Shown here: positions 1 through 64,000 of the stretch, one piece after another
Position numbering within the stretch: the stretch's first letter is position 1
Layout: every line of letters starts with the position of its first letter
Source: Prostheceraeus crozeri
Taxonomy: Eukaryota > Platyhelminthes > Polycladida > Euryleptidae
Direction of reading: 5' to 3'
Length of the DNA stretch: 64,000 nt
Assembly (NCBI GenBank): GCA_907163375.1
Contig: CAJQUW010005362.1
Location: forward strand, 186,001 to 250,000
The notes under the pieces: generated by a model
What the model saw: only the letters and a program-made list of their open reading frames with translations
Database searches by the model: none
What the model was told of the DNA's origin: nothing
Program-made: the position numbers and the translations under genes

Positions 1-2836
1 TTGTTTCGTTTCAGCATGGTGGTGAGTTTCAATGATCTATATATACCGATAGTCAGTGGATTCCTGTGTCATACTGATTGGAATATTTAACGGTATGATC
101 TGGGAGTCAGTTGACTTGTTGGACTGTTCAACATCTGTAGCAGGAAAGGCTGAAGTAAGTGAAATTTGTGGTATTTTGTAGCTATTCGGCTTTAGAGGAA
201 CGGTAGGTTGCTAGGCGCTTTGAGGGATAGAGCACACCTTATTTCGCCTACATCCTTCTATAAGATCTTGAGACCGCGACGTGCATAAAATCTATACGGT
301 CTTATCCATCCTACAAATCTTCCGAACGTTTTTGCGCTTGATCTTACTGATCTGCTTCATAGACTTGTGAAAATGCTAAGAATCTTGCGTACATAATCTT
401 GAAAGTCTTACAAGAAAAGGTCAGCAAAATCGCAGGTGTCTTCCGCAAGTTAGGGCTATTTTTCGCAAGATCTGTCGATTCGTGTATTTACAACCAATCA
501 ATCCCATTAGTTTGTAATAGAGTGTTTTGATTTAGATTTCCTTGATTGTACATGCATCTAGCATTCAAATACTGATACAGCACAAGTGTCTGACCTATAT
601 GAAATCATGAATTCGTCCTTGAAATAAATGGAGGATGAAATAAGGTGCGCCATTTATTGCTGCCATGTTGCCTCCTTTCCTTCACCGCCATGTGTGAAGA
701 TGACTCTATCATGCATGCACGTGCACATTGTTATTTCATGTCATGTTCCGGATTATATTTCCACATTGAAGCTGTGAGTAGGAGCCGGGCAGATGACAAA
801 ATTGACAAAAGATAAGCATGCATATGTAAAATTTACTGCTTTGTCAATTATTCAATTAAGCGCTTCTACGAAAATGGCTGTGATGCGGCAACTTGAAAGT
901 GGATAAATATTTTCTCAACTGATTTGGCATTAACACGAATTTGGAAACAGTCAGACTCTAGTCAGAGCTGACAAGCCATAAAATATTCATTTTTTCATTA
1001 GAAATGAAATAGAAGTCTTTCAGACATGGTTAATGGTCAGTGTCAAGTAGTACTCATGATCAGTAATGAGTTTCAAGATAAGTCGATGTTTTCCGTAATT
1101 AGTCCGGGCTTTCAATTAATTTAAAACTAATGCTGTCGGTTTCAGGAATGAATTGTGACCAGACAAATTAAAAGTGATATAATAGCCATAGACCAGGGAT
1201 TGCACCGGGTCAAGATACGGATCCGGGATCCGACAGATCTGGGTGTAAATGTTCGTATCCGGGATCCGTTCGGTATTGAATGAATCTATTAAGGTTACAG
1301 AAAAGATGAAGTAACTTTTTCTTACTTTTTTCATTCTAATTGTCGTGTTACCGTTGTATAGGCTCATAACCACTGCATCCACTTTACTAATCCATGCTAA
1401 AGAATGAATAAATATCCACGAATTTTAAAGCTAATAACATGAAATATCCATTGTGGTTCTCCAGACTTATGATAGTGGGGTCCAACTACCTTACTATATA
1501 CCTACAATGAACAATAGCTGTAATTACCCATACGTGGGAGATGCCCTTATTGTTAAAAAAGCACAAATAAAAGCAAGTCTTTCTCTTTTTTCTTTCAGTT
1601 GAATACACGTGCTTATCGCTATTGAAATTGGTCTTGATTAATTTCGATTTTGATGGACAACAATGGTAAAAATAAACTTAATTAAAACAGAAATTCAGTT
1701 TTAGTTATCATGTCTTAAGAAAGAGTGTACAGGCTCGGTCTCAGATTGTATTGCCGTTACGTTAAATACTTGTAGCCATCTATTGATATTTAGGAATGAT
1801 GTTTCGTAAACATTATTTAATAACAATTGAGAACCATAGCGACAACTACAGTTGACGATAGCAAAATCTTATGCGAAATCTTATCGCATGGAGCGCAAAG
1901 TGGTGAAGAGACAAATATAAAAAAATTGCAAGAGGACTAAAAACGCTGCTGTGTCAATAACTTCCAAGCAAAAATATATTGGTGACATATGAGTACTTGA
2001 CTGTTTTATTTATCCCGATCATTAAAGCACGCGGGAATTAGGTTTTCGGGAAATCCAAGACATTATAATGTTGACAGCAGGGAAAGAGATAACACTCAAA
2101 AATGTCATTTTCTTTGAAAATATATAGAAAATTATTTGAAGAAGAAAATTTTAATATGATAATCCTCAAGTACCATGATAATTAGGACTAACATGTATAC
2201 ATGTAGTTAATTATTCAATAAATGCACAAGAAGTCCTTATTAATCGTAAAGGACCATAAATCCAGAATCGTTCAGGATTTTATTCGAGTAATACCACAGA
2301 AAATCCTGTAAGACTTGACCTTTAAAATCCTTAACGAAATTTCTACCGGATTTAAAGGAAAATTCGTTTAGCAAAAGGTTCCATAATACTACAAGAACTG
2401 GTCTACACAAATCCCGTAGAAAATAATCAGTCGGGTATACCAACATTTCCATAGTACCTGCTCATTGCTAGACTTTTCGTTTTCGCGATCGATCGCGCTT
2501 TTTCTGAGACGACGCAACTATGCAAGGAGAGAAGATGGATTTGCAGACTCTGTAGTGCATCTCAAGATGGTCTCAATGACGGCAACGGTACAGTGATAAC
2601 CAAATTAAACCTCCTGACCTTTCATTCTGACTGTACTGAACGCCTGAACTCTTTCATCTGCACAGTGTGCCAACATGAATCTGTACCTGTAGGATTTTCT
2701 TATAAGACAGACAGAAATTTGCGTTTTCTTTTAAGATATCTTCTTCTCCCATTTTTCATTTACCTCACTTTTTAACAATATGCGGTCTTTTTTTCATATA
2801 ATTATTCATTTTGCAAGTGTATTTTTGCTATGTTTA
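1..2836. other. AT-rich DNA, no gene recognised
   Basis: I see no supportable coding region, RNA gene or repeat array in this stretch. Open frames are short, on both strands, and have no recognisable motif. The sequence is AT-rich and looks like intergenic or intronic DNA of an animal genome. Confidence 0.5.
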
Positions 2837-3262
2837 TTAGATGATAGCGTCAATGTATTTTAATTGTTCAGGTTCCAGTCCTTTATTGTAAATATGTGTC
2901 TCTAAATCTGCACATACAGCGCCTATTGCTATTGCAGCTCGCATATCTATGCCAGACAATGTCACGCCATTGAATACATTTTGTGTAGCGCTCAGGCAAG
3001 CTGCTTGACTCTGTATAATGCCACTTTCACGTTCACCATTGATAAAGCCGGTCATGCGAAATATTTGGTCTCACAACTTTGTTTTCTGTTGATATTCACA
3101 CTGGAGAATGGCAGAGAGAGAGAGGCCCGCGTTCACAGCGCTTTATTTCAACGCATACTATGAGTTGTCGAACGGGTACACGGCTGGAGAAGCTGATCCA
3201 GCAGCATGGTACTGTGAAGTGCAAACGAATTTTTCAGGATGTATATCCACACCCTATCAGGA
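2837..3262 (-). pseudogene. Possible 3' coding remnant of an unrecognised protein
   Basis: The minus-strand frame 3055-2837 encodes 72 residues with protein-like composition (a GIDMRAAIAIGAVCADLETH segment) and ends in a normal stop. Reading upstream in the same frame gives further protein-like sequence back to about 3262 (a Tyr-His-Ala-Ala-Gly-Ser stretch, then Val-Tyr-Pro-Phe), but it is interrupted by three stop codons between about 3070 and 3170. No clear splice acceptor lies just upstream of 3055. I do not recognise the family. It may be the last exon of a host gene, or a decayed processed copy; the in-frame stops favour decay. Confidence 0.3.
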
Positions 3263-3539
3263 TACTCACAATCTGTGACTCTGCCGATATCTACCTGGTT
3301 TCTATTCTTGCCAGATAGGATCAAAGAAAGAACGTGTAAATCCAATGGAAAGTAGTATGTAGCTGCTGTCAAAAATGTGATCTATGTTTTTTCTACTTGT
3401 AGAGCCACAACTTAATTGACTTCAATGTCTTCATTTGATCATAACTCATGTGTCCATGCACCTATTTCCATGAAACTTAACACATTCAGATACTAGAAGC
3501 CTCATAACGTCTCACAGTTCATCAGTCATGTGAAGTGCG

Positions 3540-3948
3540 CCAATAGAATGATATTCAATTATTTGACAGTCAGTGTGAAACAAGCCCATCAAGACTGACA
3601 TTCAGTGATTCGACAGTCAGTGCGAAATGATCTCATCAAGACTGACATCCAGTGATTCGACAGTCAATGTGAAACGAGCCCATCAGGACCGACATCCAAT
3701 TATTCGACAGTCAGTGTGAAATGATCTCATCAAGACTGACATCCAGTGATTCGACAGTCAGTGTGAAACGAGCCCATCAGGACCGACATCCAATTATTCG
3801 ACAGTCAATGTGAAACGAGTCCATCTGGACCGACATCCAATTATTCGACAGTCAGTGCGAAACGAGTCCATCAAGACTGACATCCAGTGATTCGACAGTC
3901 AATGTGAAACGAGCCCGTCTAGAATGATATCCAATTATTCGACAGAAT
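3540..3948. repeat. 47-bp minisatellite, about 8.5 copies
   Basis: Direct repeats of a 47-bp unit begin with GACAGTCAGTGTGAAACGAG and continue with CCCATCAAGACTGACATCC and a GTGATTC/ATTATTC variant. Unit starts near 3565, 3612 and 3659 give the 47-bp period. Units differ at a few positions (for example GAGCCCATC versus GATCTCATC, CAGTGATTC versus CAATTATTC), and these variants alternate, suggesting a higher-order dimer. No open frame runs through the array. Confidence 0.9.
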
Positions 3949-4407
3949 GTAATAGAACAGTAGCAGTAATAAGGATATTTCTTAAATTGGATAAAACTTC
4001 ACTCACTTCTCATTCTAAACCTTAACTTTTTGAACAGCAATGTAATACTTACATTTGACGATGCATGTTCTGGGTATAGGGCAAGCTTTTCGGTGATAAT
4101 ACTGCTTTTTACATATGCAATCATCTTGAACTTGGCAGAGAGGTCGGATTGAAGTCCTGAGATGAATGATTCATTACCAACCCAAAGACTCATATGTTGA
4201 GATTGTCTACCTGCAATACAGATTTTCTTCCAATGAGATTTTCTTCCAATATCTACAGTTAGGAAAATGTTAAAGGCATCTGACAAACTAGAAAAAGAGA
4301 AAAGCGAGATTATGTTATAACCTCGTCTTCCAATTCTTGTCAATCTCTTTGTATTTCCCTTTTTCTAATTATTAGAAGGGAAGAAATTCATATGCTACGC
4401 AAAAAGA
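3949..4407. other. No gene recognised
   Basis: A minus-strand frame of 114 codons (4343-3999) lies here but has no recognisable motif, and I do not call it. Nothing else is visible. Confidence 0.4.
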
Positions 4408-4527
4408 GGCACCCCGTTAGATCGCCCGCCTCCGGTACGTGTTTGTTACACAAACTCGGCCCGGTAAACGGGTCGTTCCTACCGTCACGTAACCGGTACG
4501 AGCTCGTGTACCCGAAGGAGGTTCCAA
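4408..4527 (-). repeat. GC-rich interspersed repeat, copy A
   Basis: This short island is conspicuously GC-rich and CpG-rich compared with its AT-rich surroundings. It is followed on the plus strand by a run of ten A. Read on the minus strand it shares the exact 15-mer GGGCGATCTAACGGG and weaker flanking similarity with 13,740-13,815. I interpret the two as diverged copies of one repeat family, possibly a SINE-like element. I see no clear polymerase III boxes. Confidence 0.4.
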
Positions 4528-4534
4528 AAAAAAA

Positions 4535-4638
4535 ATCCGCCCTGCTGCTTGATTTATGGGCTTTCATTTAATCTCCAGTGCTCTGTATTTTAGCTGGAGA
4601 TTAAATGAAAGCCCGTTTTTACAAGCAACAGGGCGGAT
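4535..4638. repeat. Small hairpin (foldback) element
   Basis: A near-perfect inverted repeat: ATCCGCCCTG near 4535 pairs with CAGGGCGGAT ending at 4638, and GGGCTTTCATTTAATCTCCAG pairs with its complement, leaving a loop of about 15 nt. The size and structure fit a tiny non-autonomous foldback or MITE. No target-site duplication is obvious. Confidence 0.75.
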
Positions 4639-5332
4639 CCTACCTAAAGAGAAAAGTCAAACATGTCAAATAATAGGTTTATTCTTCATGAAATTATAGC
4701 CACGTACCACAGTAACACTGCCTGGGATAGTTGACTAAAATAACAGTGCCTGGGAAGTTTGACTGCAGTTCGGCAGCACTTAACCATTCCTTGTGCAGTA
4801 ATTGCCTTCACACTTTCAAACAGTTCCACGTAGAATCCATGTATAGGCCTACTTGGTTTGATATCCAAATCTTATCCGGAAATAAGAGAATCATTGTCTC
4901 TGAAAAAGGAAATATTTTTCAATGACATTTCAGGCTGGATTCATACGATCGCAAAAAGCAAGGATATGTATAGGATGCATCCATGCAAGAATTACATGAT
5001 GTATTATATATAAAAGCACAAATGAAACAAAATTTGTAAATTAAATTAAGCAGTATTTACTATGCCAGCATCAATTATAAATAGCATGCAAAATTATGAT
5101 GAGATTAACATTCAAGTCAATGTATGAATTAAACAGAGCTTCTGTAGACCTAAAATAACAAGCAATGCGTCAATCATGTCGCAAAGCATCTGCAAGCATA
5201 CTTTAGGCCTAGATAGATCTTATCACGTTTGTTTAAATTTTGGCATCTAACATTATAGGAGAGATTATTACTTATGTCTTTATATGCGCCTCTTACCTAA
5301 ATTCATTAGTTCTTACATAAGACAGTTTCAAA
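4639..5332. other. No gene recognised
   Basis: AT-rich sequence with two copies of the palindrome TAGGCCTA (4844 and 5204). Only short open frames are present, without motifs. Confidence 0.4.
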
Positions 5333-5449
5333 ATGAAGTTGTAACCTTAATCACACTTGTCTACAGTTTGCTTTCCAATGAACTTGGTTTCTGTTTTCTG
5401 AACGAACTGTAGACAAGTGTGATTTAGGTTAAAACTTCACTTTGAAACT
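5333..5449. repeat. Hairpin element, arms about 45 bp
   Basis: The left arm runs from AGTTTCAAAATGAAGTT through CACACTTGTCTACAG; the right arm is its imperfect reverse complement ending ACTTTGAAACT. The arms flank an unpaired centre of about 30 nt. It resembles a decayed MITE. Confidence 0.65.
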
Positions 5450-7984
5450 ATAAGTAGCAAAAGTATGCGTGCAGATGCTTTGCGAACCAACGCTTGATCA
5501 TTGATGATGTCGCTGATGAAGTACAATTATATAAACTAACCAGTTAGCAGTAGAAGAAGCAACATCCCCGTGACGCCTGCATAATACCTTTTACATTAAG
5601 CTTGTTTCAATCGGATCATTAACACATTTCAAGAACTTAATACAAGCCATGATAAAAGCGAAATTAATGTGAAAAGCACTACAGTCCCTATCAAATCATC
5701 TTATATGAATAAATAATAATGCGATGAATTATTTGTATCTACTAAATACGGGAGGTTTGTACCGTACAGCTTTACTGATGTAGGTCTCACCGTAAACTGC
5801 ACACCACTAAAACAGCAGTTACAGTAATATATCCGCTAAACTTAACAGAAAATATTCGCAAGAAACATGAAAATGATGACGTTACAATTGGATGATTGAT
5901 GACATCAATTAAAATCCGCTAATATCAGATAGAGCGTCTCTACGGATATTTTCTGTTCGGAGTGTAAAAACAGCAGTGAAAGCAATTTTAGCTGCTGATT
6001 TTAACAAATATTTGTTGTTTATAGTGCACTTGCATTAGTCACTCGCTGTGACAAAGATAGTTTTTTTAACTACAATACATCATCTCACTTGGCTCTCCTC
6101 CGAACTTCTATAGGGAATGGGAATAAACTCACGACGATGCTGCCGCCTTCCCTGAAAACTAGACAAATTGATTTTGTTTACATCTGCATCAGCACCTTAC
6201 AGTATCTCCCCAAAACCGCCGGTTAATCAGGGTTTGTACACCTAACGTCAGCCAGATAGCTAGAGTCAAGCTAAAATTTTAGGCATGAAGCATTTCAGGA
6301 GAATGCAGTTTACTTTCCCTCCATAGAATAATATCCATATCAATGAAGAAATTTGAATATTGAAAGTAAATCAATCTCAAGATGACTGCAGACTTATGAT
6401 TCTTGTTTTTTTCCATGATTGATCATCAATCCATTGCAAACGATACTGAGCAGAGTGATATTCCAACATGCCTATGAACGATTCTACAGGTGATTTTGTA
6501 ATTTCATCTTTATGGTTGGACATGTCATTGATCTTCATAAATTGATGATGGGCAATTCCGTAAATAACGCATGTACGTTCTGACACACGATCTTCATTTC
6601 TCATCATGAAGCAATGTGATTCTATCCATGAAAATTGAACCATACCATGCCAAAATAGTATGAAATATTTATCACTTTTCAAATATTCAACAGTAGTCCC
6701 TCTAGCGTCGAAAGAGGGACTGCCATTAAATTAATTAATTAAATTGTTTTTACTAATTATATTGAAGGGACTACTATAATGTTTCAGAACGTTCGTGCGT
6801 TATTTATGAAATTGTTCTAATCGTTGTGAATGAATTATCTTTCAGGTTCAGACAAGACACTAAGGTTCATGCTATAAAAAACCCAGTTGCTCACCAGCTT
6901 ATCAAGAATTTTCTGTACTGCTCGTTGGGCATTTCATGACTAATCGTCCACAATTCAATTACAATTCATTGCTACGATGATGTAGCGTTAATGAGAGATG
7001 CTGTTTCATGTCGGTGCAGCGCACGTCCAATGTAATTAAGTATTGAATGGGCTTATTGAACGCTTTCCTTCTGATGAGTCCATAGAGTTAGATTTGTAAA
7101 CTACACAACAACACTGTGTGACACATTCACAGATGACTGCTAATTTGTATTCGTTACGAATACATGCTGGAAATGTCTCATGTCAGCTCAAGATGACACA
7201 GATATCTATCAATCCGAACTCTGTGCCCCGACCGCACTCAAGAGATAGGCTCTAATTAGTGTATCTGACATGCGTGTGGAAGTGACAACAAGCCACGAGG
7301 CCGATTAGTCATCACAAAATCTGACAGATGAGACCACACTATGCCCATAGAGGTCTATACCTTATTGATGTCACAAAGCAAAACACCTCGATGGAATGCT
7401 GCATAAAATCGATATGTTGCAGGAAGTGTTGAGAAATTAAGCATGTTTATCAAAATAGCGAATGAAGATAGAACTAATGCATTGCTGAATTAGTGAACAG
7501 TGAAAACATGAATGTTGTTCAGGTGTTCTAAAGTATGAATCATTGCACCAGAGAAATCAGTCAAGTCACTGAAGTCAGCTGAAGACATTGTATGAGATTG
7601 CAGTGCATGGCTCGATAGAAAATGTGCCCCTCCATCTCAAAATAATATGAGCATGTTATGCTCCACTGCAGGTAAGATTCTGACTAACATTTGTTGCTTT
7701 GAAATTGCATACATTATGCTATGAAATACTCAAGATGGCTAATAAAAACATGTTAGGGACATATCAATAATCAGGATTTACTAAGCAGGTGGGAAGTATT
7801 TTGGGATACCGTACATAAATTAACACTTTAGATATTCACGCAGTTTGCAACTGCACGGTCTATGTCCACTTATTGAATGATAATTGTGCTTTTACTTTTA
7901 TCTTTCCTAAGTCAAAATAACGCTCATGTTGTCATTAAAAGAGAATCCTCTCTACTAGTACAGGGATTATTATTGGAAATTAAA
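5450..7984. other. Intergenic DNA with one small inverted repeat
   Basis: No gene is supportable. At 6692-6775 the sequence AGTAGTCCCT recurs as its inverse AGGGACTACT, bounding an 84-bp AT-rich segment that looks like a very small MITE. A minus-strand frame of 101 codons at 6682-6377 has no motif I can recognise and is not called. Confidence 0.45.
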
Positions 7985-8165
7985 TATTGGTGGTCTACGT
8001 GGCACGGTGGCTAAGTGCTTGGCTAGCGATCTTTCGGTCCAGAGGTCGAGCCAAAGTGTCATAGGAAGTCGTCAGGAAGGGCTTCCGGACCAAATGGTCA
8101 CAGCCAGAATAAAGTCTGACTCTGTGTCAACACAGTCAAGCCCCAAGTAAGGTAGAGTAGACGTT
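7985..8165 (+). repeat. tRNA-derived SINE-like element
   Basis: The head is tRNA-like: TGGCTAAGTGCTTGG fits an A box and GAGGTCGAGCC fits a degenerate B box about 35 nt downstream. It is followed by a body containing AGGAAGGGCTTCCGG and CCAAATGG, which resembles the conserved AGGAAGGGCATCCGG module found in many animal SINEs and RTE-type tails. No A-tail or clear target-site duplication is visible, so the copy is probably old. Confidence 0.6.
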
Positions 8166-11100
8166 GACCTTAGAGTCCACAATTCACTTCAACTAATTAA
8201 AAAACATAATATTGCATGAATTATCAGACTGAAATGAAGTTATATCACGTCATCATTATTACGTAATGCATCATAGGCTATGCTTAACATTAATCGTGCA
8301 TACATAAGCCTACAACGATCAAGGATACAATCAGAACACTAGAAGCTTCAGAGATGAAACAATACATATAATATGTCCGACATTACAGTTTAGTTGATCA
8401 TCAGTCTGCAGCTGCGACCCCTATCCTGTTTTTCTGAAATTATTTTAATATAATATAACAATGCAAAAAGTAGTCCACTGCAGGGGAAGGAGAAAATTAA
8501 TTTATTTGAAACTAATTGCAATTAATTGATTGATGAACCATCTTCAATTCAATTAATGGATTGGATCAGCTGCCAACTATTCCAAATAATTGCAATTATT
8601 CACAAGCAAAAAAGCGATTTATTGAACGATTACTGCAAGTTATAATGTACAATTAATAGGTCTACACAGTCGATGATGTGATATTCGGTAGGTATACTCG
8701 TTTTTGAAACGAAGAAATGTTTGATGTTAGCCTAATGCGAAGCTTGATGTTAATAATCTACACCATTCATTTAAACTTTAATTTAAAAGTCTCTAACTAG
8801 TAAATATAAATACTTCGTATTTTCTCTTAGATAAAAGTCAAATTAAGGTCACGATGGTCAGTGACAGTGTTTGAACCGAAAAATATTGCGCATATATATT
8901 ATAAAAATACAATGAATATTAATTATCAGTCATTGCTTGATATTGCTATCAGAACATTTTCATGTTTATCATGCAAATTAGTTCAACGAGCAGTGGCGCA
9001 GAAAATGCATGCTTGTGATAGCAAATTCTATTTCTGCAAGTGTTTTGATGCACTTTCGTAGACCTGTGTGCTGTGGAACTAACGTTCTAAGTGTTAATCA
9101 ATCAATTGTCCGTCAACAGCGGAAAGATCTACCTAAATTTGGCAATGATAAAAAATAATTGCAATTATTGTCAACTAATTGATTGCTCATGTGATCCAAT
9201 TCAGTCAATTGATTTTCAGCAAAAAAATGAGACCAATTAAATTGCAAATAATTTTTTCCAACCCTAGGTTGTGTTCCAGTACTGTATGAACTCCATCTCA
9301 ATTATCCTTCGTCTTGTGACATGTGATATAAATTTCAACAGTACTTCGATAGTTTCCTACAGAAAATGTACCCTTTAATCAATTGATATTTTAAGATCAT
9401 ACTCGCGCTATCTTGCACCGCAATGTAACCACATGATTATGGGCTTCATAACCGTGCACTGTATTACAAGCATTTTATCAATTGATATCAATTGATCTGA
9501 ACACTTTCATGTTAAAATATAAGACAGAAGTGCAACTATCAATTACAACTATGCTATGAATCTGTTCGGTTTAGCATCATTGCCCTATCGAATTATAAAA
9601 AATTGAAGTACAGCCTGGAAACCAAAAATTAATTGCATTGCAATTTATTGGTCACAATGATTACTGTAACCCAAATATTCCAATTAATTGCTGTTACAGA
9701 AAAATTGCAATTGATTGATTGCAGTCTGTCAATAATTGTTATCCATTGATTGATTTGTAATGAAGTTATTTAGTTGAATGCTAACTTGCAAAACCGCCTA
9801 CACTCACCATCATAGGAAAAGCATAACACATTCAGTGATTAAGATTATTAGTCTACCTATCTTATATTATGTCATTAAATCTTAAATTTATGTCAATCTA
9901 GGCAGGCGACTTCTTGTCCTCTAGTTTGAATAGTCACTCCGACTAAGAATTTAGCAACATGTATTTCATGCAGAAAGTCACCGCCCAAATTGATAATAAG
10001 CCAGTTTACGACTTGCACAATCTGCCGATGTATGCAGCCTAAATAGGTGTAGCACAAGTTTTTATCTAAGTCGAAAATTAAAATCAAGAATTAATCTAAT
10101 CAAATTGTGATTAAAAAATTCCAATTAATTGATTGCTGACATCATGTGATTCCAAGTAATTGATAGCTGACATAAGATGATTACAGTTAATTGATTGCTG
10201 TCATCCAACTATTTCAATTAGTTTTTGGTGAATCATGAACTATAGAATATTTACTTGAAGATAGGCCAGAGTCTTCGAGCTCAGCTAGCAATGGCTCAAA
10301 GAATTAATAGAGGCGACTGCAAAATAATCCTGATGGTACTAAATGATGTGATTTGATAGCATCCTTTAATTGAAAATGGAATCCAATAACAGAGAACCTA
10401 CGCAGGCCTACATCATTCTTTCAATTTATGAATTTCTTAGCCAACTAAACCTACATCGCTAGACACTGAGAAAGTTAAGCTATCAGATTATTAATGTGCT
10501 GCAAAAGATGGCCATTGAAAGAAAACACCTTTTAAATATTAAACAACCAGAACAAAGTATTTTGTTCAGAAGTAAGTATCAATGAAAATTGTGATCTATT
10601 ATACCAAATTTACTGAAAACTAAATTTACTGAAATTGCATGCACTAAGTCAAACCGAAAATATCACTGTCCAGTCAGTTCTTATCTATTATTCAAATTTT
10701 TGTGAGCCATGATCCTAAAATTCATAACGGAGAGATTTTCGTCAAAAAAGGTCAACCTGTCGAATCTTGCAGCGATGGACTTCCAAATCTGCTATGAAAT
10801 TAAGGAAACACCCTTACACGGATGACTTATGTCAGCAACTTTTCATTTTCAGATATTTCGAAGAAACAGATGGTTTTATGGTGAACTTCTACTATCGGAT
10901 TCGGACATATCTATCTATATATATATATATATATATATAGATATATATATATATATATATATATATATTCCGACGCTAAATGAAGTTTGAATAGCCAACT
11001 ACCAATAGTGAGGAAATTTGCACGCTACGTTGGAATAACGATCGTTTTCTTTAACAAAACACTCAATTTATACTGCTCTGTAGATGAATTTGATAGATAA

Positions 11101-13730
11101 GTCTTGAAGTCCCATTTATCAATGAATAGGTAATCACAAAAACATGAAAATATGCATAATTTGCCATATATCTTAATTATCAGCATTCAGTTAAGGTCTT
11201 TTCAAACAATTTGGCGTCGGAACAAACGCGCCTACAAATTATTTCCAGGCAACGTTGCGTGCGGATAACCTCACTGTGGGTAACTGTCTATTCGCATGTA
11301 ATTTTTTTGGTTTAAATTACCACAGCGGTCAGATTCCGAAAAATTGTCGATGACCGGCTTTTAAGTTCCATCCTTTTTACTATCTCGGTTACACGCTATT
11401 ATTTTATAAAATGAAAATCGCAATCATGTCCAGGCTAGATGAGTAACGAGTGAGAAACCTAGAGACTTCGATTAGGCTAAATAAAAGATAGGCCTATAGT
11501 TGCAGATTCTATGCTAATTTGCATTAGGCTTGGGTACCGCAAGTTACTTATGTGCTCACTTACAATTTTTTATTTACAGAGATGATATTACATGATGGGA
11601 CTAGAGAGCATGAAAACTCAGCAATTATGAATATTCACCTTGTGTGAGAATATGTAAATATCACCACTGAAGGATCACACAATGACTATTAAATAAAATT
11701 GTAGAGCGAGTTTGGACTGGACTAATGAACAGAAAAAATAAGGAAAGGAGAAAAACTCATTCTCCTGATGAAAATACTCTTTTGGAAGACAATCATTTTC
11801 AGGCGGTTCCTATTAGTCTCACTAACTACTTCCATGCAATAAGTGGGAAGTTTAGAGCGAAATAGAGAACATTTATTCATCTGCAACCGGCTATCAACGA
11901 TTTGCACAGACAAAGCTCACTTAATTAGATGCGATAGCCTACCTCAAGCACAAACCATACTGAGTGCTACTTTGTACACTTGACAGAGGTAAATTACAGA
12001 TGTCACACATTTATCAAGGAATGACAGCAGATAGTGGATGACAATATAGTAATCAATCTCACCGAATTGAATAAAATCTGCTTTCCAGTTATGCCTTGCA
12101 TTCATTCACATTCGTAAAGGAGAAAGTGACAGCGGACAATTGATGAAAATACAGCAATAAATCTCAGGGTCGAAGAATACGTGCCTTCCAGCTCTGCATA
12201 CTTGCTCTCGACAGACGGGTGGCCTGCCTAAATTCGTATCTCCGAGGAACCGAATATGTTTAAACAAAATTATTTTAAATAATCAGATAGAGTTTTATTC
12301 TGGTTTGATAATATAGGCTTTTCCTCGATGAATGCATTAGCATTTAGGCAATTCTTCAGCAGTGTTGAGATGCAACGATGCAGGTATATTCACCTACATC
12401 ACTAGAACATTATATTTTTGCAGAAGGGTAATCATATCTTTGGGTATTACTTTGTTGAACTGAGGGTTAGAGAGAAAAGCACGACCATAGAGTAAGTACC
12501 ATTTCTATGGGCAAGATTATTGAGAAGAGGTGCATCAATATTCATCATCAAATTCTACCTCGCCACGGGAATTCAACCTCGGCGGCTAAAGAATTAGAAG
12601 AATCCAGGAAATGAACAAGCGTACTCAAGCAGATGACGAAGTGAAAAGTCGTGTAACAAATTATATCACAATTTTGAATAATTTTTGATTAATGAGAGCA
12701 AAACAGATCCACGGAGTTTTCACTTATTTAGATGTTTTGCGTTGTATCAAAAGCATCAATTTTCTGTCAAAAATTGCTACTTTTCTCAATTATATTATTT
12801 ATCTGCTTTTCTTTTAATGACCAAAATAATTGAATTCGAACTGTCACAGCTGATTTAATTGTATTACACGGAAGAAATATATTTTTACAATTTTCACACG
12901 ACCTTAGAGCTTGGAATTGATCGGGGAAACATTTGCCGGCATTAATGAATAAATAATAGCGGCATAATATCTCAGATTCTGACTACTCAAGCACGACAAA
13001 AATCATTTCTAGTTGAAGACATTGATTTCCACAATGTGGAAGGTTGCTGTTCCGCATAGATGATTATACAATTCCAGCTCGAGCCAATGCAACTCCTTGA
13101 TAAGATTGAGTGTCCTAGCCAAGAAGTACTTCGGTCAGCAGTTATATTGCCTAAATTGGCAATGATTCCGAATTGCGGAAAATTTTAGGTTCGGCTACAA
13201 ATTATGCGAAGAAATAACACCAGCCATTCATATGAACCACATACTTCTGCAGCTCTACAAAGCGTCTGTGGCACCCCTGTGATGAGACCACAATGTGAGA
13301 TGCCATTTATCTGTGAAGTGATGTGAAATGACTGAAAAACAGCGGAAATTTTATAATAGTAATTCTTGATTTAATTGAAGCATTTCAATCATTTAGAAGC
13401 GACAATGGGTACAAGCCACGGCTAATCAAATTACCACTTACAGTATATTCTTCAAAATGTACAAATTGTGGAGAGAAATGCATATTTTCTCAAAGTTTTC
13501 AGTTGGTATTCAAATAATAACTGAAAATTTTAAGTGGACGGGAATGCTTCGTGTGTACAGTAATATCCGGGTGCCCGAACTCAATACATATATCTTCCGG
13601 CGACCATCGTTATCCCATTAAAATTCCGACCTCTGCCCGATCAATTTTTTTGTTTTAAAATGATTTAAAAGCACTTCAGTGTCAACCTGCTATCGAAGGA
13701 AGTAGCCCTAGTGAGCACAGAATGCGTCTG
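8166..13730. other. Intergenic DNA, AATTG-rich patches and a TA repeat
   Basis: I find no supportable gene. Patches at about 8510-8640, 9100-9260, 9480-9760 and 10,100-10,230 are packed with CAATTAATTGATTG-like words, not in a fixed period. A (TA)n microsatellite lies at about 10,913-10,968, interrupted by GATA-type steps. TAGGCCTA occurs at 11,489. Confidence 0.5.
10913..10968. repeat. (TA)n microsatellite
   Basis: About 55 bp of alternating T and A interrupted by single C or G substitutions. A simple-sequence repeat. Confidence 0.9.
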
Positions 13731-13734
13731 AAGT

Positions 13735-13860
13735 CATTTCATGCTTCACGACGTTTTCCCGCTACCCAGCTTCGTTACGAACTCGTTACGCGGGTGGGCG
13801 ATCTAACGGGACATCGTCAAAAATCCTGCCTTTCACAATTTCCTAACGGGGAGTGTGTTC
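13735..13860 (+). repeat. GC-rich interspersed repeat, copy B
   Basis: Contains GGGCGATCTAACGGG, shared exactly with the reverse complement of the copy near 4.4 kb. Preceding words (CCCGCTACC, CGTTACGAACTCGTTACG) line up loosely with those of copy A. The segment is richer in CpG than its neighbourhood. The 81-codon frame over it (13,722-13,967) is probably incidental. Confidence 0.4.
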
Positions 13861-14755
13861 TCTTACTTGCTCTTCGCTACTCCAACTCAATCTTAAGTTG
13901 TCTCACTTATGCTAAAGCCGATACCAGGGTATTGGTAAATGAGTCTATGACTTTTTCATTCTTGTGAAATGATAATACATGCGATATTTCACCTTAAGTC
14001 AATGTAGGTGTTAATCATGCGTACACAATATAAAAGCAATGTCAAATTTGATGCAGATGTCCTGAACAGTGGTAGATTTAATCAATATCTTCGTACTGCA
14101 TTCTTACACTTTTTCATTCTTTTTATCATTACTATTATCGATGTTAGGAGATGTAAACTAGGCCTCCTGATGATTCCCGATATTGGATGAAATATCATCT
14201 ATTCAGGCCTATTTCCTTTTTTTCAACAGAGGATGGAATTCAATATCCATCTATTCTATTTAGATTGTATGTACAAAAAGCAGCATTTATTTATCATTAC
14301 AGGCGCGCTACCTTCGGCGATTTGCCAGTAGTGGGTTTGACCCGTAGATGCATGAAAACATTGTTGTCCACTACTGTATGCTGGATCAGTAATTATGCAT
14401 ATAAGTTCTATTTTTTGAATGATTTCACTGAATATCGATGCTGATACTTCTAATTAGTAATAATGCCAACTTAAGGCATAGAGCATCGGCTAAAATGTGT
14501 TAATACAGGGTGATGCAGAAGTCAAATTGCAATGCTTCTCGAAGCATTGCTAGCTCTTCAAAAAGCTTTTCGAAAGTTCAATTAGATGCTTTACAGTACG
14601 GTATGAACATGAGTTGGCCTAATGAAAAAAAAAAAATAAATAAATAAATACTGAAGCTTGTTTTCAGCAAATCAAGCATTTTGAATCTGTATCTAACGAG
14701 GATGAGGATTTTATTAAATTGAAGTTCTTTAAATAGAATAGACAAAATACCACAC
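13861..14755. other. No gene recognised
   Basis: AT-rich sequence directly upstream of the Penelope-like element; its 5' part may include decayed upstream sequence of that element, but I cannot identify it. Confidence 0.35.
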
Positions 14756-16060
14756 ACTCTTGCAGAAAAGGTTAAATCGTTAAAAAGTCTGTCGATAGAT
14801 AAAGACATTTACATCAGCCGATTAGACAAAAGAAATGGCAGCTTCATCATTGATAGACCAGATTATATAAATAAAATGAATACCATTCTGTATGATGGTT
14901 CGAAATTCAGAAAAATGTGCGATGAGGTAGATCACAGAATATTCATTAAGAAAAGAGGATCCGTTTAATCGTCAATTGCGTAAGTTGAAATCCGAAAATA
15001 AACTTTCTACTGATCTTTATGACAGTCTTCGCAGTGCTGGAAGCTCTCCGGCACGGCTGCATGGGTTGCCTGAAGTGCACAAAAACATGAATGATCCTCC
15101 ATTTAGACCAATTTTATCCATGTGTAATTGTTATAGCACAAACGTTGCTAAACATTTACATAAGTTATTAATTCAATAGGTCCCACAAAAGTTCTCGGTT
15201 AAAGATAGCTTCAAAGCAAAACAAAAATTGATGAAATCAAAAAATTCGGAATAACCATATGAAGTTTTATGGTTCGATGTTAGTAGCTTATTTACTTATA
15301 TCCCACTTAACAGAACTATTGACCATATCGCTCAGTCTATAGATGAAAATGCTATCCCATTCTCTAAAGAAACTTTTAAACAATTATTGAAAATGTCGTG
15401 TAAAAATGTTCCACTTATCTTTAATGATGACATTTATGAACAACACGAAGGTTCAGCGATGGGCTCAAATCTCACTCCAGTTATGGCCGCATTCGCCATG
15501 GACATGGTAGAAAAAGAAATTTCCCAGTATATCCGTTGCGTTGACGACATTCTTGTCTGTTTCGAAAATAATATTGACTGAGACAATTTCTATAAGTTTA
15601 TTAACTCTTTAATTACATCGATAAAGTTCTCTATTGAACATTCTGTCAATAATTCCATTAATTTTCTTGACCTAACTATAAGTGTGAAAAACAAGAAAAT
15701 TACCACTATTTGGAAAATGAAGCAAACAGATACTGGATTATACATGTACAACGCCTGACATTTCTTACTGTCCTTACAAATACAAAATGTCTGATATGAG
15801 AAGCTTGATGTACAGACCTCTCAAACTTTGTCGTGATCCTAATGATGTCAAGCAATGTATTGAGAAATTGAAAAATATTTCCCTTCTAAATGGCTATACT
15901 GAAAGAGAATTTGATAACATTTACCAAAAGGTAGAAGAATGTATTAGAAATCCACCATCTAGCAATAATCAAGGAAAAACTGGACTTTTCTTAATAACAA
16001 ATCACAATTCTTCTTTTTTGCAGCGAATTCCTTACCGGAATCAAGCAAATTAATGTTCGT
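14756..16060 (+). pseudogene. Penelope-like element reverse transcriptase, decayed
   Basis: Fragments in shifting frames match the reverse transcriptase of Penelope-like elements. An N-terminal segment contains RLDKRNGSFIIDRPDYINKM (14,818-14,880). Next come LHGLPEVHK and FRPILS (about 15,060-15,120), WFDVSSLFTYIPL (about 15,270-15,310), an EGSAMGSNLTPV segment, and the catalytic box written YIRCVDDILVCF (about 15,530), where the usual YVDD appears as CVDD. A linker with NFLDLTISV follows. Stop codons or frame changes at 14,968, 15,178, about 15,240, 15,579 and 15,758 show it is dead. These elements insert by target-primed reverse transcription. Confidence 0.8.
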
Positions 16061-16685
16061 CTGAAAAGCTCCCGTATTTTTCCAATATTCAAAACTTAAA
16101 AGACTAGTATGCTAATTCCGAACAAGGATAAATTCCCTTGTTTCCTACCTCACAGAATTAGACAGGTCGTCTCTTCTTCTGTTTGACTAGAAAAGAAAAA
16201 TTGGAACATGTAACGTAGATGATATGGCACAATCTGCCGACTGAATGTCATAGCAATCGAACAATGAGCAGCCAGCTCATCATTAAGCACGCCAAATTGT
16301 GCGAAGTTTCAGTGACTGTTATCAACCAGATCACACAGTAAAGAGACACAGACGATGTCAAGTTCTACATAGAAGTTTGTGAACGTTTTTTCATGCGCTG
16401 TCTAACTTTTTTGAAATGATCGGAGGACCCAACATTATCGAGAAAACTTTTGCGCAATGATCTAAATTCTTCGAATCTGAAAGAGTCGTGGCGATCGAAG
16501 CATTTTGAAGGAATTCAGAGCAATCCGCAAGCGACGCACGACTATTTTTCCTATCTCTGTAAGGTATTAAAAATGTCTTTTTGCCCACTTATTAAGTTCC
16601 TGCATGTGCCATCTGTTTGAATCAGTTTGCACTTCTAGCAAAGTGACACGGTTAAACAGTCTAATTCTGTGTCCTACCTTTTTCA
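16061..16685. other. Interior of the Penelope-like remnant, unidentified
   Basis: Between the reverse transcriptase and the GIY-YIG domain about 600 bp shows no matching coding sequence. It may be badly decayed linker or a later insertion. I see no clear repeat borders. Confidence 0.35.
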
Positions 16686-16937
16686 AATGTTTGTAAATAT
16701 GAGTGTGAGCAATGTAATAAGTGCTACATAGGAGAAACAAGCAGGCATTTTATTACTCGGATAAATGAACATATGAAAAGTAGACCTGCTTCTGAAATTA
16801 GCATACACGAACACTTTCCCAACAAAGCGAAGTTCAGAATTATTTATAGAGCTAAGCCGTGGTTGGCTAAAGCTATGCATTTTCGCGAGATTAATGACGA
16901 AATATTGATGAATATTCAACTTGTGACGCAGTTTTAG
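16686..16937 (+). pseudogene. GIY-YIG endonuclease domain of Penelope-like element
   Basis: The frame reads a Cys-x2-Cys pair followed by NKCYIGETSRHFITRINEH, the GIY-YIG core of the C-terminal endonuclease of Penelope-like elements, then runs to a stop at 16,935-16,937 after LMNIQLVTQF. In intact elements this domain nicks target DNA. It is in phase with the element upstream but separated from the reverse transcriptase by unidentifiable sequence, so the gene is broken. Confidence 0.8.
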
Positions 16938-17054
16938 AACTTTGGTGAATCCATGCACTACAGTACCGACGACCCATGAACTGATGGAATGTAGTTCACT
17001 TTCGTTTTGTATATAAGCTCCATTTTATTGTAACATCTGTTTCTTCTGTCACTA

Positions 17055-17077
17055 ATGATGAGCAATTTTGCTTGAAA
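17055..17077 (+). ncRNA. Possible hammerhead ribozyme relic
   Basis: The sequence ATGATGA, then GCAA/TTGC able to form a short helix, then TGAAAC, resembles a type I hammerhead core (CUGANGA, stem II, GAAA). The first core C is replaced by A and the loop is very short. Hammerheads are known in the terminal repeats of Penelope-like elements, and this sits about 120 bp past the GIY-YIG stop. It is suggestive only; flanking helices I and III are not demonstrated. Confidence 0.3.
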
Positions 17078-17623
17078 CATGTTTGACCCTCACAATGAAT
17101 ATTTTTCATTCTAAAATCAAATTGTAATATCATGCATTTTCAGTGACGATATCAATGAGTTTTTAAATCACCATGTACTTCAATATTCCGAGCGAAATAA
17201 AGTCGTATTTCAAATTTACGAATACAATTTTGGTAAAATCATCTTAATAAGCTTTTTAATGTAGGGAACATCTTTTACAGTACAATAGGAATCATCTACA
17301 GTCCGTTTCATAAAAAGTGGATCATCCTAAAATTTGACTAAATAAAACATAAGTATGATACAGAAAGCATTTTTCATGTTATTTCATGTCCCTAATATAT
17401 TTAAATGTCCTTATATAATCTGATAAGCTATGGGGGAAATCCGCCAAAAAGGTGCATTTTCGTGTGTCCAAAATGAAAGTTCGAAAATCTTTGATGTGAT
17501 AGTCTAAAACTATGTAAATCAACATGCTAACAACGAATTTTGATACGACAACCACACCATTTCACGCAATTTTGATATTTCAAGCATTTAGGTTTTTAGA
17601 AGCGTCGGTCTGATGACAATGTG
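17078..17623. other. No gene recognised
   Basis: AT-rich flank between the Penelope-like remnant and the left end of the Polinton. Nothing else is visible. Confidence 0.5.
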
Positions 17624-18233
17624 AGTAGTAAGCAAACGGCGAACACCCGACCGGCGCCCCCCCCCTCTGGAACGACAGAGTGTCGTGGTGTGCCGGCCAG
17701 GTTGGTTCACCTTCACAAAATGTTCGCTGACTCCCCCCCCCTCTGGAACGACAGAGTGTCGTGGTGGACTTGGGCGACCGCCAGGATTAGTCTTGAGGCT
17801 ATAGTGTGTGATGTTTTTCGTGCAATCTGCTGAATGTTGGGTTGTAAAATGGGCTGTTTCGAGTGGAAAGAGTGCTCGGATGAGAAAACGGAGGCCGGAT
17901 TCGGATTCAGCGTGAAATTCTGCATCGGTATGGTGAATTTGAACGCAATCGGAGAGAAAAAATTTTCGCTGACGCCCCCCCCTCTGGACAGCTCGCTTCG
18001 ATTTTGGCTTCCAGTGGACGGATTTTGTCGTGCCATAGCTCGTTTGAAAGCTAAGAGTGAGACAAATTCAGTGAAACAAACGGCTTGTTCATAACTGTCT
18101 TCGTTTAGATGTGAGACGCCATTTAAGATTTTGGGACATTGGCGAAAAACGACAGAGTTAGAATTTAGGACGTTTTGGGCTGTAGCTTCAAAACGAAGCA
18201 TCGGATTGGAAAACGGATTTCAGATTTGAAATC
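17624..18233 (+). repeat. Polinton left terminal inverted repeat
   Basis: Matches the reverse complement of 39,027-39,642 with small indels. It begins AGTAGTAAGCAAACGGCGAACACC and includes three C-runs followed by TCTGGA (near 17,660, 17,730 and 17,975). ORF-like stretches here, up to 162 codons, are open by chance in repeat sequence and recur in the right repeat. Confidence 0.9.
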
Positions 18234-18905
18234 AGCGTGAAATTCTCTATCTGTATGGTGAGTTTCAAGGCAATCGGCGAGAAAAAATTTTCAACATTTT
18301 TCGAAAAAACGACAGAGTTAGAATTTGGGACGTTTTGGTGTGTAGCGCCCAAACGAAGCATCGGATGAGAAAACGGAGGCCAGATTCGGATTCAGCGTGA
18401 AATTCTGCATCGGTATGGTGAATTTGAACGCAATCGGAGAGAAAAATTTTCGCTGACGTCCCCCCCCCCTCTGGACAGCTCGCTTCGATTTTGGCTTCCA
18501 GTGGACGGATTTTGTCGTGCCATAGCTCGTTTGAAAGCTAAGAGTGTCACAAATTCAGTGAAAGAAACGGCTTGTTCATATCTGTCTTCGTTTAGATGTG
18601 AGACGCCATTTAAGATTTTGGGACATTGGCGAAAAACGACAGAGTTAGAATTTGGGACGTTTTGGGCTGTAGCTTCAAAACGAAGCATCGGATTGGAAAA
18701 CGGATTTCAGATTTGGAATCAGCGTGAAATTCTCTATCTGTATGGTGAGTTTCAAGTCAATCGGAGAGAAAAAATTTTCAACATTTTTCGAAAAACGACC
18801 GAGTTAGAATTTGGGACGTTTTGGGCTGTAGCTTCAAAACGAAGCATCGGATTGGAAAACGGATTTCAGATTTGGAATCAGCGTGAAATTCTACATGGAA
18901 ATTGG
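17900..18905 (+). repeat. About 485-bp tandem repeats inside left Polinton end
   Basis: The segment starting TTCGGATTCAGCGTGAAATT at 17,900 recurs at about 18,385, giving a period near 485 bp. Shorter sub-repeats (ACGACAGAGTTAGAATTTGG, CGAAGCATCGGAT, CAGCGTGAAATTCT) recur up to four times to about 18,890. The right terminal repeat carries only one unit, so the left end has expanded. I find no gene signal in it. Confidence 0.85.
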
Positions 18906-19001
18906 TTGATTTCCAGCTCAATCGGAGCACTAGAACCGGAGATAGACGGGTTTTTAGTGTTTGGATGATGGGTATTACGTCATCAGCTGATCGCCACACA
19001 C

Positions 19002-19009
19002 TATATAAG
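19002..19009 (+). promoter_or_regulatory. TATA box of the left-most Polinton gene
   Basis: TATATAAG lies just inside the terminal repeats, followed after about 46 bp by a splice donor (CAACG then GTAAGT at 19,056). An acceptor at 19,728 (CCTTTACAG) would remove a 5' UTR intron of 673 nt and leave the ATG at 19,745 close to the exon start. Confidence 0.6.
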
Positions 19010-19744
19010 CTGGGAACCGACAGAGACTTGACATTAATACGAGAGATTGTCAACGGTAAGTCGTCTCTCTGAGCTCCGATGATAGCTTCGGACATTCCAA
19101 ATTCCGGGTTCTGTAAGAAACCGACTTAGAAAATTTCATTGCTGATATCAGCTAAGCCGTCAGACTTAGAGGTTAGCCAGGAGATGGCCTTCGTCTCCAG
19201 GCCATAGAAGACTCTTTAAAAAACTTTAATAAACTTTAAAGGCTTGTAACTTTGCTTCTACAAGTCCGTTTGACTTGATTCAAAAAAGGTTCGGTCGCTA
19301 TTGACCTGCTCTAAGTGATAGACTACTTATAAAATTTCATAAGTAGTGCTAAAAAATTGAAAAATTTAAATTCACTAGTTTTGGAGGTTTTCTGGGGTTT
19401 TCGACCCTGCTGAATTCAACTAAGACATTTATAAAGTTGTGGGAGGCGAGCTTCGGCTTGGAATTTGCAACCTTTGTAAACAATCCACTGATTTTCATGT
19501 CAAAATCGGGGTCCGGATACCAACACAGTGATATGACGCACGCTCTGTCCGCGGAGGTTGGATTTGTGGGCCGAGGCCTTGGAGTTGGGATAAGATCCCC
19601 TCTGAGTAATGCCTGTAACGGATTCAAAGGTTCGACACTTTCCACCAATCTCACAATTTAGCTGTATGATTATAAAAATGACTGCCAATGTTGCCTGTTA
19701 GTAATTCTATTTCATCCTTCCTTTACAGATACATAAGTTACAAA

Positions 19745-20839
19745 ATGGGAGGCAACTCAAAATTTTTATTTAAAAAGTGCTCTTGTGGAGAAATAAAGAG
19801 AAGTGGCGAATTCAAACGCCACATTAACAAATATAAGAATACTCCTCACTTTCACGAGGAAAGAGCCGTTATTTCCGGCTGTACACATTGCCTGAAATTT
19901 TTAAAAGGCAAGGAGCATGAGGAATTTTACATCGCCCACGCCGAATGTCCGCTCAAAAAGGCTAACAATTATATAACATCAGACATCGGCAAAGTGATCG
20001 CACCCTTCTTCAACGAAGAAACAGTCGATCTAGACGCAGCACTACAAGAGGCTATTGCAACAATTTTGGAACCTGTTGCTTCGGTCACTACCTCATCGAC
20101 AGCAGAAGAGAAGGCCCCACTAAGCGATTTGGACTGCTCAGATGACTCCGATTCTGAGGAGGTCGTCATCACTAAAAACGCGGAAGAGATAGGAAAACCG
20201 ACAAATCAGTCTTCCCCGAAAAAGAAAGTGATCGCACCTTCCCCAGTAAAGAAGGGGATTAAGCAGCAGATGAACAGCTGGAATAAGGATGAGCAGATCG
20301 CAAAAGTGAGCCAGGAATATGCACTCACGAAATTAAAAGATGAGCTCACTCGTTACAAAAACGAATGTTCGGCCCTTAGGGATGACAATTTCCACCTGAA
20401 GGGTCAGGTAGCCGAGATTCGGGCCCTCAAGACCCAAGTAATTAACTTAGAACCTTTCCGCGAAAGGGCGCTTGCCAGCGAAAAACGAGTTGAAGAGCAG
20501 GCGACTTACATAAAATCACTAAAAGTTCAGGAAGAGGTGTCAAATTTAAAAATTGAGCAACTAAAGACTAGCCTGACTGAGAGTCAGAAGAAAGAAGAGA
20601 GACGAACAACGCTCCACATTCCCATCATCAAGAGCAGAATCGTCGACAGCGTCATCCTTGAGAGTGAGGACTTGGATGCCACATTCGAGTGCTACGAGGG
20701 AGCAATGGCGGAGATGCGCTGTCTCCATGTCTCCATCAAGCATGATGGCGAAATAAAGGAGCTGCGCCACCGGAAGCGAAAACTGCCGGCCAAGTACTTA
20801 CCTCAACCATCACCATCGAAGGGGTCGCGAACCGGCTAA
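19745..20839 (+). CDS. Polinton coiled-coil protein with N-terminal Cys/His motif (364 aa)
   Basis: The frame is open further upstream, but I place the start at the ATG of MGGNSKFLFKK because a strong splice acceptor (19,720-19,728) falls within the upstream extension. Residues about 12-75 hold Cys-x-Cys, a FKRHI segment and Cys-x2-Cys followed by His and Cys, which could bind zinc. Residues about 120-165 are acidic and serine-rich. Residues about 190-300 are a predicted coiled coil rich in Leu, Glu and Lys (KLKDELTRYKNECSALRDD). The tail is basic (KELRHRKRKLPAKYLP). I do not recognise the family. It is the first gene at the left end and reads rightward, toward the polymerase. Confidence 0.7.
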   Translation: MGGNSKFLFKKCSCGEIKRSGEFKRHINKYKNTPHFHEERAVISGCTHCLKFLKGKEHEEFYIAHAECPLKKANNYITSDIGKVIAPFFNEETVDLDAALQEAIATILEPVASVTTSSTAEEKAPLSDLDCSDDSDSEEVVITKNAEEIGKPTNQSSPKKKVIAPSPVKKGIKQQMNSWNKDEQIAKVSQEYALTKLKDELTRYKNECSALRDDNFHLKGQVAEIRALKTQVINLEPFRERALASEKRVEEQATYIKSLKVQEEVSNLKIEQLKTSLTESQKKEERRTTLHIPIIKSRIVDSVILESEDLDATFECYEGAMAEMRCLHVSIKHDGEIKELRHRKRKLPAKYLPQPSPSKGSRTG

Positions 20840-20848
20840 ATTTCTCTT

Positions 20849-20914
20849 ATGGTAAGTTAATATCATCTCTATCACTTGAATATATTTTCATCTATTTTTC
20901 CTTCTATTTTCAGA
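20849..20914 (+). other. Candidate initiator exon and short intron
   Basis: After the stop of the coiled-coil gene, ATG is followed at once by GTAAGTTAAT, and an acceptor TTCTATTTTCAG ends at about 20,914. This repeats the arrangement seen at the polymerase and right-end genes. The joined frame (ATG plus ATACGACGAG...) reaches a stop after about 31 codons, so either the product is a small peptide or this copy has lost its reading frame. Confidence 0.4.
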
Positions 20915-20920
20915 TACGAC

Positions 20921-21059
20921 GAGAACGAACCAACGGCTCTCTTAAGGGCCACCATGGGGCAAGATATGATAGAACCTCCACGCGGTTTGCCCTGGGCAGT
21001 CTTTAGACTGGCGAATACTATCATTAAGTTGAATCTGCTATCAGTCAACTTGAACGTTA
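20921..21059 (+). repeat. 139-bp direct repeat, copy 1
   Basis: Starts GAGAACGAACCA and ends CAACTTGAACGTT. It is nearly identical to 21,402-21,540 (about six to eight differences). The start-to-start distance is 481 bp. The copies flank the small TATA-driven gene. Confidence 0.9.
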
Positions 21060-21075
21060 CATCACATTAGAGGGG

Positions 21076-21083
21076 TATATAAA
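21076..21083 (+). promoter_or_regulatory. TATA box of the 91-aa gene
   Basis: GGGGTATATAAACC lies 32 bp upstream of a pyrimidine-rich TCATTTCATTTCA stretch and 39 bp before the ATG at 21,115. This is a compact, virus-like promoter layout. Confidence 0.65.
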
Positions 21084-21114
21084 CCACTACCTCTCATTTC
21101 ATTTCATTTCAATC

Positions 21115-21390
21115 ATGGAGACACCAAACGCTGCAGTCAACTCTCCTCGCGGACCGCAGTTAAGACCGCGAAATTTATTTAATGAATTTGCTAGAATAGA
21201 GGAGCAAGACAGAGTCCACAACAATCTTGCTCAGATTGGCAATGCGATGACAGCAAGTGTTGCCAATCCAATGGAATGGCGCTACATTCCACCCTCCACT
21301 CACATACCAACTAGCATTGAAGTCGACACTGCTGAGGTTGAACGGTTTCGACTCTCTCTCAGCAGAATCGGTATGGAGTTAGATTGCTGA
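21115..21390 (+). CDS. Small Polinton protein of unknown function (91 aa)
   Basis: A short frame with a good promoter (TATATAAA at 21,076) and a start context of CAATCATGG. The product begins METPNAAVNSPRG and contains RPRNLFNEFARIEEQDR and PMEWRYIPPSTHIPTSIEVD. It has no membrane segment or zinc motif and ends MELDC. I do not recognise it. It is bracketed by the two copies of the 139-bp repeat, and its stop lies 12 bp before the second copy. Position between the coiled-coil gene and the polymerase, on the same strand, suggests an early or regulatory gene, but that is inference. Confidence 0.5.
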   Translation: METPNAAVNSPRGPQLRPRNLFNEFARIEEQDRVHNNLAQIGNAMTASVANPMEWRYIPPSTHIPTSIEVDTAEVERFRLSLSRIGMELDC

Positions 21391-21401
21391 TGACGACTCC
21401 C

Positions 21402-21540
21402 GAGAACGAACCACCGGCTCTCTTAAGGGCCACCATGGGGCAAGACATGAAAGAACCTCCACGTGGTTTGCCCTGGGCAGTCTTCGGACTGGCGAATACT
21501 ATCATTAAGTTGAATCTGCTATCAGTCAACTTGAACGTTG
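21402..21540 (+). repeat. 139-bp direct repeat, copy 2
   Basis: Second copy of the repeat at 20,921-21,059. Here the frame that reads ENEPPALLRATMGQDM stays open for 67 codons, whereas copy 1 has its own short frame; the two frames may be relics of a duplicated gene end. Confidence 0.9.
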
Positions 21541-21747
21541 CAAATGAAGTTCGGTGTAATACTTCCTTTCGACGGGCGTTCCTGTAAAGGGCGGCGGTGA
21601 AACCCGTAGCTATGTATACCGCAAGGGACATTCGGCAATGGTCAATCTTGTTAAACCTCTCTGCGTCATGTTTGCAAGTGAGTGCCTCTGTCTCAACGTA
21701 GTATGCATTCGCGCCAGGGCGACATTTAGCCAACTGTCGAAGGTTGC
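21541..21747. other. Unassigned Polinton sequence
   Basis: A minus-strand frame of 135 codons (21,766-21,359) covers this stretch and the 139-bp repeat. Its first 80 residues look protein-like (KVLGNLRQLAKCRPGANAYY) but the rest is antisense to the repeat. I cannot decide whether it is a gene. Confidence 0.3.
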
Positions 21748-21988
21748 CTAAAACTTTCCATTGCATACGTTATGAGAACCATGAGTTCTACCTGTCTATA
21801 TCAATGAGACGAATTGATGAATGGAATGAAATGGGAGGACACTCACGCGCCACACGCAACATAACACACTTCTCTCTTCCGTAGTCTAACAAGCTCTTTA
21901 CACATGGATCGCAGTCGATTGCTATCCCTGTATCAGAAGTGTAAGCTATCTTAATTTTATCTAACACTATTTCATCTACCATTATCAT
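21748..21988 (-). CDS. Possible two-exon small Polinton gene (61 aa)
   Basis: The ATG at 21,988 opens MIMVDEIVLDKIKIAYTSD. A consensus donor (GC then GTGAGT, intron from 21,846) and an acceptor (TTGATATAGACAG, ending 21,792) would remove 55 nt in phase 1 and give a 61-residue product ending in VCNGKF. Without splicing the frame stops at 21,788 after 66 residues. The first exon looks coding (GIAIDCDPCVKSLLDYG), but no family is recognised. Short introns of about this size occur in the neighbouring polymerase gene, which makes splicing plausible. Confidence 0.3.
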
Positions 21989-22132
21989 CCATATGAAATG
22001 TTATAAGATTTACAAGTTAAACTAAGTGTGCTACTATTTCCAAATGAAAAAGTATACATGGTTAAATCATCCACTGAAGCCCCATTCAAGTAAGTCAGTA
22101 TGAAAGCAAAGATAATACGAAATAAAAATTTA

Positions 22133-22587
22133 TTATGGCATGTATTTCAAAAGGTCTTCATCGTCAATATCGTCCCAGAGTCTGGCTTCACATAGATCAC
22201 AAAAACAGTTCAGTTGCTTTAATCGTTCTTCCACTGCGAGCCTCACTTTGTCAATATACTCCCACTCCGCCATAGTTCGTGGCTGGGAGTTAGGGGTGTA
22301 CCACTCCCATAATTGGTGGAGGAATTTGGTGCTGGTGATCTCCATCACATCGTCAGTATCGTACTGGAGATACTTCCACCTCACGCCTGTTAAGTCGGGA
22401 TACTCCTTCTCACATACACTCTCTGGTAATGACAACTTTCCGCTGGTAATGACAACTTCCTGATATTGTCCAGTCGGTACACCTTCTCTACCTTCCCCTT
22501 CGTTGGAGCGTTTGGTACAACGAGCGCCTTTGGTGTTGAGCATGGAGAAGAGAATTTTGTGTTTGGTGTGGTCGGAGGGCTTGTCAT
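22133..22587 (-). pseudogene. Small Polinton gene frameshifted by a 20-bp duplication
   Basis: The N-terminal half is in one frame (from ATG at 22,587, MTSPPTTPNTK...) and the C-terminal half in another (ending DDEDLLKYMP at 22,133). The two meet at a tandem 20-bp duplication, 22,423-22,442 and 22,443-22,462 (unit CTGGTAATGACAACTT plus four bases, 18 of 20 identical). One extra unit shifts the frame; the same residues KLSLP appear in both frames at the join. The intact gene would be about 144 residues. The C-terminal half has CxCDLC and an acidic stretch, and a WEWYTPNSQPRT segment. I do not recognise the family. It is divergent from the polymerase gene, sharing an intergenic region with CCAAT words. 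Confidence 0.6.
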
Positions 22588-22684
22588 GTTGACTGTGAAT
22601 AATGACTTTGAAATGTTTTCTAATTCTTAAGTATCAACAAGCAACCAATCAGAATGAACAGCCAATGAATGATGAATATGAAAG

Positions 22685-22691
22685 TATATAT
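22685..22691 (+). promoter_or_regulatory. TATA box of the polymerase gene
   Basis: AAGTATATATGC is followed about 28 bp later by TCATTTCACTCTG, similar to the probable start region of the 91-aa gene. CCAAT words (AACCAATCAG, GCCAATGAA) lie 20-50 bp upstream. The first exon then runs to the ATG at 22,821. Confidence 0.55.
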
Positions 22692-22820
22692 GCAAAGTGA
22701 CATTCGTGTCATTTCACTCTGTCTTTGAGACGTATAAGTGAACTGCTCTCTCGTGAATTCCAAATTTGAGTGAAGTCTCTATCTTGTTGAAGTATCAAGC
22801 TTAAACATAATTTCGTTCAA

Positions 22821-25800
22821 ATGGTAAGTTGAAAATTTCTTCACTCATATCCCTCAAACGTGTGGCTAATAGCATCTTCCTCAATTTCAGGCATCAACTT
22901 CATCACGAACGCCCTCCCTTCTAGAGGAAAGTTTAGAGTTGTTGAGTCAAGGTAGGTTGTAACAATACACTGAGACTTGAACAGAGATGATAGAATGATT
23001 TCTCTTTCAGGTGATACCAGTCCCATCTCGAGCGAGTCCATGTCAACATTGTCGCGGGAATGCAACGATCGGGAATGTGCTGACTGTGGGCACATCTTCA
23101 CGAGGAAGCGTGATCTCGTCCGACACATCAAGCGAGGTGTTTGTAGACCTAAGTCAGCATCAATCTCCGAAGGTGGGGATGATTCTGTTAACGATGTCTC
23201 CTTTGCTTGCGATTTATGCATTCAGTCTTTTGAGTCACATTTTGAACTATCTTCACATAGACTTCGACATACACACAGTGACGATAGTTATACTAACAGC
23301 GCCTCCTCTATCCGACTCTCTGAAGTGTCGATAAATAATTTAGTGAGGAACTACCAGATGGAATCCTCAGAAACCATTACTGACTTTGAAGAATGGTTTC
23401 ATCAAAATTCATCTTTGATTGGTGCGCTCTTCAACAATTTAGCCAATTTTAGAATGAAGGCGCTCATCTATCTCAAAATAAAATATGCAAAAATCGACCA
23501 CCATACTGGTCAAATAGTAGAGAGGTTGGAGTTTCACATACCCTCCTCTCCTGCAACCGAAGTTGTAGACTGCGAGTCTTGGATAAATTTTCATATCCAA
23601 GGGTTAAAATTAAACATAGATAAATTTAACGAGCGTGATAGTGGACTCGTTTTTGATGGTATTGAGACCGCCATGATTAAAATCACTTTATTAGAGAACT
23701 ACTCTGGACGAGGCTCCTTTAAACTTCCGAAAAGTTTAAAAAATAAAACAGCAGTCATTTCTGTAGATTGCGAATCGCACTGTTTTAAGCATGCCGTCCT
23801 CTCCATTCTCCACTATAATGATGTACAGAATAGCCGATACCCCAAGAGTAAGTATCAACAGTGGGAGAATGAATTAAAGTTTGATGACTGCAATAGTGAA
23901 GATATGAAAATTAAAGATATAGAAAAATTTGAAAAGTTGAACAACATCAAAATAGTTCTCCATGTTTGGGAAAAGGGATTGAAGGGTGTCCGCTACAACT
24001 CGCGTTCGAGTTGTTATGAGCACGTTGTCAACCTTTTATTAGTAAGACAGGATGATAGTGAGGAATGGCACTACTGCGGTATTCCCAAAATCTCTCGCTT
24101 ATACCACCACCTAAGAAATTCTAGCTCATCAGAGATTTATTACTGTGACAGATGCATTCGCAACTTTAGGAGTAAAAATAAATTTGAAACTCATTACGAA
24201 TGGTGTAAGCGAGGTAAACTACAAATGGAGCGCATGCCCAAAGATAAGGAGTTTTCATATAGAGAGAATGGCGATGAACTAAGTCCTCTTCGTGTCATCT
24301 ATGCTGACATCGAATGCTATATCGATGATATCATCCACAAGCCAGCAGCCATATCCTGCTATGAAGTATGGCATGACCATTTACAAAATAGAAAAAATAA
24401 AATGCACGTTTGGCAAGGTGAGGATTGTATTTACCAATTCCTACAATTCCTCGAACAGGCTGTAAAATTTCAACAAAAGTGTGATGGTGAACTCTATCGC
24501 AGATCATTGCATATGACAGCAGATGATCAAGCAAAATGTGATAGTTGCAACGTTTGCCCCAAATGTAGGAAAACATTTGATGATGATAAGATTAAGAAAG
24601 TGCGCGACCATGATCACATCACTGGTAAATTTAGAAACGCACTATGTTCAAAATGCAATTTTTCACTTAGGATGAAACGGCGTACATTACCCGTCATTTT
24701 CCATAATTTCAAGGGCTACGACAGTCATATGATAATAAAAGGAGGTTTAGGTCAAATGAAAGAGTGGAAGCTTGATGTAATAGCACAAACGAGAGAGAAG
24801 TTTATGGTCATGACAGCAAAAGTGCCTGTCGATAAAACTAAAGAAAATAAGACGGTCTATTTTGATATAAAATTTTTAGATTCCTACCAATTTATGACTG
24901 CATCACTGGCCTCTCTCGTACAAAATCTAAAGTCTCTTCCACTAACACAAAATCTTAAGAAACAATATCCAAATCTAACCGATGAAGTCATCACACGGAA
25001 AGGAGTCTTTCCATATGCATATTTTGATGCGATTAATAAACTCGGCGAGACTCCTCTTCCGGCCATAGATAAATTTAAAAATGATTTGAGCGGTGCAGAA
25101 TGTAAGACCGAAGATTATGATCATGCACAAGATGCATGGATAAAATTTGACTGCCATACATTTGGCGAATATATGATTGCCTACCTTACGTTAGATGTAT
25201 TTTTGCTGGCTGATGTATTTCAGGAGTTTCGACGAGTGGCATTAGAAGAAGATAAGTTAGATCCCGTCCACTTTGTCAGTCTGCCAGCCATGTCATTTAA
25301 GTCTGCTTTTAAAATGACTGGTGAGACCATTCATCTCTTACAAGATCCAGAGATGTATAATTTATTTGAGCGAGGAATTCGCGGTGGTCTCACATTTGTA
25401 AATAAACATAGGTTAAAATCAAAATTAGTAGGCGATGATCAGACTCATCTTAAGTATTATGACCAAAATAATTTATATGGTAGTTCACTATCCAAACCAC
25501 TCCCTCACTCTGAGTTTAGCTGGTTAGATGATAGTGAAATTCAGCATCTCTCCAACCCTTCTAACATACTAGCAATTCCAGATGAAGGTGATTGGGGATA
25601 TTATTTTGAGATAGATCTAATTTTTCCAAATAATATTAAACATAAAACCGTAGATTTTCCACTCGCACCCGAATCAGGTGAAGTGACCAAAGATATGTTT
25701 TCCGACTTTATGAAACAATTTCATAAAGATTTAGAATCATGCGATCAACCCGACTATAAGCCTTGCCGCAAACTTTTACTCACCCAGTATGATAAGGAAA

Positions 25801-26810
25801 ACTATCTAGTCCACTTTAGCATCTTAAAATTTTATTTAGAAATGGGTATGATTTTAAAAAGAGTTCACCGCATTATTAAATTTAGACAGAAAGCCTTCCT
25901 CAAACCATATATTGATAGCAACAGCCAGAAACGTGCACTAGCCCAAAATAATTTTGAAAAAGATTTTCATAAGTATAAGAATAATAGTCTATTTGGTAAG
26001 ACGATGGAGGATGTTAGAAAACGTGTAAACTATAAACTAGTCAATGATGTTACAAAATTTAAGAAATTGGTCTCATCACCTCTATTCATCGATAGAGACA
26101 TTATCGATGAGGACCTTGTAGGTGTTAAAATGATAAAATCTGAAGTTGAGTTGTGCAAGCCCATCTATATTGGTCAAGCTGTACTAGATTACTCTAAGCT
26201 TGAAATGTACCAACTCTTTTATAAAATACTAAAACCATGTCCTCTCGTAAAAGAGGTTCGTTTGTTGGGTGGCGATACAGATAGTTTCTTCTTAGGTATT
26301 ACCACTCAAAAAGATTTAAATTTCAATGAAGTAGGAAAATCTTTAGAAAGATATTTTGATACATCAAATTATCCTACTGATCACCCACTCTACTCCATCA
26401 AAAATAAGGCAAAACTTGGCTGCTTTAAGGATGAGACAGCAGGGAAGGAAATAGATGAAATGATTCTCCTCCGTCCAAAAATGTACAGTATGAAATTAAA
26501 GGATAGCGACGATAGTATTAAGCGTGCTAAAGGCATATCAAGATCATTGGTCTCTAACATGAAACATAAAAATTTCAGGAAAGCCTATAGAAATAAAAAT
26601 ATAACGTTTGTCAATATGACAATCTTAAAATCTAAGTCGCATGAGATCAAAACTCATACTTTTAGGAAACGGGCGCTTTCAGCATGGGAGGATAAGAGGT
26701 GCTGGTTAGAGCACAACATATCTATTCCACATGGACATCCTGACACAAACATACCACCACCCAAAAGAATTAAACTCACACTACCACATTCAGGAGACGT
26801 CTTAGCATAA
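22821..26810 (+). CDS. Protein-primed family B DNA polymerase (pPolB), spliced, about 1287 aa
   Basis: Copies the element from a terminal protein primer. Proposed exons are 22,821-22,823 (the ATG alone), 22,891-22,951 and 23,011-26,810; introns of 67 and 59 nt have clean GTAAGT/GTAGGT and TTTCAG borders and keep the frame. C2H2-type fingers lie near residues 43-67, 90-115 and 400. Cys pairs with the RDHDHITGKFRNALCSKCN segment (about residues 534-575) resemble an endonuclease VII/HNH-like insert common in this family. Exonuclease motifs are YADIECY (about 450), HNFKGYDSH (about 585) and YLTLDVFLLAD (about 745). Polymerase motifs are YYDQNNLYG (about 835), KNNSLFGKTMEDVRKR (about 1010) and GGDTDSFF (about 1105). 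All catalytic residues appear present and the gene is open throughout. Confidence 0.95.
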
Positions 26811-26989
26811 TCATCCTTAACTTAGTATTTTTATGTTGATTTCTGTAGATAAACATTGCTGTTTTATGTATCGCATGAGATCGTTTCTTCCTTGTGAATA
26901 TATGCCTACAGTCAGCCCATTCCCCCTATATCTGTGAAAAGACTTTTTCATATACATATTTTTATTTCAATAAACATATCACAATGACT
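26811..26989. terminator. Convergent gene-end region with polyadenylation signals
   Basis: The polymerase (plus) and the 516-aa gene (minus) converge here. TTTTTATTTCAATAAACA near 26,958-26,975 carries AATAAA on both strands within about 15 bp and could serve both transcripts. Confidence 0.5.
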
Positions 26990-28510
26990 TCACTTTGTTT
27001 TCCGAAACACTAAAGTTACGAGGGTTTTAGTATCTTTCACATGGATGCACTCTTGTAAACCATTGGCAATTTTGATAGCAATAGAGGGTATAGTTTGTTT
27101 GACGACGGGATGATAGAAAATAGATTCAAACATCTTCTCGACTATTCCATATGAAGCGTCTTTATCATGAATGAAATCACGTAAAATGTATTCTTTTTTC
27201 TCACCAACAGAAATAGGTAGAATCAAATCACTTTGAATGTAAAGGTGCTGTTCATGTTTATCAAGTGTCATTGGTGTTTCTATACCAATCGTATGCGCAG
27301 CAGCAAACACTGTTTGTAGCATTGAAAAACCAAAGAGTTTTTTCAAATTTTTACTCAATTGACATTGAATGTCATCACCCAGTTTCAGAACAACGCGTTG
27401 ATTTTCAATTGAAAACGAAATGTGGTGTGTCTTTACATCATATTTACTTTTCATCACATGCTTCAACTTCTGTTGTATATAAGGATTTACTACATGAATG
27501 AAGCTTTCAACTGTATGATATAGACGCGGCATTATATTGATAGCAACTTTAGATTCTTCATAAGACTGGTAAATTTTCTTGATGCGATCGCCATAGATGT
27601 CCACCCACCATTCATCATTAACTGAATCAGCTTTAGTGTGATATTCATGAGAAGCATACACCACACCGCTTCCAATAATAGGTGTATAATGTCTTACAAA
27701 ATGACGCAAGGTTGGAGAGAAATAAACTGTAAGTTTGTCATTATATTTCTGAATAACCAACTTATTTTTGTTCGCCATAATTTTCTCTCCATACTTCTTA
27801 CCCACAGTCTCATTCCATCGTTTTACTAACTCAATAAGTGATAAAGGTTGAACACCACGCTTTTTCAAAATGATGCGTTCTTCGCATTCTACAACATCTT
27901 CATCAAATATTTTAAATCTATAATGAAATTTGTTGATTCGATTTGAATAAACTTTTTTAACATTTGCAGTAGCAATTGACGTTAGATGTAGTCCATGACC
28001 AAAACCAAGATGTGGATAGAATTCATTATCCAACCTCAGCGTAAGACCTTTAGTAAAAGAATGAAAGCGGAGGAACTGTCTCCCACTCCAATGATAGATA
28101 GTAAACTCATAAGCTTTCTGATTTTTATTCTTCATGATGGAAGTATTACCACTGTTGAATGCCTTAATAATTTTCTCATTCCCAAATGGTTCATAAGAAT
28201 CTGATTTTATCTGAATCCATTCATAGTTCCACTTTCCATCTGATGTTAAATTGTATGGGAACTGAAATGTATTATTCATCGTTATTCCATCATGGGTGCG
28301 AGGAGTCAATATCATTTCTTCCAAATCATTCACATTCTGAATATTGCTATCATAGCAAATACTAGAAACGCCAACCTCCCATTCACCTTCTAAATGCAGT
28401 GGCCGATTTAATTCTACTCGATAGTCTGATGGTTTATTTTTGGGAAATTTATTCATAGAAGCATTACTGGGCAAGTAGATTAGAAACGAGTCCTTATGTT
28501 CACTTTCCAT
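26990..28510 (-). CDS. Polinton structural-type protein A of tandem pair (506-516 aa)
   Basis: The frame opens at 28,540, but I favour the second ATG at 28,510 (MESEHKDSFLIYLPSNAS) because the conserved block starts there. Near the N-terminus are FLIYLPSNAS, a FPKNKPSDYRVELNRPL segment and GEWEVGVSSICY, a pattern I know from large uncharacterised proteins encoded by many Polintons and related adintoviruses. No transmembrane segment or enzymatic motif is apparent. The adjacent gene at 28,550 has the same N-terminal pattern and overall plan, so the pair arose by duplication. A capsid-associated or fibre-type role is likely for the family but unproven. The gene is intact. Confidence 0.7.
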   Translation of the reverse strand: MESEHKDSFLIYLPSNASMNKFPKNKPSDYRVELNRPLHLEGEWEVGVSSICYDSNIQNVNDLEEMILTPRTHDGITMNNTFQFPYNLTSDGKWNYEWIQIKSDSYEPFGNEKIIKAFNSGNTSIMKNKNQKAYEFTIYHWSGRQFLRFHSFTKGLTLRLDNEFYPHLGFGHGLHLTSIATANVKKVYSNRINKFHYRFKIFDEDVVECEERIILKKRGVQPLSLIELVKRWNETVGKKYGEKIMANKNKLVIQKYNDKLTVYFSPTLRHFVRHYTPIIGSGVVYASHEYHTKADSVNDEWWVDIYGDRIKKIYQSYEESKVAINIMPRLYHTVESFIHVVNPYIQQKLKHVMKSKYDVKTHHISFSIENQRVVLKLGDDIQCQLSKNLKKLFGFSMLQTVFAAAHTIGIETPMTLDKHEQHLYIQSDLILPISVGEKKEYILRDFIHDKDASYGIVEKMFESIFYHPVVKQTIPSIAIKIANGLQECIHVKDTKTLVTLVFRKTK

Positions 28511-28549
28511 ATTATTCACATTGGAAAAATATATTAGCATACTTTTGCA

Positions 28550-29947
28550 TTAACTCTTCATTCGGAAATGGAGTGTGATACTTGTCACAGCATCTTTATG
28601 AAAAGGAATCAACGCACCAGCATCGTCATAAATGCCAATATCAATTTGTGGGATGTAGTTTGATTTCAGCTTTGTATAATGCACTTTCTTGAAAGTATGC
28701 TCAGATAAAATACTGCAGCTTTTTGGCTGGTATGGTATCATTGCTAGCAATGGAGCTTCAACATCTCCCACACGTACATCTTCACCAATATTGGAATATA
28801 TCTGAAAATAGTTAATACGACGCGATAGCGACATGTCTGCGCTAGCTTTGGTTACAGTACCACTTTTAAAGATATTTTGATCAAAACCCAAAATGTCCAT
28901 TAGAGTTTTATCCATAATTAGTTCAATACCTTTTCCACTTATAGTGAGAGACAAAGTACCTTCTTTTTCAGAAAATGAAATATGTTGGTCATTAATCACT
29001 TCATTTAAATAATCTACAACCAATTTAACCGAAGTAATAATGCGAGGCATCAACACTCTTGTTTCATGTAAGATACCACCTAAAGGCTCTACACACTTTC
29101 TGTATAAAGATACGGACCATTCTGTATCAAATTGATTTGACCTCTCACATGGTAAATGTTGCATATCAGATTTTCCATGAACAGCTGCAGAACGATGTCG
29201 TAAGAACTGATGAAAATCTTTTGAACAAACTAATACTAGATCATCATCATTTAATTTGCTTATTGCAATATGATTAGATGATTTAATATAAGTCAATGTT
29301 GCCACTTGTTTACCATCAACTCGAAGGAGATAATTAAATTTCTTCAATAATGTTTCAGGAGTCATGTTTGTCTTTCTTGGCTTAATCACAATCTTCTTCA
29401 CCAACGTCTTCTCATTTCTTGGAATAAGATCTACATAATAAGCTTCCTCTCGATATATTAACTGTTTATGACCACTTATGTGGTAATTAACGTTAAAATT
29501 ATCATAGGTTATTAAGGCGCTAGCGAGGTAGCCTAAATCATTTCTTAAACTTGGACTTAAACCAACAATCCAATCTTTCTCAACTACATGATGTACATAA
29601 GTATAATCATCATTGTGCGGAGTAAATTGGGCAATATGTTTACACGCTTTATTCAAGAAATCATATATAAACTTTTTACATGATAAGAGATCTTTCTTTG
29701 GCCACTGTGGAATGTATACTCGGCTCCCCTTTTCACATTGGTAAGCAGCTGTACGCCTCATATTAATAGTCATCACCTCATGATCAAAAGTATAGACACA
29801 GTTGCTATAAACAAGTTGAGTGACACCCACTTCCCAATTTCCATTTAGCTGTTGTGCATGATCAATGGGAGTAGAAAAGAGTGCGGCTCGATTACTAGTA
29901 AATCTCTTTGTAGCCGCATTGCTAAGCAAAATATGATAAAACGACAT
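28550..29947 (-). CDS. Polinton structural-type protein B of tandem pair (465-475 aa)
   Basis: Paralogue of the neighbouring gene, which starts 40 bp downstream. The N-terminus from the preferred ATG at 29,947 reads MSFYHILLSNAATKRF and then LNGNWEVGVTQLVYSN, aligning with the SNAS and GEWEVGV blocks of its partner. An earlier ATG exists at 29,977. Both proteins share further spaced similarities (for example LMPRI/IMPRL before a VxxFI/VxxxL segment, and a late DILGFD/KKLFGF block). It is divergent from the plus-strand block at 29,984, leaving only 36 bp between start codons, so a bidirectional promoter must be very compact. No stop codons interrupt it. Confidence 0.7.
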   Translation of the reverse strand: MSFYHILLSNAATKRFTSNRAALFSTPIDHAQQLNGNWEVGVTQLVYSNCVYTFDHEVMTINMRRTAAYQCEKGSRVYIPQWPKKDLLSCKKFIYDFLNKACKHIAQFTPHNDDYTYVHHVVEKDWIVGLSPSLRNDLGYLASALITYDNFNVNYHISGHKQLIYREEAYYVDLIPRNEKTLVKKIVIKPRKTNMTPETLLKKFNYLLRVDGKQVATLTYIKSSNHIAISKLNDDDLVLVCSKDFHQFLRHRSAAVHGKSDMQHLPCERSNQFDTEWSVSLYRKCVEPLGGILHETRVLMPRIITSVKLVVDYLNEVINDQHISFSEKEGTLSLTISGKGIELIMDKTLMDILGFDQNIFKSGTVTKASADMSLSRRINYFQIYSNIGEDVRVGDVEAPLLAMIPYQPKSCSILSEHTFKKVHYTKLKSNYIPQIDIGIYDDAGALIPFHKDAVTSITLHFRMKS

Positions 29948-29983
29948 TTTTATATTGCTGATCTGCAACTTTTGCATAACATC

Positions 29984-30340
29984 ATGAAGACTTGGATTTT
30001 GGACTCTCTACAATATATCAGAGTTGATCGTGATGGAAACGTACATTTCAAAAATTCTCATGGTCATACATCAAGAGGAATTACATCAACATGGCGACAA
30101 TTTGTCAACCTCAATGATATCATGAGGGATTTGGAATATTTTGAAACATTAAGATTCATCTCCTTGGGTGATCAAGTTTGGCTTCAACATTACAGAAATG
30201 AAATTCAAATCTACCATTCTCATTCCGCAAACTGTTTCTCATTTCGCAAATACAATTGGGAGAAGTATAGAAGATATATACATCGCTCCATCATGACATT
30301 TATTCGTCGTGAGTTCATCGCCCTACTATGCAAATCTTAA
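29984..30340 (+). CDS. Small duplicated protein, possibly PC4-like (118 aa)
   Basis: The frame is open from 29,852, but the upstream part is antisense to the neighbouring gene, and the ATG at 29,984 starts exactly where similarity to the next gene begins. The product contains DSLQYIRVDRDGNVHFK, then LGDQVWLQHYRNEIQIYHS and NWEKYRRYIHRSI. The second half, a beta-rich stretch followed by a W-containing helix, resembles the PC4/p15 transcription-coactivator fold (LGxxVxVxxYxxxxxIxIRxY ... W). That match is by eye and weak. It is directly followed by a paralogue and then by a TBP-like gene, which would fit a transcription role. Confidence 0.6.
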   Translation: MKTWILDSLQYIRVDRDGNVHFKNSHGHTSRGITSTWRQFVNLNDIMRDLEYFETLRFISLGDQVWLQHYRNEIQIYHSHSANCFSFRKYNWEKYRRYIHRSIMTFIRREFIALLCKS

Positions 30341-30362
30341 TCAGACATGACTACCACACATC

Positions 30363-31013
30363 ATGAGTTGGAAATTAGATTCCCTACAACGTATTGAAAC
30401 GGATCATGATCGAAACGTCTATTTCAAAGATTCAACTGGAAATATGAGAAGAGAGTTTGCTTTATCTTATCGTCATTTTCAATCTCTACATCATATCATG
30501 AAGGACTTGAAATACTTCTATATGAAAAGACATTCACGTATTGGAAATCGCATCTGGCTGCGCGTCAACAATCGGCGAATTCAACTCTATCATTCCCAAC
30601 TTCATACTAACTTCACATTTCATCAAGGTAGTTGGGAAAAGTATAAAAGGAAGGTACATCGCTCAATTTACTCATTCTTTCATCATGAAGCGCCATCGCT
30701 ACACCATCGTCAACATTCTCCGTCGCTTCAGACTCTACACCAAAATCGATATCACAACATTACACCAACACCTTCCAAACAGCAAGTATTACCCGGGCCG
30801 TCCTTAAATGTTAGTGGTGAAGATGAACAATTCACGGAATCTTCAACTCTTCCCAAATGGGACTGTACAGATTCTCGGCGCCCTTTCTCATTCATCGGCG
30901 CAGTCAATGCGCTTAGAGCTACAAAGACTACTACGTCGGATATGGAAGAGGGAGAGGTGTGTGATGTCGAATCTGACTGTGGACAATATGGTGATCTCTA
31001 CTCAATTGAGTGA
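30363..31013 (+). CDS. Paralogue of preceding gene, with long overlapping tail (216 aa)
   Basis: Residues 1-105 align with the preceding gene: KLDSLQRIETDHDRNVYFK, IGNRIWLRVNNRRIQLYHS and SWEKYKRKVHRSIYSF. Beyond that the frame stays open for over 100 codons through the TBP-like gene in another frame, giving a Ser/Thr/Pro-rich then acidic tail (TSDMEEGEVCDVESD). The preceding gene stops at the equivalent point, so this tail may be a readthrough artefact; alternatively it is genuine overlapping coding sequence. The first 105 residues are the well-supported part. A PC4-like fold is a possible but unproven reading. Confidence 0.6.
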   Translation: MSWKLDSLQRIETDHDRNVYFKDSTGNMRREFALSYRHFQSLHHIMKDLKYFYMKRHSRIGNRIWLRVNNRRIQLYHSQLHTNFTFHQGSWEKYKRKVHRSIYSFFHHEAPSLHHRQHSPSLQTLHQNRYHNITPTPSKQQVLPGPSLNVSGEDEQFTESSTLPKWDCTDSRRPFSFIGAVNALRATKTTTSDMEEGEVCDVESDCGQYGDLYSIE

Positions 31014-31230
31014 AAGTGTATCATTTTTGAAGATTCGTACCAGCAGTTACAATTTGTGTTATGAACCCGAACTTTTTCCTGCAGCTCTCATCAGTTGTTG
31101 GTTACCTGTGCATGTAGCAATCTTTCATAATAGTAAAGTGATCATTACTGGACTAAAATGTCATGTACAAGCAAATGTGATCCTAGACTACCTCATCGAG
31201 TATGTACGTACCCAGCGGATTGTAAAATAA
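30685..31230 (+). pseudogene. TATA-binding-protein-like gene, one in-frame stop
   Basis: From ATG 30,685 one frame of 182 codons (the size of the TBP core) matches both TBP repeats. Repeat 1 shows YTIVNILRRF, TKIDITTLHQHLPNSKYYPG and FPNGTVQILGA; repeat 2 shows MSNLTVDNMV, then YEPELFP, AIFHNSKVIITGLK and a closing helix. YEPELFP and the F-x-(S/N)GKVxxTGxK pattern are hallmarks of TBP. A TAA at 30,805-30,807 interrupts repeat 1, aligned at a column that is coding in TBP; an ATG follows immediately, so a 140-residue C-terminal product could still be made. TBP bends TATA DNA to start transcription. The gene sits in the element's plus-strand block and overlaps the preceding gene in another frame. 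I know of no TBP in the standard Polinton gene set. Confidence 0.75.
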
Positions 31231-31262
31231 AAAACAATTTTTCCAACATGATGTTTTTATTT
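31228..31262. terminator. Compact convergent polyadenylation region
   Basis: The TBP-like frame ends within AAAATAAAAAAC, giving AATAAA overlapping its stop. Thirty bp on, TTTTTATTTCAAATC provides a minus-strand AATAAA that overlaps the end of the protease gene. The two converging genes are separated by only 26 bp. Confidence 0.5.
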
Positions 31263-31718
31263 CAAATCATGATAGAACTTACAAATCATTTTTTCATTAG
31301 AGGATGGATTACATGAAAAGTTTTGAATAACAGATACAAATCGAGATACATGTAAACGTTTTAAGATGAAGTACAGTACAAAAGCACCACACGTTGATGA
31401 AAGTGGATGTTGTAGTATGCGTTCATTTCGCTGATATTGACGCGTATGTTTTCTCAACCACTGCTGTGTTGGTATATTTGGAGGTTGAGCAAGAGAGTCA
31501 AATAGTTCACCACGTCGGTCTTCTCCAATAAAGATCGCTTTCCAATGCTCACCGCCTAAATTCTGCGAATGAGTGTTTAGCACAATAAAGATGGGATAGT
31601 GATTTACTGCAGGTGGTAAGGTATCGAGTGAATAGACATTATCGAAAGCTTTCAACGTCGCTTCGTCTGCATTACGCTGCACTTTAGTCTTAATATCGTC
31701 AGCAGTCAACCAACTCAT
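31257..31718 (-). CDS. Adenovirus-type cysteine protease (PRO, 153 aa)
   Basis: Family C5 (adenain-like, Ulp1 fold) maturation protease. In order: NLGGEHWKAIFI with the catalytic His58, GELFDSLAQPP with Asp74, Gln103 of the oxyanion hole in LQHPLSSTCG, and the nucleophile Cys110 followed by GAFVLYFIL. The length (153) is short against about 200 for adenovirus proteases but usual for Polintons. The first codon overlaps the last base of the capsid gene stop, so the two are tightly packed. The protein would process capsid precursors. No lesion is seen. Confidence 0.93.
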   Translation of the reverse strand: MSWLTADDIKTKVQRNADEATLKAFDNVYSLDTLPPAVNHYPIFIVLNTHSQNLGGEHWKAIFIGEDRRGELFDSLAQPPNIPTQQWLRKHTRQYQRNERILQHPLSSTCGAFVLYFILKRLHVSRFVSVIQNFSCNPSSNEKMICKFYHDLK

Positions 31719-32995
31719 TAACGATTATACTGAAGAATCACGTCACGATACTTTGTAATTTCAATATTTGAATCGAAGACTGCATAAATTAATACATTGA
31801 TCGTCTCAGCTAGTGTTCTTTTGAACGTTAAATCCAAACGAATATTATGAGGCACGTTCGCTTGACGATAGGGTGCACTAATATCGCTGTTAGCAGTCAA
31901 ATCAAATGCATAAATAGTATATCCACTCTTAAACTCTTTCATAGTAAGTCCGTTGGTGTCATCCGTATTGTAAAAGCCAAAGACATCCATAAAATCAACA
32001 TACCTGCGCATAAATTGATCCGAAGCAAAATCTGGTTTGTAGGGTGGACCAGGATGACTCACGCCATTTACACGTAAAGCAATTTCACTTAACTGATTGT
32101 GTTTAAAATTGAAAGGATTCTTCTTTATATTACCATTAAATGCATCATTTTCAACCATTGCCACCATGAGGAGCTTCGGTGCTTCCGATGGAAAGAGGCC
32201 ATCTTTCATGAAACTCTTTTGATCTTTCGGAATTGTAAAGGTGAGAAGCTTTGTATGCTGAACGGGGTAAATGGCATTTTGGCGGTTAAGACCTTCAGCA
32301 TGTCCTCTAATGACACTTGGATTCGGTACTACTCAACGAATGTAAAGTGCAATATCTTCCACATGAATTCTAAAATTGTCAACTTTAGCAAATGCATTCA
32401 GCGCAAATTCAGGCTTATTCAATGTCAGCTTGAGTCGCATGCTGGTATTACACAGTAAAAACTTTGACTGTCTAAAGAAGTCTAAATTCAGCGGACCATA
32501 TAGCTGACATACTTTACTATCTTTAATCATAGCAGATCGCTTTACAAAGCCACTGTTTGTTTCAACATCAAATTTTCCTGCTTCATCTCTGTACCATCCC
32601 ATGGCTTCCATATGACTTTTTTGTGCTGCTGGATGAAACTGTGATACATGATTGAAATATGATTTATAGGGATAATCGCTTTGACCACCTTCCACCTGCT
32701 GCTCTCCAATCGTTAGAGAAACATCGCGAAGTAATGTAGTCAATGGTAAATTGTTCAGTCCAACTTTATGTGCATCGTCAATAGCAGTTCCATCTGCTTG
32801 CTGAATTCTAAACCTCGAATCAAGCATCGCATAACTCAAATCTATGTAGTCATCACTACCACCAGGAATAACAAATTCAATGGGGCCAGCATTCTCAGCT
32901 GTTCGAGGATGATAATCTACAATACTTGAACTAAGAATATCTGTCTGTATGGCTTGTTGATCAAACAAACAAAAACCGGAAGTTTTACACTCCAT
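31718..32995 (-). pseudogene. Major capsid protein, double jelly-roll, one nonsense codon
   Basis: One frame of 426 codons from ATG 32,995 is interrupted only by a TGA at 32,335-32,333, after residue 220. The first half shows PIEFVIPGGSDDYIDLSY, ADGTAIDD and LTTLLRDVSLTIG, the second NPFNFKHNQLSEIALRVNG, SGYTIYAFDLTAN and LAETINVLIYAVFDSNIEI. These are signature blocks of the Polinton/adintovirus major capsid protein (the family of C. elegans F54H12.2). A transition from CGA (Arg) would explain the TGA. The reading frame is otherwise preserved, so inactivation is recent, or the stop is read through. It lies between the protease and a basic capsid-associated gene, spacing 0-2 bp. Confidence 0.9.
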
Positions 32996-32997
32996 GA

Positions 32998-33453
32998 TTA
33001 GAAGTTATAGCAGCGTCGTCGTTTAGCGCCTGATGAATGATTAGAACCTCTGCGATGATTGCGTGAATGCCTTTTGACTGAAGATCGCACCTTACCAGCT
33101 CCGCGATGTTTCCTCCTTCCTTTATTCATTCGTTTAGGTGATTTCTTTCCTTGAGTAACACCAGCAAAGGTCTGCTTCAATGTTTTTAAACCGCGTTCCT
33201 TCCCACGATTCAACAAACTGCTCATAAAACTTCTACCTCTGGAAAGATCACTAGCAACATCACCAGCAAAGCCAACGGCATTACTTAAAACATTTCGTTT
33301 TAAAGATCTACCGACATTGGATATGAGAGGTGCTACAACAGATTTCAGTGCACCAAGTATGCTACCTCCACGTTGGCGGCGAGCGCCGATGTAAATTTGT
33401 CCTCCACCACTTACATAGGAGGGTCGTGAATAAAATGAGGCAGTTGGATTCAT
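32998..33453 (-). CDS. Basic capsid-associated protein with amphipathic segment (151 aa)
   Basis: Starts MNPTASFYSRPSYVSGGG, then GARRQRGGSILGALKSVVAP, the GG/QRGG block followed by an amphipathic, partly hydrophobic helix seen in the gene directly upstream of the Polinton capsid protein. The C-terminal third is strongly basic (RMNKGRRKHRGAGKVR). The layout resembles adenovirus pVI/pVII-type core proteins that contact membrane or DNA; equivalence is inferred from position and composition only. Two bases separate it from the capsid gene start. Intact. Confidence 0.7.
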   Translation of the reverse strand: MNPTASFYSRPSYVSGGGQIYIGARRQRGGSILGALKSVVAPLISNVGRSLKRNVLSNAVGFAGDVASDLSRGRSFMSSLLNRGKERGLKTLKQTFAGVTQGKKSPKRMNKGRRKHRGAGKVRSSVKRHSRNHRRGSNHSSGAKRRRCYNF

Positions 33454-33494
33454 AGCTCAAACCCTAAACATTGTTAGTTACAACTTTGCATGAA

Positions 33495-34583
33495 TCACTG
33501 TCGATCACTTAGATGAAAGATGTCGGCACGACGCATCCAAGAGTTCATACTTGAAGGATAACCAGTCCATTTAACAAGACACCATTCTTCACCTTGCCGT
33601 TTTTTACATCGAATGATTTTCTCTACCAAATATGTTTCACTTTCAGTGACTACCTCAATCTCATCGCGGTAAAAGCTACCCTCAATTTCTTCATTATCGT
33701 AATCTTTCAACTTGTAGGTGGTTGGAGAGTCTTTTTGATCAATCCTTGATACTGTAAATACCTCCTCTGTCCAATTCGGAAGGTACCCTTTAGCAAAAAC
33801 ACTTTTCACTTTTGAGATACGAACTTTATCACCAATTTTCACATCACTTTTCACATGAGTGCGTTTACGTTGGAATGATTCGCGCACTTTATCTACATTG
33901 TCAGCATTTACATCTACTGGTCTGAGTCCAATAGAACGATGGATAGAGTAATTGTAGGCATGGAGTGTATCTTGTAGAACCTTTGTCCAATTTTGTGTCA
34001 AGTTGGCAGTAAAATGTCGCCACAAGCGATTTTTTAATGTGCGATTAAAACGTTCAACGAGTGCAGCTTTATAAGCACTCTTTACACTAAACAACTCAAT
34101 ATCATGCCTCTCAAATAATCTTCTCACATGCTGATTTTCAAACTCTTTTCCTTGATCACTCTGAATTCTTTTTGGAATGCGGCCTTCTCGAAAAATTGTT
34201 TGGAATGCTTTTGCTACTCCTTTCCCTTCTTTAGTTTTTAAAGGTTGAGCCCACGCATAACGCGAGAAGATATCAATGACGGTTAAAATAAAATTATTGC
34301 CCAAGTTATGTTTTGAAATGGAGGCGACATCGCACAAATCTGCTTGCCACTGTTCATCGATGTCATGAACAATATAATGGGTGGTGCGGTACTTCTTTTT
34401 TGCTTGTTTGTGGAGTGTATAGGTAGCCTGACCCTTTAACCATCGTTTCACTTGTGATTGTGGAAGACCACTCGCTTTTGATAATTTCTTGATAGATGCA
34501 AATCCTGCCGGATGTTTTACATCATAATAGATTGACTTCAAACGTTCAGTCGATGACGACTGACTCTTCTTCCTCCTTCTCAT
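33495..34583 (-). CDS. Retroviral-type integrase with C-terminal chromodomain
   Basis: Inserts the element into host DNA. I place the start at ATG 34,583 (MRRRKKSQSSS), giving 362 residues; the frame is open up to 34,715, but that extension overlaps another small frame. An N-terminal helical domain (IYYDVKHPAGF, a KRWLKGQATYTLHK segment) precedes the catalytic core: WQADLCD (first Asp), IQSDQGKEF (second Asp) and AALVERFNRTLKNR (Glu), spaced D-x33-E. SH3-like sequence follows (IGDKVRISK, GYLPNWTEEVF). The tail is a chromodomain (YLVEKIIRCKKRQGEEWCLVKWTGYP), which in related elements directs integration to marked chromatin. All three catalytic residues are present. Confidence 0.93.
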   Translation of the reverse strand: MRRRKKSQSSSTERLKSIYYDVKHPAGFASIKKLSKASGLPQSQVKRWLKGQATYTLHKQAKKKYRTTHYIVHDIDEQWQADLCDVASISKHNLGNNFILTVIDIFSRYAWAQPLKTKEGKGVAKAFQTIFREGRIPKRIQSDQGKEFENQHVRRLFERHDIELFSVKSAYKAALVERFNRTLKNRLWRHFTANLTQNWTKVLQDTLHAYNYSIHRSIGLRPVDVNADNVDKVRESFQRKRTHVKSDVKIGDKVRISKVKSVFAKGYLPNWTEEVFTVSRIDQKDSPTTYKLKDYDNEEIEGSFYRDEIEVVTESETYLVEKIIRCKKRQGEEWCLVKWTGYPSSMNSWMRRADIFHLSDRQ

Positions 34584-34761
34584 CTTTTTGTTTTCTTGCC
34601 TTTCTACATTTACAACAACTGCAGCATTTAGCTTTAGCGGTTTTGCGATCGTGTTCACATTGCTTAGGGGTTTCATTATGAGAGCTGGCGCAGCAAGTGC
34701 AAGTGACAACGACATTCACCTCTGGCGGCTCATTACATGGCAAGCAACACATCTGCTTCAT
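34546..34761 (-). CDS. Cysteine-rich small frame overlapping the integrase start (71 aa)
   Basis: MKQMCCLPCNEPPEVN, then TCTCC and a late CCSCCKC cluster give 13 cysteines in 71 residues, followed by a charged KQKDEKEEEE tail. The last 13 codons overlap the integrase in another frame. It starts 2 bp after the stop of the preceding frame (34,763). Cys spacing could bind zinc. Base composition constraints alone rarely give such a cluster, but no family is recognised, so coding status is uncertain. Confidence 0.4.
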   Translation of the reverse strand: MKQMCCLPCNEPPEVNVVVTCTCCASSHNETPKQCEHDRKTAKAKCCSCCKCRKARKQKDEKEEEESVVID

Positions 34762-34762
34762 A

Positions 34763-34978
34763 TTAATAGTCTGAGAACGTGTATTTCCTGGGAGGAGCTG
34801 TTTTACGTTTTCCTTTTACTAGTTTTAGTGGTGATGTAGATCTACGTCGAGTTCTTCCTCTTGTTTGCTTAGTGAGTGTGGGAGGGGATGTAGCAGGTGA
34901 CGCCTTAAACCAATTTGTTGGCATTTTCATCGTCTGAAGCATTGGAGCAGTAGCCACTGTTGAATCAAGTTCTTTCAA
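34763..34978 (-). CDS. Small basic Polinton protein (71 aa)
   Basis: MKELDSTVATAPML with a basic middle (TKQTRGRTRRRSTSPLKLVK) and PPRKYTFSDY at the end. It sits 12 bp after the 154-aa gene and just before the Cys-rich frame. The composition suggests a DNA- or capsid-binding peptide, and no family is recognised. It may instead be the first part of the Cys-rich frame, one base out of phase. Confidence 0.45.
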   Translation of the reverse strand: MKELDSTVATAPMLQTMKMPTNWFKASPATSPPTLTKQTRGRTRRRSTSPLKLVKGKRKTAPPRKYTFSDY

Positions 34979-34990
34979 TGTCTCATTATT

Positions 34991-35455
34991 TCAAGCAAAT
35001 TTTGGCACATTATGCTTTTTCAATAGTTTAAGAAAGTATGACCAACCAGGTGGAACATAGCCCTGACGGCGCTTTCTACGTGTTACATACTGAATCAAGT
35101 CTTCATAACGTGAAGCATCAATCACTTTATTTTCATCTGTAATGATTTCTCCTCTATCATTTACATTGAGATGGGGTTCAATACTGTTGAAAAGAGATAT
35201 GGCATGTGCGCGAGATGCTAAAGGTGTAGCAGTCGATACAGAGTCAAGCATCTTATTCTTCAAGTTTTTCAATTGCTCAACAGTTTCCGATTGTAATAAT
35301 ACAGCACGATGTGGATCTTTGATGTGAACATTTTGCTGATAATCTATTTCTTTCCTATACATTTGATTTGCAAGAGGTTGCTTTACTTGCTGCATGGCAG
35401 TCAATTGTACATATTCATCCTGAGGAATAACAATCATGCGAGAATAAGAATTCAT
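34991..35455 (-). CDS. Conserved Polinton protein of unknown function (154 aa)
   Basis: Starts MNSYSRMIVIPQDEYVQL and ends GWSYFLKLLKKHNVPKFA, with an internal SRYEDLIQYVTRRKRRQGYVPPGW block. This pattern (an IPxxEY start, a late SRxxDLIQYxxRxRRR, then PxGWxxFL) is familiar from a small gene beside the packaging ATPase in many animal Polintons. Function is unknown; a structural role is plausible because it lies in the capsid block. Its ATG overlaps the ATPase stop by 4 bp (ATGA), indicating tight translation-unit packing, though on separate mRNAs in a eukaryote. Confidence 0.7.
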   Translation of the reverse strand: MNSYSRMIVIPQDEYVQLTAMQQVKQPLANQMYRKEIDYQQNVHIKDPHRAVLLQSETVEQLKNLKNKMLDSVSTATPLASRAHAISLFNSIEPHLNVNDRGEIITDENKVIDASRYEDLIQYVTRRKRRQGYVPPGWSYFLKLLKKHNVPKFA

Positions 35456-36117
35456 AGTTTGTAGATAATCATGGGAGTTTTCAAAATATCACTTCGAAAT
35501 CTAAATTCTTCCGGACACTCTTGCGTAAAGTCAATGAATAAGTAACCGTATGGTTTTTCAGTAGCTGCTTGAAAAATTTCAATTAAGGCTTTTGATCCTC
35601 TGGGTGCAACTTGTCGCGCTAAAATTTCAAATTGACTTTTATCTCGCGGATTCTTGAAACTTGCATAATAGTGTGTATTCAGGTTTCGTGTACGAGCTTC
35701 TTTTCCATCAGGAAACAAATTTTGTGTGATATAGATGATAAAACACCTTTTATGATGTGCTGCACGAGTGAACATATCTGTAACATCTTTGGAATTCTTA
35801 CTTTCTTTTAATAAATCATCCAATACAACAACATCATTAGACTGAAGTTTATCCACTGGAATAATTCCTTCATGTCGAATAAAGTTGCGACTTTGCAATT
35901 CCTGAAACAGCGACGGTTGATAAATACCATAACACCAAATCACTCGATTGATAGGTTCCTTAAGCAACTCCCTTCTTTTATCCAATAAATTCAGCGTGAA
36001 AACAGTTTTACCTGCATGAGATGGACCTGATACAGTCAGAACTTTATCACATTGAAGTCTGAAATCCATTTTATTACTTTGAGATTCAACATTTGCATAA
36101 TTAACGCTTAGAGCCAA
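35452..36117 (-). CDS. Genome-packaging ATPase (A32/FtsK-HerA type, 221 aa)
   Basis: Residues 30-38, SGPSHAGKT, form the Walker A loop and NDVVVLDDLLKES (about 95-105) the Walker B with two Asp. RAAHHKRCFIIYITQNLF (about 128-145) contains the sensor-type Gln. These are the hallmarks of the Polinton ATPase, related to the A32 packaging enzyme of large DNA viruses. The length is normal. It overlaps the basic protein gene upstream by 17 bp and the 154-aa gene downstream by 4 bp. All motifs are intact. Confidence 0.92.
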   Translation of the reverse strand: MALSVNYANVESQSNKMDFRLQCDKVLTVSGPSHAGKTVFTLNLLDKRRELLKEPINRVIWCYGIYQPSLFQELQSRNFIRHEGIIPVDKLQSNDVVVLDDLLKESKNSKDVTDMFTRAAHHKRCFIIYITQNLFPDGKEARTRNLNTHYYASFKNPRDKSQFEILARQVAPRGSKALIEIFQAATEKPYGYLFIDFTQECPEEFRFRSDILKTPMIIYKL

Positions 36118-36457
36118 AGATATTACCCAATAGGTTGCCCACGGCAGGAGCTATCATTGAAAGTATTGCTGAAAGGAAACCGCCCTTTTGTGTTAGAGTT
36201 TTCCTCTTTCTTTGAAGGGTGACTTTAGGATTGGAGATGAAACGCAATTTCGTAGCATATCGCTTAAGTAACTTTCGTTGTTTTGGCGCTAATTTCTTCG
36301 TCCTCAACTTCCTCACATGAGAAATAATTTCACAAATGAATTTATCGTTAGCATGTCGTATAGCATTGTATCGCTGATTTGCTTTCATTCGTCGGAGAGC
36401 TTGAATGGCTGAAGAAAACTTTTGACTTTTACGTTTCGTCATTTTACGTTTCGCCAT
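36101..36457 (-). CDS. Basic Polinton protein with hydrophobic C-terminus (118 aa)
   Basis: Very Lys/Arg-rich for about 90 residues (MAKRKMTKRKSQKFSS, KLAPKQRKLLKRYATKLRF), then TQKGGFLSAILSMIAPAVGNLLGNIFG, an amphipathic or membrane-active tail. A basic body ending in a QKGGFL-type helix next to the ATPase is a recurring Polinton and adintovirus gene. A capsid-core or membrane-lytic role like adenovirus pVI or pX is inferred. Intact. Confidence 0.7.
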   Translation of the reverse strand: MAKRKMTKRKSQKFSSAIQALRRMKANQRYNAIRHANDKFICEIISHVRKLRTKKLAPKQRKLLKRYATKLRFISNPKVTLQRKRKTLTQKGGFLSAILSMIAPAVGNLLGNIFGSKR

Positions 36458-36508
36458 TTTCCGTGTTAGTCTTTGCTAAAACCTATCTTTACCACATTTG
36501 CATAGGTA

Positions 36509-36838
36509 CTAACTATTGCGACATAAGTGACACTCGAAATGAGCAATATCACAGTGGTTACATTGGCAAAGTTGAATGCAATTACGTATGAAACAGCGTT
36601 GACAAAAAGCATGCTTACATCTCTTGAAGATGCTCTTTTCATTTCCATCCTTTCGCTTACATACATCGCAACACATAGTTTCACCGTTACTGATGTCTAT
36701 AGCAAGTCTTTCTGAAGATATGAATTTGCTAGCCTTTTCTAAATAATAGACGCATGTACAGAAGGAATATACTTCGAGAGTGAGCAGACATAGCTCGAAA
36801 ACCAGTTGTGCTACAATCAAGTACCACTGCATTTTCAA
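36509..36838 (-). CDS. Membrane-anchored RING-like zinc protein (109 aa)
   Basis: Residues 5-32 are hydrophobic (LIVAQLVFELCLLTLEVYSF), a probable signal anchor. A RING-like cluster follows: CDVCKR, about 13 residues, CKHAFCQRC, then further Cys pairs (CQCNHC, CHLC). The C-x2-C-x13-C-x-H-x3-C-x2-C spacing fits a RING finger, so it could be a ubiquitin ligase acting on host factors. Its ATG overlaps the stop of the 136-aa gene by 4 bp. A second RING-like gene lies 1.1 kb upstream in the same block (38,124-37,924). Confidence 0.6.
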   Translation of the reverse strand: MKMQWYLIVAQLVFELCLLTLEVYSFCTCVYYLEKASKFISSERLAIDISNGETMCCDVCKRKDGNEKSIFKRCKHAFCQRCFIRNCIQLCQCNHCDIAHFECHLCRNS

Positions 36839-37245
36839 TTTTTCTTTATGGAAAGTTGAATGTGAATATCTGAAATCGCTTCAATCACTAGACTGCTACC
36901 ATGATGGTTAAATGCGTTAAGACGTTCAGCAATTTTTATCATATGTCTTTTAAAAAATTCTTCGGGGTGATCTATCACTTCCATTGAATAAGAAGCAAAA
37001 TGGAAAGAGCGACTTTCCACCTCTTCCTTTCCAAAATGACTAAACTTAATTTTCGCAACTAATCGCGCCATGATAATGCTATCAGAGAATGTATTCATTA
37101 ACTCTAGAAATAGAGTGCTAGCATCATCGACCACTGCTTCGATGTCGGTCTCATCTTTATGAATATTTATCACATAATCTTGAACAGCTCCTTTTAAACT
37201 TTGCCTATGAAAATGTAATGTTCCGCAGTCGTTTGAGAAAGACAT
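36835..37245 (-). CDS. Unknown Polinton protein (136 aa)
   Basis: MSFSNDCGTLHFHRQSL, then a segment ARLVAKIKFSHFGKEEVESR and, near the end, NAFNHHGSSLVIEAISDIHI. The order (a beta-rich KxKF segment, a later GSS/GSGW-like turn before a VIxxI helix) recalls a domain often found beside Polinton-type polymerases, but the likeness is loose. No catalytic motif is recognised. The next gene downstream begins within its stop codon. Intact. Confidence 0.55.
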   Translation of the reverse strand: MSFSNDCGTLHFHRQSLKGAVQDYVINIHKDETDIEAVVDDASTLFLELMNTFSDSIIMARLVAKIKFSHFGKEEVESRSFHFASYSMEVIDHPEEFFKRHMIKIAERLNAFNHHGSSLVIEAISDIHIQLSIKKN

Positions 37246-37321
37246 GATCGCCCTTTAACCCATCCATTGCATGAAAACAACTCTTTTCATAGTAACATTT
37301 ATTGAATAACGGTAACAAGCA

Positions 37322-37351
37322 TGCATTATAGAAAGCATGCATTATAGATCA
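37322..37351. repeat. Short direct repeat GCATGCATTATAG
   Basis: The 13-mer GCATGCATTATAG occurs twice in tandem separated by AAA at the end of the exonuclease gene. It lies in an otherwise gene-free gap of about 95 bp (37,246-37,341). Confidence 0.6.
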
Positions 37352-37872
37352 ATGGTTTGAAAGAGATAAAATAGATACAGCTGGTAACTATCATACAGCG
37401 AGCAATGATAACCATACAGGACTTTGGCAGTGTTGAGGTAAGGAGGAAAGAAGCATTGGTTATGAACGTAGCTACTACAACGAACAGACAAAATAGGAAC
37501 ACACAAATCCTTAAAACGTTTCGTGACTTCATGGTAGTGTTGATTCACTCTACTATCCCAAGGCGGGAGCAAAATATCATCAATGATTAGATTGGGAAAT
37601 ACTTTCCTCTCCTTACCAGGATTATTACAAAAGATGCGTATAACATTGAAAGTAGCTAACCATCGTTTAAAGTCAATAAGAAGAGCACTCTCACAAGAAA
37701 AGCCATAGTCTTGCAAATATTTCAGATTAAGTCCATGAATGTGTTTTCTCGCCCATTGATCAACATTGGGATCGCAGTTGGCATGTTGATGATAGACACT
37801 AACAATCTGATATGACCAATTGTTCATAGCAATAGCACTGAGCTCCTGTACAGGTTCACCCTCACAATCCAT
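37342..37872 (-). CDS. DnaQ-like (DEDD) exonuclease (176 aa)
   Basis: The N-terminus MDCEGEPVQELSAIAM gives the Asp-x-Glu of exonuclease motif I. KHIHGLNLKYLQDYG matches the conserved HGL block of the superfamily, IRIFCNNPGKERK occupies the motif II position (with Asn where many have Asp), and YGYHCSLYDSYQLYLF carries His-x4-Asp, motif III of the DEDDh type. The polymerase already has its own 3'-5' exonuclease, so this is an extra nuclease, perhaps for proofreading, end processing or RNA removal. Homologues of this MDCEGEP type occur in many invertebrate genomes, probably as mobile-element genes. Intact. Confidence 0.7.
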   Translation of the reverse strand: MDCEGEPVQELSAIAMNNWSYQIVSVYHQHANCDPNVDQWARKHIHGLNLKYLQDYGFSCESALLIDFKRWLATFNVIRIFCNNPGKERKVFPNLIIDDILLPPWDSRVNQHYHEVTKRFKDLCVPILSVRCSSYVHNQCFFPPYLNTAKVLYGYHCSLYDSYQLYLFYLFQTIDL

Positions 37873-37923
37873 AAAAATGATGATAGAAGCCTAAAACGGA
37901 AATTACACATCTAAGGAAACGTT

Positions 37924-38124
37924 CTATAACATATTACAAAATGAAGAATTACATCGATGCTTTTCACGACAAAATACGCAAATGATATGATGGCAACGAA
38001 GAAGTAAAATGTATCTAATAAGACCACGTCTACGACACTCAAAGCACATAAGCGAATTGTCATAGGGTAGAGTTAGGAAAGGACTAGTAATTCTCCTTCT
38101 TTGATTTGCGTTTTGATGCAGCAT
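37924..38124 (-). CDS. Small RING-like zinc protein (66 aa)
   Basis: I take the first real ATG at 38,124, within the end of the preceding gene (41-bp overlap in another frame). The product has CFECRR, about 14 residues, CHHIICVFCREKHRC and a final Cys, a compact C-x2-C...C-x-H-x3-C-x2-C zinc site similar to the second half of the other RING-like gene (36,838-36,509). Possibly a duplicate that lost the membrane anchor. Function unknown; ubiquitin ligase activity is only a guess. Confidence 0.5.
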   Translation of the reverse strand: MLHQNANQRRRITSPFLTLPYDNSLMCFECRRRGLIRYILLLRCHHIICVFCREKHRCNSSFCNML

Positions 38125-38858
38125 TCTTCTCCGACTTGCGCTTCGTACCACTGCTGTTAAGGATTTGATCAATTATGTCATCCACGTTGGGTGGTTTTGG
38201 AATATATAGGATGGATTCCATATGCATGGAGAGAGAGACTATTTTATTATCCTTGTGTCGACCATAATATAGCCCATTCACTTTGAAAAGGATATCCCAA
38301 GTACCTTCTCCGAGCTCATCACATCTGATGGGTATTGAATGATCTCCATCCTTCTTATAGTAAGTACACCAATGTGATACTGGTAGGCAAATGTGATTAC
38401 CATCCCAAATCTTTCTATAGGGAGTATCCTTGTCATCTCTCGCCTTCCACTCTTGAGCAAGAGGAGTAGGAATGTCCATATTTAATGTCACATACTCCTC
38501 AATAATATCAAGTTGGTGGCGAATGTACGGACTCACGGGGATCAGTATGCAGTCCCCATACTGATTGCGCATTATCTTGACATCCGTGGAAGGGAGCATT
38601 CCCGTTTGGAGTACTACGCTATGATCATCATAACGCAAGGCTTGTTTAAATTTACGCTGTAGCGGTGTAGGATTATGTACCTTAGTTGTTTCTTCCACTG
38701 CCCTCAGTTGTAGATGATGTGATCGTAGCGAACCTTGTAACGTTTGACCGCCATTTTGTCCTACTAGTGCAGCAGATGGAGTAGATGCCTGAAAATGAAA
38801 AAGATTGTATTAAGTTTACGTTCAAGGGAGGAGAGGGAGGAAAGTAGCGACTTACCAT
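38084..38858 (-). CDS. Right-end Polinton gene, spliced after its initiator ATG (235 aa)
   Basis: Exon 1 supplies only the ATG (38,858-38,856), followed at once by GTAAGT. A 67-nt intron ends TTTTCATTTTCAG at 38,789, and exon 2 (38,788-38,084) continues in frame with Ala-Ser-Thr-Pro. The unspliced frame has no good ATG at its start, which supports splicing. The product contains LHLQLRAVEETTKV-type sequence, a DCILIPVSPYIRHQLDIIEEY segment and a basic tail (GTKRKSEKNAASKRKSKK), perhaps a nuclear signal. The family is not recognised. It is the last gene before the right terminal repeat, transcribed inward, mirroring the left-end gene. Confidence 0.65.
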
Positions 38859-38960
38859 TTTAGTTGGATAATAGAATAGGGAACTAGAGAGAGAGAGAAA
38901 ATGTGCGTCCGTCACTCGTGTGATTCAACGATGGAATGATTCTCACTGTGGAAGGCTCGC

Positions 38961-38970
38961 TATTTATATA
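38961..38970 (-). promoter_or_regulatory. TATA box of the right-end gene
   Basis: On the minus strand TCTATATAAATAGC lies about 105 bp before the ATG, with two CCAATGA words 15-40 bp upstream. A start near GTGAGAATCATTCC would give a roughly 75-nt leader. Confidence 0.6.
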
Positions 38971-39026
38971 GAAATGCTTGATTCTCATTGGATGATGATC
39001 CTCATTGGACAATAACATCAAGGTGA

Positions 39027-39642
39027 TTCCAAATCTGAAATCCGTTTTCCAATCCGATGCTTCGTTTTGAAGCTACAGCCCAAAACGTCCCAAATTCTAA
39101 CTCTGTCGTTTTTCGCCAATGTCCCAAAATCTTAAATGGCGTCTCACATCTAAACGAAGACAGATATGAACAAGCCGTTTGCTTCAGTGAATTTGTCTCA
39201 CTCTTAGCTTTCAAACGAGCTATGGCACGACAAAATCCGTCCACTGGAAGCCAAAATCGAAGCGAGCTCTCCCGAGGGGGGGGGACGTCAGCGAAAATTT
39301 TTTCTCTCCGATTGCGTTCAAATTCACCATACCGATGCAGAATTTCACGCTGAATCCGAATCTGGCCTCCGTTTTCTCATCCGAGCACTCCTTCCACTCG
39401 AAACAGCCCATTTTACAACCCAACATTCAGCAGATTGCACGAAAAACATCACACACTATAGCCTCAAGACAAATCCTGGCGGTCGCCCAAGTCCACCACG
39501 ACACTCTGCCGTTCCAGAGGGGGGGGAGTCAGCGAACATTTTGTGAACGTGAACCAACCTGGCCGGCACACCACGACAGACCACAACCTCTGTCGTTCCA
39601 GAGGGGGGGCGCCGGTCGGGTGTTCGCCGTTTTATTACTACT
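39027..39642 (-). repeat. Polinton right terminal inverted repeat
   Basis: Reverse complement of 17,624-18,233 with a few indels, including a 13-bp difference near 39,580. Three G-runs preceded by TCCAGAG or CTCCCGAG mirror the C-runs of the left end. Contains one copy of the unit that is tandemly repeated at the left end. Confidence 0.92.
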
Positions 39643-40116
39643 CACCTGCACGTCAAAGGTCACATCAGAGACAAAAATGAAATACTAGTTTGTTTGAGAA
39701 CATTACCTCTTACCTCACATCAATCGTGTGTGATGGCTCCTCCAAAGCGCATATCAAAATCGAAAGTGTACTCATATTTTTTGGAGAAGGATGGGGGATT
39801 TTCCTGCCTGGTAGAGACTGGAGAAAAACCGTGTGAAGCACACATCAACAAGATGGGAGGAGCCGAGTCGCATGCATCTAACTTAAAGCGACATTTGATA
39901 AACTTTCATCGAAAATTATTGATAATTGATACAACAATGATCACTAAAAATAGGTTCAGGTAAGCTTATAATGATCAATTTTAGGTTACCAGCTAATTTT
40001 TCAAAAAACTAGACTATAAATGCCTGCCACCCGGAGTCGGAGTCCTATCAAAAGCCGGAGTCCAATCAAACCCCGTAGTCGGAGTCCTATCAAAATGATA
40101 GGACTACGCATCCCTG
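39643..40116 (+). mobile_element. hAT-type element fragment, BED-finger end
   Basis: Abuts the Polinton right end. Its 3' end reads CATCCCTG, the inverse of the CAGGGATG that opens a related copy at 49,792, a typical hAT terminus. An ATG at 39,733 opens a BED-type zinc-finger frame (see separate entry). Near 40,030-40,105 GGAGTCCTATCAAAA-like words repeat three times. The other end of the element is missing: either the Polinton inserted here or a rearrangement removed it. Confidence 0.6.
39733..39963 (+). pseudogene. BED zinc-finger N-terminus of a hAT transposase, truncated
   Basis: MAPPKRISKSKVYSYFLEKD, then FSCLVETGEKPCEAHIN and SHASNLKRHLINFH: two Cys and two His around an SNLxRH turn, as in BED fingers of hAT transposases. 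The frame stops after about 76 residues with no catalytic domain following, so this is a remnant or a domain piece carried by a non-autonomous element. BED fingers bind transposon ends. Confidence 0.6.
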
Positions 40117-42189
40117 GTCGACACTCTACCTATATATCCCTACTCTATGCATGTCATGACAGCTGAGAAAGGCAATATAGTTTGTTAAATTAGCAATTCG
40201 ATGGGCTACCATTAAAGCTCCGCTTTGTTATAATAAAAATATTTTCTTAAGCGTGATCAATCACAAACTGCCACTGAAAGAGAAAAACATCGTAATCAAA
40301 GAAACTGATCACAATGAAGATTAAAGATGTAGATGAGTACACGTTACTATTCGGATTCGAGAAATGACACCTTTGATGACGCCGAAATGAGAAGTTTTGT
40401 GAATCATGAATTCATGTCGCTGAAAATTGAATTAAAAACATGACATACTAGCCAAGAAGCTCTCAATAATATCTCAACTTTTCCTTGAAGACTTGCAGGG
40501 ACTGGACTTATGAAATTTCATTGATTATCAGCTTGATTTCCGCATAATTAAGATGCTTATTAGCAAATATTCATTCCTTTTGATAACCAACTTAATTGTT
40601 TCATGCTGCTTATAAACGGGCTTCATATCGGCAGTATATAGATTTGCTAAAATTTAGCATTTTGAAAACTGCTCAAATAATTTTTCGGACAGCAGGAACG
40701 TAATCTCCACAAAAACCTGAATCTTTTGATATAAAAATTTCATTGTATATAGACACTTTTTTGAGTCGACACTCTACATACTATATACTTACTCTATGGC
40801 AGCAACATCAGTATTTCTTCTGAAGTAAGAGAAATTGACGACGATAAAACGATGTAATCGACAACATTGCGTCTTCAATGACCGACTGATGAGGAATCGA
40901 TTAATCTTTAATCTGATGGTTAATCGATCTGATCTTAGGGATTGACATCTTTAGGAAGTCAATAATTGCTCATTAGTCAACATTTTTGCATTCATTATTA
41001 GTCTCTGGTCACACTCACTCGTGGGATCGAAGAAATCCCGGGATTGAGTTGTTCAGGAGGAATTCTTCTCATTTCATCACAGTTGTTATTTACATTTCGG
41101 GGAAAAGGCATGGCCTAAGGAATTCTTCAATCCCGATAGAAGGATTCCTTGGGATTTTGGAATGCAAATCTGCTAGTGTATTTCATCTTGCTTGGAGCAA
41201 ATAGTTTTAATTTTGATAAACGCACCCCTTTACTTGCAGCAATAGTTGATGTGCTTATATTTTGTCAGTTTCGATTCCGGGCTTGCAACCCTAATCCCGG
41301 GCTCAAGAAAAGTCGAGATTTTGTAGATAGGCTTTAATCCCGGGTCTTCACTCTACCAACCCCAAATCTCGGGAAATTGTAAATTCAAAGTGCAAAAATA
41401 TGGAATTCGCAGCTGTTTCCGGTTACTCTCAACGTTCCCATTATCAATCAATATAATATGGACAAAACTGTCCTAGGGAAAGCCACAACAAGAAATTTAA
41501 TAAATAGAAACGATTTCAGGAACATCTTATGTTTCTGTAAAAATTTTAGCCGAAGACTGAATAGCCCATGACAGTTTGAAAGTAGGTCTATTTAGAACGA
41601 GCTTTAAATCGAGTAAACAGAGTTTCGGCAATTTTGAGTTTCTGCTAATCCCACATCTTTGTATCCCATAATATGAATACATATTTATATGCATTTAAAT
41701 ATCATATTTACAAATTTGCTCAATCCCAGGATAATAAGATTTTGCGGGATTTTGGAATCCCTAGTTACAACCGCCGATTAAAGTCTACCTATTGCTGGGT
41801 AACAGCTGACTAGATGGCTTCTTCGATGGGGAGACAGTGAGACAATGATCGAACACCGGCGTTGAAGAGCGTCCCATTATCAGAGCCAAAGGTTGGCAAA
41901 TTACTGTGATAACATGACGTTCGACTTGTGCTGTGCTTTGGTTGTTTGAACTCGCAAAGTGAATTTTTAGTGCCTCTCAATATAGACAGTAGTAGACAAA
42001 ACCTCTCAACATTTATGCAATAATATGCATTATACAATTTCATGTGCATTGAAGCCATGTGAAATTTCCTAAGAAGAATTACTGGTATATATCTTTTATC
42101 TCTAATGCATTGATTTTTACGTAGCTTTTGTGTCAGTGGACACTATAGTCAATAAAACGATATTAGATAATTCGTAATAGAAAATAAAT
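40117..42189. other. Intergenic DNA with one direct repeat pair
   Basis: TCGACACTCTAC followed by a TATAT and CTCTATG series appears at 40,118-40,149 and again, imperfectly, at 40,766-40,798. No gene is supportable. Several CCCGGG/TCCCGGGC words lie around 41,030-41,350. Confidence 0.4.
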
Positions 42190-42785
42190 TAGATGTAGAG
42201 AGAGAGAGAGAGATCAAATTTATTTCCGAAACGACAATGAGCGTTCGTGATTACAATATAAAAGGTCATTCATACAAAATAATCAAATGTGTCCAGAATT
42301 ATACAATTTGCTGCCAGAGATGATGAAGGATTTTTTACGTAGTGTCGTTCGAATTTTTGGAATGTACAGGGATTCCTTTTGTCGTGAAGTTCTCAAACCG
42401 CTTTGCAGTCTGGTTGTGGGAAGAAGATGGTGGAGAGGATGGTATGGGGACAGGATTTTCAGGAAATGTTTCTTGTACAGACTGTTGAGATGATCAATAA
42501 TAGGCGGCGATGATATAAACCGAATAGCTTCAGCGTAGCTCTTTTCAGGAAAGATAGTCCTTAGTGATGTGCGCTCAACACGTTCGATGACAGATTTTAG
42601 GTCATTGGTAATAAATGGGAACCATGCTGGTGCAGCATATTCGAAAAGGCTGCGGATGTGGCTTCGATATAGACGGAGAAGTCCAGTATGGTTTCCACCG
42701 AAACGTCGTAGGGTCCGCAACCAAAAGATACGTTGACATGTAGTGAGTACCCTACCTGTAAACTCACCGCACAGGCGATGATATA
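42190..42785 (-). mobile_element. LINE 3' end, 5'-truncated
   Basis: The minus-strand frame from about 42,783 to 42,283 reads CQRIFWLRTLRRFGG, LYRSHIRSLFEYAAPAWFPF and SKLYNSG, the region downstream of the reverse transcriptase catalytic box in CR1/L2/jockey-type LINEs. A 3' UTR of about 90 bp follows and ends in a (TC)n microsatellite at 42,196-42,212 on the plus strand as GA repeats. The frame is open for 160 codons, so the insertion is fairly young. Confidence 0.8.
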
Positions 42786-43720
42786 AGGTTTCTAATAATT
42801 ATTGAATGGCTGCTTTGTCTAAAGAGCAAAGCAGAAAAACATCAAAGATTCAAAACAATTTTCAAAGCAATTTTATGGTTGTGCAACACATTATGAAAGT
42901 GTCTTATGAAGATTTGTGAAATTTGACATCTTTAATTTCGAAGAAAAAATAACAAACCCTCATCCACTATTTTGAGAAAGCATTGACAATATCATAGTGT
43001 GGGCCTACCATATCCACACGGAATTTTTCACGAATTCTTAGATTAAATATTCGCATGATATTTTTTGATACAGAGATCAAGGAAATACCAGAGATATCTG
43101 CATCTATCTAAGCTATGCACTATGTGTAGGATATCAAACGATATTTGATAGACATTCATTGAAGTCTATGAATGTTTGCCGTCTGAATAACTTTGTGATA
43201 AATTCTATTGACTGTCGGTAACAATCGCTGAAATGTCAAAATTGCTTGTGGTGACATCTCTATTCATTACATGATTATTTGTGTGTGAGCCTTCGAGCTG
43301 TTTCGAATTTTTAATCACATTACTTTTTGTCAGTTCGGCTCTTCTAGCGCGGCCATTAGTTGACCCTTTCTTCGGTACAACAGTCGACCCGATTACCTTA
43401 CAATTGCAAGGTCAGTTCATTGTGTTTTGAGTTACTGGCGCAGTGACAGTGATGGCTAATACAATAGTTTGAATCTTAGTAACGATTGGTGATCTAAATT
43501 TGGTTCAATTGGTGCAGCAACAATCGTTATTTGACAATTGTAATTTGACGACAGGAGGTGTGTGTCTTATTTTTCCAATGAATGTCTTATTGAACAATAA
43601 CGCTTGATCTGTCGATTGGATGACGTCGCCACTTTATACTCTTATGGCGTGCAACACCACCATATTTTCTCGTCACGATTACGGACAGACTTGAAACGTC
43701 CTTCGCAGTTCGCAAGAAAC
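42786..43720. other. Upstream region of the AASS gene
   Basis: No coding sequence is recognised. The reading frame of the gene is open upstream to 43,604, but without an ATG. No TATA box is obvious; the promoter probably lies within this stretch. Confidence 0.4.
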
Positions 43721-46531
43721 ATGTGGCGATCCAAAACTTTGATTACGGTTTCATCGGCGTTTCACCGCTCGGTCCGCTCAGCTAGTCTAGCGGGAAAGGT
43801 GATGGCCATACGAAGGGAGACGATCAACGTGTGGGAGAGGAGGGCACCTTTGGCACCCCAACATGTCGCGAAATTAGTTCGGGCCGGTGCAAGAGTACTT
43901 GTTCAACCTTCAAACAGACGCGCCTTTACTCATGAAGAATACCTCAAAGCTGGAGCTATTATTCAGGAGGATCTCAGTGAAGCATCACTTATTATTGGTG
44001 TTAAAGCTGTACCGCTTGATCATGAATGTTTGATGGCAAACAAGACTTATGCATTTTTTTCTCATACTATCAAAGCGCAGGAAGAAAATATGCCATTACT
44101 TGACACATTATTGGAGCGCAATGTCAGATTGATAGATTATGAAAAGATGTTGGACAGTCATGGGCAACGAGTTGTAGCATTTGGTCAATTTGCCGGGATA
44201 GCTGGTATGATAGATATTCTTCATGGACTTGGTATTCGTCTGCTAGCTCTTGGTCATCACACGCCGTTCATGCATATCGGACCGGCTCACAATTATCGAA
44301 GTGTTGGAATGGCAAAACAGGCAATCCGTGATGCTGGATATAACATCAGTTTGGGTAACATGCCTCAATCTATTGGTCCTCTTGTCTTTGTTTTCACTGG
44401 ATCTGGAAATGTTTCCCAAGGTGCTCAGGAGATGTTTTATGAGTTACCTTACGAATTGGTTCAGCCAGAACATCTGCCTGAAATTTTTCGAAAAGGTGAT
44501 CTGCGCAAAGTATACGGTTGTCTTGTCAGTCGGAGTGATCATTATCAGCGTAGAGATGGTGGAGGATTTGATCCTGAAGAGTTCGATGAACATCCAGAGA
44601 AGTACATATCGACATTCAATAAAAAGATTGCACCTTACACTTCGGTTCTTGTGAATGGAATTTACTGGGCACCAAAGGCTCCTCGTCTCATATCAATTCC
44701 CGATGCAAAAATGCTTCTCCAACCTGAAATATCCCCATGGACACGGACAACTGCTGGATGTCCAAATTTGCCACATCGACTTATTGCTATCAGTGATATA
44801 TCTGCTGACCCAGGAGGATCTATAGAGTTCATGCGCGAGTGCACAACAATTGATAAACCATTTTGTCTTTACGATGCTGAGGCAAACATGAGCTATGAGA
44901 AATTTTCTGGACCTGGAGTTCTAATTTGCTCAATCGACAATATGCCAGCTCAATTGCCTCGCGAAGCTACCGAATTCTTTGGTAGTCTTCTCCTTCCATA
45001 CGTTCCATCAATGCTACAATCTGATGCTACCACATCATTTGATAACTTCGATGTGACTCCGATTGTTAAAGATGCAGTTATAACAACAAATGGTCATTTG
45101 GCTCCGAACTTTGAATATATTACTCAGTTGCGAGAATCATTGCACAAAAAGTCGTCCATGCGACTAAATGCGCAGTCCGGATCGAAAAGTGTGCTCGTAC
45201 TTGGGTCAGGTTACGTGTCTCCACCATTGATTGAATATTTGCTTCGGTCTGGTGATACACGTGTTTCTGTCGTTTCTAATATCAAGTCGGAAGCTATGGA
45301 ATTAGCTGACAGATTTGACCATGTACATCCGGAAGTGTATGACGTTGTAAATGACTCTGAGGAAGTTGAAAAGTTAATTGCTAATCACGATATCACTGTC
45401 AGCTTAATGCCATATCGATTCCATCCTGATGTGCTTAAAATGTGCCTCCGTCAAAAGAAAAGCCTGGTAACTGCCAGTTACTGTACTCCAGCAATAGAAG
45501 AGCTGTGTTCTGAAGCTGAAAAGGAAGGAATTAGTGTTGTAATGGAGATGGGTCTTGATCCTGGTATTGATCACATGTTAGCGATGGAAACATTCGATGC
45601 TGTGCGAATGAATGGTGGTAAGGTGGTCGGAGTTAGTTCTTATGCTGGCGGATTACCAGCACCAGAATTTTCAGATAACCCATTGCGATATAAGTTTAGC
45701 TGGAGTCCCGAAGGAGTGTTGATGAACGTAATGAAGGGTGCGAGATATCTTGAAAATGGTAAAGCAAAGGAAATCCGAGAAGGAGGAGAGCTGATGCTAC
45801 AAAGTCACGAGATTGATATTTTACCTGGATTCCATCTCGAAGGTTACCCTAATAGAGATGCACTTCCATATGTCAAGTTATATGGTCTAGATGACGTCAC
45901 CAATTTCGTTCGAGGAACGTATCGTTACGTTGGATACTCAGACGTAATGTGGGGTATATCACAAATGGGTCTCCTCTCTCTTGAACCAGATTCATACCTT
46001 CATCCAGAAGGACCTGACATTTCATGGAAGGAGTTCCTTGCTATTACGATGAATCTTCGCAAAGATGTATTTACGGGCACGCTAAAAGACGCTGTTTTCC
46101 AGCATCTTGGTCAAAAGAGAAATCAATTTCAGTGTTTGGAAGACTTAGGACTCTTTTCAGACGAACCAATTAAGAAACTCGGATCTCCTTTAATGACATT
46201 CTCCAGGCATTTGAAAGATAGACTTAGTTTTGCCACTGGTGAGCGTGATGTAATTATAATGGCTAATCAGGTGGATGTTCAATGGCCAGATCGTACGATG
46301 GAGCGCAAGACAAGTCGACTAGTAGTCTACGGTGACCCTTACGGATATTCTGCGATGGCAAAAACAGTCGGTTTTCCTGCTGCAATAGCTACTCGAATGG
46401 TTTTGGATGCAGAGCTCCAAAGAAAAGGATTAGTGATGCCAATTTCTCAAGATATTTACCGTCCAATACTCAAGAGACTGAAAACGGATCACATATCTGC
46501 TGTGGAAACTTCTTCCCCTATTCGCGTGTGA
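43721..46531 (+). CDS. AASS: Alpha-aminoadipic semialdehyde synthase (LKR/SDH), intronless, 936 aa
   Basis: Bifunctional mitochondrial enzyme of lysine breakdown: lysine-ketoglutarate reductase makes saccharopine, and saccharopine dehydrogenase cleaves it to aminoadipic semialdehyde and glutamate. The start is the first ATG in the frame (MWRSKTLITV), followed by a basic, Ser-rich presequence of about 25 residues. The reductase half shows TINVWERRAPL, FFSHTIKAQEENM, FGQFAGIAGMIDILHGLG, LALGHHTPFMHIG and FTGSGNVSQGAQE. The dehydrogenase half opens with VLVLGSGYVSPPLIEYL (Rossmann) and has GLDPGIDHMLAME, LPAPEFSDNPLRYKFSWSP and VYGDPYGYSAMAKTVG. Length is close to vertebrate AASS (926). Every codon is open and no intron interrupts, which is unusual for an animal and suggests an active retrocopy or intron loss. 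Confidence 0.95.
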   Translation: MWRSKTLITVSSAFHRSVRSASLAGKVMAIRRETINVWERRAPLAPQHVAKLVRAGARVLVQPSNRRAFTHEEYLKAGAIIQEDLSEASLIIGVKAVPLDHECLMANKTYAFFSHTIKAQEENMPLLDTLLERNVRLIDYEKMLDSHGQRVVAFGQFAGIAGMIDILHGLGIRLLALGHHTPFMHIGPAHNYRSVGMAKQAIRDAGYNISLGNMPQSIGPLVFVFTGSGNVSQGAQEMFYELPYELVQPEHLPEIFRKGDLRKVYGCLVSRSDHYQRRDGGGFDPEEFDEHPEKYISTFNKKIAPYTSVLVNGIYWAPKAPRLISIPDAKMLLQPEISPWTRTTAGCPNLPHRLIAISDISADPGGSIEFMRECTTIDKPFCLYDAEANMSYEKFSGPGVLICSIDNMPAQLPREATEFFGSLLLPYVPSMLQSDATTSFDNFDVTPIVKDAVITTNGHLAPNFEYITQLRESLHKKSSMRLNAQSGSKSVLVLGSGYVSPPLIEYLLRSGDTRVSVVSNIKSEAMELADRFDHVHPEVYDVVNDSEEVEKLIANHDITVSLMPYRFHPDVLKMCLRQKKSLVTASYCTPAIEELCSEAEKEGISVVMEMGLDPGIDHMLAMETFDAVRMNGGKVVGVSSYAGGLPAPEFSDNPLRYKFSWSPEGVLMNVMKGARYLENGKAKEIREGGELMLQSHEIDILPGFHLEGYPNRDALPYVKLYGLDDVTNFVRGTYRYVGYSDVMWGISQMGLLSLEPDSYLHPEGPDISWKEFLAITMNLRKDVFTGTLKDAVFQHLGQKRNQFQCLEDLGLFSDEPIKKLGSPLMTFSRHLKDRLSFATGERDVIIMANQVDVQWPDRTMERKTSRLVVYGDPYGYSAMAKTVGFPAAIATRMVLDAELQRKGLVMPISQDIYRPILKRLKTDHISAVETSSPIRV

Positions 46532-47935
46532 GTAAGTAACTTTTCGATATTACACCATGTTAAGATGTATTTGACTTAGGACGGTATTTTGACGGTCTAA
46601 TGTCGATAACCTTTCCTCGGGACATGGACGATGCTGATGCAATAATGACTGCCTAGCTGGAGCGATATGATAATTTTTAGCACAAATATTGCTGGCAACT
46701 TCGAAAGAAAATCTAAAGACCGGTCTCCACACTACCAAGGATGGCAATTCCAAATACTTGGCTATTGTACCACATAGATCATACGGAGATCATGTATCAC
46801 TACCAAAAACTTTATTGTAAGCATTGTGTGGCTTGTACACAAGCTGATAAGTAACTTACGATATTATTATCAATTATAATTTATTATATCAACTATGTTA
46901 TTATCAGTATTATATTAATCATTACTGATTATCTAAGCTGCACTATGTAGCCGTCATCATTATAATTATAAACTTCTAATTATAGTCGATGGCATGAAAG
47001 TGCACGACGTATAAGCGCACGCTTATATTTTGAACCATATCAGGATATCCCAGCACGCCTATACATTTTGACCACGCAATTCTCCTGTCATGGAATTTTT
47101 GTTCCATAAATTACTTATGTATATACAGCACATGAACTGTTGCATTTAATGTACATTTTGTTACTTTGCAAACTGCACTTATAAGTGCATTGTCAGTCCA
47201 GTTTAATGCACTATCTGATCGATCTACATCGTACAAAATAATGTTATTATAATTAATGTTCAGAATTAATTGCTCGGGGTCGACGAAAGTCATTGAGATG
47301 TTTACCTGGATGTTTTCTTGTTTGTGATGAAAGTAATAATGAAAATAAAGCCTTGCTGCTGAAAGAAGTATGAATTTATCCAAATGTTCGCCAGTTTGAC
47401 AGCCTCCCGACAAACAAAAATGTTCTTATGATATATTGAAAAACATTTTATTTTGATCATGACAATGTTGTACCTGAAATATCATTGAAAACATTGATAT
47501 AACTAAGATAAAACATTCTAGGAAGATTATGCAAGTGATTCGCAAAAACTGTTTTTACTTTACTTGTGGACAATGTTTACATGAATGTTTTGTAAATGTC
47601 AGAACAAAACATTTATTATATACATGTATTTGTTTTCAGATAAGATCTGATCGATATGCCATCCAAAACGCAGTTGTGTTGTCGAGAACATTAAACATTC
47701 AATTGACAAGAGTCGATGACCAAGAATCGATGAGAAATTGTCACAGTCATTGATTCACGAATATTTCTCATTGAAGACCTGTGATTCGATGTTTTGTCAA
47801 ATGAGCCTGAAAATAAGTTTCAGTACAAATCTGGCAATCAGATTTTGTGTTCGAAATTGTATGGTTTATTTCCATATTGCTTGTATGAAACTTGCGTGAT
47901 GTTATTGCTATGTTTGTGGAAACTACTTGATATGC
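46532..47935. other. 3' flank of AASS, no further gene recognised
   Basis: The first clear AATAAA downstream is near 47,343; no A-tail follows the stop directly. Short frames at 47,111-47,413 (minus) and 47,529-47,753 (plus) have no motif and are not called. Confidence 0.4.
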
Positions 47936-49046
47936 TAATTATGGTTTATATTGTAAGCCTTGCTGCTGATTGTTGAATAAGATGTTTGATGGAATTACTT
48001 TATTTCATTACTTTTTAAACAATATTTCGGAGTTATGACTCCATTCTCAAGTCATACAAGATTTCACCTTGACTATCTCTGATGATTCAATCAATTTTGA
48101 CTTTTGCAAGAAGCAGGCGAAAAAACATAATACGTAAACTACATGTCAACCCTTCCAATCAACAACAAGATCAATTTTGCACGTGACGAACAAAAGCGAA
48201 TTACAGAACGCTGAAAGCTCTGAACGCTGACAGAGCACCAAAGTCAAAAACTCCAAGCGCTGCAAAACTTTTCAAAAGTACTGGAATTGAATGACTATCC
48301 GGAAAATCTCAATTGGGTGACAACAAATAATATCAGACAAGAACGCTACAAATCCATATAATGTTCATACTACAAGATCCCTTATATCTCAGATAACATC
48401 AACAACATTAACAACAAAATCAATGCAACATTTCAAGAATTCAAGTTTCCTGCGAGAAAAACTCCCGAATCATTCACTCTCAAAGGTGCATTGAACAAAC
48501 AACAGCAAAAACAACAAACATGCAGCTGGAAATCATGCATGAATCCCGAAAAAGAAATATGTCTCAAAGAAATGGTGGCATGCGAAATAAAATGTAACAA
48601 ATGCAAAGAGCGCCACGTCGGAAGTACAATAAGAAAACTGCATACCAGAATCACTGAACATCTCAAATCAAAAGACCCATCAATGCATAAACATCTCAAG
48701 ATAAGCCAAACCAATGACCAACGAATATCAGCGTCAATCATGGACCATGATAGAGATCTATAAACCTTAGATTCCCTGAGGCCATGCAGATCAAGATTTT
48801 GAAGCCGTCTATCAACAGCAAAGATGAGCTATCAGATTTTCATACTCTAATTTTCTATAATTCATGTGTACATAGTTTTCAAATTTTGTCCTTTTGTATT
48901 TAGCTAGCTTAGTCCTTTTATCTTGTGTAAATTGAGAATGGAGTCATAACTCCGAAATCTTGTTTAAAAAGTAATAAAGTACAGTAATTCCATCAAACAT
49001 CTTATTCAACAATCAGCAGCAAGGCTTGCAATATAAACCATAATTA
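47936..49046. mobile_element. Penelope-derived element bounded by 115-bp inverted repeats
   Basis: Left arm 47,936-48,050 and right arm 48,932-49,046 are near-perfect reverse complements (TAATTATGGTTTATATTG... / ...CAATATAAACCATAATTA). The interior carries the C-terminal part of a Penelope-like protein. Inverted or direct terminal repeats are typical of such elements. Each arm includes GGAGTCATAACTCCGAAAT, a possible hammerhead-type stem II followed by GAAA. Confidence 0.7.
48290..48763 (+). pseudogene. GIY-YIG endonuclease domain of a Penelope-like element, truncated
   Basis: In frame from about 48,370: YYKIPYISDNIN, FKFPARKTPESF, then CEIKCNKCKERHVGSTIRKL with RITEHLKSKD, the GIY-YIG core in which YIG is changed to HVG. 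The frame ends at 48,763. The reverse transcriptase domain is absent, so the copy is 5'-deleted. The altered tyrosine suggests loss of nuclease activity. Confidence 0.75.
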
Positions 49047-49791
49047 AACTAAAATTCCATCAAAATGCTGCTTGAGGAAAATTACGTCTTGTACTTGATA
49101 TGTCATGATATGACCATTAAATCGAAGTAACATTTTAAGCCGTGTGAAATTTCACAGACTATGAGGTCCCATCAAACTGCAGTAACATAATAAATATAGA
49201 CGGCCTTGTTCTCAGGAAACGTGTGTTTGGTTGTGTGCGTTGTGATTGCTTGTTGATGTCGAGTTTTCCTGAGCTAGCGAATGCACGTTTCTCAATACTC
49301 TCAACTCTATGCTCTCAATCGATCAGCTCGTGTTTCCGATTTAAATGTCTGTAAACAGGGCGTCATACCGGCGGACATTTGAATGTAGTTGGAAAGAGCC
49401 AATATTGAAAGATGGTGGTTTTATTTTCTTTTTGTTATTTCTTACAGTTAATATCAGTTAACATCCGTTAACTAGCTTCATGTAAAAAGGAAGGAAATAT
49501 GGTCCAGTATAAAATTAAAAATTCACACCGACGTCTGTGTCATGATAACATAATACTGAATACAAAGGGAGGAAGGGCTATGGAACAGGTAGTATTGGGT
49601 TACATAGTACCAATAGCATCTTAATGATGACCTGACTAGATATGAAAACAAAGGACATAGAAATGGATTAGTAATACAAAGACTTGAGTTATAAGAACAT
49701 GCTTGAGTTATCATAAAAGTATACAAAATATAAAACGATTGGAAGAAGGCATGAGGTGTGAATTAGAAATTTGATACTGCTATAATGTAAC
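49047..49791. other. No gene recognised
   Basis: AT-rich sequence between two mobile elements; nothing supportable. Confidence 0.4.
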
Positions 49792-49990
49792 CAGGGATGT
49801 AGACTCCGGGTGGCAAGTATATATAGTTCGATTTTGATATGCGCCTTGGAGGAACCATCCATGGATTCCTTAATAGTAGTGCTACTATTAAGGAATCCAT
49901 GAGCCATCACACACGATTGACGTGAGGTAAGAGGTAATGTTCTCAAACAAACTAGTATTTCATCTTTGTCTCTGATGTGACCTTTGACGC
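49792..49990 (-). mobile_element. Short internally deleted hAT-type copy
   Basis: Begins CAGGGATGTAGACTCCGGG, then shares with 39,650-40,116 (in inverse orientation) the words around the BED-finger start codon (ATCAAAATCGAA, GCGCCTTGGAGGA, CACACACGATTG, TGACCTTTGACG). Within it a perfect 20-bp inverted repeat at 49,861-49,902 (CATGGATTCCTTAATAGTAG and its complement) interrupts the coding start, forming a small hairpin insertion or duplication. Confidence 0.65.
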
Positions 49991-51113
49991 GTAGGTGTGA
50001 TCGAGGCTAGGAAGGCTTGTCTCCTCTACTAAATCACCGAGTAAGAAGACATCTCTTTACACTATTACGGTTCATTTCCTCAACTATTACAAGCTTTGCA
50101 TGCACTGCTGTCTCTGTACTTTTGTTTGACAGAGAAAGTTGACATCAAGACAGTGACAGCTATATGCACGAGAATAAATAATTTATTTGCATTATATTTC
50201 TACAGGTTATGCTGAAAGCGTTCAGGCAGACAAGCTTTCTCTGCACTCTGCTACATCATCAGGTCCAAAGCAAGGGGTACTTCGCAGTGGTGGTGACATA
50301 AAACATGGTTTGAGAGATCTTGTTGCCACTCGGAGAGCTCCTCTCTTCTGTTGAGAGAGAGAGAATTCTTGACTTCGGCAATTCTAGCTTCCACTGGGAA
50401 GAAAATGAAAGGATGAACAAATAGGGTATACTCAGTCTTGCTGGGGGACGAGATTTCTCCGTCCCATTCCCATCCCATCCCAGTCCAACAGAATTTTTCA
50501 AAATATAAACATAATAATTCCCATAGCCGCCTGAAGCCCTTAGCAGCTAGGTTAAGGGACTTATCAAGATGAGAAATTTGAGAGAGATTATCACATAACA
50601 AACACAATTATATTCGCTACAAGCTTTAGGTATACATATCTTAATTTCTGTTACTCAATTTACTTAAGAATTGTTACAGTATCTGCAAGTAGCAAGTAAA
50701 GCAGTAAACTACAAAACGGCCATCGCAAACGCGGTGGTGATCAAGCTTGTCACAAAGATTACAATCGTTGTGTTTTTTTAGAACGATGAGTTGAAAACAT
50801 TGGCTGGACGTCTTATTAAGTCTACTGATTTAGATACCTATAGCTACGTTTTACTCCGCCTTGACGCTGACAGAGGCTGTCTAAAAGTTGGCCTGTACAT
50901 ATATTTTACCTTCACTATTTTGCTAAAACATCCGGCCTACTAGGGGGAGCAGCCTCTTTGCTGTTTTGCCTCACGAATGATAATGAACCTCCCGTGTCAA
51001 GCCATCAACTGTGGTTTGAACAGCAAGCACGCATTTGCCTATTTCGAATTAAATATGTATGTCTGCGCATATAAATACATACACTTGCTATATTCATTAA
51101 AATTTGTATTTAG
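49991..51113. other. No gene recognised
   Basis: The minus-strand frame 50,607-50,251 (118 codons) has no recognisable motif and is not called. Nothing else is visible. Confidence 0.4.
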
Positions 51114-51434
51114 TTGGTGGCCATGCGTATGAGCTTTGAATGTCACATATCAATTCTGAACAGATTAAAGTCTCAACTGAACATTTTTTGGAAAGGGAGT
51201 TATTTGGTTCTAATGTCCGATAAAACGGAACAGATGGCTAAACCGGACAACCAAGATCTTATTTATGAAAATGACTTGATTTTGCGCAGTATCGTCTCTT
51301 ATCTCAATCAGATTTCCGATCAGTTGAGTTACTGCGGCTCAAGTCATGAGGAGAGTCTGTTTATGTCGTCGATCGCATCATTTAAAAAGTTATCAAACGC
51401 AAAACTTGCTAGATGCCTTGCATTGAAAATTTGA
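51114..51434 (+). CDS. Possible coding exon, unknown protein
   Basis: An open frame preceded by a splice acceptor-like TTGTATTTAG. The part from MSDKTEQMAKPDNQDL on (about 73 residues, start near 51,213) has protein-like composition, with a helix-prone stretch (DLILRSIVSYLNQISDQL). No family is recognised. It is upstream of, and on the same strand as, a likely two-exon gene, but no splice junction links them. Confidence 0.25.
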   Translation: MVAMRMSFECHISILNRLKSQLNIFWKGSYLVLMSDKTEQMAKPDNQDLIYENDLILRSIVSYLNQISDQLSYCGSSHEESLFMSSIASFKKLSNAKLARCLALKI

Positions 51435-51905
51435 TAGATGACATGAAAGATAGAATGTTTCTTTCTTGAACCATCCGTACATAAAAAAGATAACTGGTTG
51501 AAATTCTAGCATCACTTTTGCATCGATAAGTATGTGACGTTTAGCATTGAAAATCCTCAGTAATTTTGCTCATGCTCTATTTTCTATACTAAACTAGGGT
51601 TTCACACCTTCATTTTGTTCACAATATTATTTTTCAAGTGCACCCTGCTTCTAAAACAGAAAAATCAACATGACTTATTTCTAAACTGTATTTACTAAAA
51701 GTGGATTTCCACCAGAATTCGACCTTATTCACAGGAATGATCCATGCAGATGTTCAAAAATTCTTAAAGTCAACGTAGTTGCTTAAAAAGTACTGAAGCA
51801 AATGATCACTGTTCAAATAAATTAAAAAAGTGATAAAATCAATGCGAATTTTTACTGCTTTAGTTCATACTAACTTCACGTATTTTCCATCGACGGCGTG
51901 CCAAA

Positions 51906-52927
51906 ATGAGACGCTCATTCTACAGTTTAGTTCCGCAGGAAATACCAATGCCGCAACTTTATGTCGATTTCTATTCTTTGGCGGAGACTCTTGTCTCTAC
52001 TGTGACAGACGTAAGAGAAGTCACAAAAACAACAGGTCTGATAGGTAGGCCTACACTACACCTTCATGTAAAAACCACCGGTGTTTCTTTTCCTCCGTCA
52101 ATGCTAATGGTCAAAATGCATCATGCGAGAAGTTCTACTACAAGGTCGTATTTATCTGAGAGTGTGGTCGGTTCACTTACCTCAATTTATGATTTCAATT
52201 GACTTCCAACTTCCACTAAAAATCGGAATTCTATTCTTCTGTTTGAAAAATAAAATAAAGATTTTTTTCTGCTTTCATCAGAAAACATATTGCTCTGAGA
52301 ATGACTGACTTAATTTCAACCCGTCTCTATTATAAATATACGTCGCTAATATTTGATCTCCAAACCGTGTCTTAGATTGTAAGTCCTACCTGAAATATTT
52401 ATGGCAGTATATCTCACATGATCACATTAACGATTCAAATTTCAAATTGAACAGCATTGATCTCTCAACTTGCAAGTTACATAGATTATGTATTTTGTAA
52501 GCTGAATCTCTATGCATTCAACAAACAACTGCATGGCAGGTTAACTTTAGATAACAATAGGTTTCTATCGTATCAGTTTTCAGCCTAACAAACCAAAAGA
52601 ATTTAAAATTGCAACATTCAAGTTTTATCAGTCCGCTTGACTGGGAAAGCTCTTCGCCACTGGCATTGACGAGAATCGCTCCAATTGAACAACATTCCAA
52701 CCTATAATTGTGGGTGAACCTCCATGACTTCCGCAGTTAATGTTGTTCACTATTTATGGCAATCACACATGTAGTTGTTCTCAATATTTAAATATCTGCA
52801 TGCTTCCTAAAGTGATCAACATGCTGATTTTTTATTAATTAATTTCATGAAACACTTTCATTTATTTTCAGATAGTGGGAAACCAGGCCAAGGATGGAAA
52901 CATGAGCGCCTTCTACTTTCTGTGTGA
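51906..52927 (+). CDS. Likely small two-exon host gene (64 aa)
   Basis: Exon 1 (51,906-52,044) starts with a good AAAATGA context: MRRSFYSLVPQEIPMPQLY, then DFYSLAETLVSTVTDVREV. A donor at 52,045 (ATAG then GTAGGC) and an acceptor at 52,871 (TTTATTTTCAG) join in phase 1 to exon 2 (52,872-52,927), GKPGQGWKHERLLLSV and a stop. Both exons have a compact, conserved look, and the junction keeps the frame. I do not recognise the family; small cilium or sperm microtubule proteins have similar size and composition, but that is a guess. The intron is 827 nt. Confidence 0.4.
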
Positions 52928-54269
52928 TAGACCTTTTTCTGGCATGGATCATCAATCCCCACGATGACTTGACGTTTTCAGTGTGTTCGCGTGCATTTAT
53001 AAGCAGGAAAATGCAATTAATTGCTTGACAGAAATCTATAATGAGAATAACATATGTTTTTTGACGAAAGTGGCATTATCAATTACATCTTTCTCAGGTT
53101 TCAAATAATCTATATCACTGGTGGGCAACCAAGCTCAATAGTTCTTTTTCAACTTCTTTCAAAAATGTTTCTCTTTACCACTAAAGTACACAACCACCCT
53201 GCAAAGTCAACGAAGATTCAAAACAGAACTTGAGTCGATCGAGTGTACAGCTGCACCGTGACGTGCATAGAATAATAATTTCTAGACGGAATTACCAATC
53301 ACACTGTAATGTCACATGAAAATATAGTATTGCATGCTCCTGTTGTGTCATATAAGCATTGGCAGCAACATATAATAAAATGTCTCAACATCGAAGATGT
53401 CGTGCGTATGTAAAGTTAACACCGCCATTTCGAAATTGGGGTTGTCACTCGAATTTCACATATCGATGGCCTGCATTTGAAGTGTGTCCGTGTGTGTCAC
53501 CCACTGAAAGAATTCGTTTTCGTTTAGGACAGATTAGACGAAAGTTCGACATGTTGGGGGTGCGAAGTCACCAGAGACACAAAAATTTTACTTCCAAAAT
53601 ATAAGATCAGGACTTGCGAAGCAAGCACGAATAGATGACAAGCATTACCAACAGCGTGTCAGCAATTGTTTTCATAAAACGCCGTATTTGTGGAGAAATT
53701 ACAAGTCGAAGTAGCACAAAACGGCGGTGATGTGAAGCTAGCATCGACATTTTGAAAAATTCAGTCAAACCAAGGGCTAGAATCGATCTAGATGGAGCAT
53801 ATGTATAGTCTTAGCTCACTCCAAAAGGGTACTTTCTTCGTAAACCTAAGTGACCAACTTAATCAGGAAAAATTACGTAGGTAATATAGCACTCATGTAA
53901 TTTAGGCCACAAAAGTAAGTGACCGTTTATTTCTCGCAAATGAAAATCTATGCAGCCTGCACGCACAAATACATTCAAATAAACTTAAAGTAATATGAAA
54001 CAGTATAGCATAGAATAATTTCCTGCAAAATCATACAGCATGCGTGCATGGACATTGAATCACATGCTAACTTTTAAAAGAGCACTGTATAATATGCTGA
54101 ATCGTATAAGGGAAAAGGAACGTGCGAATTTTTCAGTACGAATAATAGGATGGGAATATAGTTATTTGAAAACGGATCTTTTACACGGCAAAAGATCACT
54201 CACAACAAATGATCTGAGTCAATTTCATATGACAACAAATTTTCTGAAAATTTAATTCGCCACATCACA
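52928..54269. other. No gene recognised
   Basis: A plus-strand frame of 81 codons at 53,359-53,604 has no known motif and is not called. Confidence 0.4.
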
Positions 54270-54634
54270 ATGGCACCTTAAGTTTCTGGCAAAGCCGCGA
54301 AGAAGTCTAGCAAGGCTAAGGCCCCTAAGACTGACAAGAAACGCAAGCGTAAGCCTGAGGAGAGCTATACCATCTACATCTACAAGGTACTCCGTCAGGT
54401 GCACCCGACACTGGCATTTCCAGCAAGGCCGTGTCAATCATGAACAGTTTCGTGAATGACATCTTCGAGCGAATTGCCAACGAGAGCAGCCGACATGCTC
54501 ATTACAGCAAGAAGTCGACTGTCTCGAGTCGGGAGATTCAAACTGCCGTTCGCCTTCTTCTGCCCGGTGAACTTGCTAAGCACGCTGTGAGCGAGGGAAC
54601 GAAGGCAGTCACCAAGCACACTGGCTACAAGTAA
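54270..54634 (+). pseudogene. Histone H2B pseudogene
   Basis: Starts ATGGCACCT, then TAA replaces the fourth codon, followed by [20 protein letters not shown] and [17 protein letters not shown] single-base deletion near 54,398 shifts the frame just after VHP; the rest continues in the frame of 54,431, with [34 protein letters not shown] and [10 protein letters not shown] to a stop at 54,634. Total length fits H2B (about 122 residues). Conserved core changes (HTGYK instead of the usual YTSSK type) also indicate relaxed selection. It is more GC-rich than its surroundings. The GESSR-like ANESSR and KTDKK segments slightly favour an echinoderm-like source. Confidence 0.9.
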
Positions 54635-57600
54635 TTACCACTACTTCTGTGAACGCTCAACGATTTTATTCTAAATCAATATATCATTTGTCACATTTTG
54701 ATACACCTTTGTACATAATGGAATGCGATGGGCTCTCTTTTCAACTTTCAAAGGAACATTATTATCTTTTTTATTGAGTCCAACGAAACCTGGGTAGGCA
54801 TAGTCAAAAACTGATCGAATGTATGCTGAGGTATTATACTTAGCCTACATAAATATAATGCAGTGAATATATATATAAATTAGATATATACTCGTATATA
54901 GATAAAAATAAATCAGCTATATCAAAGTAAACACTTTGAGATATATATATAATGTATATAAATATGCATGATGCAACTTTAATTGATGCCTATTGGAGCT
55001 GAAGAAGTTATAATAGGAAGCGTTCGAAGCAAGAAATTACAAAGTTCGAAAAGTAGCTACATTATTACATGATGGCTTCCACCGAAGGTGTTTTCAATCA
55101 CTTCAAGACAACATCTTCAAAATTTCCTGTAGCGCATCTCTGAAATCCTGGAATTTCGTTTAATCCCTGCATATTCTAAGTTTTGATAATTTATCTGTTT
55201 ATCTGAGTCATGCGTACATGACGACATGACGAGTGAGTCATCACGAGTAGGTCCTATATGTGTGTGTCCGCCTACCCGGGTTATCAAAAATATACTGCAA
55301 TTAATTTATAGGCCAGCAATAGTAATTGATGGGGCAATCAATTAATTGCAATTATGCAGTTATGTCGATCAATTAATTGTAATTATTTATCATCACCTCT
55401 TGAAGAGACCATCATAATTCTTGATTTTGAATTTTCAACACATAGTTTGATAAAATAGAATAGTGTAAAATATAAAATAAATAAATTACTGGGCGATGTT
55501 TTTCCCACGATGGTGATGACGGTATTGCAAGAAAATCAGTCAATTAAAAACCTTTCCCATTACAACACAAATCAATCAATCAATTGCAGTTTTTTGATCG
55601 GAGCAATAATTTAATTGCGACCAATTAATTGCAATGCAATCGATTTTGGATAACAATTGCTCATCTATAGGCACTTTGAGGTTGTTCGAAAGCACCATTT
55701 GAATATTGACCGAACTTGAAGCATCACTTCAAATCTTTCTCATCTTGTTGTGCTGCTGCTAGCCGCACTATACACATAAAGTGGAAAGGATCAGTGCACT
55801 CTGAACTAAGATATGCGTGTCACATCATTTTGTACAGTGCATATCACGGCCGAATGCTGAAGATTCACAGTGCGGCTATTCTGTGTTGAAATATGGATGC
55901 ATTCACAAAAGAGAGTGCTGCTAGGTAGAATTCTGCTGAATCCGTCAATGGCAGAATAGGATTCGAACGTTTGAATTTACACGTCGATTTTCAATCCATT
56001 AGGATATTTTGAAGGATATTATGACGAATATGTGGATTCAAAGCTTGCATAAAATTGAATATTTATTTTCAAGTTCCGCGAAAGAGGACTTGATGAGCCT
56101 AGAAAGTAATTTAGAAATCTAAACTGACAGTTGCTGAGAAATAGAAATGTCCCAGCAAGTCCTAAACAGAAGTCAAAAGCAGCGCAAGACCACAAACAAC
56201 GCTAGGAGAACCGAATGCAACATCACGAATATAGGCCTACTCGTGATGCCTACATGCACTGCCTACACTGCATGGAAAAAACATGTTCGCACGCACCCAT
56301 TTCCAACGAATTTTTCACAAGTGAACGGATCATACCATATTATCGGGACTTTTAGAGATAGCATAGACATTTTGTCGTGGAATTAAGCAGCTGCTGCTAT
56401 AAGGCTTCTTAGTGAACTCTGCTTTCTGCTTGCTGATGGATTGGGTGGAAGTTTTCATGTAAAGCACCATGAGTCGAATGGTGACTGTTTTTAATAAGGC
56501 AAGAAAACTTATTCTCCGATTCTATTGCCTGACAATTATGTTGCTCATCATTCATCATGCATGTGGTGACGTTGTTACATATTTAGTCGCTCATTGAAGT
56601 TGAAGAGTGTTGCGTCGTCCGCATTTTGTTGAACTTATAAGCCTAATTGAAGTCAACTGTATCAGGATAGAATGCAGTCTTAATAAACACTTTGGTCTTA
56701 ATAATATGGCTCTTCATCCGTTAAACAGCTGATACCTAATCGGAGATGCCATCAAAATGAACGAAGGTTTGTGGTGGCAGGTCGCATTGTGATTGTGACA
56801 AAGAAAATGAGGTGAGGTTTATCGATCTCCATGACGAAAGAATTTCAGAAAGTTCAGGGATATGTTGGGCCATATTGCATAAAAGTTTATGAGTCAAGAG
56901 TGTACTAGAGATGAATGGATAGTGGATGGTGGATGAGGGCATTTTGGCACTCATAAGTATGAGTGAAAGTTTATGAATGATTGATCTTAAGCTACTATTA
57001 TTGGCAACTGTCTGACCCTGTTTTGCAATCGTCTGGGCATCATCTAAGATCAGGGGGTAATTTATAGCAAGCGTGAAATGAAGAACCTTCTTAGTTATGA
57101 AAGAATGAATCTGCAGTTGAAGAGTTATCAATTGGCCATCGTGTAGGAATGTTTATAACAACACTGTCAACATTGGGCTGTTTCCTTCATCTTCACTAGT
57201 GCTGTCCATACAATGCTAGAACAAACCAAACTCTTAGAACCACTAAATTTCATTCAATAAAATACGTCGGGCCACAGAAGCATGAATCGGATACTAGATG
57301 TGAGAGATCGCACCATTCATAAAAAGCATGCTTGCAAAACATCCTCCACCATGCGCGATGGGCTGTGAGTGCAGGGAAATCCACGAAAATTTCACTCAAA
57401 TGCTTTATGTAGCCGAAAATTATGATTCTCATCACTATCAAATCATCTTTCATACTCTTATGCAACTAAATCCTTTGAGAGAATCGAATACTCATACACG
57501 CATATGCTCATAAACTTTCATGCAATAGGCCCTTGTCTCGGTCTCGGAATCGGATTGAAATTTTCATAAATTGTCAGGTAACATTGGAAAATCATGGTGT

Positions 57601-58207
57601 TTCACGAGCTAAGCTTCTTTCTTTCAAATTTTAGTAATTGAATCGGACGATGGCGTTAAATGATTAAGACATGAACCCATGAAATCGATGATGATGACGA
57701 TAATTCGATTATCGATTGACGCATTTGGGAAACGTAATCGGCGATATTATCGAAGTGCCTACCTCTGGAAAGTAGAAATTATGAAGATTTGCAACAAAAA
57801 ATGGAAAAAATTACAATACAATGACCAAATTAGGCCTACCAAATCAGTGGTGGGCGAAACATTTGTAAATTATTATTCTTTTAAAAGACGCTCATGAAGG
57901 TTTATGTTCATAACAAATTGAGAGCTTACTTTACATTCTTTTTTCGAAATCATGAAAAAATGCAACATACCTGAAAAGATCAGGAAATGATAGAAAGATT
58001 CGAAACAATGTCATCTCAATTTCCACAAATTCATGTAAGAAAGTCAACCGAAGTTACCGGATGTTAAAAAATGTTTCGGACGCTAGAAAAATCGCTAGCA
58101 GCTAAAAAGCTAAGATGCAGCTTAGCAAGAGGAGCAACAGCAGGGAACACATTGTGTTCACTATGAGATCTCGAAATTCTGAGGTAGCGGGAAGACAAGA
58201 CAAGAAA
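54635..58207. other. Intergenic DNA; TA-rich and AATTG-rich patches
   Basis: TA-rich sequence lies at about 54,860-54,965. An AATTG/CAATT-rich patch at 55,297-55,650 resembles those at 8.5-10.2 kb. TAGGCCTA occurs at 56,232 and 57,831. No gene is supportable; frames such as 57,131-56,736 (minus) carry no motif. Confidence 0.45.
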
Positions 58208-58956
58208 TAGTCCGGGAGCTAGCGTGAAGTTGTGCAGGGAACGAGGTAGTACATAAAACTTTCACATAGCATAGTACACCTCTAGCCTACTGCAAAACTT
58301 CGCGTCTGCCGGATCAGATCATTTGCTTTTCAGAAATAGAGAGGATAACACAATCCTATGTATTTCCAGTGGTAAAATTGTAACATTTAATGTGTTGACT
58401 CCATTTTTTCGAATTTTTGCTCATAAAAGTTACACAAATTGGTATTTTGTTGAACTGGTTATTATAGAAATCATCTACGGATCATGATCTTTCAAATGAG
58501 TTATCATTCAGTGACAGAGGATGAAGTAAAGTGTACAAACAGACACTTTTCGTTAAAGTATATCAACAATTTTCCTGAAATTTCTATGTCAAAATTTGCA
58601 GTTACACCAACGAAAAGTGTCTGTTTGTACACTTTACTTCATCCTCTGTCACTGAATGATAACTCATTTGAAAGATCATGATCCGTAGATGATTTCTATA
58701 ATAACCAGTTCAACAAAATACCAATTTGTGTAACTTTTATGAGCAAAAATTCTAAAAAAATGGAGTCAACACCTTAAATGTCACAATTTTACCACTGGAA
58801 ATACATAGGATTGTGTTATCCTCTCTATTTCTTAAAAGCAAATGATCTGATCCGGCAGACGCGAAGTTTTGCAGTAGGTTAGAGGTGCACTATGCTATGT
58901 GAAAGTTTTATGTACTACCTCGTTCCCTGCACAACTTCACGCTAGCTCCCGGACTA
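58208..58956. mobile_element. Foldback element, arms about 347 bp
   Basis: Starts TAGTCCGGGAGCTAGCG and ends CGCTAGCTCCCGGACTA. The two arms (58,208-58,556 and 58,610-58,956) are almost perfect inverse copies around a centre of about 53 nt. No coding sequence, and no clear target-site duplication. The near identity suggests a recent origin or correction between arms. Confidence 0.85.
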
Positions 58957-59229
58957 AAAGCGTTTTATTGTTTCACTTGAGCAATGTTATCAAAGACAAA
59001 TATATAAACTAAGACCAAGAGAATAAAATGCAAGCATTATTAGAAATTCCCGGTGTACACAAAATCTGATGAAAGAGTCTTGCAAACACTTCGTTTTGGC
59101 TAATGTTGAACGGAGAACACCAGTACTTCTTGTCATATCTTCGTGCCTGAAAATAAACATGTATCGAAGTGGGTGATTTAATTTCTGTTCAATAAGCAAT
59201 TTGTTAAATTTTTATTTATTGTTTTATTA

Positions 59230-59825
59230 ATTTATTATTTTTTCAATTTGTGTTCAATATTTCTGTAAAACAACTCTTCACAACTGTGATCAGCAACCCA
59301 CAACAAATCAGGATATGCGAAATCGGAATTTATGATACGAATTACTCTTTTCTCAAGTCTCACAAGCTGATTCTGTAGATACGAAGCGAAATTGCAAAAA
59401 CAAGGATGTGTTATAAAATAATTGAACGAATAAAACTGACGTGCGATCGAAAAATCAACTCAGAAGAGTAGCCTGAACGCTTCAAATTTCGAATAATATA
59501 AATACGTCTAGATGCCTTTGCAGTAATACTTTTGACATGTGCATTCCTCTTGAGGGTGGAAGAGAACGTCACACCTAACAGTTTCAATTCATCAACCTCT
59601 GGCAAAGGACAACCGTTGGAAGAGTTTGCGGTAATTGGAACCAAACTTTTCTTTGTCACAATATTCATTATAACACACTTTGAAATATTCAATGGTAATC
59701 TGTTTCGTGAAGCCCACTCGACGCAATGGTTCCATTCTGCCTGTAGATTGTCGTTCACAGTATGTCGAATAAAATACATAATTATAGCAGGAGACAGAAT
59801 GAGAGAAAAATCCCGATAAATCCAT
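59230..59825 (-). mobile_element. LINE reverse transcriptase C-terminal fragment
   Basis: The minus-strand frame reads WASRNRLPLNISKC, then DELKLLGVTFSSTL, HVKSITAKASRRIYIIRNL, and in another frame NQLVRLEKRVIRII and SCEELFY before a T/A-rich tail. The order is that of the region after the catalytic box in jockey/I/CR1-type LINEs. Frame changes show decay. It abuts the foldback element starting at 59,872. Confidence 0.75.
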
Positions 59826-59871
59826 GACGGAAGGTTATCTCGACCACAACTTTTCCGATGTAACTGTAACC

Positions 59872-62250
59872 GAGTGTTCAGGTTAGGGGTCGAAACACAA
59901 CTAGACGAGTACCTGCTGATGACTGACGGACTGCAGTATTATGTTTTATATCCCTTAATCGGTAGCTGAAGCAGTGGTCGATGTATTGTAATTCAAATGA
60001 AGAAATGTGGAATTACATGAAGTACTATAGACGGATGAAGAAACTGGCGAAAACAAATTCAAGTGAAGAGATAGCATTTTCCATGTGTAGTCTTAGGTAT
60101 AGTGTGTATAGTTTCATTGCTTTCGGTGTAGTAGAGTGTCATTGTAGTTCTATTGTTTACCTCCATTATCCACTTTCCACTTATCCACTCTTACCTAGTG
60201 ACGCAAATGGAAAATTTTCCAATTTTTTCAAAATTTTCTGGAAAATTTTCTACTAGAAAATTTTGAAATTTATTTTTCGGTGATTGTCGTTTTTTCCTTT
60301 GTTTTGGAGACTTATTTTAGTCGTTTGAAAAGACTAATATTCAAAGACCAAAAACTTCTCTATCATCCCTGTATGTCAACTTTTGTAACCAACTGCACCT
60401 TTTCCATTCTATTTCAGATCTTTCCAAATGAATTTCAGACATTAGATGGATTTCAGATTTCTCTAGCTGAATTTCAGATATCTGTTAGAAGCACAGATGA
60501 AAAGATCTTAAATTCAATTGGAGATTCATGTGGATCATATCTGAAATTCATTTGGGCAGATCTGAAATCGAATTGGAACTATCTGAACCATCTGGACTAG
60601 AAATGGAAGATGTGTATCCTCAGCGAAGATGTCGGAAAATAGGCCAGAAGTTAAAGGCTATCATAGATATTATTTTACTCATCACAGATATCTTTAGTTA
60701 CCTACAGTCTTCATGTCTTCCAAAATGGTCGCTCATGAATGCTGCGTGGACTGTGTGCTTATACTTCACTTGCTCATCAAGACATGAAGAATTTCTTTAA
60801 CTCATCCACGCTGCATAATAAAGCTTAACTTTCAAGCTAATAAGTAAACTCCAAAATGAAGTACATTATTTTTGCTCCAGATCTTTCACAGTGCATGAAA
60901 TTGTACCCCTATTGTAAAGCAAGATTCACGTTATCCAAAACGGTGTCTGTGTGATAATTAAAAATGCTAACAAAATGGCACAAATAGCCACTGTGGCAAA
61001 GGAATGTTAAAAATCCGCGGACGGAACTTGCATTGCTACGATCGCTTTAATCGAAATAATGATGAAATTAAGAGTTTTAGACCCAATTTATTGGTACGTA
61101 GCTGCCTCGGCAGTGGACTAAATTTTCATCACTACTCTTACCATTATCCACTTTGTGTAGTGTCAGATATAGTTCACTTGTAATCGGTGTAGTAGCATCG
61201 TTGTATTTCCATATTTTACCTCCACTTTTCCAATTTCTATTCATCGGTTTCCTGTTGTTTTATAATATCCATTTTTAATTTCCTTAACCTATGGTGACCA
61301 CTGTCTTATTCTATTTCCACTATCAGCATCTGTAGTCGGTACAGTATATTAGACGTCTGTTTTGAACGTGTATACGGCAGTGTTTGGAATCTATGGTATT
61401 AGTATATTAACAGCAATTCTCATACGATGATGAAAGTTATCCCAGTAGCCATTTTTAATAGAATATAATGCTTACTAATTTAAATTATTAGTTAAAGTAG
61501 TCCTAATGAGGACTGATGGCGTTCTCCAATCCGCAGGTGTACAAAGGCAATGCTACTGTAACCATTGGATTAATCAGTTCTTAAAAGAACTCAATGTAGC
61601 TTTCTCGTGGCAACGAATTAAAATTGATAAGCTTTGGCCCAATATCTGGAAAAAATGGAAATCTTAAGACTTGTACTACTACCATAGATTCCAAACACTG
61701 CCGTATACACGTTCAAAACAGACGTCTAATATACTGTACCGACTACAGATGCTGATAGTGGAAATAGAATAAGACAATGGTCACCATAGGTTAAGGAAAT
61801 TAAAAATGGATATTATAAAACAACAGGAAACCGATGAATAGAAATTGGAAAAGTGGAGGTAAAATATGGAAATACAACGATGCTACTACACCGATTACAA
61901 GTGAACTATATCTGACACTACACAAAGTGGATAATGGTAAGAGTGGATAAGTGGAAAGTGGATAATGGAGGTAAACAATAGAACTACAATGACATTCTAC
62001 TACACCGAAAGCAATGAAACTATACACACTATACCTAAGACTACACATGGAAAATACTATTTCTTCACTTGAATTTGTTATCTCCAGTTTCTTCATCCAA
62101 AAAATGTAATTTCACATTTCTTAATTTTAATTACAATACATCGACCACTGCTTCAGCTACCGATTAAGGGATATAAAACATAATACTGCAGTCCGTCAGT
62201 CATCAGCAGGTACTCGTCTAGTTGTGTTTCGACCCCTAACCTGAACACTC
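59872..62250. mobile_element. Foldback element with 570-580 bp arms, disrupted by a hAT-type insertion
   Basis: GAGTGTTCAGGTTAGGGGTC at 59,872 is inverted at the right end (ends 62,250). The right arm 62,250-61,680 matches the left arm 59,872-61,398 except for a 947-bp extra segment in the left arm, the insertion plus its target duplication. A 281-bp centre (61,399-61,679) has an inverted copy at 63,331-63,597. No coding sequence is recognised in the arms. Confidence 0.8.
60196..61134. mobile_element. Non-autonomous hAT-type element with 8-bp target duplication
   Basis: CTCTTACC at 60,188-60,195 is repeated exactly at 61,135-61,142, and the empty site survives in the other foldback arm. The ends are inverted: TAGTGACG at the left and the complement of TAGTGATG at the right. 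Eight-bp duplications and TA/CAG ends are characteristic of hAT elements. The 939-bp interior has several ATTTCAGAT words but no transposase frame. Confidence 0.85.
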
Positions 62251-62757
62251 AAACCCAGACGAGCGGGGTCCCACACATAGTGGCTGACAAAATACTGAAT
62301 AGGTAATGATATGTCTTGAAAGATATGTCACAAAGATAAATCAGACATCATTCAATTGTTGTGTTTCCCACATGTAAACTGATCCTGTCATTAAATTCAT
62401 TCCATCAATAACTACAGTATGCTTTTTGCGATCCGCACATGCAAACAAATCCTGTACATCAATCTTTGCCTTTTCGATTCCCACAAGTAAACAGATCCTG
62501 TTCATCCTCGAATCCCATAAAGATGTAATCGCTGTGTGATAAATATGTAATCCGCCTTTACACAAACTTCGCCTCATACATCAAGACTTAACAATGGGAG
62601 CTCTCTCATCTCCCGTAAGCCACGCTAAGCGCTCTGTATTCACTCTTCACCGCCCCCCATATGATGGCTACAAGTCATTGTTATTCGTTTATTCACCTAT
62701 GCAGCAAGGCATTAAGGAAAATGTGAGTCGTTTGTTGGTCGCGTCCCTCATTGAAAT
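62251..62757. other. No gene recognised
   Basis: Short frames only. ATCCTGT and CACATGTAAAC-type words recur two or three times at 62,370-62,510 (a weak, irregular repeat). Confidence 0.35.
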
Positions 62758-63240
62758 TCAGAGTGAAGTGAATTGTCGAGCTGAGAAAAGACCATATTTG
62801 TGAAGCGATTCATTATGCCTTGTGAGAGCCTTTTCTGTGTAACCCATCAAGTCATGCTGAGAATAACCTCTAGATTTCATGATATTTAGTGTCTTGTTAG
62901 TTTTGTGTACAGCGTCTTGTAACTTCGAGCATATTCTACAATATCTGACTACCTGCGACGCGAAAACATGAAGGGCCATCTGTAATGGGATAATGCTCTC
63001 CGGAAAAGTCAGTTGCACCACAGAGATAGAGAAGTCATCTACCTTGTGATATACTGAAGTTCTCAAACTGTTCTGTGAAATTTGTATTTTCACATCAAGG
63101 TAAACTACCTCTTTGTTGCTATCACCATTTCTCTGCGCCAACAAGTCAGGTGGATAAATTCTTTGAAGCAAAGAATCAAAGTGTTTATAATTGACAACAC
63201 ATACGTATATCGTCTATGTATCTTGATGTAGGTGATAACA
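62758..63240 (-). pseudogene. Penelope-like reverse transcriptase fragment
   Basis: SRYIDDIRMC near 63,215-63,240 (the catalytic YIDD box), then after a frame change YPPDLLAQRN, VVYLDVKIQIS, YHKVDDFSISVVQLTFPESIIP and FASQVVRYCRICS. These follow the order seen after the YxDD box of Penelope-like reverse transcriptases. A stop and frameshift separate the box from the rest, so it is dead. Confidence 0.7.
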
Positions 63241-63330
63241 AGCGTGCTAAATGATATTTCTTAGTTTTTATGAGTAGTAATGAACTTAGTAAGAATGACC
63301 TGCATTACAATGAATGAACGTAGAATGAAT

Positions 63331-63597
63331 GTAGTATTACAAGTCTTAAGATTTCCATTTTTTCCAGATATTGGGCCAAAGCTTATCAATTTTAATTCGT
63401 TGCCACGAGAAAGCTACATTGAGTTCTTTTAAGAACTGATTAATCCAATGGCTACAGTAGCATTGCCTTTGTACACTTGCGGATTGGAGAACGCCATCAG
63501 TCCTCATTAGGACTACTTTGACTAATAATTTAAATTAGTAAGCATTATATTCTATCAAAAATGGCTACTGGGATAACTTTCATCATCGTATGAGAAT
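63331..63597. repeat. Inverted copy of the foldback centre
   Basis: Reverse complement of about 61,414-61,679 with a few differences (a 3-bp indel near 63,336, single substitutions). It shows that the centre of the foldback is itself a repeat present elsewhere. Confidence 0.85.
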
Positions 63598-63599
63598 TG

Positions 63600-64000
63600 T
63601 TCAAATCCCGATATACATCGAGAATATTGAACACATGAGCATTGATATCCCGTCCGATATCTTGGGATATCGAGGGATGGAATGGCTTTCCTGATACACT
63701 GTTGAGAAGTAGTCACTAAACTGATTGGCATTGATTTCAGTATTTTGACCTGTTGCCATCACTGTGGACTTTCTTCCTAAGTCTTTAATTGTATTCCAAA
63801 CCTTTCTGACATTTCCAGACGATACAGCTTCCTCAATACATCTGTATCTTCAGAGAACGGGTTATATTCATGGCTTCTTCCCTAAGTATTTTGTATCTTT
63901 CCTATTGTCTCAGGTGGAAAGCTTTGTCCCGATCATTTATCAACATCTTCAGCTGCGGAGTAACCCACGGAGGATAATCTAAGCGGATTGTTCGAAACGG
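63600..64000 (-). mobile_element. LINE fragment, endonuclease-RT linker, cut by the window end
   Basis: The minus strand from the window edge reads LDYPPWVTPQLKMLINDRDKAF, then after frame changes an FSDYFSTVYQ segment. PPWxTPxLKxLINxRDxA is typical of the linker between endonuclease and reverse transcriptase in jockey/CR1-type LINEs. Several stops and shifts mark it as decayed. Confidence 0.7.

What the first reader, a model, noticed from the sequence alone, without database searches (positions are those of the whole stretch)
30685..31230. A Polinton carrying a two-repeat TATA-binding-protein-like gene
Seen: one frame of about 180 codons with YEPELFP, IITGLK and a matching repeat 1 (TKIDITTLHQHLPNSKYYPG aligns column for column with the TBP segment ending NPKR), interrupted by one TAA. 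Known: TBP is the core RNA polymerase II/III initiation factor, and some giant DNA viruses carry a TBP-like gene. I do not recall TBP in the standard Polinton set. Inference: the element may bring its own promoter-recognition factor, so its genes could be transcribed selectively, perhaps late in a virus-like cycle.
Basis: partly seen in the sequence, partly recalled or inferred. Interest (0 to 1): 0.92.

Follow-up and report, generated by a model that had tools for sequence, protein, structure and literature searches.

The report
Polinton with its own TATA-binding protein
A virus-like mobile element found in at least 150 copies in its host genome carries a gene for a TATA-binding protein, the factor that normally marks where a cell's own machinery starts reading genes, which suggests that the element may direct the reading of its own genes.

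Summary

It is not a recent capture. The same genome holds two further element-borne TBP classes, 41-53% identical among the three, but only 22-24% identical to the parts of the host TBP that I read. One class keeps the window's gene order. Alleles shared by several copies are mostly silent. In the copies read, all three classes replace the same DNA-kinking Phe with Pro, and the first half of TBP overlaps the upstream small gene's tail in another frame.

Most likely it is an element-specific initiation factor, comparable to the herpesvirus TBP mimic. Which promoters it reads is not shown: a candidate ATGCAAA motif failed in a second class. I found no report of TBP in a Polinton in the papers searched.

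The parts
17621..18727 (+). left terminal inverted repeat, with internal duplications
   Evidence: 95-97% match to the reverse complement of 39018-39645
39018..39645 (-). right terminal inverted repeat
22995..26810 (+). protein-primed-type family B DNA polymerase gene (named by recalled motifs), open
   Evidence: 1278-aa stop-to-stop frame, ATG at 22995; polymerase motifs in order by recall; Pfam finds endonuclease VII inside it, 9.8e-6, and no polymerase model
26990..28540 (-). capsid-region protein 1 (called PX1 here)
   Evidence: 519-aa frame; 32% identical relative in class C copy L196
28550..29977 (-). capsid-region protein 2 (called PX2 here)
   Evidence: 485-aa frame; 46% identical relative (80 residues) beside the class C TBP gene
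29984..30340 (+). twin small gene 1
   Evidence: 42% identical to twin 2
30363..31013 (+). twin small gene 2; its tail from 30684 overlaps the TBP frame in another reading frame
   Evidence: overlap open in one copy of each of three classes
30642..30649 (+). TATAAAAG, 43 bases before the TBP start codon
   Evidence: a TATA-like box at the same distance in the class B and C copies read
30685..30804 (+). TBP repeat 1, first part (piece 1)
30805..30807 (+). in-frame TAA of this copy
30808..31230 (+). rest of TBP repeat 1 and all of repeat 2 (piece 2), with stop
31257..31718 (-). adenain/Ulp1-type cysteine protease, tail to tail with TBP
   Evidence: Pfam Peptidase_C48 1.1e-3, below cut-off; 38-46% identical relatives in the same place in three class C copies
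31718..33004 (-). major capsid protein gene (named by recall), broken by one in-frame stop in this copy
   Evidence: two adjoining frames; no Pfam match
32998..33456 (-). small virion-type protein gene (pVI-like, by recall)
   Evidence: frame; 46% identical relative in class C
33495..34715 (-). retroviral-type integrase with chromodomain
   Evidence: Pfam rve 6.8e-11, Chromo 5.7e-7
35452..36150 (-). packaging-type ATPase
   Evidence: PHROG ATPase 0.0044; 66% identical relative in class C

Best explanation
The gene encodes a two-repeat TBP-family protein that belongs to the standing gene set of a Polinton lineage. Most likely it is an element-specific transcription initiation factor. The TBP gene is read early from an ordinary TATA box by the host's TBP. 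The element's own TBP then sits on the element's promoters through its better conserved second repeat, holds host TFIIB through the conserved Y-E-x-E-[LF]-F-P patch, and so draws host RNA polymerase II to element genes. Shown here: family, fold (of piece 2), presence in three diverged element classes, conserved neighbours in two of them, and a purifying pattern of variation in class A. Inferred: DNA binding, TFIIB binding, promoter choice and timing.
Against: No binding or expression data. No target motif is established: ATGCAAA lies before 5 of 20 starts in this family (some 7-mer reaches 5 or more in 16 of 1000 random sets), but it is missing at the corresponding junctions of a class C copy and is no better conserved among copies than its surroundings. 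The Phe99 position is Pro in all three classes and Thr124 is lost, so DNA kinking at one end may be weak. The TATA-like box lies inside the upstream small gene's coding sequence (a shared Tyr-Lys), which may explain its conservation. The protein has no N-terminal extension such as the Pol II-binding domain of ORF24. The fold was predicted on an alignment of archaeal TBPs, so it leans towards the TBP fold; without an alignment the model was useless (pLDDT 35.4).
Confidence: 0.6

Rival explanations
1. Decoy: the protein binds TFIIB or other host partners without productive promoter binding, and so dampens host transcription during the element's active phase.
For: The TFIIB-facing patch is kept (YEPELFP in A; YETEFFP or YETELFP in B; YETELFP in C), while the DNA face of repeat 1 is degraded (Phe99 position Pro, Thr124 lost).
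Against: The DNA face of repeat 2 keeps Asn, Val, both Phe and Thr in the copy read of each class, more than a pure decoy needs.
Confidence: 0.15
2. DNA architecture factor: a TBP saddle used to bend DNA in replication, packaging or integration rather than in transcription.
For: The KSHV TBP mimic is also needed for efficient viral DNA replication, and a binding site for it lies at the lytic origin (PMC6541308 passages). In the class A and C copies the gene lies between a capsid-region gene and the protease.
Against: The TFIIB patch would have no reason to persist. Neither class B copy read shows a protease within about 340 bases after TBP, so a tight link to virion genes is not constant.
Confidence: 0.12
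3. Passenger: a host TBP copy captured once and carried along without function.
For: The window copy is interrupted, and 17 of 70 sampled copies lack an open frame.
Against: Alleles shared by several copies are mostly silent; three classes 41-53% identical to each other keep the two-repeat frame; in class A the gene is present at least in part beside the protease in 70 of 70 loci.
Confidence: 0.05

Closest known systems
TATA-binding protein (TBP, PF00352), cellular
   Same: two tandem repeats, saddle fold, core contact residues, eukaryote-type residue (L or F) in YExE[LF]FP where all 46 archaeal TBPs examined have Q
   Different: 22-24% identical to the host TBP residues read (17-18% over the repeat-1 exon, 39-45% over 33 residues of a repeat-2 exon); Phe99 position is Pro; no N-terminal domain; carried by a mobile element; first half overlaps another gene
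Herpesvirus TBP mimic (KSHV ORF24, EBV BcRF1, HCMV UL87)
   Same: viral TBP-like protein that steers host Pol II to viral genes; the same is proposed here
   Different: no Pol II-binding N-terminal domain; structural match to a BcRF1 is insignificant (E 0.36); no TATT motif shown; the other five proteins of that complex were not looked for
TBP-like proteins of giant and asfa-like viruses
   Same: structural matches in BFVD: Moumouvirus 3.3e-6, Heterosigma akashiwo virus 1.1e-5, Abalone asfa-like virus B263R homologue 6.5e-5
   Different: those viruses are generally credited with their own RNA polymerase (recalled); no RNA polymerase model was matched by the element frames scanned, so host Pol II would be used
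Mirusvirus TBP
   Same: virus-borne TBP, in 59% of mirusvirus genomes (PMC10132985 passages)
   Different: large herpes-related viruses of plankton with HK97-type capsids (capsid type recalled), not Polintons; no sequence comparison made here
Polinton/Maverick elements
   Same: terminal inverted repeats, rve integrase with chromodomain, polymerase with B-family motifs, ATPase, adenain-like protease
   Different: TBP gene; the four papers on these elements searched by term do not mention one in their main text, and literature searches listed none
TBP of archaeal tailed viruses (HRTV-9, HJTV-2)
   Same: virus-borne TBP; 24-28% identical to the element protein
   Different: archaeal hosts; E only 3e-3 to 2e-2

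Membership tests
TBP family (PF00352) | two tandem repeats in one chain | tested here: met
   three natural open copies of class A: two Pfam stretches each, 1.4e-19 to 1.5e-20; the window copy has both repeats in two pieces
TBP family (PF00352) | saddle fold | tested here: met
TBP family (PF00352) | four DNA-kinking Phe residues of canonical TBP | tested here: not met
   three of four kept; the Phe99 position is Pro in the copies of classes A, B and C read (numbering recalled). TBP relatives such as TRF2 also vary here (recalled), so this bars 'canonical TBP', not the family
TBP family (PF00352) | binds promoter DNA and TFIIB | not testable with these tools
   residue conservation only
Polinton/Maverick | long terminal inverted repeats | tested here: met
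   95-97% over about 0.6 kb, 17621-18727 and 39018-39645
Polinton/Maverick | retroviral-type integrase | tested here: met
   rve 6.8e-11 plus Chromo 5.7e-7
Polinton/Maverick | protein-primed DNA polymerase B | tested here: inconclusive
   1278-aa frame with exonuclease and polymerase motifs in order including GDTDS (motifs recalled); no Pfam, NCBIfam, PHROG or PDB polymerase match
Polinton/Maverick | packaging ATPase, adenain-like protease, double-jelly-roll capsid | tested here: inconclusive
   ATPase PHROG 0.0044; protease C48 1.1e-3, below cut-off; capsid gene named by recall, no library match
Polinton/Maverick | 6-bp target-site duplication | tested here: inconclusive
   no matching 6-mers beside the repeat ends as drawn (read), but the exact ends are uncertain because the right flank is itself repeated sequence
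beta/gammaherpesvirus TBP mimic | N-terminal domain that binds the Pol II CTD | tested here: not met
   the open protein is 181 aa and nearly all TBP core
recent host TBP capture | closer to the host TBP than to other element TBPs | tested here: not met
   to the host residues read: A 34 of 147, B 32 of 145, C 34 of 142; over the same positions A-B 67 of 145, A-C 63 of 142, B-C 78 of 142 (sums)

The most novel reading that the evidence does not exclude
A lineage of Polintons has evolved, separately from herpesviruses and giant viruses, its own two-stage promoter switch. The host TBP reads the TATA box of the element's TBP gene; the element TBP, with one kinking Phe replaced and its first repeat overprinted on another element gene, then reads a non-TATA promoter of the structural genes and commandeers host Pol II.
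Probability: 0.3. Interest if true: 0.92.

Novelty: new variant of a known kind. Interest (0 to 1): 0.74.

Why it matters
Polintons are discussed as ancestors or relatives of many eukaryotic DNA viruses, and how they control their own transcription is unknown as far as I know (recalled). A conserved element-borne TBP makes that question testable: it offers one protein, a small set of promoters, and a genome with at least 150 near-identical copies. It would extend the viral-TBP strategy to small DNA elements that, in the papers searched, were not reported to carry a general transcription factor. It also gives a minimal TBP core, without extra domains, that has drifted far from its host counterpart while showing signs of selection.

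Tried and rejected
Chance or low-complexity similarity: rejected. Host TBP pseudogene: rejected, because the host TBP lies elsewhere (C9306, 123.7 bits) and is far from the element protein. The TAA as a programmed split into two proteins: rejected, since 47 of 70 other copies have the uninterrupted frame.

ATGCAAA as the element's late promoter motif: enriched in this family, but not found at three corresponding junction regions of a class C copy (INT/pVI, ORF36101/ATPase, and the 55 bases before PX1), and not better conserved than background among copies. Left as not supported.

The twin genes as ssDNA-binding or PC4-like proteins: only an idea of mine; no support in Pfam, PHROGs or PDB. The profile search gave adiponectin 6.2e-5 with no stretch passing on its own, taken as chance.

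Relatives in viral contigs: scans with TBP piece 2, a capsid piece, the polymerase and two DNA patterns gave no relative; in the three contigs the listed frames show no TBP gene (for L081 only frames of 100 aa or more in 7000-12388 were listed). Relatives whose words differ are not excluded.

A first count of open frames from MAFFT columns gave 14 of 30; reading frames directly gave 13 of those same 30 and 47 of all 70, so the first 30 are poorer than the later 40 (34 of 40). The selection table has misaligned columns and is superseded; a 30-copy version of the allele test gave p = 0.015 for piece 2 and 0.4 for piece 1. In one search the PX2 row was read in a wrong frame and is not used. Within class A, polymorphism gives no sign of constraint on the twin-2 tail (pN/pS 2.32, 0.88); the case for the overlap rests. 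Of the rows I skipped one place at a contig edge when choosing regions to fetch.

Full report
What was checked. The frame 30685-31230 (+) has one internal stop, TAA at 30805-30807. The two pieces were searched apart. Piece 2 hits Pfam TBP at 3.7e-11 in two stretches; piece 1 alone is weak at 0.0048. PDB search with piece 2 returns 35 distinct sequences at E up to 10, all TBP or TBP fusions, best 5.3e-12; with piece 1 it is inconclusive. On an HMM built here from 15 diverse archaeal TBPs (out of 46 distinct frames kept from 80 fetched loci), piece 1 aligns to positions 5-36 and piece 2 to 42-174, so the pieces are collinear. Of 1,498 six-frame stretches of 25 or more residues in the window, piece 2 is the only one above the inclusion threshold.

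The element. Inverted repeats at 17621-18727 and 39018-39645 bound about 22 kb. Inside are a 1278-aa polymerase-type frame, a chromodomain integrase, an ATPase, a weakly scoring adenain/Ulp1-type protease, a capsid gene with one in-frame stop, two large capsid-region frames and several small genes. Capsid and polymerase names rest on recalled motifs; no library model for a Polinton polymerase or capsid fired. No target-site duplication was found. The TBP gene and two 42%-identical small genes lie on + between genes on -.

The stop is private to this copy. The window is G000:C4454:186001-250000 of a 2.05-Gb assembly. A search of that genome with piece 2 scored 150 of 11,284 first-look candidates; all 150 match at 99-100%, the window's frame being the shortest listed (140) and most others 234 codons stop to stop. 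Since that sample is picked by TBP, a second sample was picked by the protease alone (again 150 scored, of 12,669). Of those 150 places I had 70: 30 loci given and 40 fetched. TBP sequence is beside the protease in 70 of 70, with a large part missing in 3. Read directly, 47 of 70 have the full 181-codon frame from ATG to stop, 6 are open but run past the stop, 17 are not open. The family has at least 150 copies; the true number is not known.

Selection. In the 70 copies, alleles in the TBP frame present in three or more copies are 12 silent, 6 replacement, 0 stop, against an expected 77% replacement (p = 8e-5); alleles in one or two copies are 41/141/4, as expected without selection. This fits selection while the family spread and decay after insertion. 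Copies share ancestry, so the p-value is indicative; with 30 copies it was 0.015 for piece 2 and not significant for piece 1.

Other element classes and the host. A Pfam TBP search of the genome (150 scored of 10,983 candidates, all over the cut-off) gave the host TBP on C9306 (123.7 bits; a second exon about 15 kb away), a TRF2-like locus on C3829, and matches with frames of other lengths. I read five of these: class B (L184, L185) and class C (L186-L188). One longer stretch of each class was read in full: A-B 41%, A-C 42%, B-C 53% identical. To the host TBP they are 17-18% over the exon with repeat 1 and 39-45% over 33 residues of a repeat-2 exon, together 22-24%; over the same positions the classes are 44-55% identical to each other. 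The class C copy has PX2 (46% over 80 residues), one small gene (30%), TBP (43-44%) and protease (42% over 81 residues) in the window's order and strands, and further on integrase (63%), pVI-like (46%) and ATPase (66%) relatives. The class B copy has a small gene and TBP but no protease in the 340 or so bases after it. The gene therefore belongs to the lineage and is old.

What the residues say. With yeast numbering recalled, the copies of A, B and C all keep Asn69, Phe116, Asn159, Val161, Phe190, Phe207 and Thr215; the Phe99 position is Pro in all and Thr124 is lost; one residue is missing before Phe116. The patch that faces TFIIB reads YEPELFP in A, YETEFFP or YETELFP in B, YETELFP in C. Its L or F is eukaryote-type: 46 of 46 archaeal TBPs have Q, and the eukaryotic ones printed have L.

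Overlapping genes. The frame of the upstream small gene stays open through the first 103-113 codons of TBP in the copy read of each class. Given the TBP protein and codon usage, the chance of that is 0.0002 (A), 0.0004 (B) and 0.0027 (C); the same frame has 6-8 stops in the rest of TBP, and the third frame has 9-14 stops inside the overlap. The tails share a [PS]FSF motif and an SIE near or at the end. The three genes are related, so the three chances are not independent. Within class A, polymorphism does not show constraint on this tail.

Promoters. A TATA-like box lies 43 bases before the TBP ATG in A, B and C, taking the B and C start codons by alignment. It lies inside the small gene at a shared Tyr-Lys, so protein coding may account for it. 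ATGCAAA precedes 5 of 20 gene starts of the window element but is absent from the corresponding class C junctions. No target motif is claimed.

Mechanism and literature. The nearest working model is the herpesvirus TBP mimic: KSHV ORF24 recruits host Pol II through its own N-terminal domain (PMC7498053, abstract and outline), and TATTWAA is enriched in promoters that depend on it (PMC6541308, passages); PMC12529657, seen only as a listing entry, reports a noncanonical DNA-binding mode. The element protein lacks such an N-terminal domain, so TFIIB would be the link to Pol II; this is inference. Paper searches for TBP with Polinton, Maverick or adintovirus listed no paper that I could see to report one; for only 40 of 341 hits were listed, and not every listed paper was opened. 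Term look-ups in PMC11071308, PMC8097293, PMC10120064 and PMC3671162 found no TBP or TATA in the main text; in PMC7786948 the two topics are unrelated (passages). PMC10132985 (passages) gives TBP in 59% of mirusvirus genomes, and PMC10675990 (passages) mentions sporadic TBP genes in mirusvirus-like elements of a green alga. The adintovirus paper PMC8502044 was not held, so adintovirus gene sets were not checked. Unindexed repeat libraries were not searchable, so novelty is limited to this library.

Verdict. Identity as a TBP-family gene of a Polinton-type element: about 0.97. Function as an element-specific initiation factor: about 0.6.

Noticed in passing
window 30684-31013: The tail of the second twin gene overlaps the TBP gene in another reading frame; the overlap is open in one copy of each of three element classes, with shared motifs.
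   Followed up: yes
window 28544, 30328, 33485, 36092, 36497: ATGCAAA, a partial or full match to the POU octamer (recalled), sits shortly before five gene starts of this element; not seen at corresponding class C junctions.
   Followed up: partly
window 43601-46531: Uninterrupted 976-aa frame for alpha-aminoadipic semialdehyde synthase, a bifunctional host enzyme, with no introns in a 2-Gb genome.
   Followed up: no
L195 (G000:C12605:343700-345300): In the class C copy the gene matching window ORF 36101-36475 occurs twice in a row before the ATPase.
   Followed up: no
window 15255-15581 and 62758-63213: Reverse-transcriptase-like fragments, perhaps Penelope-type by recall.
   Followed up: no
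L193 (G000:C3829:151450-152000): A TRF2-like (by recall) TBP paralogue of the host with one stop inside the match.
   Followed up: partly
window 22974-26807: The polymerase frame contains an endonuclease VII match (Pfam 9.8e-6; PHROG 6.5e-7 for the 24243-26807 piece) and N-terminal C2H2-like zinc fingers below cut-off.
   Followed up: no
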